A DNA stretch of 42,146 nt from an uncultured Pseudomonadota bacterium (lineage in GTDB: Bacteria; Pseudomonadota; Alphaproteobacteria; Rs-D84). The notes under the pieces were generated by a model. It had not been told where the DNA came from. It did not search any database and was given only the letters and a program-made list of their open reading frames with translations. How positions within the stretch are numbered: the first letter of the stretch is position 1; every line of letters starts with the position of its first letter. The DNA is taken from NCBI GenBank assembly GCA_902787305.1, contig CADAFS010000010.1, positions 1-42,146 of the forward strand, given 5' to 3'. Shown piece by piece: positions 1-42,146 of the stretch. Made by a program: the position numbers and the translations under genes.

Positions 1-51
1 AAATTCGTAAGTCATTGATTTTACAGGAAATAAAAATTTTGGATTTTTGAA

Positions 52-94
52 AAAAAGTGTTGACTAAAAACCTTGGTTTTTTTCAACACTTTTT
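52..94. terminator. Large nested hairpin, probable bidirectional terminator
   Basis: Arms at 52-63 and 83-94 are perfect complements (AAAAAGTGTTGA with its inverse). Inside them is a second perfect stem, AAAAACC/GGTTTTT, with a TT loop. The A-rich left edge and T-rich right edge would give a U-tract on either strand. It lies upstream of the first gene, so it probably ends a transcript from outside the window. Confidence 0.6.
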
Positions 95-168
95 AATCCC
101 CGCAACCCCATGGATTCCGCGGGTTTGCGTAAATTCCCAAAGCCAAAAATTTTATACAAAAACTATGT

Positions 169-242
169 CGTCATACCGCGGAAACGCGGTATCTCTTTGT
201 CACAGTTGAAACCACGGGATACCGGCCTATGCCGGTATGACA
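169..242. repeat. Family B dispersed palindromic repeat, copy 1
   Basis: Two small hairpins, TACCGCGgaaaCGCGGTA and ATACCGGCCtatGCCGGTAT, face each other, and the outer ends GTCATACCG/CGGTATGAC are inverted repeats. The same layout recurs at 18788-18863, and a half copy is at 20785-20811. This is MITE- or REP-like with no coding capacity. Confidence 0.7.
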
Positions 243-256
243 ACAAAAAACGGCGC

Positions 257-394
257 ATCCGTCTTCGCTATCGCCTTATCGCGATTTGATGCCCCCGCAC
301 CCGTCGCGGCACGCCGCGCCGCGGTCGTGACGGACTAACACCAAGCCAGGGCAAAGCCCTGGCGCAGTCTCGGCGTAGCGAAGCGAAGACGGAT
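257..394. repeat. Composite palindromic block with family D unit
   Basis: A perfect 13-bp inverted repeat (257-269 and 382-394, ATCCGTCTTCGCT) encloses a GC-rich family D unit at 298-342 and a hairpin CCAGGGCaaaGCCCTGG. The family D unit recurs at 11155-11199 with 41 of 45 matches. The stretch 1-471 otherwise holds only the terminator at its left end, a family B repeat and the promoter of the next gene; I see no gene in it. Confidence 0.65.
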
Positions 395-413
395 AGCCAC
401 TAACACTAATCTA

Positions 414-441
414 TTGCCTTTTATAAAAACAGGGTTATAAT
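414..441 (+). promoter_or_regulatory. Promoter for the DUF1015 gene
   Basis: TTGCCT (414-419), a 16-base spacer and a perfect TATAAT (436-441). The transcript would start near 448. The Shine-Dalgarno AAGGAG follows at about 459-464, just before the ATG at 472. Confidence 0.6.
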
Positions 442-471
442 CAACACCGTTTAATACAAAAGGAGTGATTC

Positions 472-1710
472 ATGAAAATAAAACCATTTGCGGGTGTACG
501 CCCACCAAAAGAATTTGCGGCCGAAGTGGCATCGCGTCCATACGACGTCTTAAATTCAGCCGAGGCCAAGGCCGAGGCCGGTGAAAAATCACTGTTGCAT
601 ATTATTAAACCAGAAATCGATTTTGACCCGATTGCCGACGAACACAGTAAACCCGTCTATGACAAAGCGGTTGAAAATTTCAAACTGTGGCAAGACCGCG
701 GTTGGCTGGTCCAAGACGACAAAGAAATGTATTATATCTATGCCCAAACAATGGACGGCCGGACACAATACGGACTTGTTGCGGCGGCAAATGTCGACGA
801 TTATATGACTGGAAAAATCAAAAAGCACGAACTTACGCGCAAGGATAAAGAAGACGACCGTATGATTCACGTGCGCATTCAAAACGCAAACATCGAACCG
901 GTGTTCTTTGCGTATCCGGATGTTGCGGAAATGAACGAAATTGTTGAAAACTTTGTTAAAAACAATGCACCCGAATATGACTTTACCGCCGCGGACGGTT
1001 TTGGTCATAAATTCTGGGTCATTCGTGACGATGCAATCAACGCGCGCATTACCGAAATCTTTAAAGATATTCCGGCACTTTATGTTGCGGACGGCCACCA
1101 TCGCACGGCGGCGGCGGCACGCGTCGGTGCGGAAAAGCGCGAACAAAATCCGAATCATACCGGAAATGAAGAATACAATTTCTTCCTTGCCGTGATTTTC
1201 CCTGAAAGCCAATTAAAGGTTATCGACTATAACCGCGTTGTCAAAGATTTGAACGGACTTTCAGCGGACGAATTCTTGGCGAAACTGTCGGAATCATTCG
1301 AAGTAAAAGAAATGGGAACGGATATTTACAAACCGAATAAATTGCACAACTTTGGAATGTATTTGAACGGCAAATGGTATTCATTGACGGCCAAACCCGG
1401 AACATACAACGACAACGACCCAATCGGTGTGTTGGACGTGACGGTTCTTTCGAATTTGGTATTCGACAAGATATTAAACCTTGGTGACCTGCGTACCAGC
1501 AAGCGCATCGACTTCGTCGGCGGAATCCGCGGCCTTGGTGAACTGCAAAAACGCGTAGACAGTGGTGAAATGGCGGTGGCCTTTGCACTGTACCCGGTCA
1601 CAATGCGACAAATCATCGACATTGCGGACACCGGCAACATTATGCCACCAAAAACAACATGGTTTGAACCAAAACTGCGCAGTGGTTTGGTAATCCACAA
1701 ATTGTCATAG
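472..1710 (+). CDS. DUF1015 family protein
   Basis: A 412-residue soluble protein that I recognise as DUF1015 from its opening (KPFAGVRPP, then SRPYDVL), the central ADGHHRTAAA motif at residues 206-215, and the C-terminal block around YPVTMRQI and MPPKTTWFEPKL near residues 376-403. The length is normal for the family. The HHR motif resembles the ParB/sulfiredoxin-like nucleotide-binding fold; some ParB-like relatives are free-serine kinases, so a serine or phosphoserine role is possible but not shown here. The ATG has a good AAGGAG site. The gene is monocistronic, with its own promoter and a shared terminator downstream. No serine biosynthesis gene lies nearby to support the link. Confidence 0.85.
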   Translation: MKIKPFAGVRPPKEFAAEVASRPYDVLNSAEAKAEAGEKSLLHIIKPEIDFDPIADEHSKPVYDKAVENFKLWQDRGWLVQDDKEMYYIYAQTMDGRTQYGLVAAANVDDYMTGKIKKHELTRKDKEDDRMIHVRIQNANIEPVFFAYPDVAEMNEIVENFVKNNAPEYDFTAADGFGHKFWVIRDDAINARITEIFKDIPALYVADGHHRTAAAARVGAEKREQNPNHTGNEEYNFFLAVIFPESQLKVIDYNRVVKDLNGLSADEFLAKLSESFEVKEMGTDIYKPNKLHNFGMYLNGKWYSLTAKPGTYNDNDPIGVLDVTVLSNLVFDKILNLGDLRTSKRIDFVGGIRGLGELQKRVDSGEMAVAFALYPVTMRQIIDIADTGNIMPPKTTWFEPKLRSGLVIHKLS

Positions 1711-1723
1711 ACAGTGTTAGTGG

Positions 1724-1759
1724 TAAATTAAACGGGCGCGAACGCGCCCGTTTAATTTT
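1724..1759. terminator. Bidirectional terminator between convergent genes
   Basis: Perfect inverted repeat: TAAATTAAACGGGCGCG (1724-1740), an AA loop, and its complement (1743-1759). AT-rich flanks serve as U-tracts in both directions. It ends the DUF1015 gene on the plus strand and the downstream member of the paralog pair on the minus strand, whose stop codon it overlaps. Confidence 0.85.
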
Positions 1760-2189
1760 AGCGACCGAACCGTCCAAACAATTCCGGGATTATATATTTT
1801 TTCTTGTCACGTGCCGCATTATATTCTGGCAAAACCGTATCCCGAAAATATGTCACATCATCAATTGTCTTTTGCACATCGTGCATAAATTTCTGATTTC
1901 TATCACGCACACGCAACGCCAACATACCCTGTAATTTTCCCGCACTGTTCACAACATTTTTATAACAAAGCGTTCCCAAAATTCCGTTTGCACGAAACAC
2001 ACGTGAAACATCCAAAACATGCCGAAAATCCGATACAGAAAAAACAACATAAAAATAATTATGCCCGCGCAAATCCTTGGCTTCTTCAATTTTACACACC
2101 GACAACGCCGCCGACAAAACATCTTCGACCCGCGCATCCCATCGTGGCAACAAATTCAGTTTTCCAACATAATAACGAACAAGTGACAT
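1758..2189 (-). CDS. Unknown protein, downstream member of a tandem paralog pair
   Basis: A 143-residue protein of unrecognised family. The frame stays open to 2336, but I place the start at the ATG at 2189. That ATG follows an AAGGAGG Shine-Dalgarno at normal spacing, and it makes the N-terminus MSLVRYYVGKL line up with MGLVKYALSGL of the upstream gene. Both also share a PRW/PRF-x-(6)-V segment, a Y-F-rich strand and the block FRANGIL/FRANGVL. No signal peptide or membrane helix is seen. With this start the two genes are separated by 88 bases rather than overlapping. The C-terminus is basic and aromatic (KKKYIIPELFGRFGR). Function is unknown; a recent duplication is likely. Confidence 0.7.
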   Translation of the reverse strand: MSLVRYYVGKLNLLPRWDARVEDVLSAALSVCKIEEAKDLRGHNYFYVVFSVSDFRHVLDVSRVFRANGILGTLCYKNVVNSAGKLQGMLALRVRDRNQKFMHDVQKTIDDVTYFRDTVLPEYNAARDKKKYIIPELFGRFGR

Positions 2190-2277
2190 ATACGGACGCC
2201 TCCTTTTCAATTCACCACCAAATGAACCCAATAAAACAGGAACAATTTCACGAACACGCCAAGCAAAAATTTCATAA

Positions 2278-2694
2278 TTACCGATTGTGTCCAAAAATTT
2301 TTCGCATACCTTCAAATCTTTTCTCGCGTTCTGCAATTTCTTGTTTTCTGCGGTCTTCTATTTCATCAATACACGACTGATCCCTGCAACCTTTACGAAC
2401 ATCATACAAAAAAATCTGATTCATATCCAAGGCACGCAGTACCCAATCACCGCACTTCCTATGATGCGGAATCAATAACACACCATTGGCCCGAAACAGC
2501 CGCTTCAATTTTTTAACCTCTTTCCTATTATAACGGTTTTTCGGTGTAACATACCACCAATAAAGACGAAAAAAATAATGTTCTTTATACAGATGATTAA
2601 TATCATCCACCATATCCACCGCCGTTCTAACATCACCCACATCGGGTTCAAAACGTGGAAACAATCCCGACAGAGCATATTTAACCAGACCCAT
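2278..2694 (-). CDS. Unknown protein, upstream member of a tandem paralog pair
   Basis: A 138-residue protein homologous by eye to the product of the next gene (shared start MGLVKYALSG, FPRFEPDVGDV, YFFRLYWWYV, RLFRANGVL). It has several Tyr/Trp residues in the middle and a charged helical tail rich in Arg, Glu and Lys, and no signal peptide. The ATG at 2694 has an AAGGGA-type site. A possible promoter (TTGACA at 2752-2747, TAAGAC at 2730-2725, spacer 16) lies just downstream of the stop of the autotransporter-like gene, so the pair is probably its own operon. The family is not recognised. Confidence 0.65.
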   Translation of the reverse strand: MGLVKYALSGLFPRFEPDVGDVRTAVDMVDDINHLYKEHYFFRLYWWYVTPKNRYNRKEVKKLKRLFRANGVLLIPHHRKCGDWVLRALDMNQIFLYDVRKGCRDQSCIDEIEDRRKQEIAEREKRFEGMRKIFGHNR

Positions 2695-2724
2695 ATCTAT
2701 TCCCTTTTTTCACCAGAGCCAAGA

Positions 2725-2752
2725 GTCTTACAAAAACAAACAGCAATGTCAA
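2725..2752 (-). promoter_or_regulatory. Possible promoter of the paralog pair
   Basis: On the minus strand, a consensus TTGACA (2752-2747), spacer 16, then a weak TAAGAC (2730-2725). It lies in the 62-base gap upstream of the ATG at 2694. Confidence 0.4.
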
Positions 2753-2756
2753 GAAA

Positions 2757-5700
2757 TTAGATGCCAATCCGGTGCGACATTTTCATCATAAATATAGATT
2801 CATTTCCAAATTCATGCGTATTATTCGGATTCACGCGATATATAAACCCAAGTGCCCCATCGGTAAATTCACCGATTTTTTGCTGATACGACGCATTAAA
2901 CCGAACCTCACGCGCATGTGACGCAATATCAATATCACGCACACCGGCATTTGAAATCACCAAATCATACCGGTCTTCGTCATCGGTCACAATATCATAG
3001 TCGGCATAATCATAATACATCTTTCCATGGCGCACCGCCAACGGTAACGACACACCAAACGAAAAACTATGTGCATCCACACCAAGCGAAAAGGCATTCG
3101 AATCCAATTCAGAAAGCGATATTATCGCGCCACCGTCCACACCCGGGGTCGTGCGCGCAAATGTTGCCCGCGCATGCGCACGCACATCATCAAACAAATT
3201 CCAATACGCATCGGCATCAACATACCGCGTTTCCGCCGCCCCCAATCCCAAAAGCCCAGTTCCCGATGCACCAAGCAATGTATCACTTTCATGTGCAACA
3301 CCAAAACTTGTTGTCAAACCAAAATTCTTTGCGCGCCACCCAACACTTGATTGCACCGCCGAAAAATTCCCCAACTTCATGGGTTCCAGGTTTGCCGAAA
3401 TCGTCGGATCATTGGCAAGTAAACCTTCATCCGTAATCGCACCCGAAACACTGCGTGCACCAAAGAACAAATTACCATATTTATATTCCGCGCCCACCGA
3501 CGTCGCATTCGATGCAAGACCAAAAATCGGATTCGACGCACCACCGAATCGTGATTCCCCGTCCGTCAAATAACGCTGATAATCTGCAGAAATTTTCCAA
3601 GAATCATTTGCATATTCAAACCGCATATTATCAACACCGCCCATACCGTCGTCATAGTTGCGTTCACCCCTTGTAAAACCAAACGACATTTTTCCAATAT
3701 GCGTCATATTATCGTCATTCGCACGCACACGCAAATCGCCCAATACATCGCCCATATAAAGCGCGTGCCGCCCGTCCGACCCAAGTTCAAAATTATTTTT
3801 CCAAATACGCGGCAACCGCATTGTTCCATCCACGCTTTCCAAGACATCGTATGCCGCGGTACTTATCGCGACGCGCCCCATGTTCAACGCCCCCGAACCA
3901 CGAAAACCCGTCGTTGTCGCCGCGCGCCAATACGCATTACCCGACGTTGACACAATATCGCCACCCGAATAGAAATACAAATTTGTCCCTGGCGTTGTTG
4001 CACGTTCAAGATTTATTACACCATAACCAAAAACTTCTTTGAACACATCCAAATAGTTTTCATTATTGTTATCTATGCGCCACTGATACGACGCGGGCAT
4101 TTCATACATCGATTGCAAGTGCGCGGCAAGCGCAGATTCCGTAAGTGTTTGTCCGGAACTAAGCCGCCCCAAATATGGTCCATCCGCCGTTAGTGCCATC
4201 AACATAAAAATTTGCTGTGGTGTCATATAGTAAAACGCAGATGTCAGCACCCCCGCCGCGCCCGCCGCCGCCGCGGTCGCCATTTCATCGGTCACACCAA
4301 CCGCCGCAAAGCACCACGGATCAATTCCCGCACCACCTGTTCCGGCGGTGCCACACGTGCGCGCCTTGTAATAAGTCATACCGTTGGTTGGGTCATTAAC
4401 CGCCCATTGTGCCAATTTATATGGGTCCGTGTTTGTATCGGTGTTTGGCGCAATTCCGCTTTCGCCCGCCGTGGGCGCACCCACCGCAACAACCGACATA
4501 AACAAATGTTCAAGGTTCGAATAAACCAACGGCGCCGCATTTTCAAATGTCGCGGCCAACGGAGAATCTGACCATTGTGCATTTGTTTCAAATCCACCCG
4601 TTGAAAAAACCGTCAATGGGGAATACGATACCCCAAGTGAATTAAAAAAAGATGTCGCGTTCGTTTGTGGTAAATTATTGCTATCCGTTGCACCATATGC
4701 ACCCGCAATTAGATTTTCAAATGTTGTTTCGTAATTACCCGCACCGCCCGCAAGCACCGTTTGAATTGTTGCCGCACTTGTTAAATGCAACGGTTCAATC
4801 ACATCAGTATTTGCGATAATGCTAACCCGTGAACGCCCGCCGGAAACGTCCCCCGAACGCGCCGCCGCATTCACCATTGCGGAATAATTATAGTAATCCG
4901 TTTGCTGCAATTGTTTGTATTGAAGAATTGTCCCCGCGCTCATCAAATATGCACCATCGGCACGCCCATCACCATCTAAATCAATATATAAATACGGATT
5001 ACCAACACTCATATAACCGCGATAAGTATGTGTTTGCGTTTCATTTGACAATGTCACCGCATAACCATTAACCGTCACATTTAATTCTTCGTCGAACAAA
5101 GTCACCGTATCACCGGTGGCAAGGTTTGTTCCCGCCATTGAACACGTTCCCACATTAAGTGGACTGGCCAAATCAACTATATGTGTCCCACCACCGGTGC
5201 GGTAAATTGTCATTTGGCCATTTGGCATAAAACCTATATAGTCCGCATTTGAATACCCCGCGGTATTTCCACCAACAATTTTGGCAATCACATTATCCGC
5301 ATCTGTCGCCGCATTGTTATAAACCGCCGTCCCAGAATTAGATAAATCAAAAAAACCTAAAAATACGGAATCTTCCACCGTGGTATCATCATTTATTGAC
5401 GATGCATCAGTCCCAGTAATGATTTTATTATTGTAATACTTACTGGAAATCATTGTATTGCTTGCCGGATTTAACGATGACGCCCCGTTCGTTGTTGTCC
5501 ATATAACAAACTTGTCCGACAATGACGTATTTGCCGCGGCGTTTATACCATTTGCCGTGATTAACGCAACATTGACCGGGCGCCCGCCTTCAACCGGGTC
5601 GTTGCCCAAATTATAACCACTTAAACTAATTGGTGCATATGTATTTGAATCACGCAACGTCCGCATTCCCAAATACCCACGCGCAAGGGGCGAATACCCC

Positions 5701-6383
5701 CGCATCAAAAGCAAATAATTTTCTTGTTGGTTCATAAATTGAAAGTTCTTATATAAAATACTTGTCGTATCCGCCGGGGCGTAATACGACAAATTTTCCG
5801 CATAGTTTTTACTTTCCGCCGCCGCATTTGGCAACAACGGCCCATACGGCAAACCATTTGCGAACAAAGGTACACCGATTCCGGGATTATCACCACCGCC
5901 ACCACCGGAACCCCCACCGCCACCGGAACCACTGCCCGTGTATCCGTTATCGTTTTCCGCATCAAAAACATCAGTCAATAAAAAAAGCCCACCTACAACA
6001 ACGGCGGCACCCGCCGCCGCCAATATCATTCCTTGGGCGGTGGACAGCCCACCGAACAACCCACCCGTTCGCTCTGGCGCACGGCGGGACCTGTATTTTC
6101 TAATTTGCTGGTCGCACTTTGACGCATCCGCACCATACATCTGTAAAATCTGGGCCGCACGCAGGTCATTATTCATGAGTGCCGTACAAACAAGTGACAA
6201 TCCGGTTCCATCAACAAAGTTTATATTTGCACCCGCCGCAACCAACGATTGCACCTGGCGAATATCGGCATTTCGCGCCGCGGCCAATAACTGTGACGCA
6301 AGACCAAACGGCGTCGGGGCCGCCGCATGCACCGCAAACGGACACAAAAACAAAGCAAATACAACCAATCGTATGAATTTCAT
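2757..6383 (-). CDS. Autotransporter-like surface protein with degenerate subtilase passenger
   Basis: 1208 residues. The start is set at the ATG at 6383, which gives the signal peptide MKFIRLVVFALFLCPFAVHA; the GTG at 6401 adds only six residues. Order: signal peptide; ankyrin-like segment (about 37-88: ADIRQVQSLVAAGANINF, then DLRAAQILQMYGADAS); hydrophobic helix about 119-136; Gly/Ser linker about 150-164; passenger; C-terminal beta-barrel from about residue 920. The passenger resembles S8 autotransporter subtilases (VNVALITANGIN, VLTSAFYYMTPQQI, FGYGVINLERAT), but catalytic positions are changed. The Asp of V-I-D-T-G is Thr276, and the Ser of G-T-S-M-A is Glu700. It is therefore probably an inactive scaffold or adhesin. 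The protein ends in Ile rather than Phe. It is transcribed alone from a TGGACA/TAAAAT promoter. Confidence 0.75.
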   Translation of the reverse strand: MKFIRLVVFALFLCPFAVHAAAPTPFGLASQLLAAARNADIRQVQSLVAAGANINFVDGTGLSLVCTALMNNDLRAAQILQMYGADASKCDQQIRKYRSRRAPERTGGLFGGLSTAQGMILAAAGAAVVVGGLFLLTDVFDAENDNGYTGSGSGGGGGSGGGGGDNPGIGVPLFANGLPYGPLLPNAAAESKNYAENLSYYAPADTTSILYKNFQFMNQQENYLLLMRGYSPLARGYLGMRTLRDSNTYAPISLSGYNLGNDPVEGGRPVNVALITANGINAAANTSLSDKFVIWTTTNGASSLNPASNTMISSKYYNNKIITGTDASSINDDTTVEDSVFLGFFDLSNSGTAVYNNAATDADNVIAKIVGGNTAGYSNADYIGFMPNGQMTIYRTGGGTHIVDLASPLNVGTCSMAGTNLATGDTVTLFDEELNVTVNGYAVTLSNETQTHTYRGYMSVGNPYLYIDLDGDGRADGAYLMSAGTILQYKQLQQTDYYNYSAMVNAAARSGDVSGGRSRVSIIANTDVIEPLHLTSAATIQTVLAGGAGNYETTFENLIAGAYGATDSNNLPQTNATSFFNSLGVSYSPLTVFSTGGFETNAQWSDSPLAATFENAAPLVYSNLEHLFMSVVAVGAPTAGESGIAPNTDTNTDPYKLAQWAVNDPTNGMTYYKARTCGTAGTGGAGIDPWCFAAVGVTDEMATAAAAGAAGVLTSAFYYMTPQQIFMLMALTADGPYLGRLSSGQTLTESALAAHLQSMYEMPASYQWRIDNNNENYLDVFKEVFGYGVINLERATTPGTNLYFYSGGDIVSTSGNAYWRAATTTGFRGSGALNMGRVAISTAAYDVLESVDGTMRLPRIWKNNFELGSDGRHALYMGDVLGDLRVRANDDNMTHIGKMSFGFTRGERNYDDGMGGVDNMRFEYANDSWKISADYQRYLTDGESRFGGASNPIFGLASNATSVGAEYKYGNLFFGARSVSGAITDEGLLANDPTISANLEPMKLGNFSAVQSSVGWRAKNFGLTTSFGVAHESDTLLGASGTGLLGLGAAETRYVDADAYWNLFDDVRAHARATFARTTPGVDGGAIISLSELDSNAFSLGVDAHSFSFGVSLPLAVRHGKMYYDYADYDIVTDDEDRYDLVISNAGVRDIDIASHAREVRFNASYQQKIGEFTDGALGFIYRVNPNNTHEFGNESIFMMKMSHRIGI

Positions 6384-6406
6384 AAATTCTCTCTGTATCA
6401 CATGCC

Positions 6407-6435
6407 ATTTTATCAGAAAATGACATTGGTGTCCA
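6407..6435 (-). promoter_or_regulatory. Promoter of the autotransporter-like gene
   Basis: Minus strand: TGGACA (6435-6430), a 17-base spacer and TAAAAT (6412-6407). The transcript would start near 6400, giving a leader of about 17 bases with an AGAGAG site before the ATG at 6383. This supports 6383 over 6401 as the start. Confidence 0.6.
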
Positions 6436-6439
6436 GCGG

Positions 6440-6469
6440 AAAAAAAATCGGGACAATTTGTCCCGATTT
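6440..6469 (-). terminator. Terminator of the Pro/Lys/Glu-stalk membrane protein gene
   Basis: Stem AAATCGGGAC (6445-6454) pairs with GTCCCGATTT (6460-6469) around a 5-base loop. On the minus strand it is followed by a run of T. It lies directly downstream of the stop at 6493 and just before the promoter of the next minus-strand gene. Confidence 0.8.
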
Positions 6470-6492
6470 ATATTTTTTATTTTTGAAACCAA

Positions 6493-7056
6493 TTAATAAC
6501 ACTTCTGATTACACGGCGTTTGATATGTAATTACCACCGTGCAATGTTTTTTCACAACTTCTGGTTCCGGTTTTGGTTCTGGTTTTGGTTCAACTACCGG
6601 CTCTGGCTTTGGTTCCGGTTCTGGTTTAATGACCGGTTTCTTTTTCACAGGTTTCGGCTGTGGACGAACCGCACGTTCCCAAGTTTGCGTTCCACTGTTT
6701 CGCGACGAAACGTTGTTGCCATTACCTTTGGTAAAGTTCACATCATTGTTATTACCCTTGACATTTACCATATCGCCACCGACATTATATTGTTCTACAA
6801 CGACCGTGTCTTTGACAACAACAATTTCTTTTTGGGGTTCCACCACCGGTTTATCACAATCATCGCACCCACGTTTACACCCCCGTGGAAAGCAACAAAG
6901 CAACAACGGTATTGCAAGTATCGCCGCAGACCCCAAAATCCAAGGACCCAACCCTGCCTTGACATTATTGTTTTCGCGATTTTCTTGCGTTTCTATTTCC
7001 TGTGTTTCGTTTTCACGCACTTCAACGCGATTATTATCTTCCATGTTTTGTGGCAT
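6493..7056 (-). CDS. Single-pass membrane protein with Pro/Lys/Glu-rich stalk
   Basis: 187 residues, family not recognised. A charged, Asn/Glu-rich N-terminal tail (1-33) precedes one membrane helix (about 37-55, GPWILGSAAILAIPLLLCC). Next is a short Cys/basic patch (CKRGCDDCDK), then a Val/Asn-rich segment with VNVKGNNNDVNF-like beta character (about 77-120). A stalk of repeated E-P-K-P units follows (about 130-168), ending in a Cys-containing tail (HCTVVITYQTPCNQKCY). The stalk recalls TonB-type periplasm-spanning segments, but no TonB C-terminal domain is visible. Start: ATG at 7056, six bases after AAGGAGG. It is divergent from the Cys-rich gene at 7174. Seven Cys suggest disulfides or metal binding outside the membrane. 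Confidence 0.7.
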   Translation of the reverse strand: MPQNMEDNNRVEVRENETQEIETQENRENNNVKAGLGPWILGSAAILAIPLLLCCFPRGCKRGCDDCDKPVVEPQKEIVVVKDTVVVEQYNVGGDMVNVKGNNNDVNFTKGNGNNVSSRNSGTQTWERAVRPQPKPVKKKPVIKPEPEPKPEPVVEPKPEPKPEPEVVKKHCTVVITYQTPCNQKCY

Positions 7057-7088
7057 CTATGCCTCCTTTATTTTTATTGTTCGTGATT

Positions 7089-7116
7089 ATTATAGACAAA
7101 AATTTACCCTTGTCAA
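7089..7116 (-). promoter_or_regulatory. Strong promoter for the stalk membrane protein gene
   Basis: Minus strand: consensus TTGACA (7116-7111), spacer 16, consensus TATAAT (7094-7089). The leader is about 25-30 bases before the AAGGAGG site. Confidence 0.8.
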
Positions 7117-7136
7117 GGGCTTTGTTAAAAAAATTT

Positions 7137-7165
7137 TTGCACGGGTGGCACTTTTCTGATATAAT
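7137..7165 (+). promoter_or_regulatory. Promoter of the first Cys-rich secreted operon
   Basis: TTGCAC (7137-7142), spacer 17, TATAAT (7160-7165). Transcription would begin near 7172, almost on the first candidate ATG (7174), so the mRNA may be nearly leaderless. The TTGCAC -35 element with a 17-base spacer is shared with the promoters before 13955 and 20512. Confidence 0.75.
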
Positions 7166-7173
7166 ACAAATCA

Positions 7174-8055
7174 ATGGACGGAGAGATGAAACGCCACAGC
7201 ATATTTTTTATCGCGATAGTTTGCGCGGTTGCGCCGGTTTTGTGCGCGCACGCCGCGGTATCAAAGTGCCAAAAGACCAGCATGCAACGGTGTCTTGATT
7301 CCGCGTGCGCAATAAATATCGGCATGAATCCGTCCGCCCGGTGCCAGTATTGTGGCACATCCGCCGCCGGCAATCCACCATCGCAAAAGGGTTTATCAAC
7401 AATAACCGCGGGGCAATCAACAAAATATGTTTTAACCGACCGCGAACTGCGCGTTGCGCCGTCCGACCCGGGCCGACGGTATATCTGGGCCACAACCGAA
7501 TGCATTAAACGGTTGCCCGATTGCACGGCGGACGATGTATCCGACATATACGACAAACTTATTGAACAATCGTGCAAGGCCGCGGGCGTCAGCATGCAAA
7601 CCGCAAGCGCGATGCAAACAATAAACAAAAAGCCAACAAAATCATCATGCAACGACGCACTTACCGTATGCATAAACAAAAAGTGTGGCACGACATTTGA
7701 AAACTGTGCCGAAGACGCGATATTCACCCGTTCCATCGCCGAATGCGCGGCGGAATCAACGGGTTGCGACGATTATATCGCGGAATTTAGAACAAGTATA
7801 ACAAACGACCGCAAAACCGCGGCGGCGCGACGCGAAAGCGTGCTGCAAAACCTGGTCAAAGATTATCAAAGCACGCGTGAATCCAAGGTTGCCGGCGCAA
7901 AAACAAACTGTAAAAACGGCACAACATTTGAAACATGCGTCACCGCGACATGCAACAATAATATGCCGAACAAATGCGACAATAACAAAACCGAACGGTC
8001 AATGGCGGAAAGGTTGTGTCAGTTCTATAAAACGGCATGCACGGTGCTAAAATAA
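7174..8055 (+). CDS. Secreted Cys-rich repeat protein, small member
   Basis: 293 residues (289 if the ATG at 7186, preceded by GGAG, is used). The signal peptide ends around VLCAHA. The mature protein carries many Cys, including one complete motif C-x6-C-x4-C-G-x2-F-x2-C starting at residue 159 (CNDALTVC, then CGTTFENC). Looser copies include CQKTSMQRC, CVTATC and a C-terminal C-x6-C (CQFYKTAC). The helices between are rich in Lys, Arg and Ala. No known domain is recognised. It is the first gene of a two-gene operon; its stop at 8055 is two bases before the next ATG, so translation is probably coupled. Its role is presumably in the periplasm or at the surface, with disulfide-bonded helical hairpins. 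Confidence 0.7.
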   Translation: MDGEMKRHSIFFIAIVCAVAPVLCAHAAVSKCQKTSMQRCLDSACAINIGMNPSARCQYCGTSAAGNPPSQKGLSTITAGQSTKYVLTDRELRVAPSDPGRRYIWATTECIKRLPDCTADDVSDIYDKLIEQSCKAAGVSMQTASAMQTINKKPTKSSCNDALTVCINKKCGTTFENCAEDAIFTRSIAECAAESTGCDDYIAEFRTSITNDRKTAAARRESVLQNLVKDYQSTRESKVAGAKTNCKNGTTFETCVTATCNNNMPNKCDNNKTERSMAERLCQFYKTACTVLK

Positions 8056-8057
8056 AA

Positions 8058-9563
8058 ATGAAAACGAATTTGAAAATTTTTTGTGGCATTTCGATTTTCG
8101 CGATTATCGCGGTGGCAAATATCGCACATGCGGCAACCACGCCCGTTGTCAACAATAAAACGTCACAGTTTAATGATGTGCTGTCGGAAATGGGCGCGAA
8201 CGCGACCGATTCGTCGAACGCCGCACTCGCCGAAACAATTCGCCGGCAACGCGCATTGCTTGATGCGGCGGGCGATACAGGTGCGACCACAACCGGCGGA
8301 ACAAACATAACAACGGCGAACGCGTGCGACGCGGCATTGCGTAAATGTATGTCGGAAAAGTGCGGGGCGGATTTCACAAAGTGCGCATCGGATTCCACAA
8401 CCGTTTGGGACAATAAAATGGACGCGTGCCGTCGCAACACGAAATGCACCGGCCACGAATACACATTACTTGCACCGGAAATCTTGGCGGATCGGAACGC
8501 GGCAATTGAACTTTCATATTATAATTCCGTTGTGAATTGTGGCAACCGGTACAACAATTGCGTATTTGGAATTTGTGGCAAATCATTGGAAAATTGCCTT
8601 TCCAAATCCGCGGGCGACAGTGCGATTGCAAAATGCAAATCAATCGCCGACGAATGCCGTGAACAGGATAGTGGCCTTGCCGCGCGCGTGATGGGCGTGT
8701 TTGGTGACCGGCGAAACATCGCCGCCACAGAGGCACAAAGGGACGAAAAACGCCTTTACGAATTGCGCGATTTAATGCGCACCCAATGCACACGATTCGG
8801 TGCAATGTTTGACGAAAGAACACTTGATTGCGTATATACCGTGAACTTCTTTGCGGGCACGGACAACACACTTATGGCATCAAAGAAACTTTATTCCGGC
8901 GACACATTCCAATGCACACCGGATTGGTTTGGTGTTGATATCACAACATATATGGAAAACGCCCAAAGACTTACCCGGTCGCAAACATCCGCATCCGCGG
9001 CGGCAATGGGTGCGGGCCTTGGGACGGCGGCGTCACTTTGGACATCGGGCGCGGTTATGCGCGGAATCGACACACAAAATGCGGAAAAACAGGCCAAAGA
9101 AGCATGCACGACCGTCGGTGGCGAATGGGTCAGTGCCGGATTCAACCAAGGCAGCAAATGCGACATGCGCAAACCAAAGGCCAATTGCGAAGGCCAAGGT
9201 TACACATGGGACGACAAAACCGGCTGTTCCGGCGGCAACACTGGCACCCCCGATAGAAATAACAGAAAACCAAATTCGTCAACCGGGGGGGGTAGTAATA
9301 AGGGAATGGGCGCTAAAGATTCTTCAAGTCAATTTAGTATTACCAAAGAAGGAGATATGGGGCACGATTCAAGAGCCGAAGGGACAAATATAAATTATAA
9401 TGCCGCCACATCTAATTTTGGAACAAATACTGACAACAGATCTAATTCTAATTTCCTTAACAACGAAAACAAACCTAGTTTTAATTTATCAGACGGATTC
9501 AAAGGTCTAGGTAGCCAATCAAGTAGCAGTGGCACCAGTGGTGAATCCGGGGGGGGGCAGTAG
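8058..9563 (+). CDS. Secreted Cys-rich repeat protein with Gly zipper and low-complexity tail
   Basis: 501 residues. I use the ATG at 8058, which gives the signal peptide MKTNLKIFCGISIFAIIAVA, rather than 8037 inside the previous gene. Two complete motifs C-x6-C-x4-C-G-x2-[FL]-x2-C begin at residue 90 (CDAALRKC, CGADFTKC) and at about 161 (CGNRYNNC, CGKSLENC). The segment FQCTPDWFGVD followed by a Gly/Ala zipper (AAAMGAGLGTAAS) aligns with the 819-residue neighbour at 11326. From about 9285 the DNA turns AT-richer and encodes a Ser/Asn/Gly tail bounded by poly-G runs (9285-9292, 9549-9557). Loss of one G in the second run would bypass the stop and end at 9612. Function is unknown. Confidence 0.7.
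   Translation: MKTNLKIFCGISIFAIIAVANIAHAATTPVVNNKTSQFNDVLSEMGANATDSSNAALAETIRRQRALLDAAGDTGATTTGGTNITTANACDAALRKCMSEKCGADFTKCASDSTTVWDNKMDACRRNTKCTGHEYTLLAPEILADRNAAIELSYYNSVVNCGNRYNNCVFGICGKSLENCLSKSAGDSAIAKCKSIADECREQDSGLAARVMGVFGDRRNIAATEAQRDEKRLYELRDLMRTQCTRFGAMFDERTLDCVYTVNFFAGTDNTLMASKKLYSGDTFQCTPDWFGVDITTYMENAQRLTRSQTSASAAAMGAGLGTAASLWTSGAVMRGIDTQNAEKQAKEACTTVGGEWVSAGFNQGSKCDMRKPKANCEGQGYTWDDKTGCSGGNTGTPDRNNRKPNSSTGGGSNKGMGAKDSSSQFSITKEGDMGHDSRAEGTNINYNAATSNFGTNTDNRSNSNFLNNENKPSFNLSDGFKGLGSQSSSSGTSGESGGGQ
9285..9292 (+). repeat. Poly-G tract of 8 inside a coding region
   Basis: Eight G in a row encode part of a Gly run where the 501-residue Cys-rich protein passes into its Ser/Asn/Gly tail. 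A shift by one base would truncate the protein near 9391. It is a candidate slippage site. Confidence 0.6.
9549..9557 (+). repeat. Poly-G tract of 9 at the end of a coding region
   Basis: Nine G lie six bases before the annotated stop (9561-9563). With eight G the frame passes this stop and stays open for 17 further codons (Ser/Gly/Asn/Ala-rich) to TAG at 9610-9612. The extension matches the composition of the preceding tail. Confidence 0.7.
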
Positions 9564-9682
9564 CCCTGCGAATGCCGGTCACGGTAACGCCTCTGGCAAC
9601 AAAGGCGCTTAGTATAAATTACTTTCATTTTGAAAATGTTTCAACTTTTAACATAGATAGTATCACTAACACTAACCACTTA

Positions 9683-9730
9683 CACTCTCCACTAACTCTT
9701 CCCTGCCCTGCACAACCTTTATCCCGTCCG
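9683..9730 (-). pseudogene. Duplicated 3'-end fragment of the two-TM protein gene
   Basis: This matches 9881-9927, the 3' end of the neighbouring minus-strand gene, with a few mismatches and one indel. Read on the minus strand in the matching frame it gives ADGIKVVQGREELVESVSG and a stop, against ADGIKVVKSREELVGVLV and a stop in the gene. The family A palindrome (9737-9873) separates the two copies. Confidence 0.65.
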
Positions 9731-9736
9731 CGGGCC

Positions 9737-9873
9737 AAGTTCTCCTCCTTTGGAGGAGTACGGTGTGGAACACCGGGAGGTGGTTAGAGCATTCGTTATT
9801 ATTCTGTATTCTCTAACCACCCCGCCCGTCACCGAGGGCGGTGCCGTGGCACCCCTCCAATGGAGGGGAACTT
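9737..9873. repeat. Family A palindromic element, copy 1
   Basis: A 137-bp nested palindrome with ends AAGTTCTCCTCC/GGAGGGGAACTT and a central GGTGGTTAGAG/CTCTAACCACC stem around an AT-rich spacer. Related elements lie at 10973-11135, 18911-19032 and partly at 20688-20741. Its right terminus supplies the stop codon of the minus-strand gene ending at 9872. No coding capacity. The interval 9564-9871 otherwise holds only the duplicated gene fragment and CTAACACTAAC-like words. Confidence 0.75.
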
Positions 9874-10909
9874 ACACTAACACTCCCACTAACTCTTCCC
9901 TACTCTTCACAACCTTTATCCCGTCCGCAATCCATTCGGCGGAATTTTTATCCAAATCCATAATACTATCGGTCCCCAGGTACAAAATCGGTTTCAACCC
10001 ACGTTCTTCCCGCGCCCGCCGCAACGCCACAATCGGCGAAGGCCGCTGTTTCCCCGCCGCAAACCAATCAATTTCGTCCGGCACCCAGAAATCATCGTCA
10101 TCATGCACCGCAATCGCATAACCGTTCGCAACAATTAAATCATCGTGCACCTTGGCATCAATCCCCGCCGTGCGCAGCCACGCACACACCTTTTCAACCG
10201 GACTTTCGTCCGCGGACGCATCACCGTCTGACGGCGCACCATCATTATCATCATCAAAATTTATATCGGCAAAGACCGGCACATCCGCCGTATCCGCCGA
10301 CGCATCCATATCAAAGTCCGTTGGTATCGGCATCGCACCATACGCCGCTACATCTTCAGATTTCGCCGCGCCCACCGGTTCGGCGATTGGTTCACGCGCC
10401 GGCTCAACCGAACCCGCCGCCCCCACGGGCGCAACAGGCATCGCCGTATCCGGCCCCGGTACATTTTGGCGATTAAATACCGACATTTGCCGCGCGCCAT
10501 AGTTTTTCTGTGCCCGCATAAATGTTTCGCGCATCTCCATCGGCACACCCGCACGAACCGGTGGCAAAGTTTCCCGCGCCGTCACAACCGGCACAACCGG
10601 TTCTGGCTTTGGGGCCGGCGCCGTTTCGGTTAAACACTTTGGCAAAGGCAATTTAACCGGCATTTCTTTATTTCGCACCGTCAACACCGTTGTCGCAATA
10701 TAAAGCGGAACCGCCGCCAAAACCAAGATTCCAAACACCGCACCCGCAAACCCATGCAATTGCAAATGTAAAAGTTTCGTCAAATGCGCCACCGAAAACA
10801 TATTAAAATTAAACAACCCGCGCAAAATCGCCCACATCACGAACACATAAATCCCCGTCCACGCAACCGCGCGCCAAAAATTCGCAAAAGATTTCTTTTT
10901 ATCACTCAT
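9872..10909 (-). CDS. Two-TM protein with long acidic/Pro linker and unknown C-terminal domain
   Basis: 345 residues, family not recognised. No cleavable signal; two membrane helices at about 12-31 (AVAWTGIYVFVMWAILRGLF) and 54-76 (AGAVFGILVLAAVPLYIATT). A variable linker rich in Pro, Ala, Glu and Asp spans about 85-232. A folded cytoplasmic-looking domain follows (about 235-345) with DDDDFWVPDEIDWFAAGKQR and PSPIVALRRAREERG. The C-terminal codons and stop run into a family A palindrome, and a second copy of the 3' end lies beyond it, so the present C-terminus may be altered. The ATG at 10909 follows AAGGTT. Palindromes flank the gene on both sides. No partner gene is evident. Confidence 0.6.
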   Translation of the reverse strand: MSDKKKSFANFWRAVAWTGIYVFVMWAILRGLFNFNMFSVAHLTKLLHLQLHGFAGAVFGILVLAAVPLYIATTVLTVRNKEMPVKLPLPKCLTETAPAPKPEPVVPVVTARETLPPVRAGVPMEMRETFMRAQKNYGARQMSVFNRQNVPGPDTAMPVAPVGAAGSVEPAREPIAEPVGAAKSEDVAAYGAMPIPTDFDMDASADTADVPVFADINFDDDNDGAPSDGDASADESPVEKVCAWLRTAGIDAKVHDDLIVANGYAIAVHDDDDFWVPDEIDWFAAGKQRPSPIVALRRAREERGLKPILYLGTDSIMDLDKNSAEWIADGIKVVKSREELVGVLV

Positions 10910-10972
10910 TTACACTAACCTTTTTCACCCATAATCCGTTCAGCGGAATTTGGGCACATATTCCAGAATTCA

Positions 10973-11135
10973 AAGTTCCCCTCCCAATCTCCGCAAAATT
11001 TTTCAAATTTTGCGGGTGATGATCGGAGGGGTGCCCAGTGGAACTGGGCGGGGTGGGGGTGGTAATAAAATATATTTTTTTTATTACCCCCACCTCGTCG
11101 CCGTTCGGCGCCACTCCTCCGGGGGAGGAGAACTT
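10973..11135. repeat. Family A palindromic element, copy 2
   Basis: A 163-bp nested palindrome: ends AAGTTCCCCTCC/GGAGGAGAACTT; internal hairpin CCGCAAAATTT/AAATTTTGCGG near 10990-11014; central GGGGGTGGTAATAAA/TTTATTACCCCC. Same family as 9737-9873. It occupies much of the gene-free stretch 10910-11325, with a family D unit and the promoter of the next gene making up the rest. Confidence 0.75.
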
Positions 11136-11154
11136 CGCTCTCTGGAACACTAAC

Positions 11155-11199
11155 CACCCGTCGCGGCACACCGCGCCACGGTCGTGACAGACTAATACC
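11155..11199. repeat. Family D repeat, copy 2
   Basis: A 45-bp GC-rich imperfect palindrome, CACCCGTCGCGGCAC through GACTAATACC, that matches 298-342 at 41 of 45 positions. A more divergent relative may lie at about 20838-20888. Confidence 0.65.
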
Positions 11200-11293
11200 A
11201 CCTACTATTATAGACATATTTTTCTTTCTGTCAATAAAGTATTTATTTTTATATTTTTTTCAAAAAACACTTTTTTATTACCTTTTTCTATGG

Positions 11294-11299
11294 TATAAT
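11294..11299 (+). promoter_or_regulatory. Extended -10 promoter of the 819-residue Cys-rich protein
   Basis: TATAAT at 11294-11299 preceded by TG (11291-11292) forms an extended -10. The -35 region is only a T-rich run. The Shine-Dalgarno AAAGGAGG follows at about 11311, before the ATG at 11326. Confidence 0.6.
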
Positions 11300-11325
11300 G
11301 TCACAGATAGAAAGGAGGGTTTTTC

Positions 11326-13785
11326 ATGCGAAATATGCTGAAAACTGTATGTAAAAGTGTAACATGCTTATCAATTATCGCGATTGCGACCGTCGCTTTT
11401 GCGGCGACGGACGTGTCACGCGGAACGGCGACCGCGAATCGTGGACGTGGCACGGCCAATGCGCGTATGCCGTCTATTCCTATTTTGCCGGTAAGTGCCG
11501 TTGGAAATATGACCGTTAGCAGTAATGACATCGACCCAAAGCCGACGCCACAACCGAAACCAACGCCAACACCGACGCCGACACCAACACCGGACCCAGA
11601 TCCAACCCCAGATCCCGACACACCGGTTCCACCGGCACCAAATCCGCCAACCCCGGAATGCCCTGATGGTGGTGTGGAAAATTCGTCCTATTCTGTCGAA
11701 AACTGTATGAACGATGTTTTGGGCTGTGTCAACGGCGGTGCGTTACCGAACGGCATAAATTCGCTATTTAACGAAGACCTGCGCAATTCCATCGTAAATG
11801 GTATGGGGCTTTGTTTGACCCAAGTGGAAAAGTGTGTTTCCACCGTTCGTCGCAATTGCCAATATGTTTACGCATCGACATCGGATGTATGGCTTGACTT
11901 TAACGCGCGCAAGGTTCAACCGGAATACTATGCGTTCGTTTTGCGTCAAACGGGCCTTACCCCGACCCAGGCGGAAAACACATGTTTGTTGCTTGACCGC
12001 AACACATACGGCGCGGCGTTTAACGCGGTTTCCGTCAGTGACAATGTGACGTCTGAATACGACCAACGCGTCGGCGCATACAACAGTGCAAAAAATGATT
12101 CACTTAGCAAACTAAACCCACTTGGTGCGCGCGTAAATGATACCGGCATTGATGGCAAACGCGGATACTATGCGCGTTGGGACGCGGAAAACGCACAATG
12201 CTTGCTGCGCGTGGCGGCGTATAACAAAGACACACCAATTACCAACAGTTGGCTCTTTGGTGCGGTTGGTGATGACGCAATGGCCGAAGTGTGGCGTGCA
12301 ACCGGATCTTCGTTCACATGCAACAAAGATTTGTTTGGATTCTCACTTATGCCGACAACGAAAACAGTTGCGGCGACCGCAATTCCCGGTGGAACATTAC
12401 TGGGCGCGGGAATCGGTGCATTGGCGGGCCACGGCGACCGCAACTTTGATTGCACAATTGAATCTATGCGCAACACGTTGCTAAAAGAATTACAAGACAA
12501 CCAAAAAATTGGCGCAATCAATCAGTATATTTCGTCGGATTTGTCCAGCACATCAAAATCGATGACACTGGGCCAATGCCGCGAAATTGTTGACCTTTAC
12601 GACATGTGGGAAATGGGCAAAGAAGCAGTCAACACATGTCGCGAACCAGGAAGTTCTTCAACCAAACAAGACAAATGCACACTAGAAACCGCCGGACTTC
12701 ATTTTGATTGTGAAGGCGACGAAGCGTATATAAAACAATGCTTATCTAATGCTATAGAACTATTTTGTACAACCGCGCCTTGCGCATGTGATGCATTAAA
12801 GAATGAAACAAATATCGAAACATTTAAATCGTTTGGTAATGTTGAACCTGAAAAAATTAAACAAGCAATCATTGATTGGGTCAACCAACACCCAGACGCA
12901 TGTTCCAAGAACTGTTCCAGCAATACAACCACAACCGAAACACACGAATGCAGATTTGTTAATCTGAATCAATCATGGCGCGACGGCACAGATGTATATT
13001 GCAACAAAGGCCCAGGCGAATGTATCGGCGAAGACGAATTCAAACGGCAACTTGATGCACTGTCCAAGATATTCAATTCAATTGAAATTCTTGCCGGCGA
13101 AAAAGGCAACCGTCTAAAAACAACATTGGTTGGTGCGGGCATTGGTGCGGCAACCGGTGGAACCGCAACGGCAATCACGGCGTTTGTTGAAAAGAATAAC
13201 ATCAATTGCCGCGTGGCGGACGGCCTGGCCAAGGTTGGATTCGGCAAATCATATTCAATCGACCGTCTGCGCGACTTCTATGTCAAATGGGCGTTGAATT
13301 TGCCGTCAACAATTGCGCCGACCGCGGTTGTCACGAACTGTGATAACTGGTCATTGACATGCGCGTTGTTCACGGATGCCAACGAATGTAGAAACGCAAA
13401 GTTCAACTATCGTCCGGGCAATTTGTCCAGCACGACATTGGTGACGAATCCATGCACCCCATCGGGCAGTGCATGTATCGCGAACGTCGGCGTGGCACAA
13501 TCGTATGGCGTATGCCTTGTGAACCCGACACCAACGCCGGGTTCCGACGAACCGGATCCGAACGCGGGACTGTCACGTGTTTCAAATTGCAACGAATGGA
13601 TTGATGCATGCAAACTGTTCACCACCGAAACCACTTGCAACGCGGCCAAGGTAATATATGTTCCGCGTTCAATGCGTGTTTCGAATGCATGCAAATATCA
13701 GTCGCGGATTAATGAATGCCGTCCAAGTGCGCAAAAGGCCAAACAATACTTGGACATAAACAATTGTCCGATACGACTTGAATAA
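11326..13785 (+). CDS. Secreted Cys-rich protein with PT-repeat and two Gly zippers
   Basis: 819 residues. The signal peptide ends near ATVAFA (residue 26). A Pro/Thr/Asp linker (about 67-108) recalls cell-surface spacer regions. Cys pairs spaced C-x6-C follow (CMNDVLGC, CLTQVEKC). The segment FTCNKDLFGFS and a Gly zipper (GGTLLGAGIGALAGHG, about 352-367) align with the 501-residue protein at 8058. A second zipper is near residues 604-616 (VGAGIGAATGGTA). The C-terminal part repeats an N-C-x-x-W-x(3-4)-C-x-L-F-T element twice (about 676 and 756). Part of the middle (about 12,655-12,870) has different codon choice. AAAGGAGG precedes the ATG, and a strong hairpin terminator follows. Family and function are not recognised. 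Confidence 0.7.
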   Translation: MRNMLKTVCKSVTCLSIIAIATVAFAATDVSRGTATANRGRGTANARMPSIPILPVSAVGNMTVSSNDIDPKPTPQPKPTPTPTPTPTPDPDPTPDPDTPVPPAPNPPTPECPDGGVENSSYSVENCMNDVLGCVNGGALPNGINSLFNEDLRNSIVNGMGLCLTQVEKCVSTVRRNCQYVYASTSDVWLDFNARKVQPEYYAFVLRQTGLTPTQAENTCLLLDRNTYGAAFNAVSVSDNVTSEYDQRVGAYNSAKNDSLSKLNPLGARVNDTGIDGKRGYYARWDAENAQCLLRVAAYNKDTPITNSWLFGAVGDDAMAEVWRATGSSFTCNKDLFGFSLMPTTKTVAATAIPGGTLLGAGIGALAGHGDRNFDCTIESMRNTLLKELQDNQKIGAINQYISSDLSSTSKSMTLGQCREIVDLYDMWEMGKEAVNTCREPGSSSTKQDKCTLETAGLHFDCEGDEAYIKQCLSNAIELFCTTAPCACDALKNETNIETFKSFGNVEPEKIKQAIIDWVNQHPDACSKNCSSNTTTTETHECRFVNLNQSWRDGTDVYCNKGPGECIGEDEFKRQLDALSKIFNSIEILAGEKGNRLKTTLVGAGIGAATGGTATAITAFVEKNNINCRVADGLAKVGFGKSYSIDRLRDFYVKWALNLPSTIAPTAVVTNCDNWSLTCALFTDANECRNAKFNYRPGNLSSTTLVTNPCTPSGSACIANVGVAQSYGVCLVNPTPTPGSDEPDPNAGLSRVSNCNEWIDACKLFTTETTCNAAKVIYVPRSMRVSNACKYQSRINECRPSAQKAKQYLDINNCPIRLE

Positions 13786-13804
13786 ATCATGTGGTGTCCC
13801 CGAT

Positions 13805-13833
13805 AAACGTCCGCCCCGCGCGGACGTTTTTTT
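13805..13833 (+). terminator. Rho-independent terminator
   Basis: AAACGTCCG (13805-13813) pairs with CGGACGTTT (13821-13829), followed by a T-run. It lies 20 bases after the stop of the 819-residue protein gene. Confidence 0.85.
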
Positions 13834-13898
13834 ATCCCCCGCCCCACTAACACTAACCCCTGCCTCGCTGTAGCAATAGCGGGACTAACACTACCCAC

Positions 13899-13927
13899 TT
13901 GCACCAACCACTTTTTTATGATAAAAT
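13899..13927 (+). promoter_or_regulatory. Promoter of the 983-residue Cys-rich protein
   Basis: TTGCAC (13899-13904), spacer 17, TAAAAT (13922-13927). The first 11 bases, TTGCACCAACC, and the TTATG before the -10 are also found in the promoter before the gene starting at 20512 on the other strand. Confidence 0.7.
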
Positions 13928-13954
13928 ACAGGGAACAAGTAGAAGGGGTTTCTT

Positions 13955-16906
13955 TTGAAACGTTTATCTTTTGCATTAGTAATTTTTGCATGCGTATCCG
14001 CCGCATCCGGCGCAACACGCCAAGATACAGTTGCACGTTCAGCGACGGCGCCGGCACGTGTTTCACGTGCACCACAAACAGATAATAATAACATAACAAC
14101 TACACGCGCTGTCACATCACGCAGTGCAACACAAAACCCCGCACAACCCACACAACAACGTGGGCGTGCAGCAACCGTACAAACAACAAACGCACGCGCG
14201 GCGAAACAAAGTGTAATCAGCACCGGAACCAAGGTTGCGGCGGCCACGGAAAACACGGCGGTTGACCAGGTGTGCTGGGCAAAATTCAGTGGTTGCATGG
14301 ATTCATTTTGTATGTTGGATAACGCGAACGGCGGCCGTTGTATTTGCAGTGACAAAAACGCCGAATATGATGCAATCCTCGAGGAGATTCAAAAACTTGA
14401 TGAACAAAGTTATCAACTTGCCACCGTCGGTGTCGAACGCATTGAAATGGGCGACGCGGTCGATGCGGTTATGTCAAAAACCGATTCGGTGACAAAGCGC
14501 GTGACGGCGGACGCGGCAAAATCAAAACGCCAATCATTGGATTTAAGTTCATGGAATTCGCTGGACCTGGACTTTGATGCCGACGCCGAAGACATTTTTG
14601 ACTTTTCATCGGACGGCGTTTCAATTGCCAACAAAACCGGTGATGCACTTTATCGCGCGGCGGCAAAACTTTGCAACGCACAAATTCCCGAATGCAAATC
14701 GCAATCGACATTGATGGATTTAATGTATAAACAGCGCGTCCGTTCCGATTGCACCGCGTATGAAAACAGCCTGCGCGCCGCCCGCACACAAAGTGCGCAG
14801 AAACTTTACGCCGCCCAAAGCGCCATGCGTGAAGCCGCATTGGAACAATACCGCAACGCGAACAAATACGACCTTGGGCAATGCACGGTGCAATTCAAAC
14901 AATGTATGCAAACAACCGGTGGTTGCGGCGATGATTTCACCGGGTGTGTTGAATGGTCTGTGCGTGAAAACATGGTCGGCAATTCAAATAAAGAAAAAAC
15001 AATCAAAGGAACGGTATCGAAAATTAAATTACGTGCAGAAACATATGATACGTTAGAAGCGAAAAAAGCCTTGTGTATGACGGTGACCGAACAATGCGTA
15101 AATGTCCGTGACCAAGTATGGGATGCCTTTTTGCGAGAGGCCGCACCGCAAATAAAATCTGCGGAATTGATTGTGGAATCAAACATGCGCACATCGTGTA
15201 TTTCGAACATATCAAACTGTTTTCAAAAGGCGTGCAAAGAAACCATGGACCCGAACAATCCGGATGGTTCATACGACATGTGCCTTACACGACCAGAAAC
15301 GGTTGATTCGGCATGTAAAGTCGAAGTTGAACCTTGCGAAAAGGCGATACCGGATATTATGACATATGTCCATGCACGTTTAGCATCCATGCGCGTTGAT
15401 TCATGCACCAATGAATTTAAGGCATGCTTGCAATCCGAAGACCGCTGTGGCGAAGATTACACCCAATGTATTGGATTGGACACCGACACAATCGTCGAAA
15501 TGTGTCCGGCGGATAAATTGGTTGCGTGCCAATACGATTCCAATTTGAATAAGGGCAACATAGGGACGTATAATAACGATTATGTATACAAAAAACAAGA
15601 CGTATACAATAATTTAAAAGAAATCGCCACCGGCATATTCCTGAACATAGACAACAACATGCTTTCGGCATGTCAAAAGGCCGCCAATGCCGCAATGATA
15701 AAAGTCTGCGGCAGTACGGAAAATTGCGACGAAATGATTGTAGATAACGGTTTGGGCTCACGTAGTTTAGAGTATAAAATTTGTAAATATAGCGGAAGCG
15801 AAGCAGAAAATGATATGAAGATCAAATACAATGATTGTCGGCCAAATATAGATATGATTACCGATGACGAACTTGGGCGCAACACAACGGATATGACACA
15901 TACCGATTCTAAGGGCAACATAAATTATGTTTATCATGATGAAGAACCACTGGCAGGCGTCATTGATGGTATTATTCACTGGGAGAGTGTAGAGTTTAAT
16001 AAAGATGGAGTTATTGACGTTGTTAAGTATTGGAACACTGTTGAAAAAGATGAAAATGGCAAGGACGTAGAAATTGAACATAAAGAAAAAGTAAATTCTG
16101 AATTGGCGGCATTGCAAACAAGTGTTCAAAATGTGATTAGTGCGATAGAGGAAGATCCGAAAGTGAAATACTGTATGACCACCGGACGCGAATTTCAAGG
16201 TTACAAAGAAATGTTAGGTGCAAAAGGCGATCAAACCTATAACAAAGCGCGTTTTCCAGAACTGACCGCACAAATGCGTCGAACCATATCTGCATCTGCA
16301 TTGTCACAAGTTAGAACGAACTATTATACAAAATATGATGAATTAAATGCCAAGATGTTGAAAGATTATTCAAAAATTGCGGAACGTAAAGCCGAAATTG
16401 CTGGTCAAAACAATAAAGATCTACGGCGCGAAATTGCACGCCAGTCTTGTTTGTATATGGCCGATATGTCATCGCTTGCACGTTCGGCCGAACCGCCAAA
16501 GAGTGCCGGTGGCAAGATTATAGCTGGTGTCGCTCTTCTTGGGGCCGCGGTTGCTGTGCCGTTGACTGGCGGTCTGAGCGCAATAGCAGCTGGACATATT
16601 GTCATGATGTCTGCAGCGGGTGGTATCGCCGGCATCGGTCTACTGGGTAATGCGGGCTCTGGAAGCGCAAATGGCGACCAAAGAGGCTTTGTCCACGAAG
16701 ATAATGTCCCGCTTGTTGCATCCAAAGAAATGAATCAGTGGAATTACAAAGAAACAATAACAACAACGTTTGATTGGGAAAACTTGGTTTGCCACAAATG
16801 TGTTCGTTCTACACAGTGTGCAGAAACAAAAAATCCATTATTCGGTAACAAGTATTGTAAAACCTGGGCCGAAACCACCGAAGAATGCAACGACACCCAA
16901 TTCTAA
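13955..16906 (+). CDS. Large secreted Cys-rich repeat protein
   Basis: 983 residues from a TTG start preceded by AGAAGGGG at about six bases. The signal peptide ends near SAASGA (residue 20). A Thr/Ala/Arg/Gln-rich low-complexity stretch (20-100) precedes the Cys domain. Motifs: C-x6-C-x4-C at 107 (CWAKFSGC) and 415 (CISNISNC), and full C-x6-C-x6-C-G-x2-[FY]-x2-C at 310 (CTVQFKQC, CGDDFTGC) and 484 (CTNEFKAC, CGEDYTQC). Single C-x6-C pairs occur elsewhere (CNAQIPEC, CMTVTEQC, CKVEVEPC). A hydrophobic Gly/Ala zipper (about 850-893) and a C-terminal Cys cluster end the protein. Codon use shifts around 15,740-16,170. It is monocistronic with its own promoter and terminator. The function is unknown; a disulfide-braced extracytoplasmic scaffold is my inference. 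Confidence 0.7.
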   Translation: MKRLSFALVIFACVSAASGATRQDTVARSATAPARVSRAPQTDNNNITTTRAVTSRSATQNPAQPTQQRGRAATVQTTNARAAKQSVISTGTKVAAATENTAVDQVCWAKFSGCMDSFCMLDNANGGRCICSDKNAEYDAILEEIQKLDEQSYQLATVGVERIEMGDAVDAVMSKTDSVTKRVTADAAKSKRQSLDLSSWNSLDLDFDADAEDIFDFSSDGVSIANKTGDALYRAAAKLCNAQIPECKSQSTLMDLMYKQRVRSDCTAYENSLRAARTQSAQKLYAAQSAMREAALEQYRNANKYDLGQCTVQFKQCMQTTGGCGDDFTGCVEWSVRENMVGNSNKEKTIKGTVSKIKLRAETYDTLEAKKALCMTVTEQCVNVRDQVWDAFLREAAPQIKSAELIVESNMRTSCISNISNCFQKACKETMDPNNPDGSYDMCLTRPETVDSACKVEVEPCEKAIPDIMTYVHARLASMRVDSCTNEFKACLQSEDRCGEDYTQCIGLDTDTIVEMCPADKLVACQYDSNLNKGNIGTYNNDYVYKKQDVYNNLKEIATGIFLNIDNNMLSACQKAANAAMIKVCGSTENCDEMIVDNGLGSRSLEYKICKYSGSEAENDMKIKYNDCRPNIDMITDDELGRNTTDMTHTDSKGNINYVYHDEEPLAGVIDGIIHWESVEFNKDGVIDVVKYWNTVEKDENGKDVEIEHKEKVNSELAALQTSVQNVISAIEEDPKVKYCMTTGREFQGYKEMLGAKGDQTYNKARFPELTAQMRRTISASALSQVRTNYYTKYDELNAKMLKDYSKIAERKAEIAGQNNKDLRREIARQSCLYMADMSSLARSAEPPKSAGGKIIAGVALLGAAVAVPLTGGLSAIAAGHIVMMSAAGGIAGIGLLGNAGSGSANGDQRGFVHEDNVPLVASKEMNQWNYKETITTTFDWENLVCHKCVRSTQCAETKNPLFGNKYCKTWAETTEECNDTQF

Positions 16907-16914
16907 AAAATTAT

Positions 16915-16937
16915 TGCCCGCGATTGCGGGCATTTTT
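16915..16937 (+). terminator. Rho-independent terminator
   Basis: TGCCCGC (16915-16921), a 4-base loop, GCGGGCA (16926-16932), then TTTTT. It ends the 983-residue protein transcript. Confidence 0.85.
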
Positions 16938-16962
16938 ATATGTAAAAATTCCACCAAATTCC

Positions 16963-16991
16963 TTGACTTTTCGAAAAAAACGCTATACAAT
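16963..16991 (+). promoter_or_regulatory. Promoter of rpoA-rplQ
   Basis: TTGACT (16963-16968), spacer 17, TACAAT (16986-16991). It gives rpoA its own promoter, as expected for a gene separated from the ribosomal superoperon. The leader is about 60 bases. Confidence 0.75.
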
Positions 16992-17061
16992 GCGCGGGCA
17001 TGCAAAGGTTTGTGTGCGGCCGATTGGCGAAAATGATAAACTAAGCTAAAAGGAAATATAA

Positions 17062-18090
17062 ATGATTGAAAAAAACTGGATGGCTTTGATAAAGCCGAAA
17101 AAACTGAATATCACCACCGATGAACATAATCCGAACATGGCCAAATTGGTCGCGGAACCGTTGGAAAAAGGTTTTGGTCTTACGCTTGGCACGGCGTTGC
17201 GTCGCGTTCTGTTGTCTTCACTTCAGGGTTGCGCGCCACTGTATGTTAAAATCGAAGGTGTTCAACACGAATTTTCAAGTATCCAAGGCGTGCACGAAGA
17301 TGTCGCGGATATTTTACTGAACCTTAAGGGTGTTTATTTCAAGGCAAATTCCGAAGGTCAGCACAAGGTTAGTTTGCACGTGACGGGTCCGGCCGTGGTG
17401 AAGGCGGGCATGATTGAATGCACCAGTGCAATAGAGGTTATGAACCCCGACGCGGAACTTTGCACATTGGACAAAGGCGCGCAGTTTGATATGGAAATCA
17501 CACTTGGCACGGGCCGCGGATATGTTCCGGCGAACGCACATGCCGATGGATTGCCACTGGGCGTGATTCCGGTTGATTCAATCTTTTCGCCGATTTTGAA
17601 TGTCGCAAGCGTGGTTTCTGAAACCCGTGTTGGGCAATCAACCGACTATGACAAATTGGAAATGACCGTCAAAACAAACGGCAGTGTCACACCCGAAGAT
17701 GCAATCGCTTTTGCGGCGCGCATCTTGACCGATCAATTGACTTTGTTCATCAATTTCGAAGACCCGGCGCAAATCGCGGCACCGACCGAAGAAGAAGTTG
17801 CCAAAGATGCGTTGCAGTTTGATCCGAAATTGCTAAAACGCGTGGACGAATTGGAATTGTCTGTGCGTGCGAACAATTGTTTGAAAAACGACAAAATCAA
17901 CTGGCTTGGCGAATTGGTCCAAAAGACCGAGGCGGACATGTTAAAGACCCCGAACTTTGGACGCAAGTCATTGAACGAAATCAAAATCCAATTGGAAGCG
18001 ATGGGCCTTGGCCTTGGCATGGAGGTCCCAGGTTGGCCGCCAGAAAACATTGCAGAGTTGGCCAAGAAATACGAAGACCCATATAAGTAA
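17062..18090 (+). CDS. rpoA: DNA-directed RNA polymerase alpha subunit
   Basis: 342 residues, the usual length. The alpha subunit dimerises to seed assembly of RNA polymerase, and its C-terminal domain binds UP elements and activators. The N-terminal domain shows the conserved [18 protein letters not shown] block (about 38-55). The C-terminal domain shows [14 protein letters not shown] and [13 protein letters not shown] (about 271-317). The ATG follows AAAGGAAA. It is normally cotranscribed after rpsK, but here it is on the opposite strand about 3 kb from rpsK, with its own promoter, and is followed by rplQ after a 108-base gap. Confidence 0.98.
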
Positions 18091-18198
18091 AATTATTGGG
18101 AATTCAAAAAACGCGTGTTACTGAATCTTTGATTTGGGACACGAAATATGGTGCAATCCCAGGGAACTGGGCGGAAACAAAAAATAAAGGAGTAACCG

Positions 18199-18762
18199 AT
18201 GAGACACCAAAAAGCCGGTCGCACTTTTAATCGCGACACAAATGCACGCAAGGCCTTGTTTATTGGGCTTGCGAAAAACCTGATTGAAAAAGAACAAATC
18301 AAAACAACTTTGCCAAAGGCCAAGGATCTGCGCAGTGTCGTGGAAAAATTGGTTACCCGCGCCAAGGTTGACACCGTTGCGAACCGCCGCCTGACCGCGT
18401 CGGAATTAGGCAACGCGTGCGACGCAACTGTGAAAAAATTGTTCACGGTGCTGGGGCCACGCTATGCGAAACGCCCGGGCGGATACACCCGCGTGTTAAA
18501 GGCCGGTTTCCGCTATGGCGATGCCGCACCGATGGCGATTATCGAATTCATTGACCGCGATGTGAACGCGAAAAAGCCACAAAAACCAGAGGTCGCCGCG
18601 GCCAAGGCCGAAGAAGCGACCGCAACCGATGCGCCAAAGGCGGCCAAGGCACCAAAGGCCGAAAAACCGACGACAAAAGCACCGGCCAAAGAACCGGCGG
18701 CGAAAAAAGCCACCGCGGCCAAAAAGACCGTTGCGGTAAAACGCCGCGCCACTGGGAAATAA
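18199..18762 (+). CDS. rplQ: 50S ribosomal protein L17 with long basic tail
   Basis: 187 residues. The L17 body (residues 1 to about 119, opening [13 protein letters not shown], with the [14 protein letters not shown] loop) is normal. It is followed by about 68 residues of low-complexity Ala/Lys/Pro sequence; such Lys/Ala extensions occur in some alphaproteobacterial ribosomal proteins. L17 binds 23S rRNA near the peptide exit tunnel. The ATG at 18199 follows AAGGAG. It is the second gene of the rpoA unit, ended by repeats and a hairpin. Confidence 0.97.
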
Positions 18763-18787
18763 GAAGTTGTTGATTATTTGTAATTAA

Positions 18788-18863
18788 CGTCATACCGCCG
18801 CAAGGCGGTATCTTGTTGAACTTCGACAAATGCAAAGAGATACCGCCCTTCGGCGGTATGACG
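18788..18863. repeat. Family B dispersed palindromic repeat, copy 2
   Basis: Paired hairpins TACCGCCgcaaGGCGGTA and TACCGCCcttcGGCGGTA with outer inverted ends CGTCATACC/GGTATGACG. Same architecture as 169-242. Its right half starts the 53-bp direct repeat found again at 20785-20837. Confidence 0.75.
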
Positions 18864-18891
18864 GAAAAAAACACGGGCGCATTCGCGCCCG
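18839..18891 (+). repeat. 53-bp direct repeat, left copy
   Basis: Matches 20785-20837 at 51 of 53 positions in the same orientation. The two copies bracket the 493-residue secreted protein gene. The unit combines half of a family B repeat with a GGGCGC/GCGCCC hairpin that can end rplQ transcription. Confidence 0.8.
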
Positions 18892-18895
18892 TTTA
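18871..18895 (+). terminator. Probable terminator of rpoA-rplQ
   Basis: Hairpin CGGGCGCattcGCGCCCG followed by TTTATT, about 110 bases after the rplQ stop and within the repeated unit. Confidence 0.6.
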
Positions 18896-18910
18896 TTCCA
18901 CAGAGCATGA

Positions 18911-19032
18911 AATTCACCCTTTCCTATGGAAAGGGGTCCGGCTGAACAGCCGGGGGGTATGGGTGATAAAAAACATTATTACCACTACCCCGGCGGGATT
19001 CCCCACCACCCCTTCGCCAGCGAGGGGGAATT
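18911..19032. repeat. Family A palindromic element, copy 3
   Basis: A 122-bp nested palindrome: ends AATTCACCCTTTCC and AGCGAGGGGGAATT; hairpin GTCCGGCTGaacAGCCGG; central GGTATGGGTGATAA/TTATTACCACTACC. It abuts, and slightly overlaps, the stop codon of the minus-strand gene ending at 19031. Confidence 0.7.
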
Positions 19033-20512
19033 ACCGTCCGACATTAAATTCATCGCCATAGCCGGCGACGGATTGGCCACCGATATAACAACCGATGTCT
19101 TCGAAACCTTGTTTAACCTGGGCCTTTTTGACAAGGTTCGCCGTCACAATTCCGCCGACGGTCCCCAAAACAACACCCGCAATACTGTCCGACGCAAGAC
19201 GCGCGGTGTTAAATTCGCCGTTTTCATCACGCCAAACATTCTTTTCGAACCCACCAATCGTTGCCGTTAAACTGTTAAATTTGCTGTCCAGGTCGCTTTC
19301 CAAACCCGCCACATATTTTGCCGTCCATTCGCATTTGCCGTTTTTGATTTCTTGGTTATCGTCACGACACACGCACTTTCCACCACGTTCCACCGTTCCC
19401 ACAACAATGCATTTGCAATTCGAATCCATATTATCCAAATCAGTACAGGGTTTCTTTGTGCCCGCTTTCGTTTCGGTTTTGATATTGGATACCAAATTAG
19501 CATTTTTATTTTCGGATTGCGGTGTTTGGGTATTTTTATCTTCCTGGCAATATCCATTTATCGGTGTCCATCCCGATTCACACGCGTTTGCGGTGCAAAC
19601 ACGCACACCCGCACTTTGCCACGCACAATGCCACGCCGTCGAATGCAGATATGGACGGTTTGTGTTATCTATATTTTTGCAATCGTCATCGGTGGTACAG
19701 GTTTGATAGTTGTATTTGATTTCATCATTTGTTGGCGTTTTCGTCCCTTTATTTTTTTCCCCAGATTTCACATCCGCGGCCGTATCACGCCACCAACATG
19801 AATTATCCGTTACCCAACCATTGGCCCTTAAATCATCAAGAACCCCGGATTTGATCTCTACATCTGTTGGCAAATCAGCTTCAGCACAAAAAGGTGTTCC
19901 ACTCCACGTATCGTAGTTTCCACAAACGTAAACAGCATAACCACCATATGTCGTTGGCGAACGTCTGACATAATCGCCGGCTTTATAAAAACTAACTTTT
20001 TTGTCCGTAATTTCTTCTATATACGCAACGGCTCCGTCGATTGCAAAAGAACCACATTTATAAAATTCCTTACCAACATCCAAAAGCCCTTCAAACCAAC
20101 AACCACCACTACTACCATACCTATCATAATTCGTGCTCCACCCACCGTCGCATACAGCCCCTGACCAATACGTTCCATCAAATTTTGTATAATACGCTAT
20201 TTTGTGTCGACTTGCTTCCTCGCGAATCGGCGCACTATATTTCAACTCCCCTGGATCTATATTCACAATCGGATCAGAAAAATGATCATTTGTTGCGCGT
20301 CCACCGACACATTTTCGAACTGTGCCATAGTATTTATCCCACGGTATCACTTCGCCCCACGATTTATTTATTGCGCCATCCGGCAAATTTTTTTCACGCA
20401 CATTACAGCAATATGTTTCACCATCGTACGGGGATTCTACGCAATCATCACTTGCGCCAAACGCGACATTGGATACGACACATAAACACAAAACAGTTAA
20501 AAATTTCTTCAA
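19031..20512 (-). CDS. Secreted Cys-rich protein with C-terminal Gly-zipper segment
   Basis: 493 residues, using a TTG start at 20512 just after a GGGGGGG Shine-Dalgarno-like run. This start gives a clean signal peptide (KKFLTVLCLCVVSNVAFGA). The ATG further upstream would add 39 residues of non-signal sequence from the repeat region. The mature part has many Cys in short, EGF-like or knottin-like spacings (CVESPYDGETYCC, CTTDDDCKN, CKCIVVG, CVCRD) and many Trp and Tyr. A coiled segment (DLDSKFNSLTATI, about 422-434) is followed by a Gly zipper (SIAGVVLGTVGGIVTANLV) and the tail IGGQSVAGYGDEFNVGR. Family not recognised; it lacks the C-x6-C-G motif of the 7-17 kb proteins. It stands alone between repeats. 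Confidence 0.7.
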   Translation of the reverse strand: MKKFLTVLCLCVVSNVAFGASDDCVESPYDGETYCCNVREKNLPDGAINKSWGEVIPWDKYYGTVRKCVGGRATNDHFSDPIVNIDPGELKYSAPIREEASRHKIAYYTKFDGTYWSGAVCDGGWSTNYDRYGSSGGCWFEGLLDVGKEFYKCGSFAIDGAVAYIEEITDKKVSFYKAGDYVRRSPTTYGGYAVYVCGNYDTWSGTPFCAEADLPTDVEIKSGVLDDLRANGWVTDNSCWWRDTAADVKSGEKNKGTKTPTNDEIKYNYQTCTTDDDCKNIDNTNRPYLHSTAWHCAWQSAGVRVCTANACESGWTPINGYCQEDKNTQTPQSENKNANLVSNIKTETKAGTKKPCTDLDNMDSNCKCIVVGTVERGGKCVCRDDNQEIKNGKCEWTAKYVAGLESDLDSKFNSLTATIGGFEKNVWRDENGEFNTARLASDSIAGVVLGTVGGIVTANLVKKAQVKQGFEDIGCYIGGQSVAGYGDEFNVGR

Positions 20513-20537
20513 AAATCCCCCCCTTACAACCAACCAA

Positions 20538-20566
20538 ATTTTACCATAAAATGAAGGTTGGTGCAA
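20538..20566 (-). promoter_or_regulatory. Promoter of the 493-residue secreted protein
   Basis: Minus strand: TTGCAC (20566-20561), spacer 17, TAAAAT (20543-20538). Transcription would start near 20531, consistent with the TTG start at 20512. Strikingly similar to the promoter at 13899-13927. Confidence 0.75.
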
Positions 20567-20589
20567 GAGCGTTCGTAAAAAAGAAAATA

Positions 20590-20660
20590 ATTCCAGAGAA
20601 TCGTCACACCGCTGAAGAGCGGTGCCCATGCATCGCGACAGCGATGACTTGCCCCGCAGG
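20590..20660. repeat. Family C repeat, copy 1
   Basis: A 71-bp unit with hairpins CACCGCtgaagaGCGGTG and CATCGCgacaGCGATG. It matches 40078-40148 with about five differences. The surrounding stretch 20513-20952 holds only this repeat, a partial family A element, the 53-bp repeat, a family D-like segment and the terminator of the ribosomal operon; I see no gene there. Confidence 0.75.
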
Positions 20661-20687
20661 GAATGCGATGTGCGCTTTGCGACATCG

Positions 20688-20741
20688 CACCACTACCCCG
20701 TCCGCGTTCGCGGCCACCCCTTCGCCAGCGAAGGGGACTTG
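20688..20741. repeat. Partial family A palindrome
   Basis: CACCACTACCCCGTCCG through CACCCCTTCGCCAGCG and GAAGGGGACTT resemble the right half of the element at 18911-19032, including the shared CACCCCTTCGCCAGCG. The left half is missing. Confidence 0.6.
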
Positions 20742-20784
20742 TCTGCGACGCAATCGCGGGCATTTGCTATCGCAAAGCCGGATG

Positions 20785-20837
20785 GATACCACCCTTCGGC
20801 GGTATGACGGAAAAAAACACGGGCGCGTTCGCGCCCG
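20785..20837 (+). repeat. 53-bp direct repeat, right copy
   Basis: Same orientation as 18839-18891, two mismatches. Comprises half a family B unit plus a GGGCGC/GCGCCC hairpin. It lies between the secreted protein gene and the end of the ribosomal superoperon. Confidence 0.8.
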
Positions 20838-20925
20838 CACCCGTCACGGCCACGGTACCGCTTTGCGGTGACAGGACGGACTTACACCTTGTCTCGCTGT
20901 AGCAATAGCGAAAGCGGATAACACT

Positions 20926-20951
20926 AAAAAACACCCTTTCGGGTGTTTTTT
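20926..20951 (-). terminator. Terminator of the ribosomal superoperon
   Basis: AAAAAACACCC, loop TTTC, GGGTGTTTTTT. On the minus strand the stem is followed by a T-run. It starts two bases after the rpsK stop, so the superoperon ends at rpsK and does not run on into rpoA. Confidence 0.85.
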
Positions 20952-20952
20952 A

Positions 20953-21330
20953 TTAAACTCTACGCACTTTCTTTGGACGACAACCGTTGTGCGGAATACG
21001 CGTTGTATCGGTAATACTTTGCACAACCAACCCGGCATTCGCCAAACCACGAACCGCGGATTCACGACCCTGGCCAATTCCGCGCATAAGGACATCGACG
21101 GTCTTCATACCCATTTCGGCAACCTTTTTGCCAACCGCGTCCGCGACAACCGTCGCCGCATACGGGGTCGATTTCTTTGCGCCCTTGAAATTATTCGCGC
21201 CCGCCGTCGCCCAGGTCAAAACCGCACCCGATTGATCGGTGATTGTGATACGCGTATTATTATTTGTGGCAACGACATGTGCAATGCCGTGCGAAACTTT
21301 TTTTACAACTTTCTTTTTATTTAATGCCAT
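20953..21330 (-). CDS. rpsK: 30S ribosomal protein S11
   Basis: 125 residues. S11 sits on the small-subunit platform and contacts the mRNA region near the E site. Typical motifs are ITDQSGAVLTWATAGA (about 31-46) and the C-terminal IPHNGCRPKKVRRV. Last gene of the minus-strand superoperon, 64 bases after rpsM. In most bacteria rpoA and rplQ follow; here a terminator follows. Confidence 0.97.
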   Translation of the reverse strand: MALNKKKVVKKVSHGIAHVVATNNNTRITITDQSGAVLTWATAGANNFKGAKKSTPYAATVVADAVGKKVAEMGMKTVDVLMRGIGQGRESAVRGLANAGLVVQSITDTTRIPHNGCRPKKVRRV

Positions 21331-21394
21331 TTTTATTTTTTCCTTTGATTAGATGTCTTCAATTAACTATCGTGTTAATCTCTACCCAATTTTA

Positions 21395-21772
21395 TTATTT
21401 ACCCTTGACCGCAGAACCAGCGACAACGATACGTTTACCCTTGCGCGTACGGGCATTGGTCTGTGTCCGTTGACCGCGAACCGGCAACCGGTTACGATGA
21501 CGGATACCGCGATATGTTTTCAAATCTTGCAACCGTTTGATATTCATCGCAACTTCGCGACGAACATCACCTTCGACCTTGAAATTCTGTTCAATATAGT
21601 TCGAAATTTTGATAACGTCTTCGTCGGTCAAATCCTTTGCGCGCAGACCATCCTTTAACTTTAATGCCTTGCAAATCTGTGCGGCGCGGGTTGGCCCAAT
21701 GCCGTGGATGTATTGCAACGCGGCCTCGATACGTTTTTCTGTGGGTATATTTACACCTGCTATACGTGCCAT
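21395..21772 (-). CDS. rpsM: 30S ribosomal protein S13
   Basis: 125 residues. S13 binds the 30S head and bridges to the 50S subunit and P-site tRNA. The start [14 protein letters not shown] and the tail [16 protein letters not shown] are standard. It lies 111 bases after secY. adk, which often sits between secY and rpsM in alphaproteobacteria, is absent, as is rpmJ. Confidence 0.97.
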
Positions 21773-21883
21773 TTTTATTTTTCCTTTTTATTTTTTTGTT
21801 CGGACGTTTCCGCCCCCATTTTTGCCATTACGACAATTCTATACGAATCGGCGCAAAAGTCAAACCTTTGTTTCACGCAAGTT

Positions 21884-23200
21884 TTAATTACGGAAACGAC
21901 CCTTCTTTGCGGCGCCCATAACGCCATGATACTGTTTTGCAACCAAATAAGATTGCACCTGGTTCATGGTGTCAAGCACGACACCCGCAACGATTAAAAC
22001 ACTGGTTCCACCGATCATCAACGGCATTCCAAAGTGCGTATTCAAAATAATCGGCAACACGCACACGACAATCAGGTACAAAACGCCAATCGCCGTCACC
22101 CGTGACACCATGGAATCCAAGAAACTCACCGTCTGTTCGCCCGGCCGCACGCCCGGAATATAACCACCGGCATTGCGCAGATTATTACTGGTTTCTTCGG
22201 AATTGAACACGACCGCCGTTTGGAAATACGCAAAAAACGCAATCAAAATCGTGTACAAAATGATATACGACCACGCCCCATACGTAAAGAATCCCATTAT
22301 ATTTTGCACAACAAGATTTTCACTTTGAACGAATCGTTGCACAAACGCCGGCAACATCATAATGGACGATGCGAACACCGGCCCCATAACGCCCGACATA
22401 TTGACCTTTATCGGCAAATACGACGCGTTAGTATTCACAACACCGTTCGCCATAACCTGACGCGGGTACAAGATTTGCACGCGACGTTGCGCCAATTCAA
22501 AGAACGCAATCAACGCAACAATTCCGACCACAAACAATATCACCAACGCAATCATCGCCGGCGACATTTGCCCAACGGACCCAAGGGACACAATTTTCGC
22601 GACACCTTCGGGAATTTGCGCGATAATGCCCGCGAAAATAAGCAACGAAGCGCCCTGGCCTATGCCACGCGCGGTAATTTGTTCCGCAAGCCACATGACA
22701 AAAACCGTTCCACCAACCAACGCAATAATAGCCGACAATTCAAACGAAAATCCCGGATTCACAACCGCACGAACACCATTGACCGGCGCCATCACTTCCA
22801 ATCCACGCACCACGGCCCAACCCTGAACCACGGCCAACAACACCGCCAAATAGCGTGTATATTGGTTGATTTTGATACGACCCGATTCGCCTTCTTTGCG
22901 TAAATCATTTAGCGATTTGCTGGTCGCGGTCAACAACTGCAACACGATAGATGCCGAAATATACGGGAAAATGTTAAGTGCCAACACCGACATACGCGAA
23001 AGCGACCCACCGGTGAACATATCGAACATGCCCATCATGCCACTGCCTTCGCCGGTAAACAGGTGCAACACCGCCGACGCATTTACGCCCGGCAACGGAA
23101 TAAACGACCCGATACGATAGATAACCAGCGCCCCGAGCGTAAACAAAATACGCTTTTGCAAATCTGAAAGTTTCCCAAAAAACCTTGATATGAATTTCAT
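21884..23200 (-). CDS. secY: Protein translocase subunit SecY
   Basis: 438 residues with about ten membrane helices, the core of the SecYEG channel that exports the many signal-peptide proteins encoded in this window. It opens KLSDLQKRILFTLGALVIYRIGSFIPLPGV, has the plug region after it (GMFDMFTGGSLSRMSVLALNI), and contains the conserved IPGVRPGEQT near residue 348. The ATG at 23200 is preceded by GGAAAGAGAG. It follows rplO by 26 bases, the usual spc position. Confidence 0.98.
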   Translation of the reverse strand: MKFISRFFGKLSDLQKRILFTLGALVIYRIGSFIPLPGVNASAVLHLFTGEGSGMMGMFDMFTGGSLSRMSVLALNIFPYISASIVLQLLTATSKSLNDLRKEGESGRIKINQYTRYLAVLLAVVQGWAVVRGLEVMAPVNGVRAVVNPGFSFELSAIIALVGGTVFVMWLAEQITARGIGQGASLLIFAGIIAQIPEGVAKIVSLGSVGQMSPAMIALVILFVVGIVALIAFFELAQRRVQILYPRQVMANGVVNTNASYLPIKVNMSGVMGPVFASSIMMLPAFVQRFVQSENLVVQNIMGFFTYGAWSYIILYTILIAFFAYFQTAVVFNSEETSNNLRNAGGYIPGVRPGEQTVSFLDSMVSRVTAIGVLYLIVVCVLPIILNTHFGMPLMIGGTSVLIVAGVVLDTMNQVQSYLVAKQYHGVMGAAKKGRFRN

Positions 23201-23226
23201 GCGCCGTCTCTCTTTCCTATTCCCGA

Positions 23227-23685
23227 TTATTTATTTTTGATTGTTCCGCCCACTTTGGTAATGGCTTCTTCGGCCGCCTTGGACCATTTTGCCGCAACGA
23301 TATTCACCGCGGTTTTAATTTCGCCTTTGGCCAAAACCTTCAAACCCGACATACGACGATTCAAAATTTTTGTCGCCATCAAAGAATCGATACTGATTTC
23401 CTTGCCCGCATCAATTTTGCCGGCCGCAATAAACTTTTCAATATCGCCCAAATTGATTGTTGCATAGTGTTTCGCAAATGGGTTTGTAAAACCATATTTC
23501 GGGAAACGACGCAAAATCGGCATCTGACCACCCTGGAAAGTTGCCTGCTTACGCGAACCCGCGCGCGCCTTTTGACCCTTGGTTCCACGACCCGCGGTCT
23601 TACCATAACCCGACGCCATACCACGCCCAACACGTTTAATATCGGAACGTGCACCCTTATTATCCATCAAAGCATTTAATTTCAT
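23227..23685 (-). CDS. rplO: 50S ribosomal protein L15
   Basis: 152 residues. L15 is a late-assembling 23S-binding protein. The N-terminal Gly/Arg/Lys-rich extension (KRVGRGMASGYGKTAGRG, then KGQKARAGSRKQATFQGGQMP) and the RRFPKYGF segment are diagnostic. It is followed by secY at 26 bases. The gap before it carries two small palindromes. Confidence 0.97.
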   Translation of the reverse strand: MKLNALMDNKGARSDIKRVGRGMASGYGKTAGRGTKGQKARAGSRKQATFQGGQMPILRRFPKYGFTNPFAKHYATINLGDIEKFIAAGKIDAGKEISIDSLMATKILNRRMSGLKVLAKGEIKTAVNIVAAKWSKAAEEAITKVGGTIKNK

Positions 23686-23699
23686 TTTTTTACTCCTAT

Positions 23700-23741
23700 G
23701 AACTATATAGTTCGTTTGCGCATGCGGACAAGTATCCGCAT
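23700..23741. other. Two intercistronic hairpins between rpmD and rplO
   Basis: A perfect 14-bp palindrome GAACTATATAGTTC (23700-23713), and ATGCGGA/TCCGCAT around a six-base loop (23722-23741). No T-run follows on the minus strand, so these look like mRNA-processing or stability structures rather than terminators. Confidence 0.5.
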
Positions 23742-23757
23742 ACTCGGTTTTACTAAA

Positions 23758-23940
23758 TTATTCTTCCACAACGCTAACCAAATGCGCAACTTTGGCAATC
23801 ATACCACGAATCGCGGCATTGTCCGCAAATTCATGCGATTTACCAATGCGCCCCAATCCCAATGTCGCCAAAATTTTGCGTTGCGATTCCGGACGACCGA
23901 TAACACTTTTGATTTGTTTTACAATTATTTTTTTTGCCAT
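23758..23940 (-). CDS. rpmD: 50S ribosomal protein L30
   Basis: 60 residues from the ATG at 23940, preceded by AAAGGTGA; a GTG three codons upstream is less likely. Family hallmarks are [26 protein letters not shown] and the short beta-alpha-beta length. It lies 15 bases after rpsE, in the usual rpsE-rpmD-rplO order. Confidence 0.95.
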
Positions 23941-23955
23941 AACAATCACCTTTTA

Positions 23956-24519
23956 TTATTTGTCTTCCGTTTCTTTTGCTTCTTCGGCCATTTTTTTGCC
24001 GTCACGACCCGCAACAATTTCCGCAACCGTTTTACCACGACGCGCCGCCACGGTCTTTGGCGAATTCATCTTAGAGAAAGCCAAAAACACCGCACGAATC
24101 ATATTGTTCGGGTTATTCGCACCCTGGGATTTCACAACGACGTCTTGAACCCCCAGGCAATCGAACACCGCACGCAACGCACCACCCGCGATGATACCGG
24201 TACCGGGAACCGCACTGCGCAAAACCAATTTACTTGCACCGTATTTAACCGAAATATCATGATGCAATGTGCGCCCTTCTTTCAGCGGAACGCGAATCAT
24301 TTTTGCCTTGGCGGCCTTGGTTGCTTTTTGCACGGCGGATTGCACTTCCAACGCCTTGCCTTTACCAAAACCAACCTTGCCGGCCTTGTCCCCAACAACG
24401 ACGAGTGCCGAAAAAGACATATTCTTACCGCCCTTCACAGTTTTGGAAACGCGGTTCACAGAAACCAATTTATCTACTAAATTATCTGTCTGTAAATTTT
24501 TATTATCAAAACGTGCCAT
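23956..24519 (-). CDS. rpsE: 30S ribosomal protein S5
   Basis: 187 residues. S5 lies at the mRNA entry site and affects decoding fidelity. The double-stranded RNA-binding domain ([31 protein letters not shown]) and the C-terminal domain ([25 protein letters not shown]) are intact. The short tail is acidic/Lys-rich. The spacing of 19 bases from rplR fits the spc operon. Confidence 0.97.
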
Positions 24520-24538
24520 TTATAAACTCCATTTATAT

Positions 24539-24895
24539 TTAGATTCTGACGCCACCGGCGCGGATTGCCTCGCACAATGCCTTTACACGACCATGATAGC
24601 GATACGCCCCACGATCGAAATAGCAATTGTCCGCAATTTTTGCCGCGACAACACGTTCGGCGAACGCCTTGCCAACCAATTCGGCACCCGCGATATTCCA
24701 ACCGTGCCCCTTAAAGCCCTTTTCTTTGGACGATGCGGCACAAATTGTACGGCCCTTTACATCATCAATGGCCTGAATTTCAATATGACGACCACTGCGA
24801 AAAACCGACAAACGGATTTTCCCAGGGTTTTTCTTTTTCAACGCAACGCGTGTCACCAATTTGCGTCTTTCTTCCGTAGATAAATGTTTCAACAT
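24539..24895 (-). CDS. rplR: 50S ribosomal protein L18
   Basis: 118 residues. L18 binds 5S rRNA. It shows RLSVFRSGRHIEIQAIDD and the end FDRGAYRYHGRVKALCEAIRAGGV, typical of the family. It lies 47 bases after rplF; that gap carries the small motif TTCCCGTAACAGCGGA (24915-24930), which also occurs between rplX and rplE. Confidence 0.97.
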   Translation of the reverse strand: MLKHLSTEERRKLVTRVALKKKNPGKIRLSVFRSGRHIEIQAIDDVKGRTICAASSKEKGFKGHGWNIAGAELVGKAFAERVVAAKIADNCYFDRGAYRYHGRVKALCEAIRAGGVRI

Positions 24896-24942
24896 TTTTT
24901 TTCCTTTTTTCCAATTCCCGTAACAGCGGAAATTTTTATTTA

Positions 24943-25494
24943 TTATTTCTTTTTACCTTCTTTGTGGCGAACCTTTTCACCCTTATAGAAGATACCCTTG
25001 GCCTTGTACGGGTCCATTTTGCGAATCTTGTGAATTTTATCCGCGAACAAACCAACCGCACATTTGTCGTTACCACTGATGGTAAATTCCGTCGGCGTTT
25101 CACCCATTGTCACGGTCAAACCATCCGGAATTTCCATAACAACATCATGCGAAAAGCCAACCACCAAAGTGAATTTTTTGCCACTGACCGATGCCTTGTA
25201 TCCGACACCCTTCATATACATCGCCTTGGAAAAGCCATGTGTCACGCCTTCGACCGCATTGCGGATATTGCGTGTCATTGTTCCCCACATCGCGCGCGAC
25301 GCTTTGTCTTCGGCATCTTTCGGGGTAACTACAACCTGGCCGGCTTCGACCTTGACATCAACCAAACCGGAATTTTTCGTATTCATTGGAACGGTCAATT
25401 CACCCTTTGGCCCTTTGATAACCAATTTGTCGCCATCCACAGATGCAACCACACCATCAATCAATTTAACTGGATATTTTCCTGCCCTTGACAT
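24943..25494 (-). CDS. rplF: 50S ribosomal protein L6
   Basis: 183 residues with the two related L6 folds. Signature features are KGPKGELTVP in the first half and the C-terminal IRKMDPYKAKGIFYKGEKVRHKEGKKK. L6 lies near the factor-binding site of the 50S subunit. It follows rpsH by 16 bases, standard spc order. Confidence 0.97.
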   Translation of the reverse strand: MSRAGKYPVKLIDGVVASVDGDKLVIKGPKGELTVPMNTKNSGLVDVKVEAGQVVVTPKDAEDKASRAMWGTMTRNIRNAVEGVTHGFSKAMYMKGVGYKASVSGKKFTLVVGFSHDVVMEIPDGLTVTMGETPTEFTISGNDKCAVGLFADKIHKIRKMDPYKAKGIFYKGEKVRHKEGKKK

Positions 25495-25510
25495 AATTAC
25501 ATCCTTTTAA

Positions 25511-25909
25511 TTATATAACCTTGCACAAAACTTCACCGCCGACATTCATCAGGCGCGCCTTGTGATCCGTCATGACACCATGCGGTGTTGACACAATCGA
25601 AATCCCCAGGCCATTCAACACGCGTGGCATTTTTGCGGCACCAGAATATACGCGGCGTCCCGGTTTTGAAACCACAGAAATATCTTGGATTGCACCATTT
25701 CCGCCGACATATTTCAACACGACGACCAAATTCGAACGATGTTCATCGATTTCTTCCTTGCGAAAATCTTCGATAAAACCTTCTTCTTTAAGAACCGCCA
25801 AAACCGCGGCACGTAATTTGCTGTTCGGAACAGTTATGGTTTCTTTACCCGCGTTTTGACCATTACGTATACGCGCAACCATATCTCCGATTGGGTGTGA
25901 TAATGACAT
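25511..25909 (-). CDS. rpsH: 30S ribosomal protein S8
   Basis: 132 residues. S8 binds 16S rRNA helix 21 and in enterobacteria represses the spc operon. The start SHPIGDMVARIRNGQ, the KPGRRVYSG loop and the C-terminal STPHGVMTDHKAR block are standard. I could not identify an S8 operator by eye. Confidence 0.97.
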   Translation of the reverse strand: MSLSHPIGDMVARIRNGQNAGKETITVPNSKLRAAVLAVLKEEGFIEDFRKEEIDEHRSNLVVVLKYVGGNGAIQDISVVSKPGRRVYSGAAKMPRVLNGLGISIVSTPHGVMTDHKARLMNVGGEVLCKVI

Positions 25910-25962
25910 CTTTTTACTCCTATGCTAACCGATTGCATTGTCCACAACCGGCACGTTTATTT

Positions 25963-26265
25963 TTACCAACTTGACTTACGAACGCCCGGCAATTTACCTT
26001 CAGATGCCTGGGTTCTAACCTGTTGACGACAAAGACCGAACATACGGAAAAATCCGCGTGCACGTCCCGTAATACTGCAACGATTGTGCAAACGTGTTGG
26101 GTTCGCATTGCGCGGCAATTTTGCCATTTTAAGCATTGCTTCCTTGCGTTCTTCGGGTGTTGCATTCACAGACATTTTTTCCTTGATCGCGGCACGCTTT
26201 TTGGCATACTTGGCAACCAATTTTTCACGTCTTTTTTGTTTATTTATCAACGCTAATTTCGCCAT
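25963..26265 (-). CDS. rpsN: 30S ribosomal protein S14 (zinc-free long form)
   Basis: 100 residues. This is the longer form without the two CxxC zinc knuckles; only two Cys remain (RCSITGRARGFFRMFGLCRQ). This form is usual in proteobacteria. The C-terminus is LPGVRKSSW. It lies 15 bases after rplE. Confidence 0.96.
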   Translation of the reverse strand: MAKLALINKQKRREKLVAKYAKKRAAIKEKMSVNATPEERKEAMLKMAKLPRNANPTRLHNRCSITGRARGFFRMFGLCRQQVRTQASEGKLPGVRKSSW

Positions 26266-26280
26266 TTTTTGTCCCTTTTA

Positions 26281-26826
26281 TTACTTCAATACCAACGGCA
26301 GGCCGATTTTAGTCAGCAATGCGCGCGCTTCGTCATCCGTTTTCGCGGTTGTGGCAATCACAATATCCATACCACGAATAGAATCTATTTTATCAATGGA
26401 AATTTCCGGGAATATCAAATGTTCTTTGATACCAAAGGCGTAATTTCCACGACCATCAAATTTTGATTTCGAAAGTCCACGAAAATCCTTAACACGCGGC
26501 AACGCAATCGTAATCAGTTTATCAAGAAAGTCATACATACGTTTTCCACGCAACGTCACCTTGGTTCCAATCGCCTGGCCTTCGCGCAAACGATATGTCG
26601 CGATGGATTTCTTCGCATGTGTGATAATTGGCTTTTGTGCGGCAATCGCGGTCAAATCAGTCACCGCCGCATCAAGTTTCTTTTTATCAGCAACCGCTTC
26701 GCCAACGCCCATATTCAAAACAATCTTTGACAGTTTCGGAACCGCCAACATATTTTTGTATCCGAATTCTTTGACCAATTCGGGCACAATTTCTTTTTCA
26801 TAAATTTCACGCAATCTGCTTTGCAT
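26281..26826 (-). CDS. rplE: 50S ribosomal protein L5
   Basis: 181 residues. L5 binds 5S rRNA and forms the central protuberance. Motifs are [31 protein letters not shown] and the end [14 protein letters not shown]. Preceded by rplX with a 38-base gap holding the TTCCCGTAACAGCGGGAT motif (26842-26859). Confidence 0.97.
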
Positions 26827-26864
26827 TTTTTATCCTTTTATTTCCCGTAACAGCGGGATGTTTT

Positions 26865-27167
26865 TTACAGTTCCGTCCCAGATTTCTTGGCAACACGAAC
26901 TTTTTTACCCTTTTCCATTTTGTATCCAACACGCGTAGGTTTCTTGGTTTTCGGGTCAACCAACGCAACATTGGAAACATGAATTGGCGCCTCGCGGTCA
27001 ACAATGTGCCCTGCTTCGTTCTGTGTCGGTTTAATATGCCATTTGTGACGATTGACACCGGCAACAACGACACGTGATTCGGCCGGCCGTGCTTCTAAAA
27101 CCGCACCTTTGACACCCTTGTATTTCCCAGAAATAACTACGACTTCATCGCCTTTTTTAATTTTCAT
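26865..27167 (-). CDS. rplX: 50S ribosomal protein L24
   Basis: 100 residues, with a KOW motif at the N-terminus ([20 protein letters not shown]) and the conserved [11 protein letters not shown] segment. L24 is an assembly initiator near the exit tunnel. It normally follows rplN directly; here a lipoprotein-like gene lies between, ending 25 bases upstream. Confidence 0.97.
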
Positions 27168-27192
27168 TTTTCAACGCCCTTTTTTCAAATTC

Positions 27193-27525
27193 TTATTTTC
27201 TTGTTGCCACCGAAGGGTTCGATTCACAAGCCAAATCCACCTTCTCAATTGCCTGTTTCATCAACGTATCATCAAAACAAAAAGGATATCGCGACTTAAT
27301 CATCTCTACCGCGGCATCATTATATGCCTCATACCCTTCTTGGTCATCTATGTTATTCTTCAATTCCTCTGGCAATTTTGCAAGAGCCTCCCTAGAAGCA
27401 TCGCATAACCCTTCAATCTGCTGATGCGCTAACTTTTTACAGGCACGAACATCCGCCGATTCGCAACCAGCCATCGCAAGTGCCGAAACAACGACCAAGA
27501 AAACAGAAACTAAATTTTTCAACAT
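27193..27525 (-). CDS. Small putative lipoprotein inserted in the spc operon
   Basis: 110 residues from the ATG at 27525, which has an AAGGAG site; the frame is open further upstream into rplN but without signal character. The N-terminus MLKNLVSVFLVVVSALAMAGC is a lipoprotein signal peptide with the lipid-modified Cys at about residue 21 (position -3 is Met rather than Leu). The mature part is a short helical domain with four more Cys (ACKKLAHQ, EGLCDAS, YPFCFDD, DLACES). Codons such as AGG, TCT and CTT are unlike the ribosomal neighbours. It has 25-base gaps on both sides, so it is cotranscribed with rplN and rplX. Family unknown; it looks like a recent insertion. Confidence 0.75.
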   Translation of the reverse strand: MLKNLVSVFLVVVSALAMAGCESADVRACKKLAHQQIEGLCDASREALAKLPEELKNNIDDQEGYEAYNDAAVEMIKSRYPFCFDDTLMKQAIEKVDLACESNPSVATRK

Positions 27526-27550
27526 AATTTGCTCCTTTTTTCTGACCACA

Positions 27551-27925
27551 TTACAACACTTCTGGTGCCAAAGACACAATCTTTTGAACATCGTATTTAC
27601 GACGCACCTCACGGGCGATTGGCCCAAAGATACGCGTTCCAATCGGTTCAAAGTTGTTCTTGTTTATCAAAACGACCGCATTATCGTCAAAACGAATTAT
27701 CGAACCATCCGGACGTTTAATCGGGAACTTGGTCCGCACGATAATCGCACGTTGCACCGTTCCTTTTTGCACTTTGCCACGCGGAATTGCTTCTTTGATG
27801 GCGACCACAATTTTATCACCGACGGTGGCATAGCGCCGATGTGAACCACCCAAAACCTTGATACACATCGCCTTGCGTGCCCCGGAATTATCCGCAACCG
27901 TCATAACTGTTTCATTTTGAATCAT
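27551..27925 (-). CDS. rplN: 50S ribosomal protein L14
   Basis: 124 residues. L14 forms bridges to the 30S subunit. It starts [27 protein letters not shown], and has [24 protein letters not shown] and the end [10 protein letters not shown]. The length is typical (about 122). It is followed by the lipoprotein gene rather than rplX, and preceded by an unusually long 109-base gap after rpsQ in which I see no clear promoter. Confidence 0.97.
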
Positions 27926-28034
27926 AACCTTATCCTCGTCCTGCGAACGGGGCAGTTCCCCGCCGCTTTGTTATGGAACCCGACTGATGCAACCGTCCAA
28001 AGACCATCGCACCCTCAAAGGCCCCTGGGTTGAT

Positions 28035-28304
28035 TTAGTCCACTACCTCTACATCACCATCTTTGGATACGCCAACCAAACCCTTGACAATCCAAGATTT
28101 GGTTTTCGATATCGGGCGATGCTCTTCAATCGCAACGATGTCACCAACTTTATATTTGTTGTCTTCATCGTGTGCTTTATACTTTTTATTCTGCTTCACG
28201 AATTTTCCATACAGCGGATGACGAAAACGACGTTCCACTTCTACAACAACCGTTTTATCATTCGCCGCACTTCTAACCGTGCCTTGCAGTATACGTCTTG
28301 GCAT
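28035..28304 (-). CDS. rpsQ: 30S ribosomal protein S17
   Basis: 89 residues, OB-fold 16S-binding protein. It starts [22 protein letters not shown] and contains [19 protein letters not shown] and the [12 protein letters not shown] motif. It lies 94 bases after rpmC. Confidence 0.97.
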
Positions 28305-28398
28305 AACACTATCCCTTATATACTTTTTGTTTTACTTTAACCTAACCTGGCATATGATAACCTAAATTTTGGAAATCTCAACCAAAATTAGTATTTTT

Positions 28399-28584
28399 TT
28401 ATTGCGCCGCATTCAATTTTGTTTTAACACGTGCAATTTCACGACGGGTTTTACGCAAAACATGTGTTTTTGGTAAATTCCCAGCCGCATGTTGAAAGCG
28501 TTGATTCATCTGAGTTTTCTTCAAATCAACCAATTTGCTTTGCAATTCTTCTTTCTTTAAAGATTCCGTCTTCTTTTCTGCCAT
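28399..28584 (-). CDS. rpmC: 50S ribosomal protein L29
   Basis: 61 residues from the ATG at 28584, preceded by AAGGTGG; a GTG three codons upstream is less favoured. It shows the two-helix L29 pattern with KKEELQSKLVDLKKTQMNQRFQHAAGN-like composition and LRKTRREIARVKTKL. It lies 12 bases after rplP. Confidence 0.94.
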   Translation of the reverse strand: MAEKKTESLKKEELQSKLVDLKKTQMNQRFQHAAGNLPKTHVLRKTRREIARVKTKLNAAQ

Positions 28585-28596
28585 AATTGCCACCTT

Positions 28597-29010
28597 TTAG
28601 TTTACTTTGCGTTCAACAATTTTTGTTTTGATTGGCAATTTTGCCGCCGCAAGTGCAAACGCTTCCGCCGCAACATCCGGCTTTACACCGTCCAATTCAA
28701 AGATTATACGTCCCGGTTTGACACGGCAAATCCAGTATTCAACGGCACCTTTACCCTTACCCATACGAACCTGGGCTGGTTTCGCAGTGACCGGAACATC
28801 CGGAAACACACGAATCCAAAGTTTTCCCATACGACGCATACGACGGGTGATGGCACGACGCGCGGCCTCTATCTGGCGTGCGGTAATGCGTTCCGGCGAC
28901 AACGCCTTTAATCCAAAAGAACCGAAAGCCAATTCACTGCCACCCTTGGCGACACCATGAATGCGTCCTTTGTGCTGTTTGCGAAATTTTGTTTTATTTG
29001 GCATTAACAT
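28597..29010 (-). CDS. rplP: 50S ribosomal protein L16
   Basis: 137 residues, normal length. L16 contacts A-site tRNA and the peptidyl transferase centre. It starts [16 protein letters not shown] and contains [15 protein letters not shown] and [19 protein letters not shown]. The 18-base gap from rpsC is standard. Confidence 0.97.
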
Positions 29011-29028
29011 GATAAAACCTCAACTTTC

Positions 29029-29730
29029 TTATTTTCTTTTGTTTTCACTTGTTCCGGCATATTCGGTTGGACGCGCCATTTCCGAAGCCCATTTTTCTTT
29101 GTTCACGACGTCCCCGGTATAAATCCAAACCTTAACCCCAACAACACCATATGTGGTTTTGGCCTGAACCGCGGCATAATCGATATCCGCACGCAAGGTA
29201 TGCAACGGAATACGACCTTCACGAATTTGTTCACTGCGCGCAATTTCCGCACCGTTCAAACGCCCAGAGCACATAATTTTAACACCCTGTGCGCCGGCCT
29301 TTTGTGCGTTTTGAATACCCTTTTTCATCGCGCGTTTATATGAAACACGACCTTCAATCTGTTGCGCAATACCTTGGGCAACCAATTGGGCATTCAAATC
29401 CGGTCTGCGAACTTCATAGATATTCACAACAACCTGATCATTTTTGACCAATTTTTTGATATCGTTACGCAACGCTTCGATATCCGCGCCATTTTTACCA
29501 ATAATCATACCCGGCCGCGAAGTATGCACGGTTATGACCACCTTTTTCGCGATACGATCTATAACAATTTTCGCAATTCCCGCCTTTTTTAACTTTTTTT
29601 CCAAGAATCTGCGAATCATATTATCTTCTGCCAAACAAGCAGCATAATGCCTCTTGTCCACAATCCAGCGTGAATCCGGAACTTTGTTTATGGATAAACG
29701 CTGTGCAATTGGCGATACTTTCTGTCCCAT
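29029..29730 (-). CDS. rpsC: 30S ribosomal protein S3
   Basis: 233 residues. S3 forms the mRNA entry pore. The KH domain (SRPGMIIGKNGADIEALR, about 72-89) and the C-terminal domain (GVKIMCSGRLNGAEIARSE, GVKVWIYTGD) are intact. It lies 86 bases after rplV; that gap has no recognisable signal. Confidence 0.97.
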   Translation of the reverse strand: MGQKVSPIAQRLSINKVPDSRWIVDKRHYAACLAEDNMIRRFLEKKLKKAGIAKIVIDRIAKKVVITVHTSRPGMIIGKNGADIEALRNDIKKLVKNDQVVVNIYEVRRPDLNAQLVAQGIAQQIEGRVSYKRAMKKGIQNAQKAGAQGVKIMCSGRLNGAEIARSEQIREGRIPLHTLRADIDYAAVQAKTTYGVVGVKVWIYTGDVVNKEKWASEMARPTEYAGTSENKRK

Positions 29731-29816
29731 TTTTTTCCCTTATGTTTATGTTTAGTGTTCTTGAAACCTTTCAGTTTTATTCCGGGGTCGCCCCCATACC
29801 ACCAAACATTGTTCTT

Positions 29817-30227
29817 TTATTTTGCTTCTTTTTTTGTTTCTTTCTTTTTTGCCGTTTCCTTTTTCGGTGCAACCCCAGATTCCAAAACAATCGTCAAATT
29901 TGAAAACGGTTTCAAAATCGGACGTGCACTGCCACGCGGTCCCGGCATAATACGTTTCATGGTCAACGCCTTGCCACACCAAATTTCTTTGACAAACAAG
30001 GTATCAACTGCCAAGTTCTTGTTATGTTCCGCATTCGCAATCGCAGACATCAAAGTTTTCAACACTTCGCCCGCAACACGCTTTTTGGAAAATTTCAACA
30101 CATCGATGGCGCGTCCCACCGGCAACCCACGAACCATAGCACAGACCAAGTTCAATTTTTGGGTACTGATGCGTATCATTTTGTTAAATGCGCGAACCTG
30201 ATTATCTTTTATTCCATATCTTGCCAT
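29817..30227 (-). CDS. rplV: 50S ribosomal protein L22
   Basis: 136 residues. L22 lines the exit tunnel. It shows IRISTQKLNLVCAMVRGLPV and the tunnel hairpin followed by KRIMPGPRGSARPI, the macrolide-relevant loop, with no obvious deletion. The Lys/Glu/Ala tail (about 115-136) is longer than in many homologs. Confidence 0.97.
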   Translation of the reverse strand: MARYGIKDNQVRAFNKMIRISTQKLNLVCAMVRGLPVGRAIDVLKFSKKRVAGEVLKTLMSAIANAEHNKNLAVDTLFVKEIWCGKALTMKRIMPGPRGSARPILKPFSNLTIVLESGVAPKKETAKKKETKKEAK

Positions 30228-30240
30228 AATCTAACACCTT

Positions 30241-30531
30241 TTATTTTTTTGCTGCTGCGGCCGCGGCTTTTTTATTTGCGGCATGCCCCTTGAATGTACG
30301 TGTCGGCGCAAATTCACCAAGTTTATGTCCAACCATATCTTCGACAATAGACACCGGAATAAACTTGTTACCATTGTGAACTTCAAAGGTCAAACCAACC
30401 ATCGGCGGAACAATCGTACTGCCACGAGACCAAGTTTTAATTGGTTTGTGATCATTTTTTTCATTCGCCACCGCCACCTTTTTCAAGATAGACGGATGAA
30501 CATATGGACCTTTCCAAACTGAACGAGACAT
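30241..30531 (-). CDS. rpsS: 30S ribosomal protein S19
   Basis: 96 residues. S19 pairs with S13 in the 30S head. It has [32 protein letters not shown] and [15 protein letters not shown], followed by a short Ala/Lys tail. It lies 13 bases upstream of rplV. Confidence 0.97.
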
Positions 30532-30555
30532 TTATCTAACTCCGTTTTTTATAGT

Positions 30556-31389
30556 TTATTTCTTCTTTGCCAAATGTCTGCTACGAATAATCATTTTGGC
30601 CGTACGTTTATTTCTGCGTGTGCGATAGCCCTTGGCCGGGATACCGGTGCGCGATACCGGTTCGTGCCCCTTGGAATGACCATTACCACCACCCATCGGA
30701 TGATCGACCGGGTTTTGTGCCATACCACGCGTTGACGGACGAATACCCAACCAACGTGCACGCCCCGCCTTGCCCAAATTGACGTTACGTTGATCCTGGT
30801 TAGAAACCGTTCCAACCGTTGCACGACAATCAGAATGAACCTTGCGCAACTCACCACTGTTCATTTTAATCTGGGCATAAACACCATCTTTACCCATCAA
30901 TTGGGCATAGCAACCCGCACTGCGCGCCAACTGACCGCCCGCGCCAGGTTTCAATTCGACATTATGCACAATCGTTCCAATCGGCATATTTTTAAGTGGC
31001 ATCGCATTACCCGGTTTAATATCTTCACGCGTTCCGGAAATAACAACATCACCCGCCTTTAAGTCACGCGGCGCCAAAATATACGAACGAATGCCGTCTT
31101 TGTATTCAATCAACGCAATAAACGCAGTGCGATTCGGGTCATATTCCAAACGAACAACCGTCGCCGGCATATCCAATTTTTTGCGTTTGAAATCAATCAA
31201 ACGATATTTGCGTTTATGACCGCCACCTTGGTGCGGAACCGTCACATGTCCAAAATTATTACGCCCACCCTTGGATTTCAATCCAACGGTCAGGGATTTT
31301 TCCGGTGCGCCACGGTGCAATTCACTGTGGTCAATCAAAACCAAACCACGTGTTCCTGCGGTTATCGGTTTATAGTTTTTTAATGCCAT
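30556..31389 (-). CDS. rplB: 50S ribosomal protein L2
   Basis: 277 residues. L2 is required for subunit association and peptidyl transfer. It has [12 protein letters not shown] at the start, the conserved [20 protein letters not shown] and the C-terminal [11 protein letters not shown]-type loop (here [18 protein letters not shown], around residues 222-239) with its catalytic-centre His. It lies 67 bases after rplW. Confidence 0.98.
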
Positions 31390-31456
31390 TTTACTATCCT
31401 TTTATCACCCCAACATTAACGTCCAATTTCCGGATTATCTGCCGGGGATATTACCT

Positions 31457-31789
31457 TTATGCGTTTGTGGTTAAATCTAATTTCGCATCCGCCGGCAACG
31501 ACACATACGCCTTTTTAACCGTGCGCTGTGTTCCCGTGCCACGACCGCGGAAATGTTTAACCTTGCCCTTGGCAACGACAATGTTCACCTTGCTTGGTTT
31601 CACATTGTAAATTGCCTGAATCGCACGTGCTACATCTTCTTTGGTTGCACGCACATCAACTTCAAAGGCAATTGCATTGCCTTCGGACAACTGAACCGCC
31701 TTTTCCGAAACAATCGGACGACGAAGTATATCATAAACACCGGCTGTCACAACGGACTTTTTTTCTGCCTGAACTTTTTTTTCTGCCAT
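31457..31789 (-). CDS. rplW: 50S ribosomal protein L23
   Basis: 110 residues. I use the ATG at 31789 (AGAGGT upstream), giving MAEKKVQAEKK. An in-frame ATG at 31822 overlapping the rplD stop would add 11 residues and could allow coupled translation. Signature: YDILRRPIVSEKAVQLSE, YNVKPSKVNIVVAKGK and KHFRGRGTGTQRTVKKAYV. L23 is the docking site for trigger factor and SRP at the tunnel exit. Confidence 0.95.
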   Translation of the reverse strand: MAEKKVQAEKKSVVTAGVYDILRRPIVSEKAVQLSEGNAIAFEVDVRATKEDVARAIQAIYNVKPSKVNIVVAKGKVKHFRGRGTGTQRTVKKAYVSLPADAKLDLTTNA

Positions 31790-31821
31790 ATCTATAACCT
31801 CTTTTGTCAAACCGATTGCCA

Positions 31822-32445
31822 TTATGCCCCAAGGCGTTTTTCTATCGCTTTGACCGCATCCGCCGTCAAAACCAATTTATCATGTTTCAAAATATCCAAC
31901 ACATTCAACCCAACGGTCGGCAAAACATCAACATTGTTGATATTCGCCGCGGATTTTTTGAAATTTTCATCCAACGCATCCGCACCAACGAACAAAGCCG
32001 AAGAAATTTCCAACTTTTTCAATTGTTTCGCAAATGCCGCCGTTTTCACCGCCGACAATTTTTCAGAATCGACGATAACCAACGCATTATCTTTCGCCTT
32101 GGACGACAACGCCATTTTCAATCCCAAGCTACGGATCTTTTTCGGCAAATCAATGCTGTGGTCACGAACAACCGGTCCATGAACCACACCACCGCCACGC
32201 ATATGAACATTATAACGTTCACCTTGACGTGCGTTTCCAGTTTTCTTTTGCTTAAATGCCTTTTTACCACTGCCCGCGACATCAGAAACGGTTTTCACCG
32301 CATGCGTACCCGCGCGCGCCTTGGCCCGTTGCCATGTCACAACACGATGTAGCACATCCGCACGTGCATCCAAACCAAAAATAGAATCTTGCAATTCAAT
32401 CTTGCCGACCGTTTTGCCATCAAAATTTATAACATTTGCTTGCAT
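31822..32445 (-). CDS. rplD: 50S ribosomal protein L4
   Basis: 207 residues. L4 lines the exit tunnel and in enterobacteria represses the S10 operon. It has the extended loop with KTVSDVAGSGKKAFKQKKTGNARQG and the C-terminal VLPTVGLNVLDILKHDKLVLT block. It lies 15 bases after rplC. Confidence 0.97.
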   Translation of the reverse strand: MQANVINFDGKTVGKIELQDSIFGLDARADVLHRVVTWQRAKARAGTHAVKTVSDVAGSGKKAFKQKKTGNARQGERYNVHMRGGGVVHGPVVRDHSIDLPKKIRSLGLKMALSSKAKDNALVIVDSEKLSAVKTAAFAKQLKKLEISSALFVGADALDENFKKSAANINNVDVLPTVGLNVLDILKHDKLVLTADAVKAIEKRLGA

Positions 32446-32460
32446 ATTTGTTCACCTCTA

Positions 32461-33192
32461 TTACTCTGCAACAGATTCTGATTTGGTTTCTTCCGCTTTG
32501 GATTCTTCCGTCGCGGCCGCCTTTACTTCACATGTCGGAATTGGCAAATCTTTCTGTTCTTTTTTAATTGCGTCTGTGACCAAAACAAACGTTCCATTTG
32601 CACCCGGCACCGCGCCTTCGACAAAGATTAAATTATCCGCGTCATCCGTGCCAAAAACTTTCAAATTCTGAACTGTAACGGTTTCATTACCCATCTGACC
32701 AGACATCTTTTTACCCGGCAAAACACGACCCGGCCATTCACGCATACCCGTACCCCCCAGTGATCGATGCGCCTTTAACACACCATGGGTTGCTTCCTTA
32801 CCACCAAAGTTATGACGTTTCATCGCGCCTTGGAAACCTTTACCCTTGCTTGTCGCCTGAACATCAACAAATTGCCCCGTTACAAAGTGAGATGCAATCA
32901 TATTTGTTCCAACCGGAATCACACAGTCATCACTGCAACGAAATTCCACAATTTTGCGATACGGTTTCACACCGGCCTTTTCGGCAGCCACCGCCTGAGG
33001 TTTCGCGACATGTTTCGCCTTGGCCTCACGCATACCTAAAACATTTGCGACATAACCATTTTTTTCGACCGTCCGATTACCAATAACCGTGCAATCTCCA
33101 ACGGACAAAACCGTCACCGCATGCGCAACGCCCGCATCATCATACAGACGCGTCATACCCATTTTTGTTGTAATCAACCCACTACGTTTCAT
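32461..33192 (-). CDS. rplC: 50S ribosomal protein L3 with acidic tail
   Basis: 243 residues. L3 initiates 50S assembly. Features: KRSGLITTKMGMTRLYDD, the loop KGKGFQGAMKRHNFGG (its Gln is the usual methylation site), and RSLGGTGMREWPGRVLPGKKMSGQMG. The last ~25 residues form a Glu/Ala/Ser-rich extension (EESKAEETKSE). Confidence 0.97.
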   Translation of the reverse strand: MKRSGLITTKMGMTRLYDDAGVAHAVTVLSVGDCTVIGNRTVEKNGYVANVLGMREAKAKHVAKPQAVAAEKAGVKPYRKIVEFRCSDDCVIPVGTNMIASHFVTGQFVDVQATSKGKGFQGAMKRHNFGGKEATHGVLKAHRSLGGTGMREWPGRVLPGKKMSGQMGNETVTVQNLKVFGTDDADNLIFVEGAVPGANGTFVLVTDAIKKEQKDLPIPTCEVKAAATEESKAEETKSESVAE

Positions 33193-33267
33193 TTTTTTGC
33201 CTTTTTTTCTGCCAGAGGTTAGAACATTGTTTTAAAAAGTCAACAAATATCTAACACTAACAACCCT

Positions 33268-33579
33268 TTATAATTTAATTTTCACATCAACGCCCGATGC
33301 CAAATCCAACTTCATCAGTGCATCAACTGTCTGAGGGGTTGGATTAACAATATCGACAACCGCCTTGTGATTGCGGATTTCGAATTGTTCACGCGATTTT
33401 TTATCAACGTGCGGCGAACGATTGACCGTGAATTTTTGAACCAATGTCGGCAAGCGAACAGGTCCAACGACATCTGCGCCCGTGCGCTTTGCAGTTTTGA
33501 CAATCTCGTCCACTGATTCCACTAAAACTCTATGGTCAAAAGCCGTCAATTTGATGCGAATCTTTGATGCTGGTACCAT
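33268..33579 (-). CDS. rpsJ: 30S ribosomal protein S10
   Basis: 103 residues from the ATG at 33579, matching the family length; upstream frame extension is not S10-like. It shows [43 protein letters not shown] and the C-terminal VDVKIKL. S10 also works as NusE in antitermination. It lies 80 bases after tuf; that gap carries a strong hairpin without a T-run. Confidence 0.97.
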
Positions 33580-33615
33580 TTTGCTTGTTTCCCTTATTTT
33601 GTCTATCTCTGTCGT

Positions 33616-33646
33616 TGGTCGCCCGGGCGATTTCCACGGGCGACCA
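33616..33646. other. Intercistronic hairpin between tuf and rpsJ
   Basis: A 10-bp perfect stem TGGTCGCCCG (33616-33625) with CGGGCGACCA (33637-33646) and an 11-base loop. On the minus strand no T-run follows, so it could be an RNA-processing or partial attenuation site between the str and S10 parts of the superoperon. Confidence 0.5.
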
Positions 33647-33659
33647 AACAACATCGTTA

Positions 33660-34847
33660 TTATTTAATAATCTTTGACACAACACCTGCGCCAACGGTAC
33701 GACCACCTTCGCGGATAGCGAAACGGCGACCTTCGTCCATTGCAATAGGTGCAATCAAAGCAACCGTGATACGAACGTTATCACCCGGCAAGACCATTTC
33801 TTTATCGGCCGGCAAAGTGATTGTTCCGGTTACGTCGGTTGTGCTAAAGAAGAACTGCGGGCGATAGTTGCTAAAGAACGCAGTATGACGTCCACCCTCT
33901 TCCTTGGTCAAGATATAAACTTCGGCTTCGAAATCTGTGTGCGGGGTAATAGAACCCGGTTTGCAGATAATCTGACCACGTTCCACATCTTCCTTCTTGG
34001 TTCCACGCAACAACAAACCAATGTTATCGCCGGCTTCACCTTGATCCAACAATTTGCGGAACATTTCAACACCAGTGACGGTTGTTTTCTGTGTCGGACG
34101 CAAACCAACGATTTCGCATTCGTCACCAACCTTGATAACACCGGCTTCGACACGACCTGTAACCACGGTTCCACGACCAGTGATGCTGAACACGTCTTCG
34201 ATTGGCATCAAGAACGGTTTATCAACCGGACGTTCCGGCATCGGGATGTATTCATCGCACGCCTTTAACAAAGCGTCAATGGATTCCTTGCCCAAACCGT
34301 CGTTTTTGCCTTCCAATGCGGAAATCGCAGACCCACGGATAATCGGTGCATTTTCACCATCGAAACCGTTTGCAGACAACAATTCGCGAATTTCCATTTC
34401 AACCAATTCCAACAATTCCGGATCATTGGCCAAATCGCACTTGTTCAAATAAACGACAATTTTCGGAATACCAACCTGACGTGCCAACAAGATGTGTTCA
34501 CGTGTTTGTGGCATCGGACCATCGGTTGCCGCAACGACCAAAATCGCACCGTCCATTTGCGCCGCACCGGTAATCATGTTTTTAACATAGTCCGCGTGTC
34601 CCGGGCAGTCAACGTGTGCATAGTGACGTGACGCGGTTTCGTATTCAACGTGCGCGGTGTTAATTGTTATACCACGTGCCTTTTCTTCCGGCGCGCTATC
34701 GATTTCATTGACACCTTTTTGTGCATCGGCACCAACACCATAATAGTGCACAATTGCGGCGGTCAATGTCGTTTTACCGTGGTCAACGTGACCAATTGTC
34801 CCGATATTGACATGCGGCTTACTTCTTACATACTTTTCTTTTGCCAT
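33660..34847 (-). CDS. tuf: Elongation factor Tu
   Basis: 395 residues. GTPase delivering aminoacyl-tRNA to the A site. G motifs: GHVDHGKT (about 19-26), DCPGH (about 81-85), NKCD (about 136-139). Domain 2 and 3 blocks include [15 protein letters not shown] and the end [17 protein letters not shown]. The AAGGAG site precedes the ATG. It has a 95-base gap after fusA holding a possible separate promoter, as expected for a highly expressed gene. This is the only tuf copy in the window. Confidence 0.98.
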
Positions 34848-34906
34848 GGTTTTCTCCTTGGGCTTTGGTTAATTTAGTTTGTTTTTCTTTTGACATCCGA
34901 AATCTG

Positions 34907-34934
34907 ATACTACATCAAAAAAATCAAATGTCTA
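34907..34934 (-). promoter_or_regulatory. Possible internal promoter for tuf
   Basis: Minus strand in the fusA-tuf gap: TAGACA (34934-34929), spacer 16, TAGTAT (34912-34907). The leader would be about 50-60 bases before the AAGGAG site of tuf. Confidence 0.45.
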
Positions 34935-34942
34935 AACTTTTT

Positions 34943-37024
34943 TTACTTTGTCAGCTTTTTTATAACCTCATCTGCGACATTTTGCGGAACTTCGTCATAG
35001 TGCGACAATTCCATATACGGATTTGCACGCCCTTGGGACAAAGAACGCAGTGTCTTGACATAGCCGAACAAATTCGCCAGTGGAACGTATGCCGAAATCA
35101 CCTGATTTCCGAACTGGGTTTCGATACCATTGATTTGTCCACGACGGCTGTTCAAGTCACCAATGATGTCACCGACATATTCTTCCGGCGTATTGACCGA
35201 AAGTTTCATAATCGGTTCCAACAATTTCGGCGACGCCTTTTTCATTGCTTCGCGGAAGCAGGCGCGCGCCGCAATTTCAAAGCAAAGCACATTAGAATCG
35301 ACCTCATGATACTTACCGTCAACCAATGTTGCCTTGAAATCCACAGTAGGATAGCCAATCAGAACACCGGTCTGTTGCGCTATCTTTAATCCTTTCTCAA
35401 CCCCGGGGATGTATTCTTTTGGAATCGCACCACCGACAATCTTGTTTTCAAATTCATACCCCTTGCCCGGTTCCAACGGTTCAAATTCGATTTTAACCTG
35501 GGCATACTGACCCGAACCACCGGATTGTTTTTTATGTGTATATTCTTCGGTCACCGGTTTGCGGAATGTTTCACGATATGCAATACGCGGTTCACCAACA
35601 TTTACATCAACCTTAAATTCACGCAACAAACGGTCAACCAAAATTTCAAGGTGCAATTCACCGACACCCGCCAAAATCGTTTGACCCGATTCTTCATCAA
35701 CCGACACGCGGAAAGACGGGTCTTCTTTGGCCAACGCCTGAAGTCCCAATGACATTTTTTCAATGTCCGCCTTGGTCTTTGGTTCAACCGCAATAGAAAT
35801 AACCGGTTCCGGAACATGGATATTTTCCAAAATAATCGGATTATTTTCATCGCACAGCGTATCACCGGTAATTGTTTCCTTCATACCGACCAAGGTGATA
35901 ATGTCACCGGCCGATGCCTCTTTGATTTCTTCGCGTTGATTGGAATGCATAAGCAACATACGCCCCACACGTTCGCGTTTATCACGATTCGAATTATAGA
36001 TATAAGAACCCGATGTCAATTTACCCGAATAAATACGGATAAACATCAAATTTCCAACAAACGGATCATTTGCAACCTTGAACGCCAACGCACTAAACGG
36101 TTCTTTTGGATCCGGATGGCGTTCCGTAACGGTTTCTTTGTCCATCTTGGTTCCCTTAATCGCCGGAACATCGAGTGGTGACGGCAAGTAATCAACAATC
36201 GCATCCAATAACGGTTGAATACCCTTGTTTTTAAACGAAGACCCACATGTAACCAAAACAAAGTTCTGCCCAATAACACCCTTGCGCAATAATTTCCGCA
36301 ATGTTTCGGTATCCGGGATTTTACCGTCCATATATTCTTCCATAACGGTATCATCTAATGTCACAACTTCTTCAATCAATTTGTTGTGCAATTCTTCGGC
36401 TTTGGCCTTTAATTCTTCGGGAATTTCAATTGTGATCGGATGGGAACCTGTTTCATCTTCCCAAATCAAGCCCTTCATTTCAAGGACATCAACAACACCC
36501 TTGAAATCCGCCTCTGCCCCGATTGGGAAATTCAAAACAACCGGATTCGCGCCCAAACGTTCACGGAACATTTCAACACAACGGAAGAAATTCGCCCCAA
36601 CGCGGTCCATCTTGTTCACAAAACAAATACGCGGAACATTATAGCGGTCGGCCTGGCGCCAAACGGTTTCAGATTGTGGTTGCACACCGGACACCGATTC
36701 GAAAACCGCAACCGCGCCGTCCAAAACACGCAATGAACGTTCCACTTCCATTGTAAAGTCCACGTGCCCCGGGGTATCAATCAAATTGATACGATGGTCG
36801 CGCCAGAAACATGTCGTTGCCGCCGAAGTAATTGTAATACCACGTTCTTGTTCTTGTTCCATCCAATCCATTGTCGCGGCGCCGTCATGCACTTCGCCAA
36901 TTTTATATGTTTTCCCGGTATAGAACAAAATACGTTCCGAAGTTGTGGTTTTACCGGCATCGATGTGTGCCATAATGCCGATATTTCTATACATATGTAA
37001 TGGTGCGGTTTTACCAACAGACAT
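34943..37024 (-). CDS. fusA: Elongation factor G
   Basis: 693 residues, normal length. GTPase for ribosomal translocation. G motifs: AHIDAGKTT (about 18-26), DTPGHVDF (about 81-88), NKMDR (about 135-139). Domain IV shows [23 protein letters not shown]-type sequence and the C-terminus [17 protein letters not shown] is standard. It follows rpsG by 21 bases, the classic str order. Confidence 0.98.
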
Positions 37025-37045
37025 TTTCTTTCCTTTTCTTTTATA

Positions 37046-37522
<477 letters not shown>

Positions 37523-37586
37523 TTATTCCTTTTTATTTCTTCACCCAGAGAACCCCGGATTACTCATACGAATTTTCCGCATGTTA

Positions 37587-37958
37587 TTATTTTGCTTTCT
37601 TTGCACCATACAAAGAACGACCTTGTTTTCTGCTCTCCACGCCCTTGGTATCCAACACACCACGAATGATGTGATATTTCACACCGGGCAAGTCCTTTAC
37701 ACGGCCGCCACGAATCATGACGACACTGTGTTCCTGTAAATTATGACCTTCGCCAGGGATATACGCGGTAACTTCGCGTCCATTGGCAAGTTTAACACGT
37801 GCAACCTTACGTTGCGCAGAGTTAGGTTTTTTTGGTGTGGTTGTATAAACACGTGTGCACACACCGCGTTTTTGTGGATTTTCCAACATATCAGGTGCCG
37901 TAGATTTCACAACGACCTTTTTACGTGGTTTCCGAATCAATTGATTTACAGTTGGCAT
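37587..37958 (-). CDS. rpsL: 30S ribosomal protein S12
   Basis: 123 residues, first gene of the superoperon. S12 is a decoding-centre protein. The segment [10 protein letters not shown] carries the wild-type Lys associated with streptomycin sensitivity, and [12 protein letters not shown] carries the second Lys and the Asp usually methylthiolated by RimO. The short segment [14 protein letters not shown] before GVCTRVY deviates from the usual SPALxxxPQRRG. The leader from the promoter is about 145 bases long. Confidence 0.97.
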
Positions 37959-38109
37959 TCAAAATCTCTTTGTTATTTTTTTAACCTTTTTTCCACACAA
38001 AAACCCGCATCAGACTTATTTTGAACGGCGCGACCGCAATTATAAATCTGCCAAAATACGGCGTTTTTCTGTAATTTTCACTTTCCTTTATTACACAGAA
38101 AGCGTCAAT

Positions 38110-38138
38110 ACTATAACCCCGAACCCACCGGTTGTCAA
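38110..38138 (-). promoter_or_regulatory. Main promoter of the ribosomal superoperon
   Basis: Minus strand: consensus TTGACA (38138-38133), spacer 17, TATAGT (38115-38110). It is the best promoter in the fba-rpsL gap, with a start near 38103 and a leader of about 145 bases to the rpsL ATG. The rest of 37959-38257 contains only this promoter and the fba leader. Confidence 0.8.
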
Positions 38139-38257
38139 GGAATTTTGATAAAAAAGTTAGTAAAACCGACGGCATCACTAAACATGCACAAAATTGATTC
38201 AAAAACATCTTGCATAAAAACAAAATCTGCTCTACCGTTTATGGCGAGGGAACTTTC

Positions 38258-39202
38258 ATGTTTTACGAAAAATTCGGTCTTGTGAATACGGCGGAAATGT
38301 TCGCACACGCGATGGCGCATCGGTACGCAATCGGCGCGTTTAATTTCTATAATATGGAGACATTGGTCGCGATATCGGCCGCGGCGCGCGAAACAAATTC
38401 CCCGATTATATTGGCCGTATCCGAATCGGCATTGGAATACATGGGTGACAATATGCTAATGTCGATGATTTCCGGGCTAAAATTGTCCCCATATGAAAGT
38501 GTTGCGCTGCACCTTGATCACGGACATTCGTTTGAATCATGCGCCCACGCGATTGACATCGGTTTTTCAAGCGTCATGATTGACGCAAGCAACCTGCCGT
38601 TTGCAGAAAACATTGCACTTTCCGCGCGCGTCGCACAGTACGCACACGCCCACGATGTCACAACCGAGGCGGAACTTGGCATCATCGGCGGCCACGAAGA
38701 TAAAAATACGCATGCTGCAAATCAACTTTACACCAACCCAAATGACGCAATTGAATTTGTTGCACGCACAAATGTCGATTCGCTTGCCATCGCAATTGGC
38801 ACATCACACGGTGCGTATAAACGCCGGTCCGATTCGGAACAATTGCGATTCGATATCCTGGGCGAAATTGCGCATCGGTTACCGAATTTTCCGCTGGTCC
38901 TGCATGGCGCATCAAGTGTTCCAAAATTATTGGTCGATACAATAAATGAAAACGGTGGCAACCTGAACACGGCGCGTGGCATTCCAACCGACCAATTACG
39001 CCAGGCGATTTTGATGGGCATTTGCAAAATAAATGTGGACACCGATTCGCGCCTTGCGTTCACCGCCGGCGTACGTTTGGAAATGTCCGAAAACCCAAAT
39101 GAATTTAATCCACGTAAATATCTGGGCCTTGGGACCAGCGCTGTTTATGAAAATACAATCAATGAAATTACAAACATTATGGATTCCGCAAACAGATTGT
39201 AA
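38258..39202 (+). CDS. fba: Class II fructose-bisphosphate aldolase family protein
   Basis: 314 residues from the ATG at 38258, which follows GAGGGAAC; the ORF extends upstream to 38210 without family similarity. Class II aldolases cleave fructose 1,6-bisphosphate with a metal ion. Zinc and substrate motifs are visible: AIGAFNFYNMETL near the start, LHLDHGHSFE (H and D of the metal site, about 84-93), EAELGIIGGHED (about 129-140), IGTSHGAYK (about 178-186), PLVLHGASSVP (about 211-221) and INVDTDSRLAF near 254-264. Related enzymes act on tagatose bisphosphate, so the substrate is likely but not certain. Divergent from the rpsL operon, convergent with efp. Confidence 0.88.
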   Translation: MFYEKFGLVNTAEMFAHAMAHRYAIGAFNFYNMETLVAISAAARETNSPIILAVSESALEYMGDNMLMSMISGLKLSPYESVALHLDHGHSFESCAHAIDIGFSSVMIDASNLPFAENIALSARVAQYAHAHDVTTEAELGIIGGHEDKNTHAANQLYTNPNDAIEFVARTNVDSLAIAIGTSHGAYKRRSDSEQLRFDILGEIAHRLPNFPLVLHGASSVPKLLVDTINENGGNLNTARGIPTDQLRQAILMGICKINVDTDSRLAFTAGVRLEMSENPNEFNPRKYLGLGTSAVYENTINEITNIMDSANRL

Positions 39203-39245
39203 TTAGGTAATCAGCAATAAATATCAAAACGAACCGTATACGTCA

Positions 39246-39269
39246 AAATCCGCCATATAGGCGGATTTC
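39246..39269 (+). terminator. Hairpin after fba
   Basis: AAAATCCGCC, loop ATAT, GGCGGATTT, about 45 bases after the fba stop. Only a weak T-tract follows. It may work with the larger palindrome at 39301-39401. Confidence 0.5.
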
Positions 39270-39300
39270 GACTAATCACTTACACCTATCTACTATAAAA

Positions 39301-39401
39301 ATAAATTAGAATAATGCAGATGCGGGTTTTGACAACGGCGAAGTGTAGTTAAACCTACATAAGACGTTGCCAAAACCCGCAGATGTGTTGTTATAATTTA
39401 T
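39301..39401. repeat. 101-bp imperfect palindrome between fba and efp
   Basis: Arms 39301-39337 and 39365-39401 are 37 bases each and match as inverted repeats at about 29-30 positions, with a perfect GCGGGTTTTG core. A small TGTAG/CTACA stem sits in the loop. The right arm includes the efp stop codon. The AT-rich outer ends would give U-tracts in both directions, so it may be a bidirectional terminator or a MITE-like element. Confidence 0.7.
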
Positions 39402-39967
39402 TTTGCCCTCTCGACATACTCTAACGTTTCCGTATTCACGACAATCTTTTCGCCCTGCTCTATGAATACAGGAACCTGAACGCGAACGCCATTATCCAAA
39501 ATTGCCGGCTTGCCGCCACTGCCTGTTGCGGTTTGACCCTTTAACGCCGGTTCGGTTTCTTCGACCGTCGCGATTACGGTCTTTGGCAAACTCATCGACA
39601 CGGGTTGACCTTCGACAAAATTGGTTTTCACGGTCATTTCCGGCGCAAGGAATTTAACCTGTTCCCCAAGCGCATCAAGCGGCATTGTAAATTGCTCGTA
39701 ATCATTCAGATTCATGAAATACGCATCTGTTCCATCGGAATACAGATATTGACATTCCACATCTTCGACCATCAACTTTTCAACCTTGTCTTCGGCGCGC
39801 CAACGGTCACCGCCCTTGTTCCCCGTATCAATATCGCGCAGGTCCGCCTGAACAAACGCGCCACCTTTGCCCGGTTTAACCTTGGTAATTGATGTCACGG
39901 TATACCGCCGGCCATTGTGGGAAATAACCCAACCAACCCGCATATCATTTGCTGTCACAGATGCCAT
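39398..39967 (-). CDS. efp: Elongation factor P
   Basis: 189 residues. EF-P rescues ribosomes stalled on polyproline stretches, relevant here because several neighbours have Pro-rich segments (the PT linker of the 819-residue protein and the stalk protein). The modification loop reads KPGKGGAF with Lys34 in the position lysylated by EpmA in enterobacteria. The C-terminal OB domain ends RVQVPVFIEQGEKIVVNTETLEYVERA. The ATG at 39967 follows AAGGAATT. A TTGCGT/TATTAT promoter lies upstream. Confidence 0.97.
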   Translation of the reverse strand: MASVTANDMRVGWVISHNGRRYTVTSITKVKPGKGGAFVQADLRDIDTGNKGGDRWRAEDKVEKLMVEDVECQYLYSDGTDAYFMNLNDYEQFTMPLDALGEQVKFLAPEMTVKTNFVEGQPVSMSLPKTVIATVEETEPALKGQTATGSGGKPAILDNGVRVQVPVFIEQGEKIVVNTETLEYVERAK

Positions 39968-40000
39968 TTTTAATTCCTTTGGTTTAATTTAACGCGACAA

Positions 40001-40029
40001 ATAATAAAAGAATTATATAAAAAACGCAA
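40001..40029 (-). promoter_or_regulatory. Promoter of efp
   Basis: Minus strand: TTGCGT (40029-40024), spacer 17, TATTAT (40006-40001), giving a leader of about 25-30 bases. Confidence 0.5.
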
Positions 40030-40077
40030 GTTTTTTTGATTAAATTGTTAATGCCCTATTAAACCGATATACTCAAA

Positions 40078-40148
40078 ATTCCAGATAATCGTCACACCGC
40101 CGAAGGGCGGTGCCCAGGCATCGCGACAGCGATGACTTGCTCCGCAGG
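40078..40148. repeat. Family C repeat, copy 2
   Basis: A 71-bp unit matching 20590-20660 with about five differences (hairpins CACCGCcgaaggGCGGTG and CATCGCgacaGCGATG). It lies between efp and the barrel protein gene. Confidence 0.75.
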
Positions 40149-40151
40149 AGA

Positions 40152-40176
40152 TTTTTTATCGCTTTGCGATAAAAAA
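40152..40176. terminator. Terminator of the barrel protein gene
   Basis: TTTTTTATCGC, loop TTT, GCGATAAAAAA: a symmetric hairpin with T-runs on both strands, about 20 bases beyond the stop at 40195. Confidence 0.75.
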
Positions 40177-40194
40177 CATAAATGTCTGCTTTGA

Positions 40195-40977
40195 TTAAAA
40201 ACGATACATCAATCCCAACTTTACAATCGGAAAGTATTTAACCTTGTCCGCTTCGCGCTGCGCATCGCGCAGTGCGTCTTGTTTATCCTGTTCCAATTCA
40301 TCGGGGTCAACCAACGCCCAACCCGCACCGTCCCATTTAAATAAATCCCCATCCGGCACATCCAAACCAATCTTGGCAACCTTGCGTGTAAAGACAACGC
40401 CCGCATCAAAATAAATCTTGAACCCGGCAACAAGGCCCAAATCGAACCCCGTTCCAACATACGGCCCATCATATTTCCAATCCGCCATCGCCCGCGCATG
40501 AAACGCGCCGTCCGCATACCTATATCGATTATGCCCCAGGCCGAATTCGCCGTTTTCATCACCGCCCGCAACATGCGCCGTCGCATCAAATTTTCCGCCA
40601 TAGTATCCACCACTTAGTCGCCACCCACCAAGGAACCAAGTATTACCAAACGGGTAAAAATCCAACATTCCGCCGAAATGTTTCGCCTCTATCTCTGCGC
40701 CATTGACCGATATGGAATCACCGATTTTTATGTTCCGGTCGTCCACCAAATGATTGATTGCCGAATTTATCCCCGAACGCACAATTTTCGTCCCGGCAAA
40801 GTCAATTCGATATCCCAACCTTTTACCCCAAAACGATTCGGCATTTTTATTCACATACCCCGTAAAGGCGTTAAGCCCCGTTGTCGCGGAAAGCCCGACC
40901 CCGAACTGTGTTCCCGTCGGATACGCATACGCACCCAATGGCACAACGCACAAAAAAATTTTAAAAAATTTCAGCAA
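40195..40977 (-). CDS. Probable outer-membrane beta-barrel protein
   Basis: 260 residues from a TTG start at 40977 preceded by AAAGGA. The signal peptide ends near LGAYAYP. The mature part alternates aromatic and polar residues in barrel-like strands (QFGVGLSATTGLNAFTGYV, WRLSGGYYGGKFDATAHVAG, VGTGFDLGLVAGFKIYFDAG) and ends in VKLGLMYRF, the terminal aromatic typical of BAM substrates. A charged helix (ELEQDKQDALRDAQREADK, about 230-248) precedes the last strand. No specific family is recognised; similar small barrels are often annotated as outer-membrane or porin-like proteins of unknown cargo. Confidence 0.7.
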   Translation of the reverse strand: MLKFFKIFLCVVPLGAYAYPTGTQFGVGLSATTGLNAFTGYVNKNAESFWGKRLGYRIDFAGTKIVRSGINSAINHLVDDRNIKIGDSISVNGAEIEAKHFGGMLDFYPFGNTWFLGGWRLSGGYYGGKFDATAHVAGGDENGEFGLGHNRYRYADGAFHARAMADWKYDGPYVGTGFDLGLVAGFKIYFDAGVVFTRKVAKIGLDVPDGDLFKWDGAGWALVDPDELEQDKQDALRDAQREADKVKYFPIVKLGLMYRF

Positions 40978-41000
40978 CGAAAAAAATTCCTTTCATAATA

Positions 41001-41029
41001 AAAATAAAATAATCCCAAAAAAATATCAA
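41001..41029 (-). promoter_or_regulatory. Promoter of the barrel protein gene
   Basis: Minus strand: TTGATA (41029-41024), spacer 17, TATTTT (41006-41001), just upstream of the TTG start at 40977. Confidence 0.5.
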
Positions 41030-41065
41030 CACCAAATTTCATTGCCAATGTGGACAACCAGGGAA

Positions 41066-42146
41066 TTATTGATTCTGGGCGGGTTGGTTTTGTGGAATAT
41101 AAACACTGGTGTTATATGTTGTGTCCGGCCAATTTTCTTCTACGGGAGTGGCCAGTGGGTAATAAACCGTGACCGGTGTACCTGCGGCGTATTGACGCGC
41201 CAAAAACGCCTTGATTTTTGTGGTTGCAGACCGAACGGTTTCTGCGGTGTAATCTGTGATGCCTAAAATTTCATTTGCTGTATTCAAATGGATTTGTATT
41301 CCTCCAGTGCTATCAGAATTTAAAGCGAATTCATTAGGATGGCCGTATTCCGACCAAATTGATCGAGTAGTAGATAAGGCATATTGATTAGAATATCCTG
41401 TTCCAGAGGCAAATCGTCCGTTTGAAACCATAAAATACCCATCGGTTGCATCGGGTTTGATGTAATTATTATTCCCGGTTGAAAGCACTTGTATATTTTC
41501 CGTTCCATCAAACACCTTTACACCGACACGTCTTGTGATTTTATGTGTTGTTGCATCGTATGAATCGGCATAGCTCCCCACTTTTCGCAAAATCATATCA
41601 CCCTGATGATAAAACACCGGATCAATCGGATTCGTTGGTGTTGGTGTGCCGTTTTGATATCCGGTGCCCGTTGCAGATATATAATTCACCGTTGTGCCAT
41701 TATAATCATTATCAATACTCCATAACCAACATTGGTTGGATACTGGGTCGCGGTCTGCACACACAAATTCATTATTCAATCCGTTACGCAACGCCGCGTT
41801 AAATGTTGATGCCTGTATCAGGTTATCGCTCTGTGCCGCGTATGTGCCGCTGTCTTGATATATCCCCTTTTGACCAAGTGTCCCCGGTGTGCCGGTATAC
41901 GTCACAACAGTATTCGTATTTGCCGCACCGATTTCATCTTGTTTGTTTTCTAATCCCGTGTTCACCGCACTTACCGTTGGCAGGCCATTATCACTTGTAC
42001 TTGTTCCCAAACTTTCTTTTACATCACGTGGTAAATTTCCACCCGCAACATTTGTAAATGTCATCGCCTTGCCATCGTTCGCACCGAACTTATCCTGACG
42101 CGTGTTCAGTTCATCCGTCACATACTTTAACGATGTCACCGTGCTT
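41066..42146 (-). CDS. Repetitive surface or fibre-like protein, 5' end outside window
   Basis: At least 360 residues; the frame is open to the window edge, so the true start lies beyond it. The visible N-terminal part repeats an L-N-x-R/K-Q-D-K/E-F/I-G-A element (ELNTRQDKFGAND, then GLENKQDEIGAAN), each followed by a Thr/Gly-rich strand segment (TFTNVAGGNLP, VTYTGTPGTLG). The pattern resembles trimeric fibre or tail-fibre shafts. The C-terminal ~220 residues form a beta-rich domain (FVCADRDPVSNQCWLWSID, IHLNTANEILGITDYTAE) ending in Pro/Asn/Gln. No phage genes are nearby, so a surface adhesin is as likely as a prophage remnant. Family not identified. Confidence 0.55.
   Translation of the reverse strand, partial: STVTSLKYVTDELNTRQDKFGANDGKAMTFTNVAGGNLPRDVKESLGTSTSDNGLPTVSAVNTGLENKQDEIGAANTNTVVTYTGTPGTLGQKGIYQDSGTYAAQSDNLIQASTFNAALRNGLNNEFVCADRDPVSNQCWLWSIDNDYNGTTVNYISATGTGYQNGTPTPTNPIDPVFYHQGDMILRKVGSYADSYDATTHKITRRVGVKVFDGTENIQVLSTGNNNYIKPDATDGYFMVSNGRFASGTGYSNQYALSTTRSIWSEYGHPNEFALNSDSTGGIQIHLNTANEILGITDYTAETVRSATTKIKAFLARQYAAGTPVTVYYPLATPVEENWPDTTYNTSVYIPQNQPAQNQ

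Follow-up and report, generated by a model that had tools for sequence, protein, structure and literature searches.

What are the four cysteine-rich, apparently exported proteins encoded next to rpoA and rplQ in a gut bacterium of the order Rs-D84, and what use could they be to a cell with a very small genome (~0.9 Mb)? We addressed this question on a contig of 42,146 nucleotides (the window). A partner-dependent lifestyle has been proposed for Rs-D84, standard uptake transporters are lacking and 'hypothetical membrane-bound proteins' have been suggested to link the cells to their partners (PMC12306168).

A repeated six-cysteine unit in three apparently exported proteins

All four ORFs of a preliminary description of this locus, here called P1 to P4, were found (Table 1); the P2 ORF overlaps that of P1. 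Signal peptides had been assigned to each of them and, judged without a signal-peptide predictor, the N-termini do resemble the Sec type and end with a small-x-small site. The motif that had been reported, C-x6-C-x4/6-CG-x2-[FYL]-x2-C, was recovered once in P1 (residue 159), twice in P2 (97 and 168) and twice in P4 (310 and 484), with the partial copies of P4 being halves at 107 and 415. The number of full motifs present in P1, P2 and P4 was reached in none of 5000 residue shuffles per protein, and C-x6-C by itself is also enriched (in P4, 11 against a shuffle mean of 1.5, 0/5000). The motif is real, but it covers just the first four cysteines (C1-C4) of a longer unit, C1-x6-C2-x4/6-C3-xn-C4-xn-C5-x5/9-C6. 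This six-cysteine unit occurs four times in P4, three times in P1, twice in P2 and five times in tandem in a paralogue encoded elsewhere in the genome, which was surveyed stretch by stretch. In 2000 shuffles of each of these four proteins at most one unit arose by chance, in fewer than 0.5% of cases. The units of P1, P2 and P4 are homologous, since 0 of 40 column-shuffled controls scored as high. Unit II of P1 is homologous to units of P4 and P2, and the cysteine order of P1 unit I matches that of P4 unit I; C60 of P1 probably pairs with C134. Judged from their sequences, P1, P2 and P4 are members of an undescribed exported family made of repeated six-cysteine units whose cysteine pairs are conserved or lost together.

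Table 1 Features of the P1-P4 locus, in positions of the window unless given as residues (aa).
Feature	Position	Strand	Description
P1	7174..8055	+	293 aa; signal peptide and three six-Cys units
P1 unit I	7267..7575	+	C32, C40, C45, C57, C110, C117; extra pair C60/C134; read from cysteine pattern of alignment A3
P1 unit II	7648..7767	+	C159, C166, C171, C178, C191, C198; first four form the full motif reported earlier
P1 unit III	7909..8040	+	C246, C255, C260, C268, C282, C289; 260/268 co-lost in one orthologue
P2	8037..9563	+	508 aa from first ATG, 501 from second (internal) ATG; two units and C-terminal module
P2 unit 1	8325..8447	+	C97, C104, C109, C116, C131, C137; cysteines invariant in 36 orthologues
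P2 unit 2	8538..8657	+	C168, C175, C180, C187, C200, C207; cysteines invariant in 36 orthologues
P2 C-terminal module	8715..9020	+	GxxFxCxxxxFG block and glycine-rich segment; common to P2 and P3
345-aa protein	9872..10909	-	two N-terminal membrane helices predicted by eye; conserved within cluster, 58 loci
P3	11326..13785	+	819 aa; Cys-rich exported cluster partner; two Gly-zipper segments
P3 Gly-zipper segments	aa about 348-370 and 601-620	+	within P3
P4	13955..16906	+	983 aa; TTG start; four six-Cys units, beta domain, long helix, hydrophobic segment, C-terminal Cys-bearing beta region
P4 unit I	14273..14752	+	C107, C114, C119, C129, C240, C247; extra pair C131/C266
P4 unit II	14882..15097	+	C310, C317, C324, C331, C374, C381
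P4 unit III	15197..15337	+	C415, C422, C427, C443, C454, C461
P4 unit IV	15404..15529	+	C484, C491, C498, C505, C517, C525
P4 predicted 70-residue helix	16268..16477	+	aa 772-841 (AlphaFold model residues 753-822, plus 19)
P4 hydrophobic segment(s), possible membrane hairpin	16517..16636	+	aa 855-894; hydropathy 2.0 and 1.6
rpoA and rplQ	17062..18762	+	rpoA by Pfam, rplQ by eye; conserved syntenic neighbours, outside the system

P3 and the other neighbours

P3 had been grouped with the other three proteins as carrying the C-x6-C half of the motif. It does contain C-x6-C seven times, and the full motif nowhere, but these pairs show no detectable homology to the motif of P1, P2 and P4. When profiles were compared, 26 of 40 column-shuffled controls scored at least as high as P3 against P4, and 6 of 40 as P1 against P3; on these controls P3 was dismissed as a family member. 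With membership defined as an exported protein containing at least one six-cysteine unit, P1, P2 and P4 belong to the family and P3 does not. P3 is a conserved cluster partner, present in 58 loci, with its own and also disulfide-like framework, its cysteines being lost mostly pairwise (for example 672/730). It shares a C-terminal module with P2 (profile comparison E 6e-6; 0/40 column-shuffled controls as good). The 345-aa protein has no Pfam match, and eight of its relatives gave a single chance-level one. The neighbour at 2757-6401 on the minus strand had been taken for an autotransporter; no support was found for this assignment: Pfam and NCBIfam gave no barrel match up to E 1, Pfam gave no passenger match, and one sub-threshold Pfam ankyrin match was seen.

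Cysteines are lost in pairs

Paralogues and sister families lose cysteines pairwise: C107/C247, C317/C374, C427/C443 and C491/C517 of P4, and 260/268 of P1. Both C107 and C247 are missing in sister-family proteins. On a tree built with the cysteine columns excluded, the joint loss of C427/C443 corresponds to two changes and that of C491/C517 to three to four. In all, about 7-8 changes fit bonds 1-6, 2-5 and 3-4 in different units, several pairs being supported by just one or two changes. Lone losses at column 411 were only apparent; the paralogues concerned have a different architecture beyond that column. The number of cysteines is even in 124 of 143 family members, a count inflated by closely related sequences, and odd in the other 19, for which it should be noted that signal peptides were trimmed crudely. 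Because the cysteines are lost in pairs, nested disulfides 1-6, 2-5 and 3-4 are implied, and with them a predicted antiparallel twin C-x6-C hairpin formed by the C1-C2 and C5-C6 halves, with C3-C4 as an inner bridge. The partner of C2 is most likely the fifth cysteine, 25-57 residues downstream. Of the disulfide-locked helical hairpin that had been suggested, the helical disulfide architecture is supported; the four-cysteine motif as a self-contained hairpin was dismissed because C2 covaries with a cysteine outside the motif.

Database searches and predicted structure

The proteins had been said to belong to no named family, and our Pfam and NCBIfam searches agree: P1-P4 and three neighbours gave chance-level or low-complexity matches alone, as did 47 relatives of P4 searched against Pfam. 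Sequence searches of the PDB yielded zero matches. A PADLOC match of P1 to GajB (E 1.7e-5, 21.9 bits) was dismissed because part of a helicase model had aligned with a cysteine-rich exported protein. The AlphaFold model of P4 has a mean pLDDT of 75.6, mostly 80-95 in the unit region; the overall pTM of the helical models is low, at 0.46 (P4) and 0.38. With whole models as queries, Foldseek against the PDB gave best E values of 0.9 (P4) and 3.9 (P1), and VIA gave best Z scores of 5.9 (P4) and 5.1 (P1), inside the noise range for helical models; the lack of matches above noise does not by itself establish a new fold. The predicted nested six-cysteine twin-C-x6-C hairpin is a disulfide repeat for which neither a family model nor a fold match was found. 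About 31% of the long family members carry a hydrophobic segment comparable to that of P4, in almost every case located at 80-89% of the protein's length; most family members have no strongly hydrophobic segment.

A family apparently confined to Rs-D84

The P1-P2-P3-P4 cluster adjoins rpoA-rplQ syntenically across the whole Candidatus Enterousia family (order Rs-D84), and homologues group together in related genomes, a point that the preliminary description had proposed to test. P1 orthologues adjoin P2 in about 38 loci; the rpoA and rplQ clusters are both present in 60 loci. Across the same loci, median identity is 44-56% for P1-P4 and 85-88% for rpoA, rplQ and secY, which indicates fast divergence of P1-P4. 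A ~0.9 Mb genome holds about 7-15 P4-family matches (9-12 in most genomes of the family), some in tandem duplication. The family is present in nearly every Rs-D84 genome searched (112/114 with a single P4 sequence as query). Class-wide, 3 of 240 genomes matched the P4-core profile and 5 of 386 matched the single-copy profile, every one from Rs-D84, and no P1-P4 cluster was found in the other alphaproteobacterial genomes searched, a sample that is not exhaustive. As far as searched, the family thus appears confined to this alphaproteobacterial order.

Three sister families have mostly a single short copy. The best-preserved of these sit directly upstream of rseP-bamA-skp-lpxD (three loci of one sister family), a copy in another sister family lies near a bamA-like gene (locus L177), and a paralogue in the genome studied here adjoins lpxB-lpxA. 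This gene neighbourhood is the only indication of a tie of the family to the outer membrane; the envelope location proposed earlier is supported by inference. Homology to P3 was considered for the second gene of the sister-family pair and found no support. A paralogue adjoins murG/ftsW-like genes (by eye), and one P4 paralogue adjoins a conserved CPVC membrane protein. Clusters of many relatives include an OmpA and carboxypeptidase-regulatory protein; no OmpA-domain gene was found in this window. A membrane-anchored DsbA-like CPYC protein is present, and neither DsbB nor VKOR was found in the four genomes searched.

A proposed role in the envelope and its alternatives

With respiration and most biosynthesis lost, the ~0.9 Mb genome devotes several percent of its length to one uncharacterised exported family, which is a concrete and testable candidate for the membrane-bound proteins proposed to link Rs-D84 to partners (PMC12306168). 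Our favoured reading, with a probability of roughly 0.55, is that the family forms a DsbA-oxidised, disulfide-armoured helical scaffold of the periplasm or outer envelope and was amplified in a presumably partner-dependent lineage; the interpretation of the preliminary description as a whole is partly supported. The proteins would leave the cytoplasm via Sec, be oxidised by the membrane-anchored DsbA-like protein and become rigid strings of nested helical hairpins of the twin-C-x6-C kind (bonds 1-6, 2-5, 3-4). P2, P3 and many P4 types may contact the membrane by glycine-zipper or hydrophobic C-terminal segments, and the OmpA-domain protein of many clusters, outside this window, could tie the layer to peptidoglycan. 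Together they would give the outer envelope a layer, or a set of protrusions, braced by disulfides, which would probably stabilise the wall of very small cells and mediate contact with the organism they are thought to need. The family also raises a chemical question, namely by what route a fermenter in which neither DsbB nor VKOR was detected produces proteins with as many as about 20 disulfides. We consider it rather speculative that the family is an order-defining, disulfide-braced structure for holding or feeding on other cells, with DsbA recycled independently of DsbB, VKOR and a respiratory chain, possibly via the CPVC protein.

P1-P4 might instead be primarily surface adhesins, or parts of an apparatus for partner attachment or nutrient transfer, that duplication has diversified, and not structural proteins of the wall. 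The 7-15 P4-family matches per genome with tandem duplication, the fast divergence and the proposed partner dependence of an order without standard uptake transporters (PMC12306168) make this possible, but we think it on balance unlikely: a conserved core locus holds the proteins in all genomes of the family and in most of those from the order, no adhesin domain was found in P1-P4 or, by Pfam, in 47 P4 relatives, and the presumed ancestral copy lies amid envelope-assembly genes, which a housekeeping envelope role fits as well. These same neighbourhoods (the single copies upstream of rseP-bamA-skp-lpxD, the one near the bamA-like gene and the paralogue beside lpxB-lpxA) could point to an ancestral protein that served outer-membrane assembly as a periplasmic chaperone or accessory factor and was amplified later for different clients. 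We find this doubtful, as its evidence comes entirely from neighbourhood, and such cysteine richness, repetition and evolutionary speed are rare in chaperones. Signal peptides, disulfides, hydrophobic C-terminal segments and gene amplification would also suit secreted effectors or toxins aimed at the host or neighbouring cells; this is very unlikely for proteins kept at one conserved housekeeping locus across family genomes, with no Pfam or NCBIfam match to toxin, effector or secretion-system families and no match of the family in phage and plasmid collections. That the cysteines are metal ligands, for metal storage or metal-sulfur sites, is hardly credible: apart from their high number, nothing favours it, and they are lost by twos and not by fours, are co-lost over distances of up to 140 residues, and are mostly even in number.

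Comparison with known cysteine-rich systems

Several known systems come closest to the predicted scaffold. In the mitochondrial intermembrane space, CHCH proteins (twin CX9C or CX3C) have two cysteine pairs on two antiparallel helices, joined by nested outer-outer and inner-inner bonds. Nested bonds between two antiparallel helices are also what the paired losses predict for the six-cysteine unit; in contrast to CHCH proteins, the spacing is 6 throughout and not 9 or 3, there is probably an extra inner C3-C4 bridge, and each protein, 300-1100 aa long, has 2-5 repeats of the unit. The CHCH models of Pfam were unmatched by P1-P4 and 47 P4 relatives, and no structural match to CHCH was detected. 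Plant alpha-hairpinins are likewise helical hairpins locked by nested disulfides, but they are small CX3C peptides with four cysteines per hairpin. OmpA-like peptidoglycan-tethered proteins are neighbours only, in the clusters of many relatives, and P1-P4 have no OmpA domain.

In Chlamydia, which depends on its host, the cysteine-rich exported proteins OmcA and OmcB brace the envelope and DsbA probably oxidises them; the chlamydial outer-membrane complex (COMC) is described as cross-linked both within and between proteins (PMC6752827). The likeness is one of how the proteins would work; none of P1-P4 matched the chlamydial cysteine-rich outer-membrane models of Pfam and NCBIfam. Unlike in the COMC, the even counts and paired losses in the family point to bonds mostly inside each unit. 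Peptidoglycan genes (such as the murG/ftsW-like genes, by eye) and rod-shaped cells (PMC12306168) are a further difference.

A recurring six-cysteine unit

The preliminary description of four exported-looking cysteine-rich proteins is real and stronger than first stated: all four were found as described, with agreeing motif counts far above those of shuffled controls. The P1 and P2 genes overlap, and P3 and P4 follow downstream on the same strand, reaching up to rpoA-rplQ. A profile built from the alignment of 47 P4 cores contains more than 20 invariant cysteines, and single loss of these cysteines was almost never seen across all relatives examined. When relatives were aligned to the P4 core, columns 10/150 (C107/C247), 220/279 (C317/C374), 332/348 (C427/C443) and 404/430 (C491/C517) were found to vanish jointly. 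On a tree made with the cysteine columns masked, these pair losses correspond to about 1, 1, 2 and 3-4 changes, respectively. Apparent exceptions are few; each falls at the end of an alignment or opposite a partner column that is unaligned, and some were checked by cysteine spacing. A further pair, 260/268, came from P1. Mapped to the sequence, the co-lost pairs would represent bond types 1-6, 2-5, 3-4 and 2-5 of one recurring framework, C1-x6-C2-x4/6-C3-xn-C4-xn-C5-x5/9-C6, from which we infer disulfides.

The strict framework occurs once in P1, twice in P2, three times in P4 and five times in tandem in a paralogue on contig 3 of the same genome, while shuffled sequences gave at most one strict unit, in less than 0.5% of 2000 trials per protein. 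With a relaxed pattern (longer C4-C5 loop, one irregular spacing) four units are found in P4 and three in P1. After crude signal-peptide removal, 124 of 143 family members have an even cysteine number; the members are related and not independent sequences, so a binomial value for this count cannot be read as a probability. The shortest relatives, from sister families, have twelve invariant cysteines and retain units I and II only, unit I being without C1 and C6. The five-unit paralogue matches the P1 profile weakly (E 1.4e-5), so that more divergent members were probably missed by these profiles.

Homology and predicted structure

Profile-profile comparison linked P1, P2 and P4 through the unit and also matched two P4 units to each other; in each case none of 40 column-shuffled controls scored as high. 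P3, which had been presented as having only the C-x6-C half of the motif, does belong to the cluster but was not linked to the others through the motif in this comparison; it shares with P2 a C-terminal 'GxxFxC...FG' module. As proposed earlier, no named family was recognized: this lineage-specific family with a six-cysteine repeat, probably nested, matched no protein family or solved structure in the databases searched. In the predicted P4 model most of the unit region is confident helix. Beyond it come a beta domain, a helix of 70 residues, a hydrophobic segment modelled with low confidence and, at the C-terminus, a beta region. The predicted P1 model is helical throughout. Searches of both models against the PDB returned no fold above noise.

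Distribution and gene neighbourhood

The window is one of the 19 contigs of a 904 kb genome. In G022, a genome of the same genus, the position of the P4 gene agrees with that in record OX097180.1, Candidatus Enterousia intestinigallinarum. Enterousia is assigned to the alphaproteobacterial order Rs-D84, whose genomes are below about 1 Mb, without respiratory chain and with few transporters, and for which a partner-dependent life has been proposed (PMC12306168). MAGs of this kind have been obtained from the rumen, from the guts of other animals and from termites (PMC11257099). The P4 sequence used alone matches 112 of 114 genomes of the order; two class-wide genome samples yielded the family only from members of the order. 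Matches per genome are mostly 9-12 (range 7-12) in the window's family, up to 15 with the profile, and mostly 1 or 2 in sister families, one of which has 5-7. P1-P4 diverge much faster than the neighbouring housekeeping genes (median identity 44-56% versus 85-88%), and the 345-aa membrane protein diverges still more (35%).

The homologues do cluster together in related genomes: the cluster and the 345-aa protein lie beside secY-rpoA-rplQ in about 60 loci, often accompanied by a gene for an OmpA/carboxypeptidase-regulatory protein and by the long gene called an autotransporter. The latter is conserved beside the cluster, but neither Pfam nor NCBIfam recognized an autotransporter in it. At the same rpoA-rplQ place, one sister family carries three tandem P4-like genes with P1-like and P2-like genes. 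In three loci of another (L176, L178 and L179; gene identities checked with Pfam in L179) a single copy is directly upstream of rseP-bamA-skp-lpxD and adjoined by hpf and rubrerythrin. One paralogue in the window's genome is adjoined by lpxB and lpxA. Unlike in most relatives, rpoA-rplQ of the window are on the strand opposite to that of secY and the spc genes next to them, which suggests a local inversion.

Features of the cluster and related loci (L, locus, with coordinates within the locus; L119 is from the window's genome)
Feature	Position	Strand	Description
1214-aa protein (called autotransporter)	window 2757-6401	-	sub-threshold ankyrin-like N-terminus; beside cluster in 26 loci
P1	window 7174-8055	+	293 aa
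P2	window 8037-9563	+	508 aa (501 from second ATG)
Conserved 345-aa protein	window 9872-10909	-	two predicted N-terminal membrane helices, soluble C-terminal domain; 58 loci of cluster
P3	window 11326-13785	+	819 aa
P4	window 13955-16906	+	983 aa
rpoA-rplQ	window 17062-18762	+
rpoA-rplQ to secY and spc genes	window 17062-29010		opposed strands
Five-unit paralogue	L119:1105-4356	-	1084 aa
CPVC membrane protein	L120:7986-8531 (G000, genome, contig 2, 10985-11530)		multi-pass, invariant CPVC; no Pfam match
Cys-rich exported protein, other type	L118:8030-9028		directly downstream of P4 paralogue; no Pfam match
Cys-rich exported protein, other type	L121:12650-14092		directly downstream of P4 paralogue; no Pfam match

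By eye, many exported proteins of the lineage have, after their signal peptide, a low-complexity stretch of Ser, Thr, Ala and Arg (SRGxA, ARSAT-like). It is seen at the mature N-termini of P3 and P4, as well as in many paralogues and in some P2 orthologues.

Proposed role and oxidation of the cysteines

To the observed unit, pairing pattern, family, synteny and amplification we add a reasoned guess at function. The cysteines would form disulfides rather than metal sites, the units may fold as nested hairpins, and the proteins, putatively located in the envelope, might brace the wall and contact partner cells. By analogy of working, the unit would resemble twin-Cx9C hairpins and the layer the chlamydial outer-membrane complex; the family is a member of neither.

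Among the encoded proteins is a DsbA-like one that is anchored in the membrane and carries CPYC. Searches that were positive in control genomes found neither DsbB nor VKOR in four genomes of the genus, of which three are 99-100% complete. Of 59 genomes of the order, 56 have the CPVC membrane protein. Since it also occurs in 9 of 187 other alphaproteobacteria, all 9 with small genomes, the protein is not specific to this system. In four genomes it is encoded no more than about 2 kb from one P4 paralogue, and it is a candidate DsbA partner.
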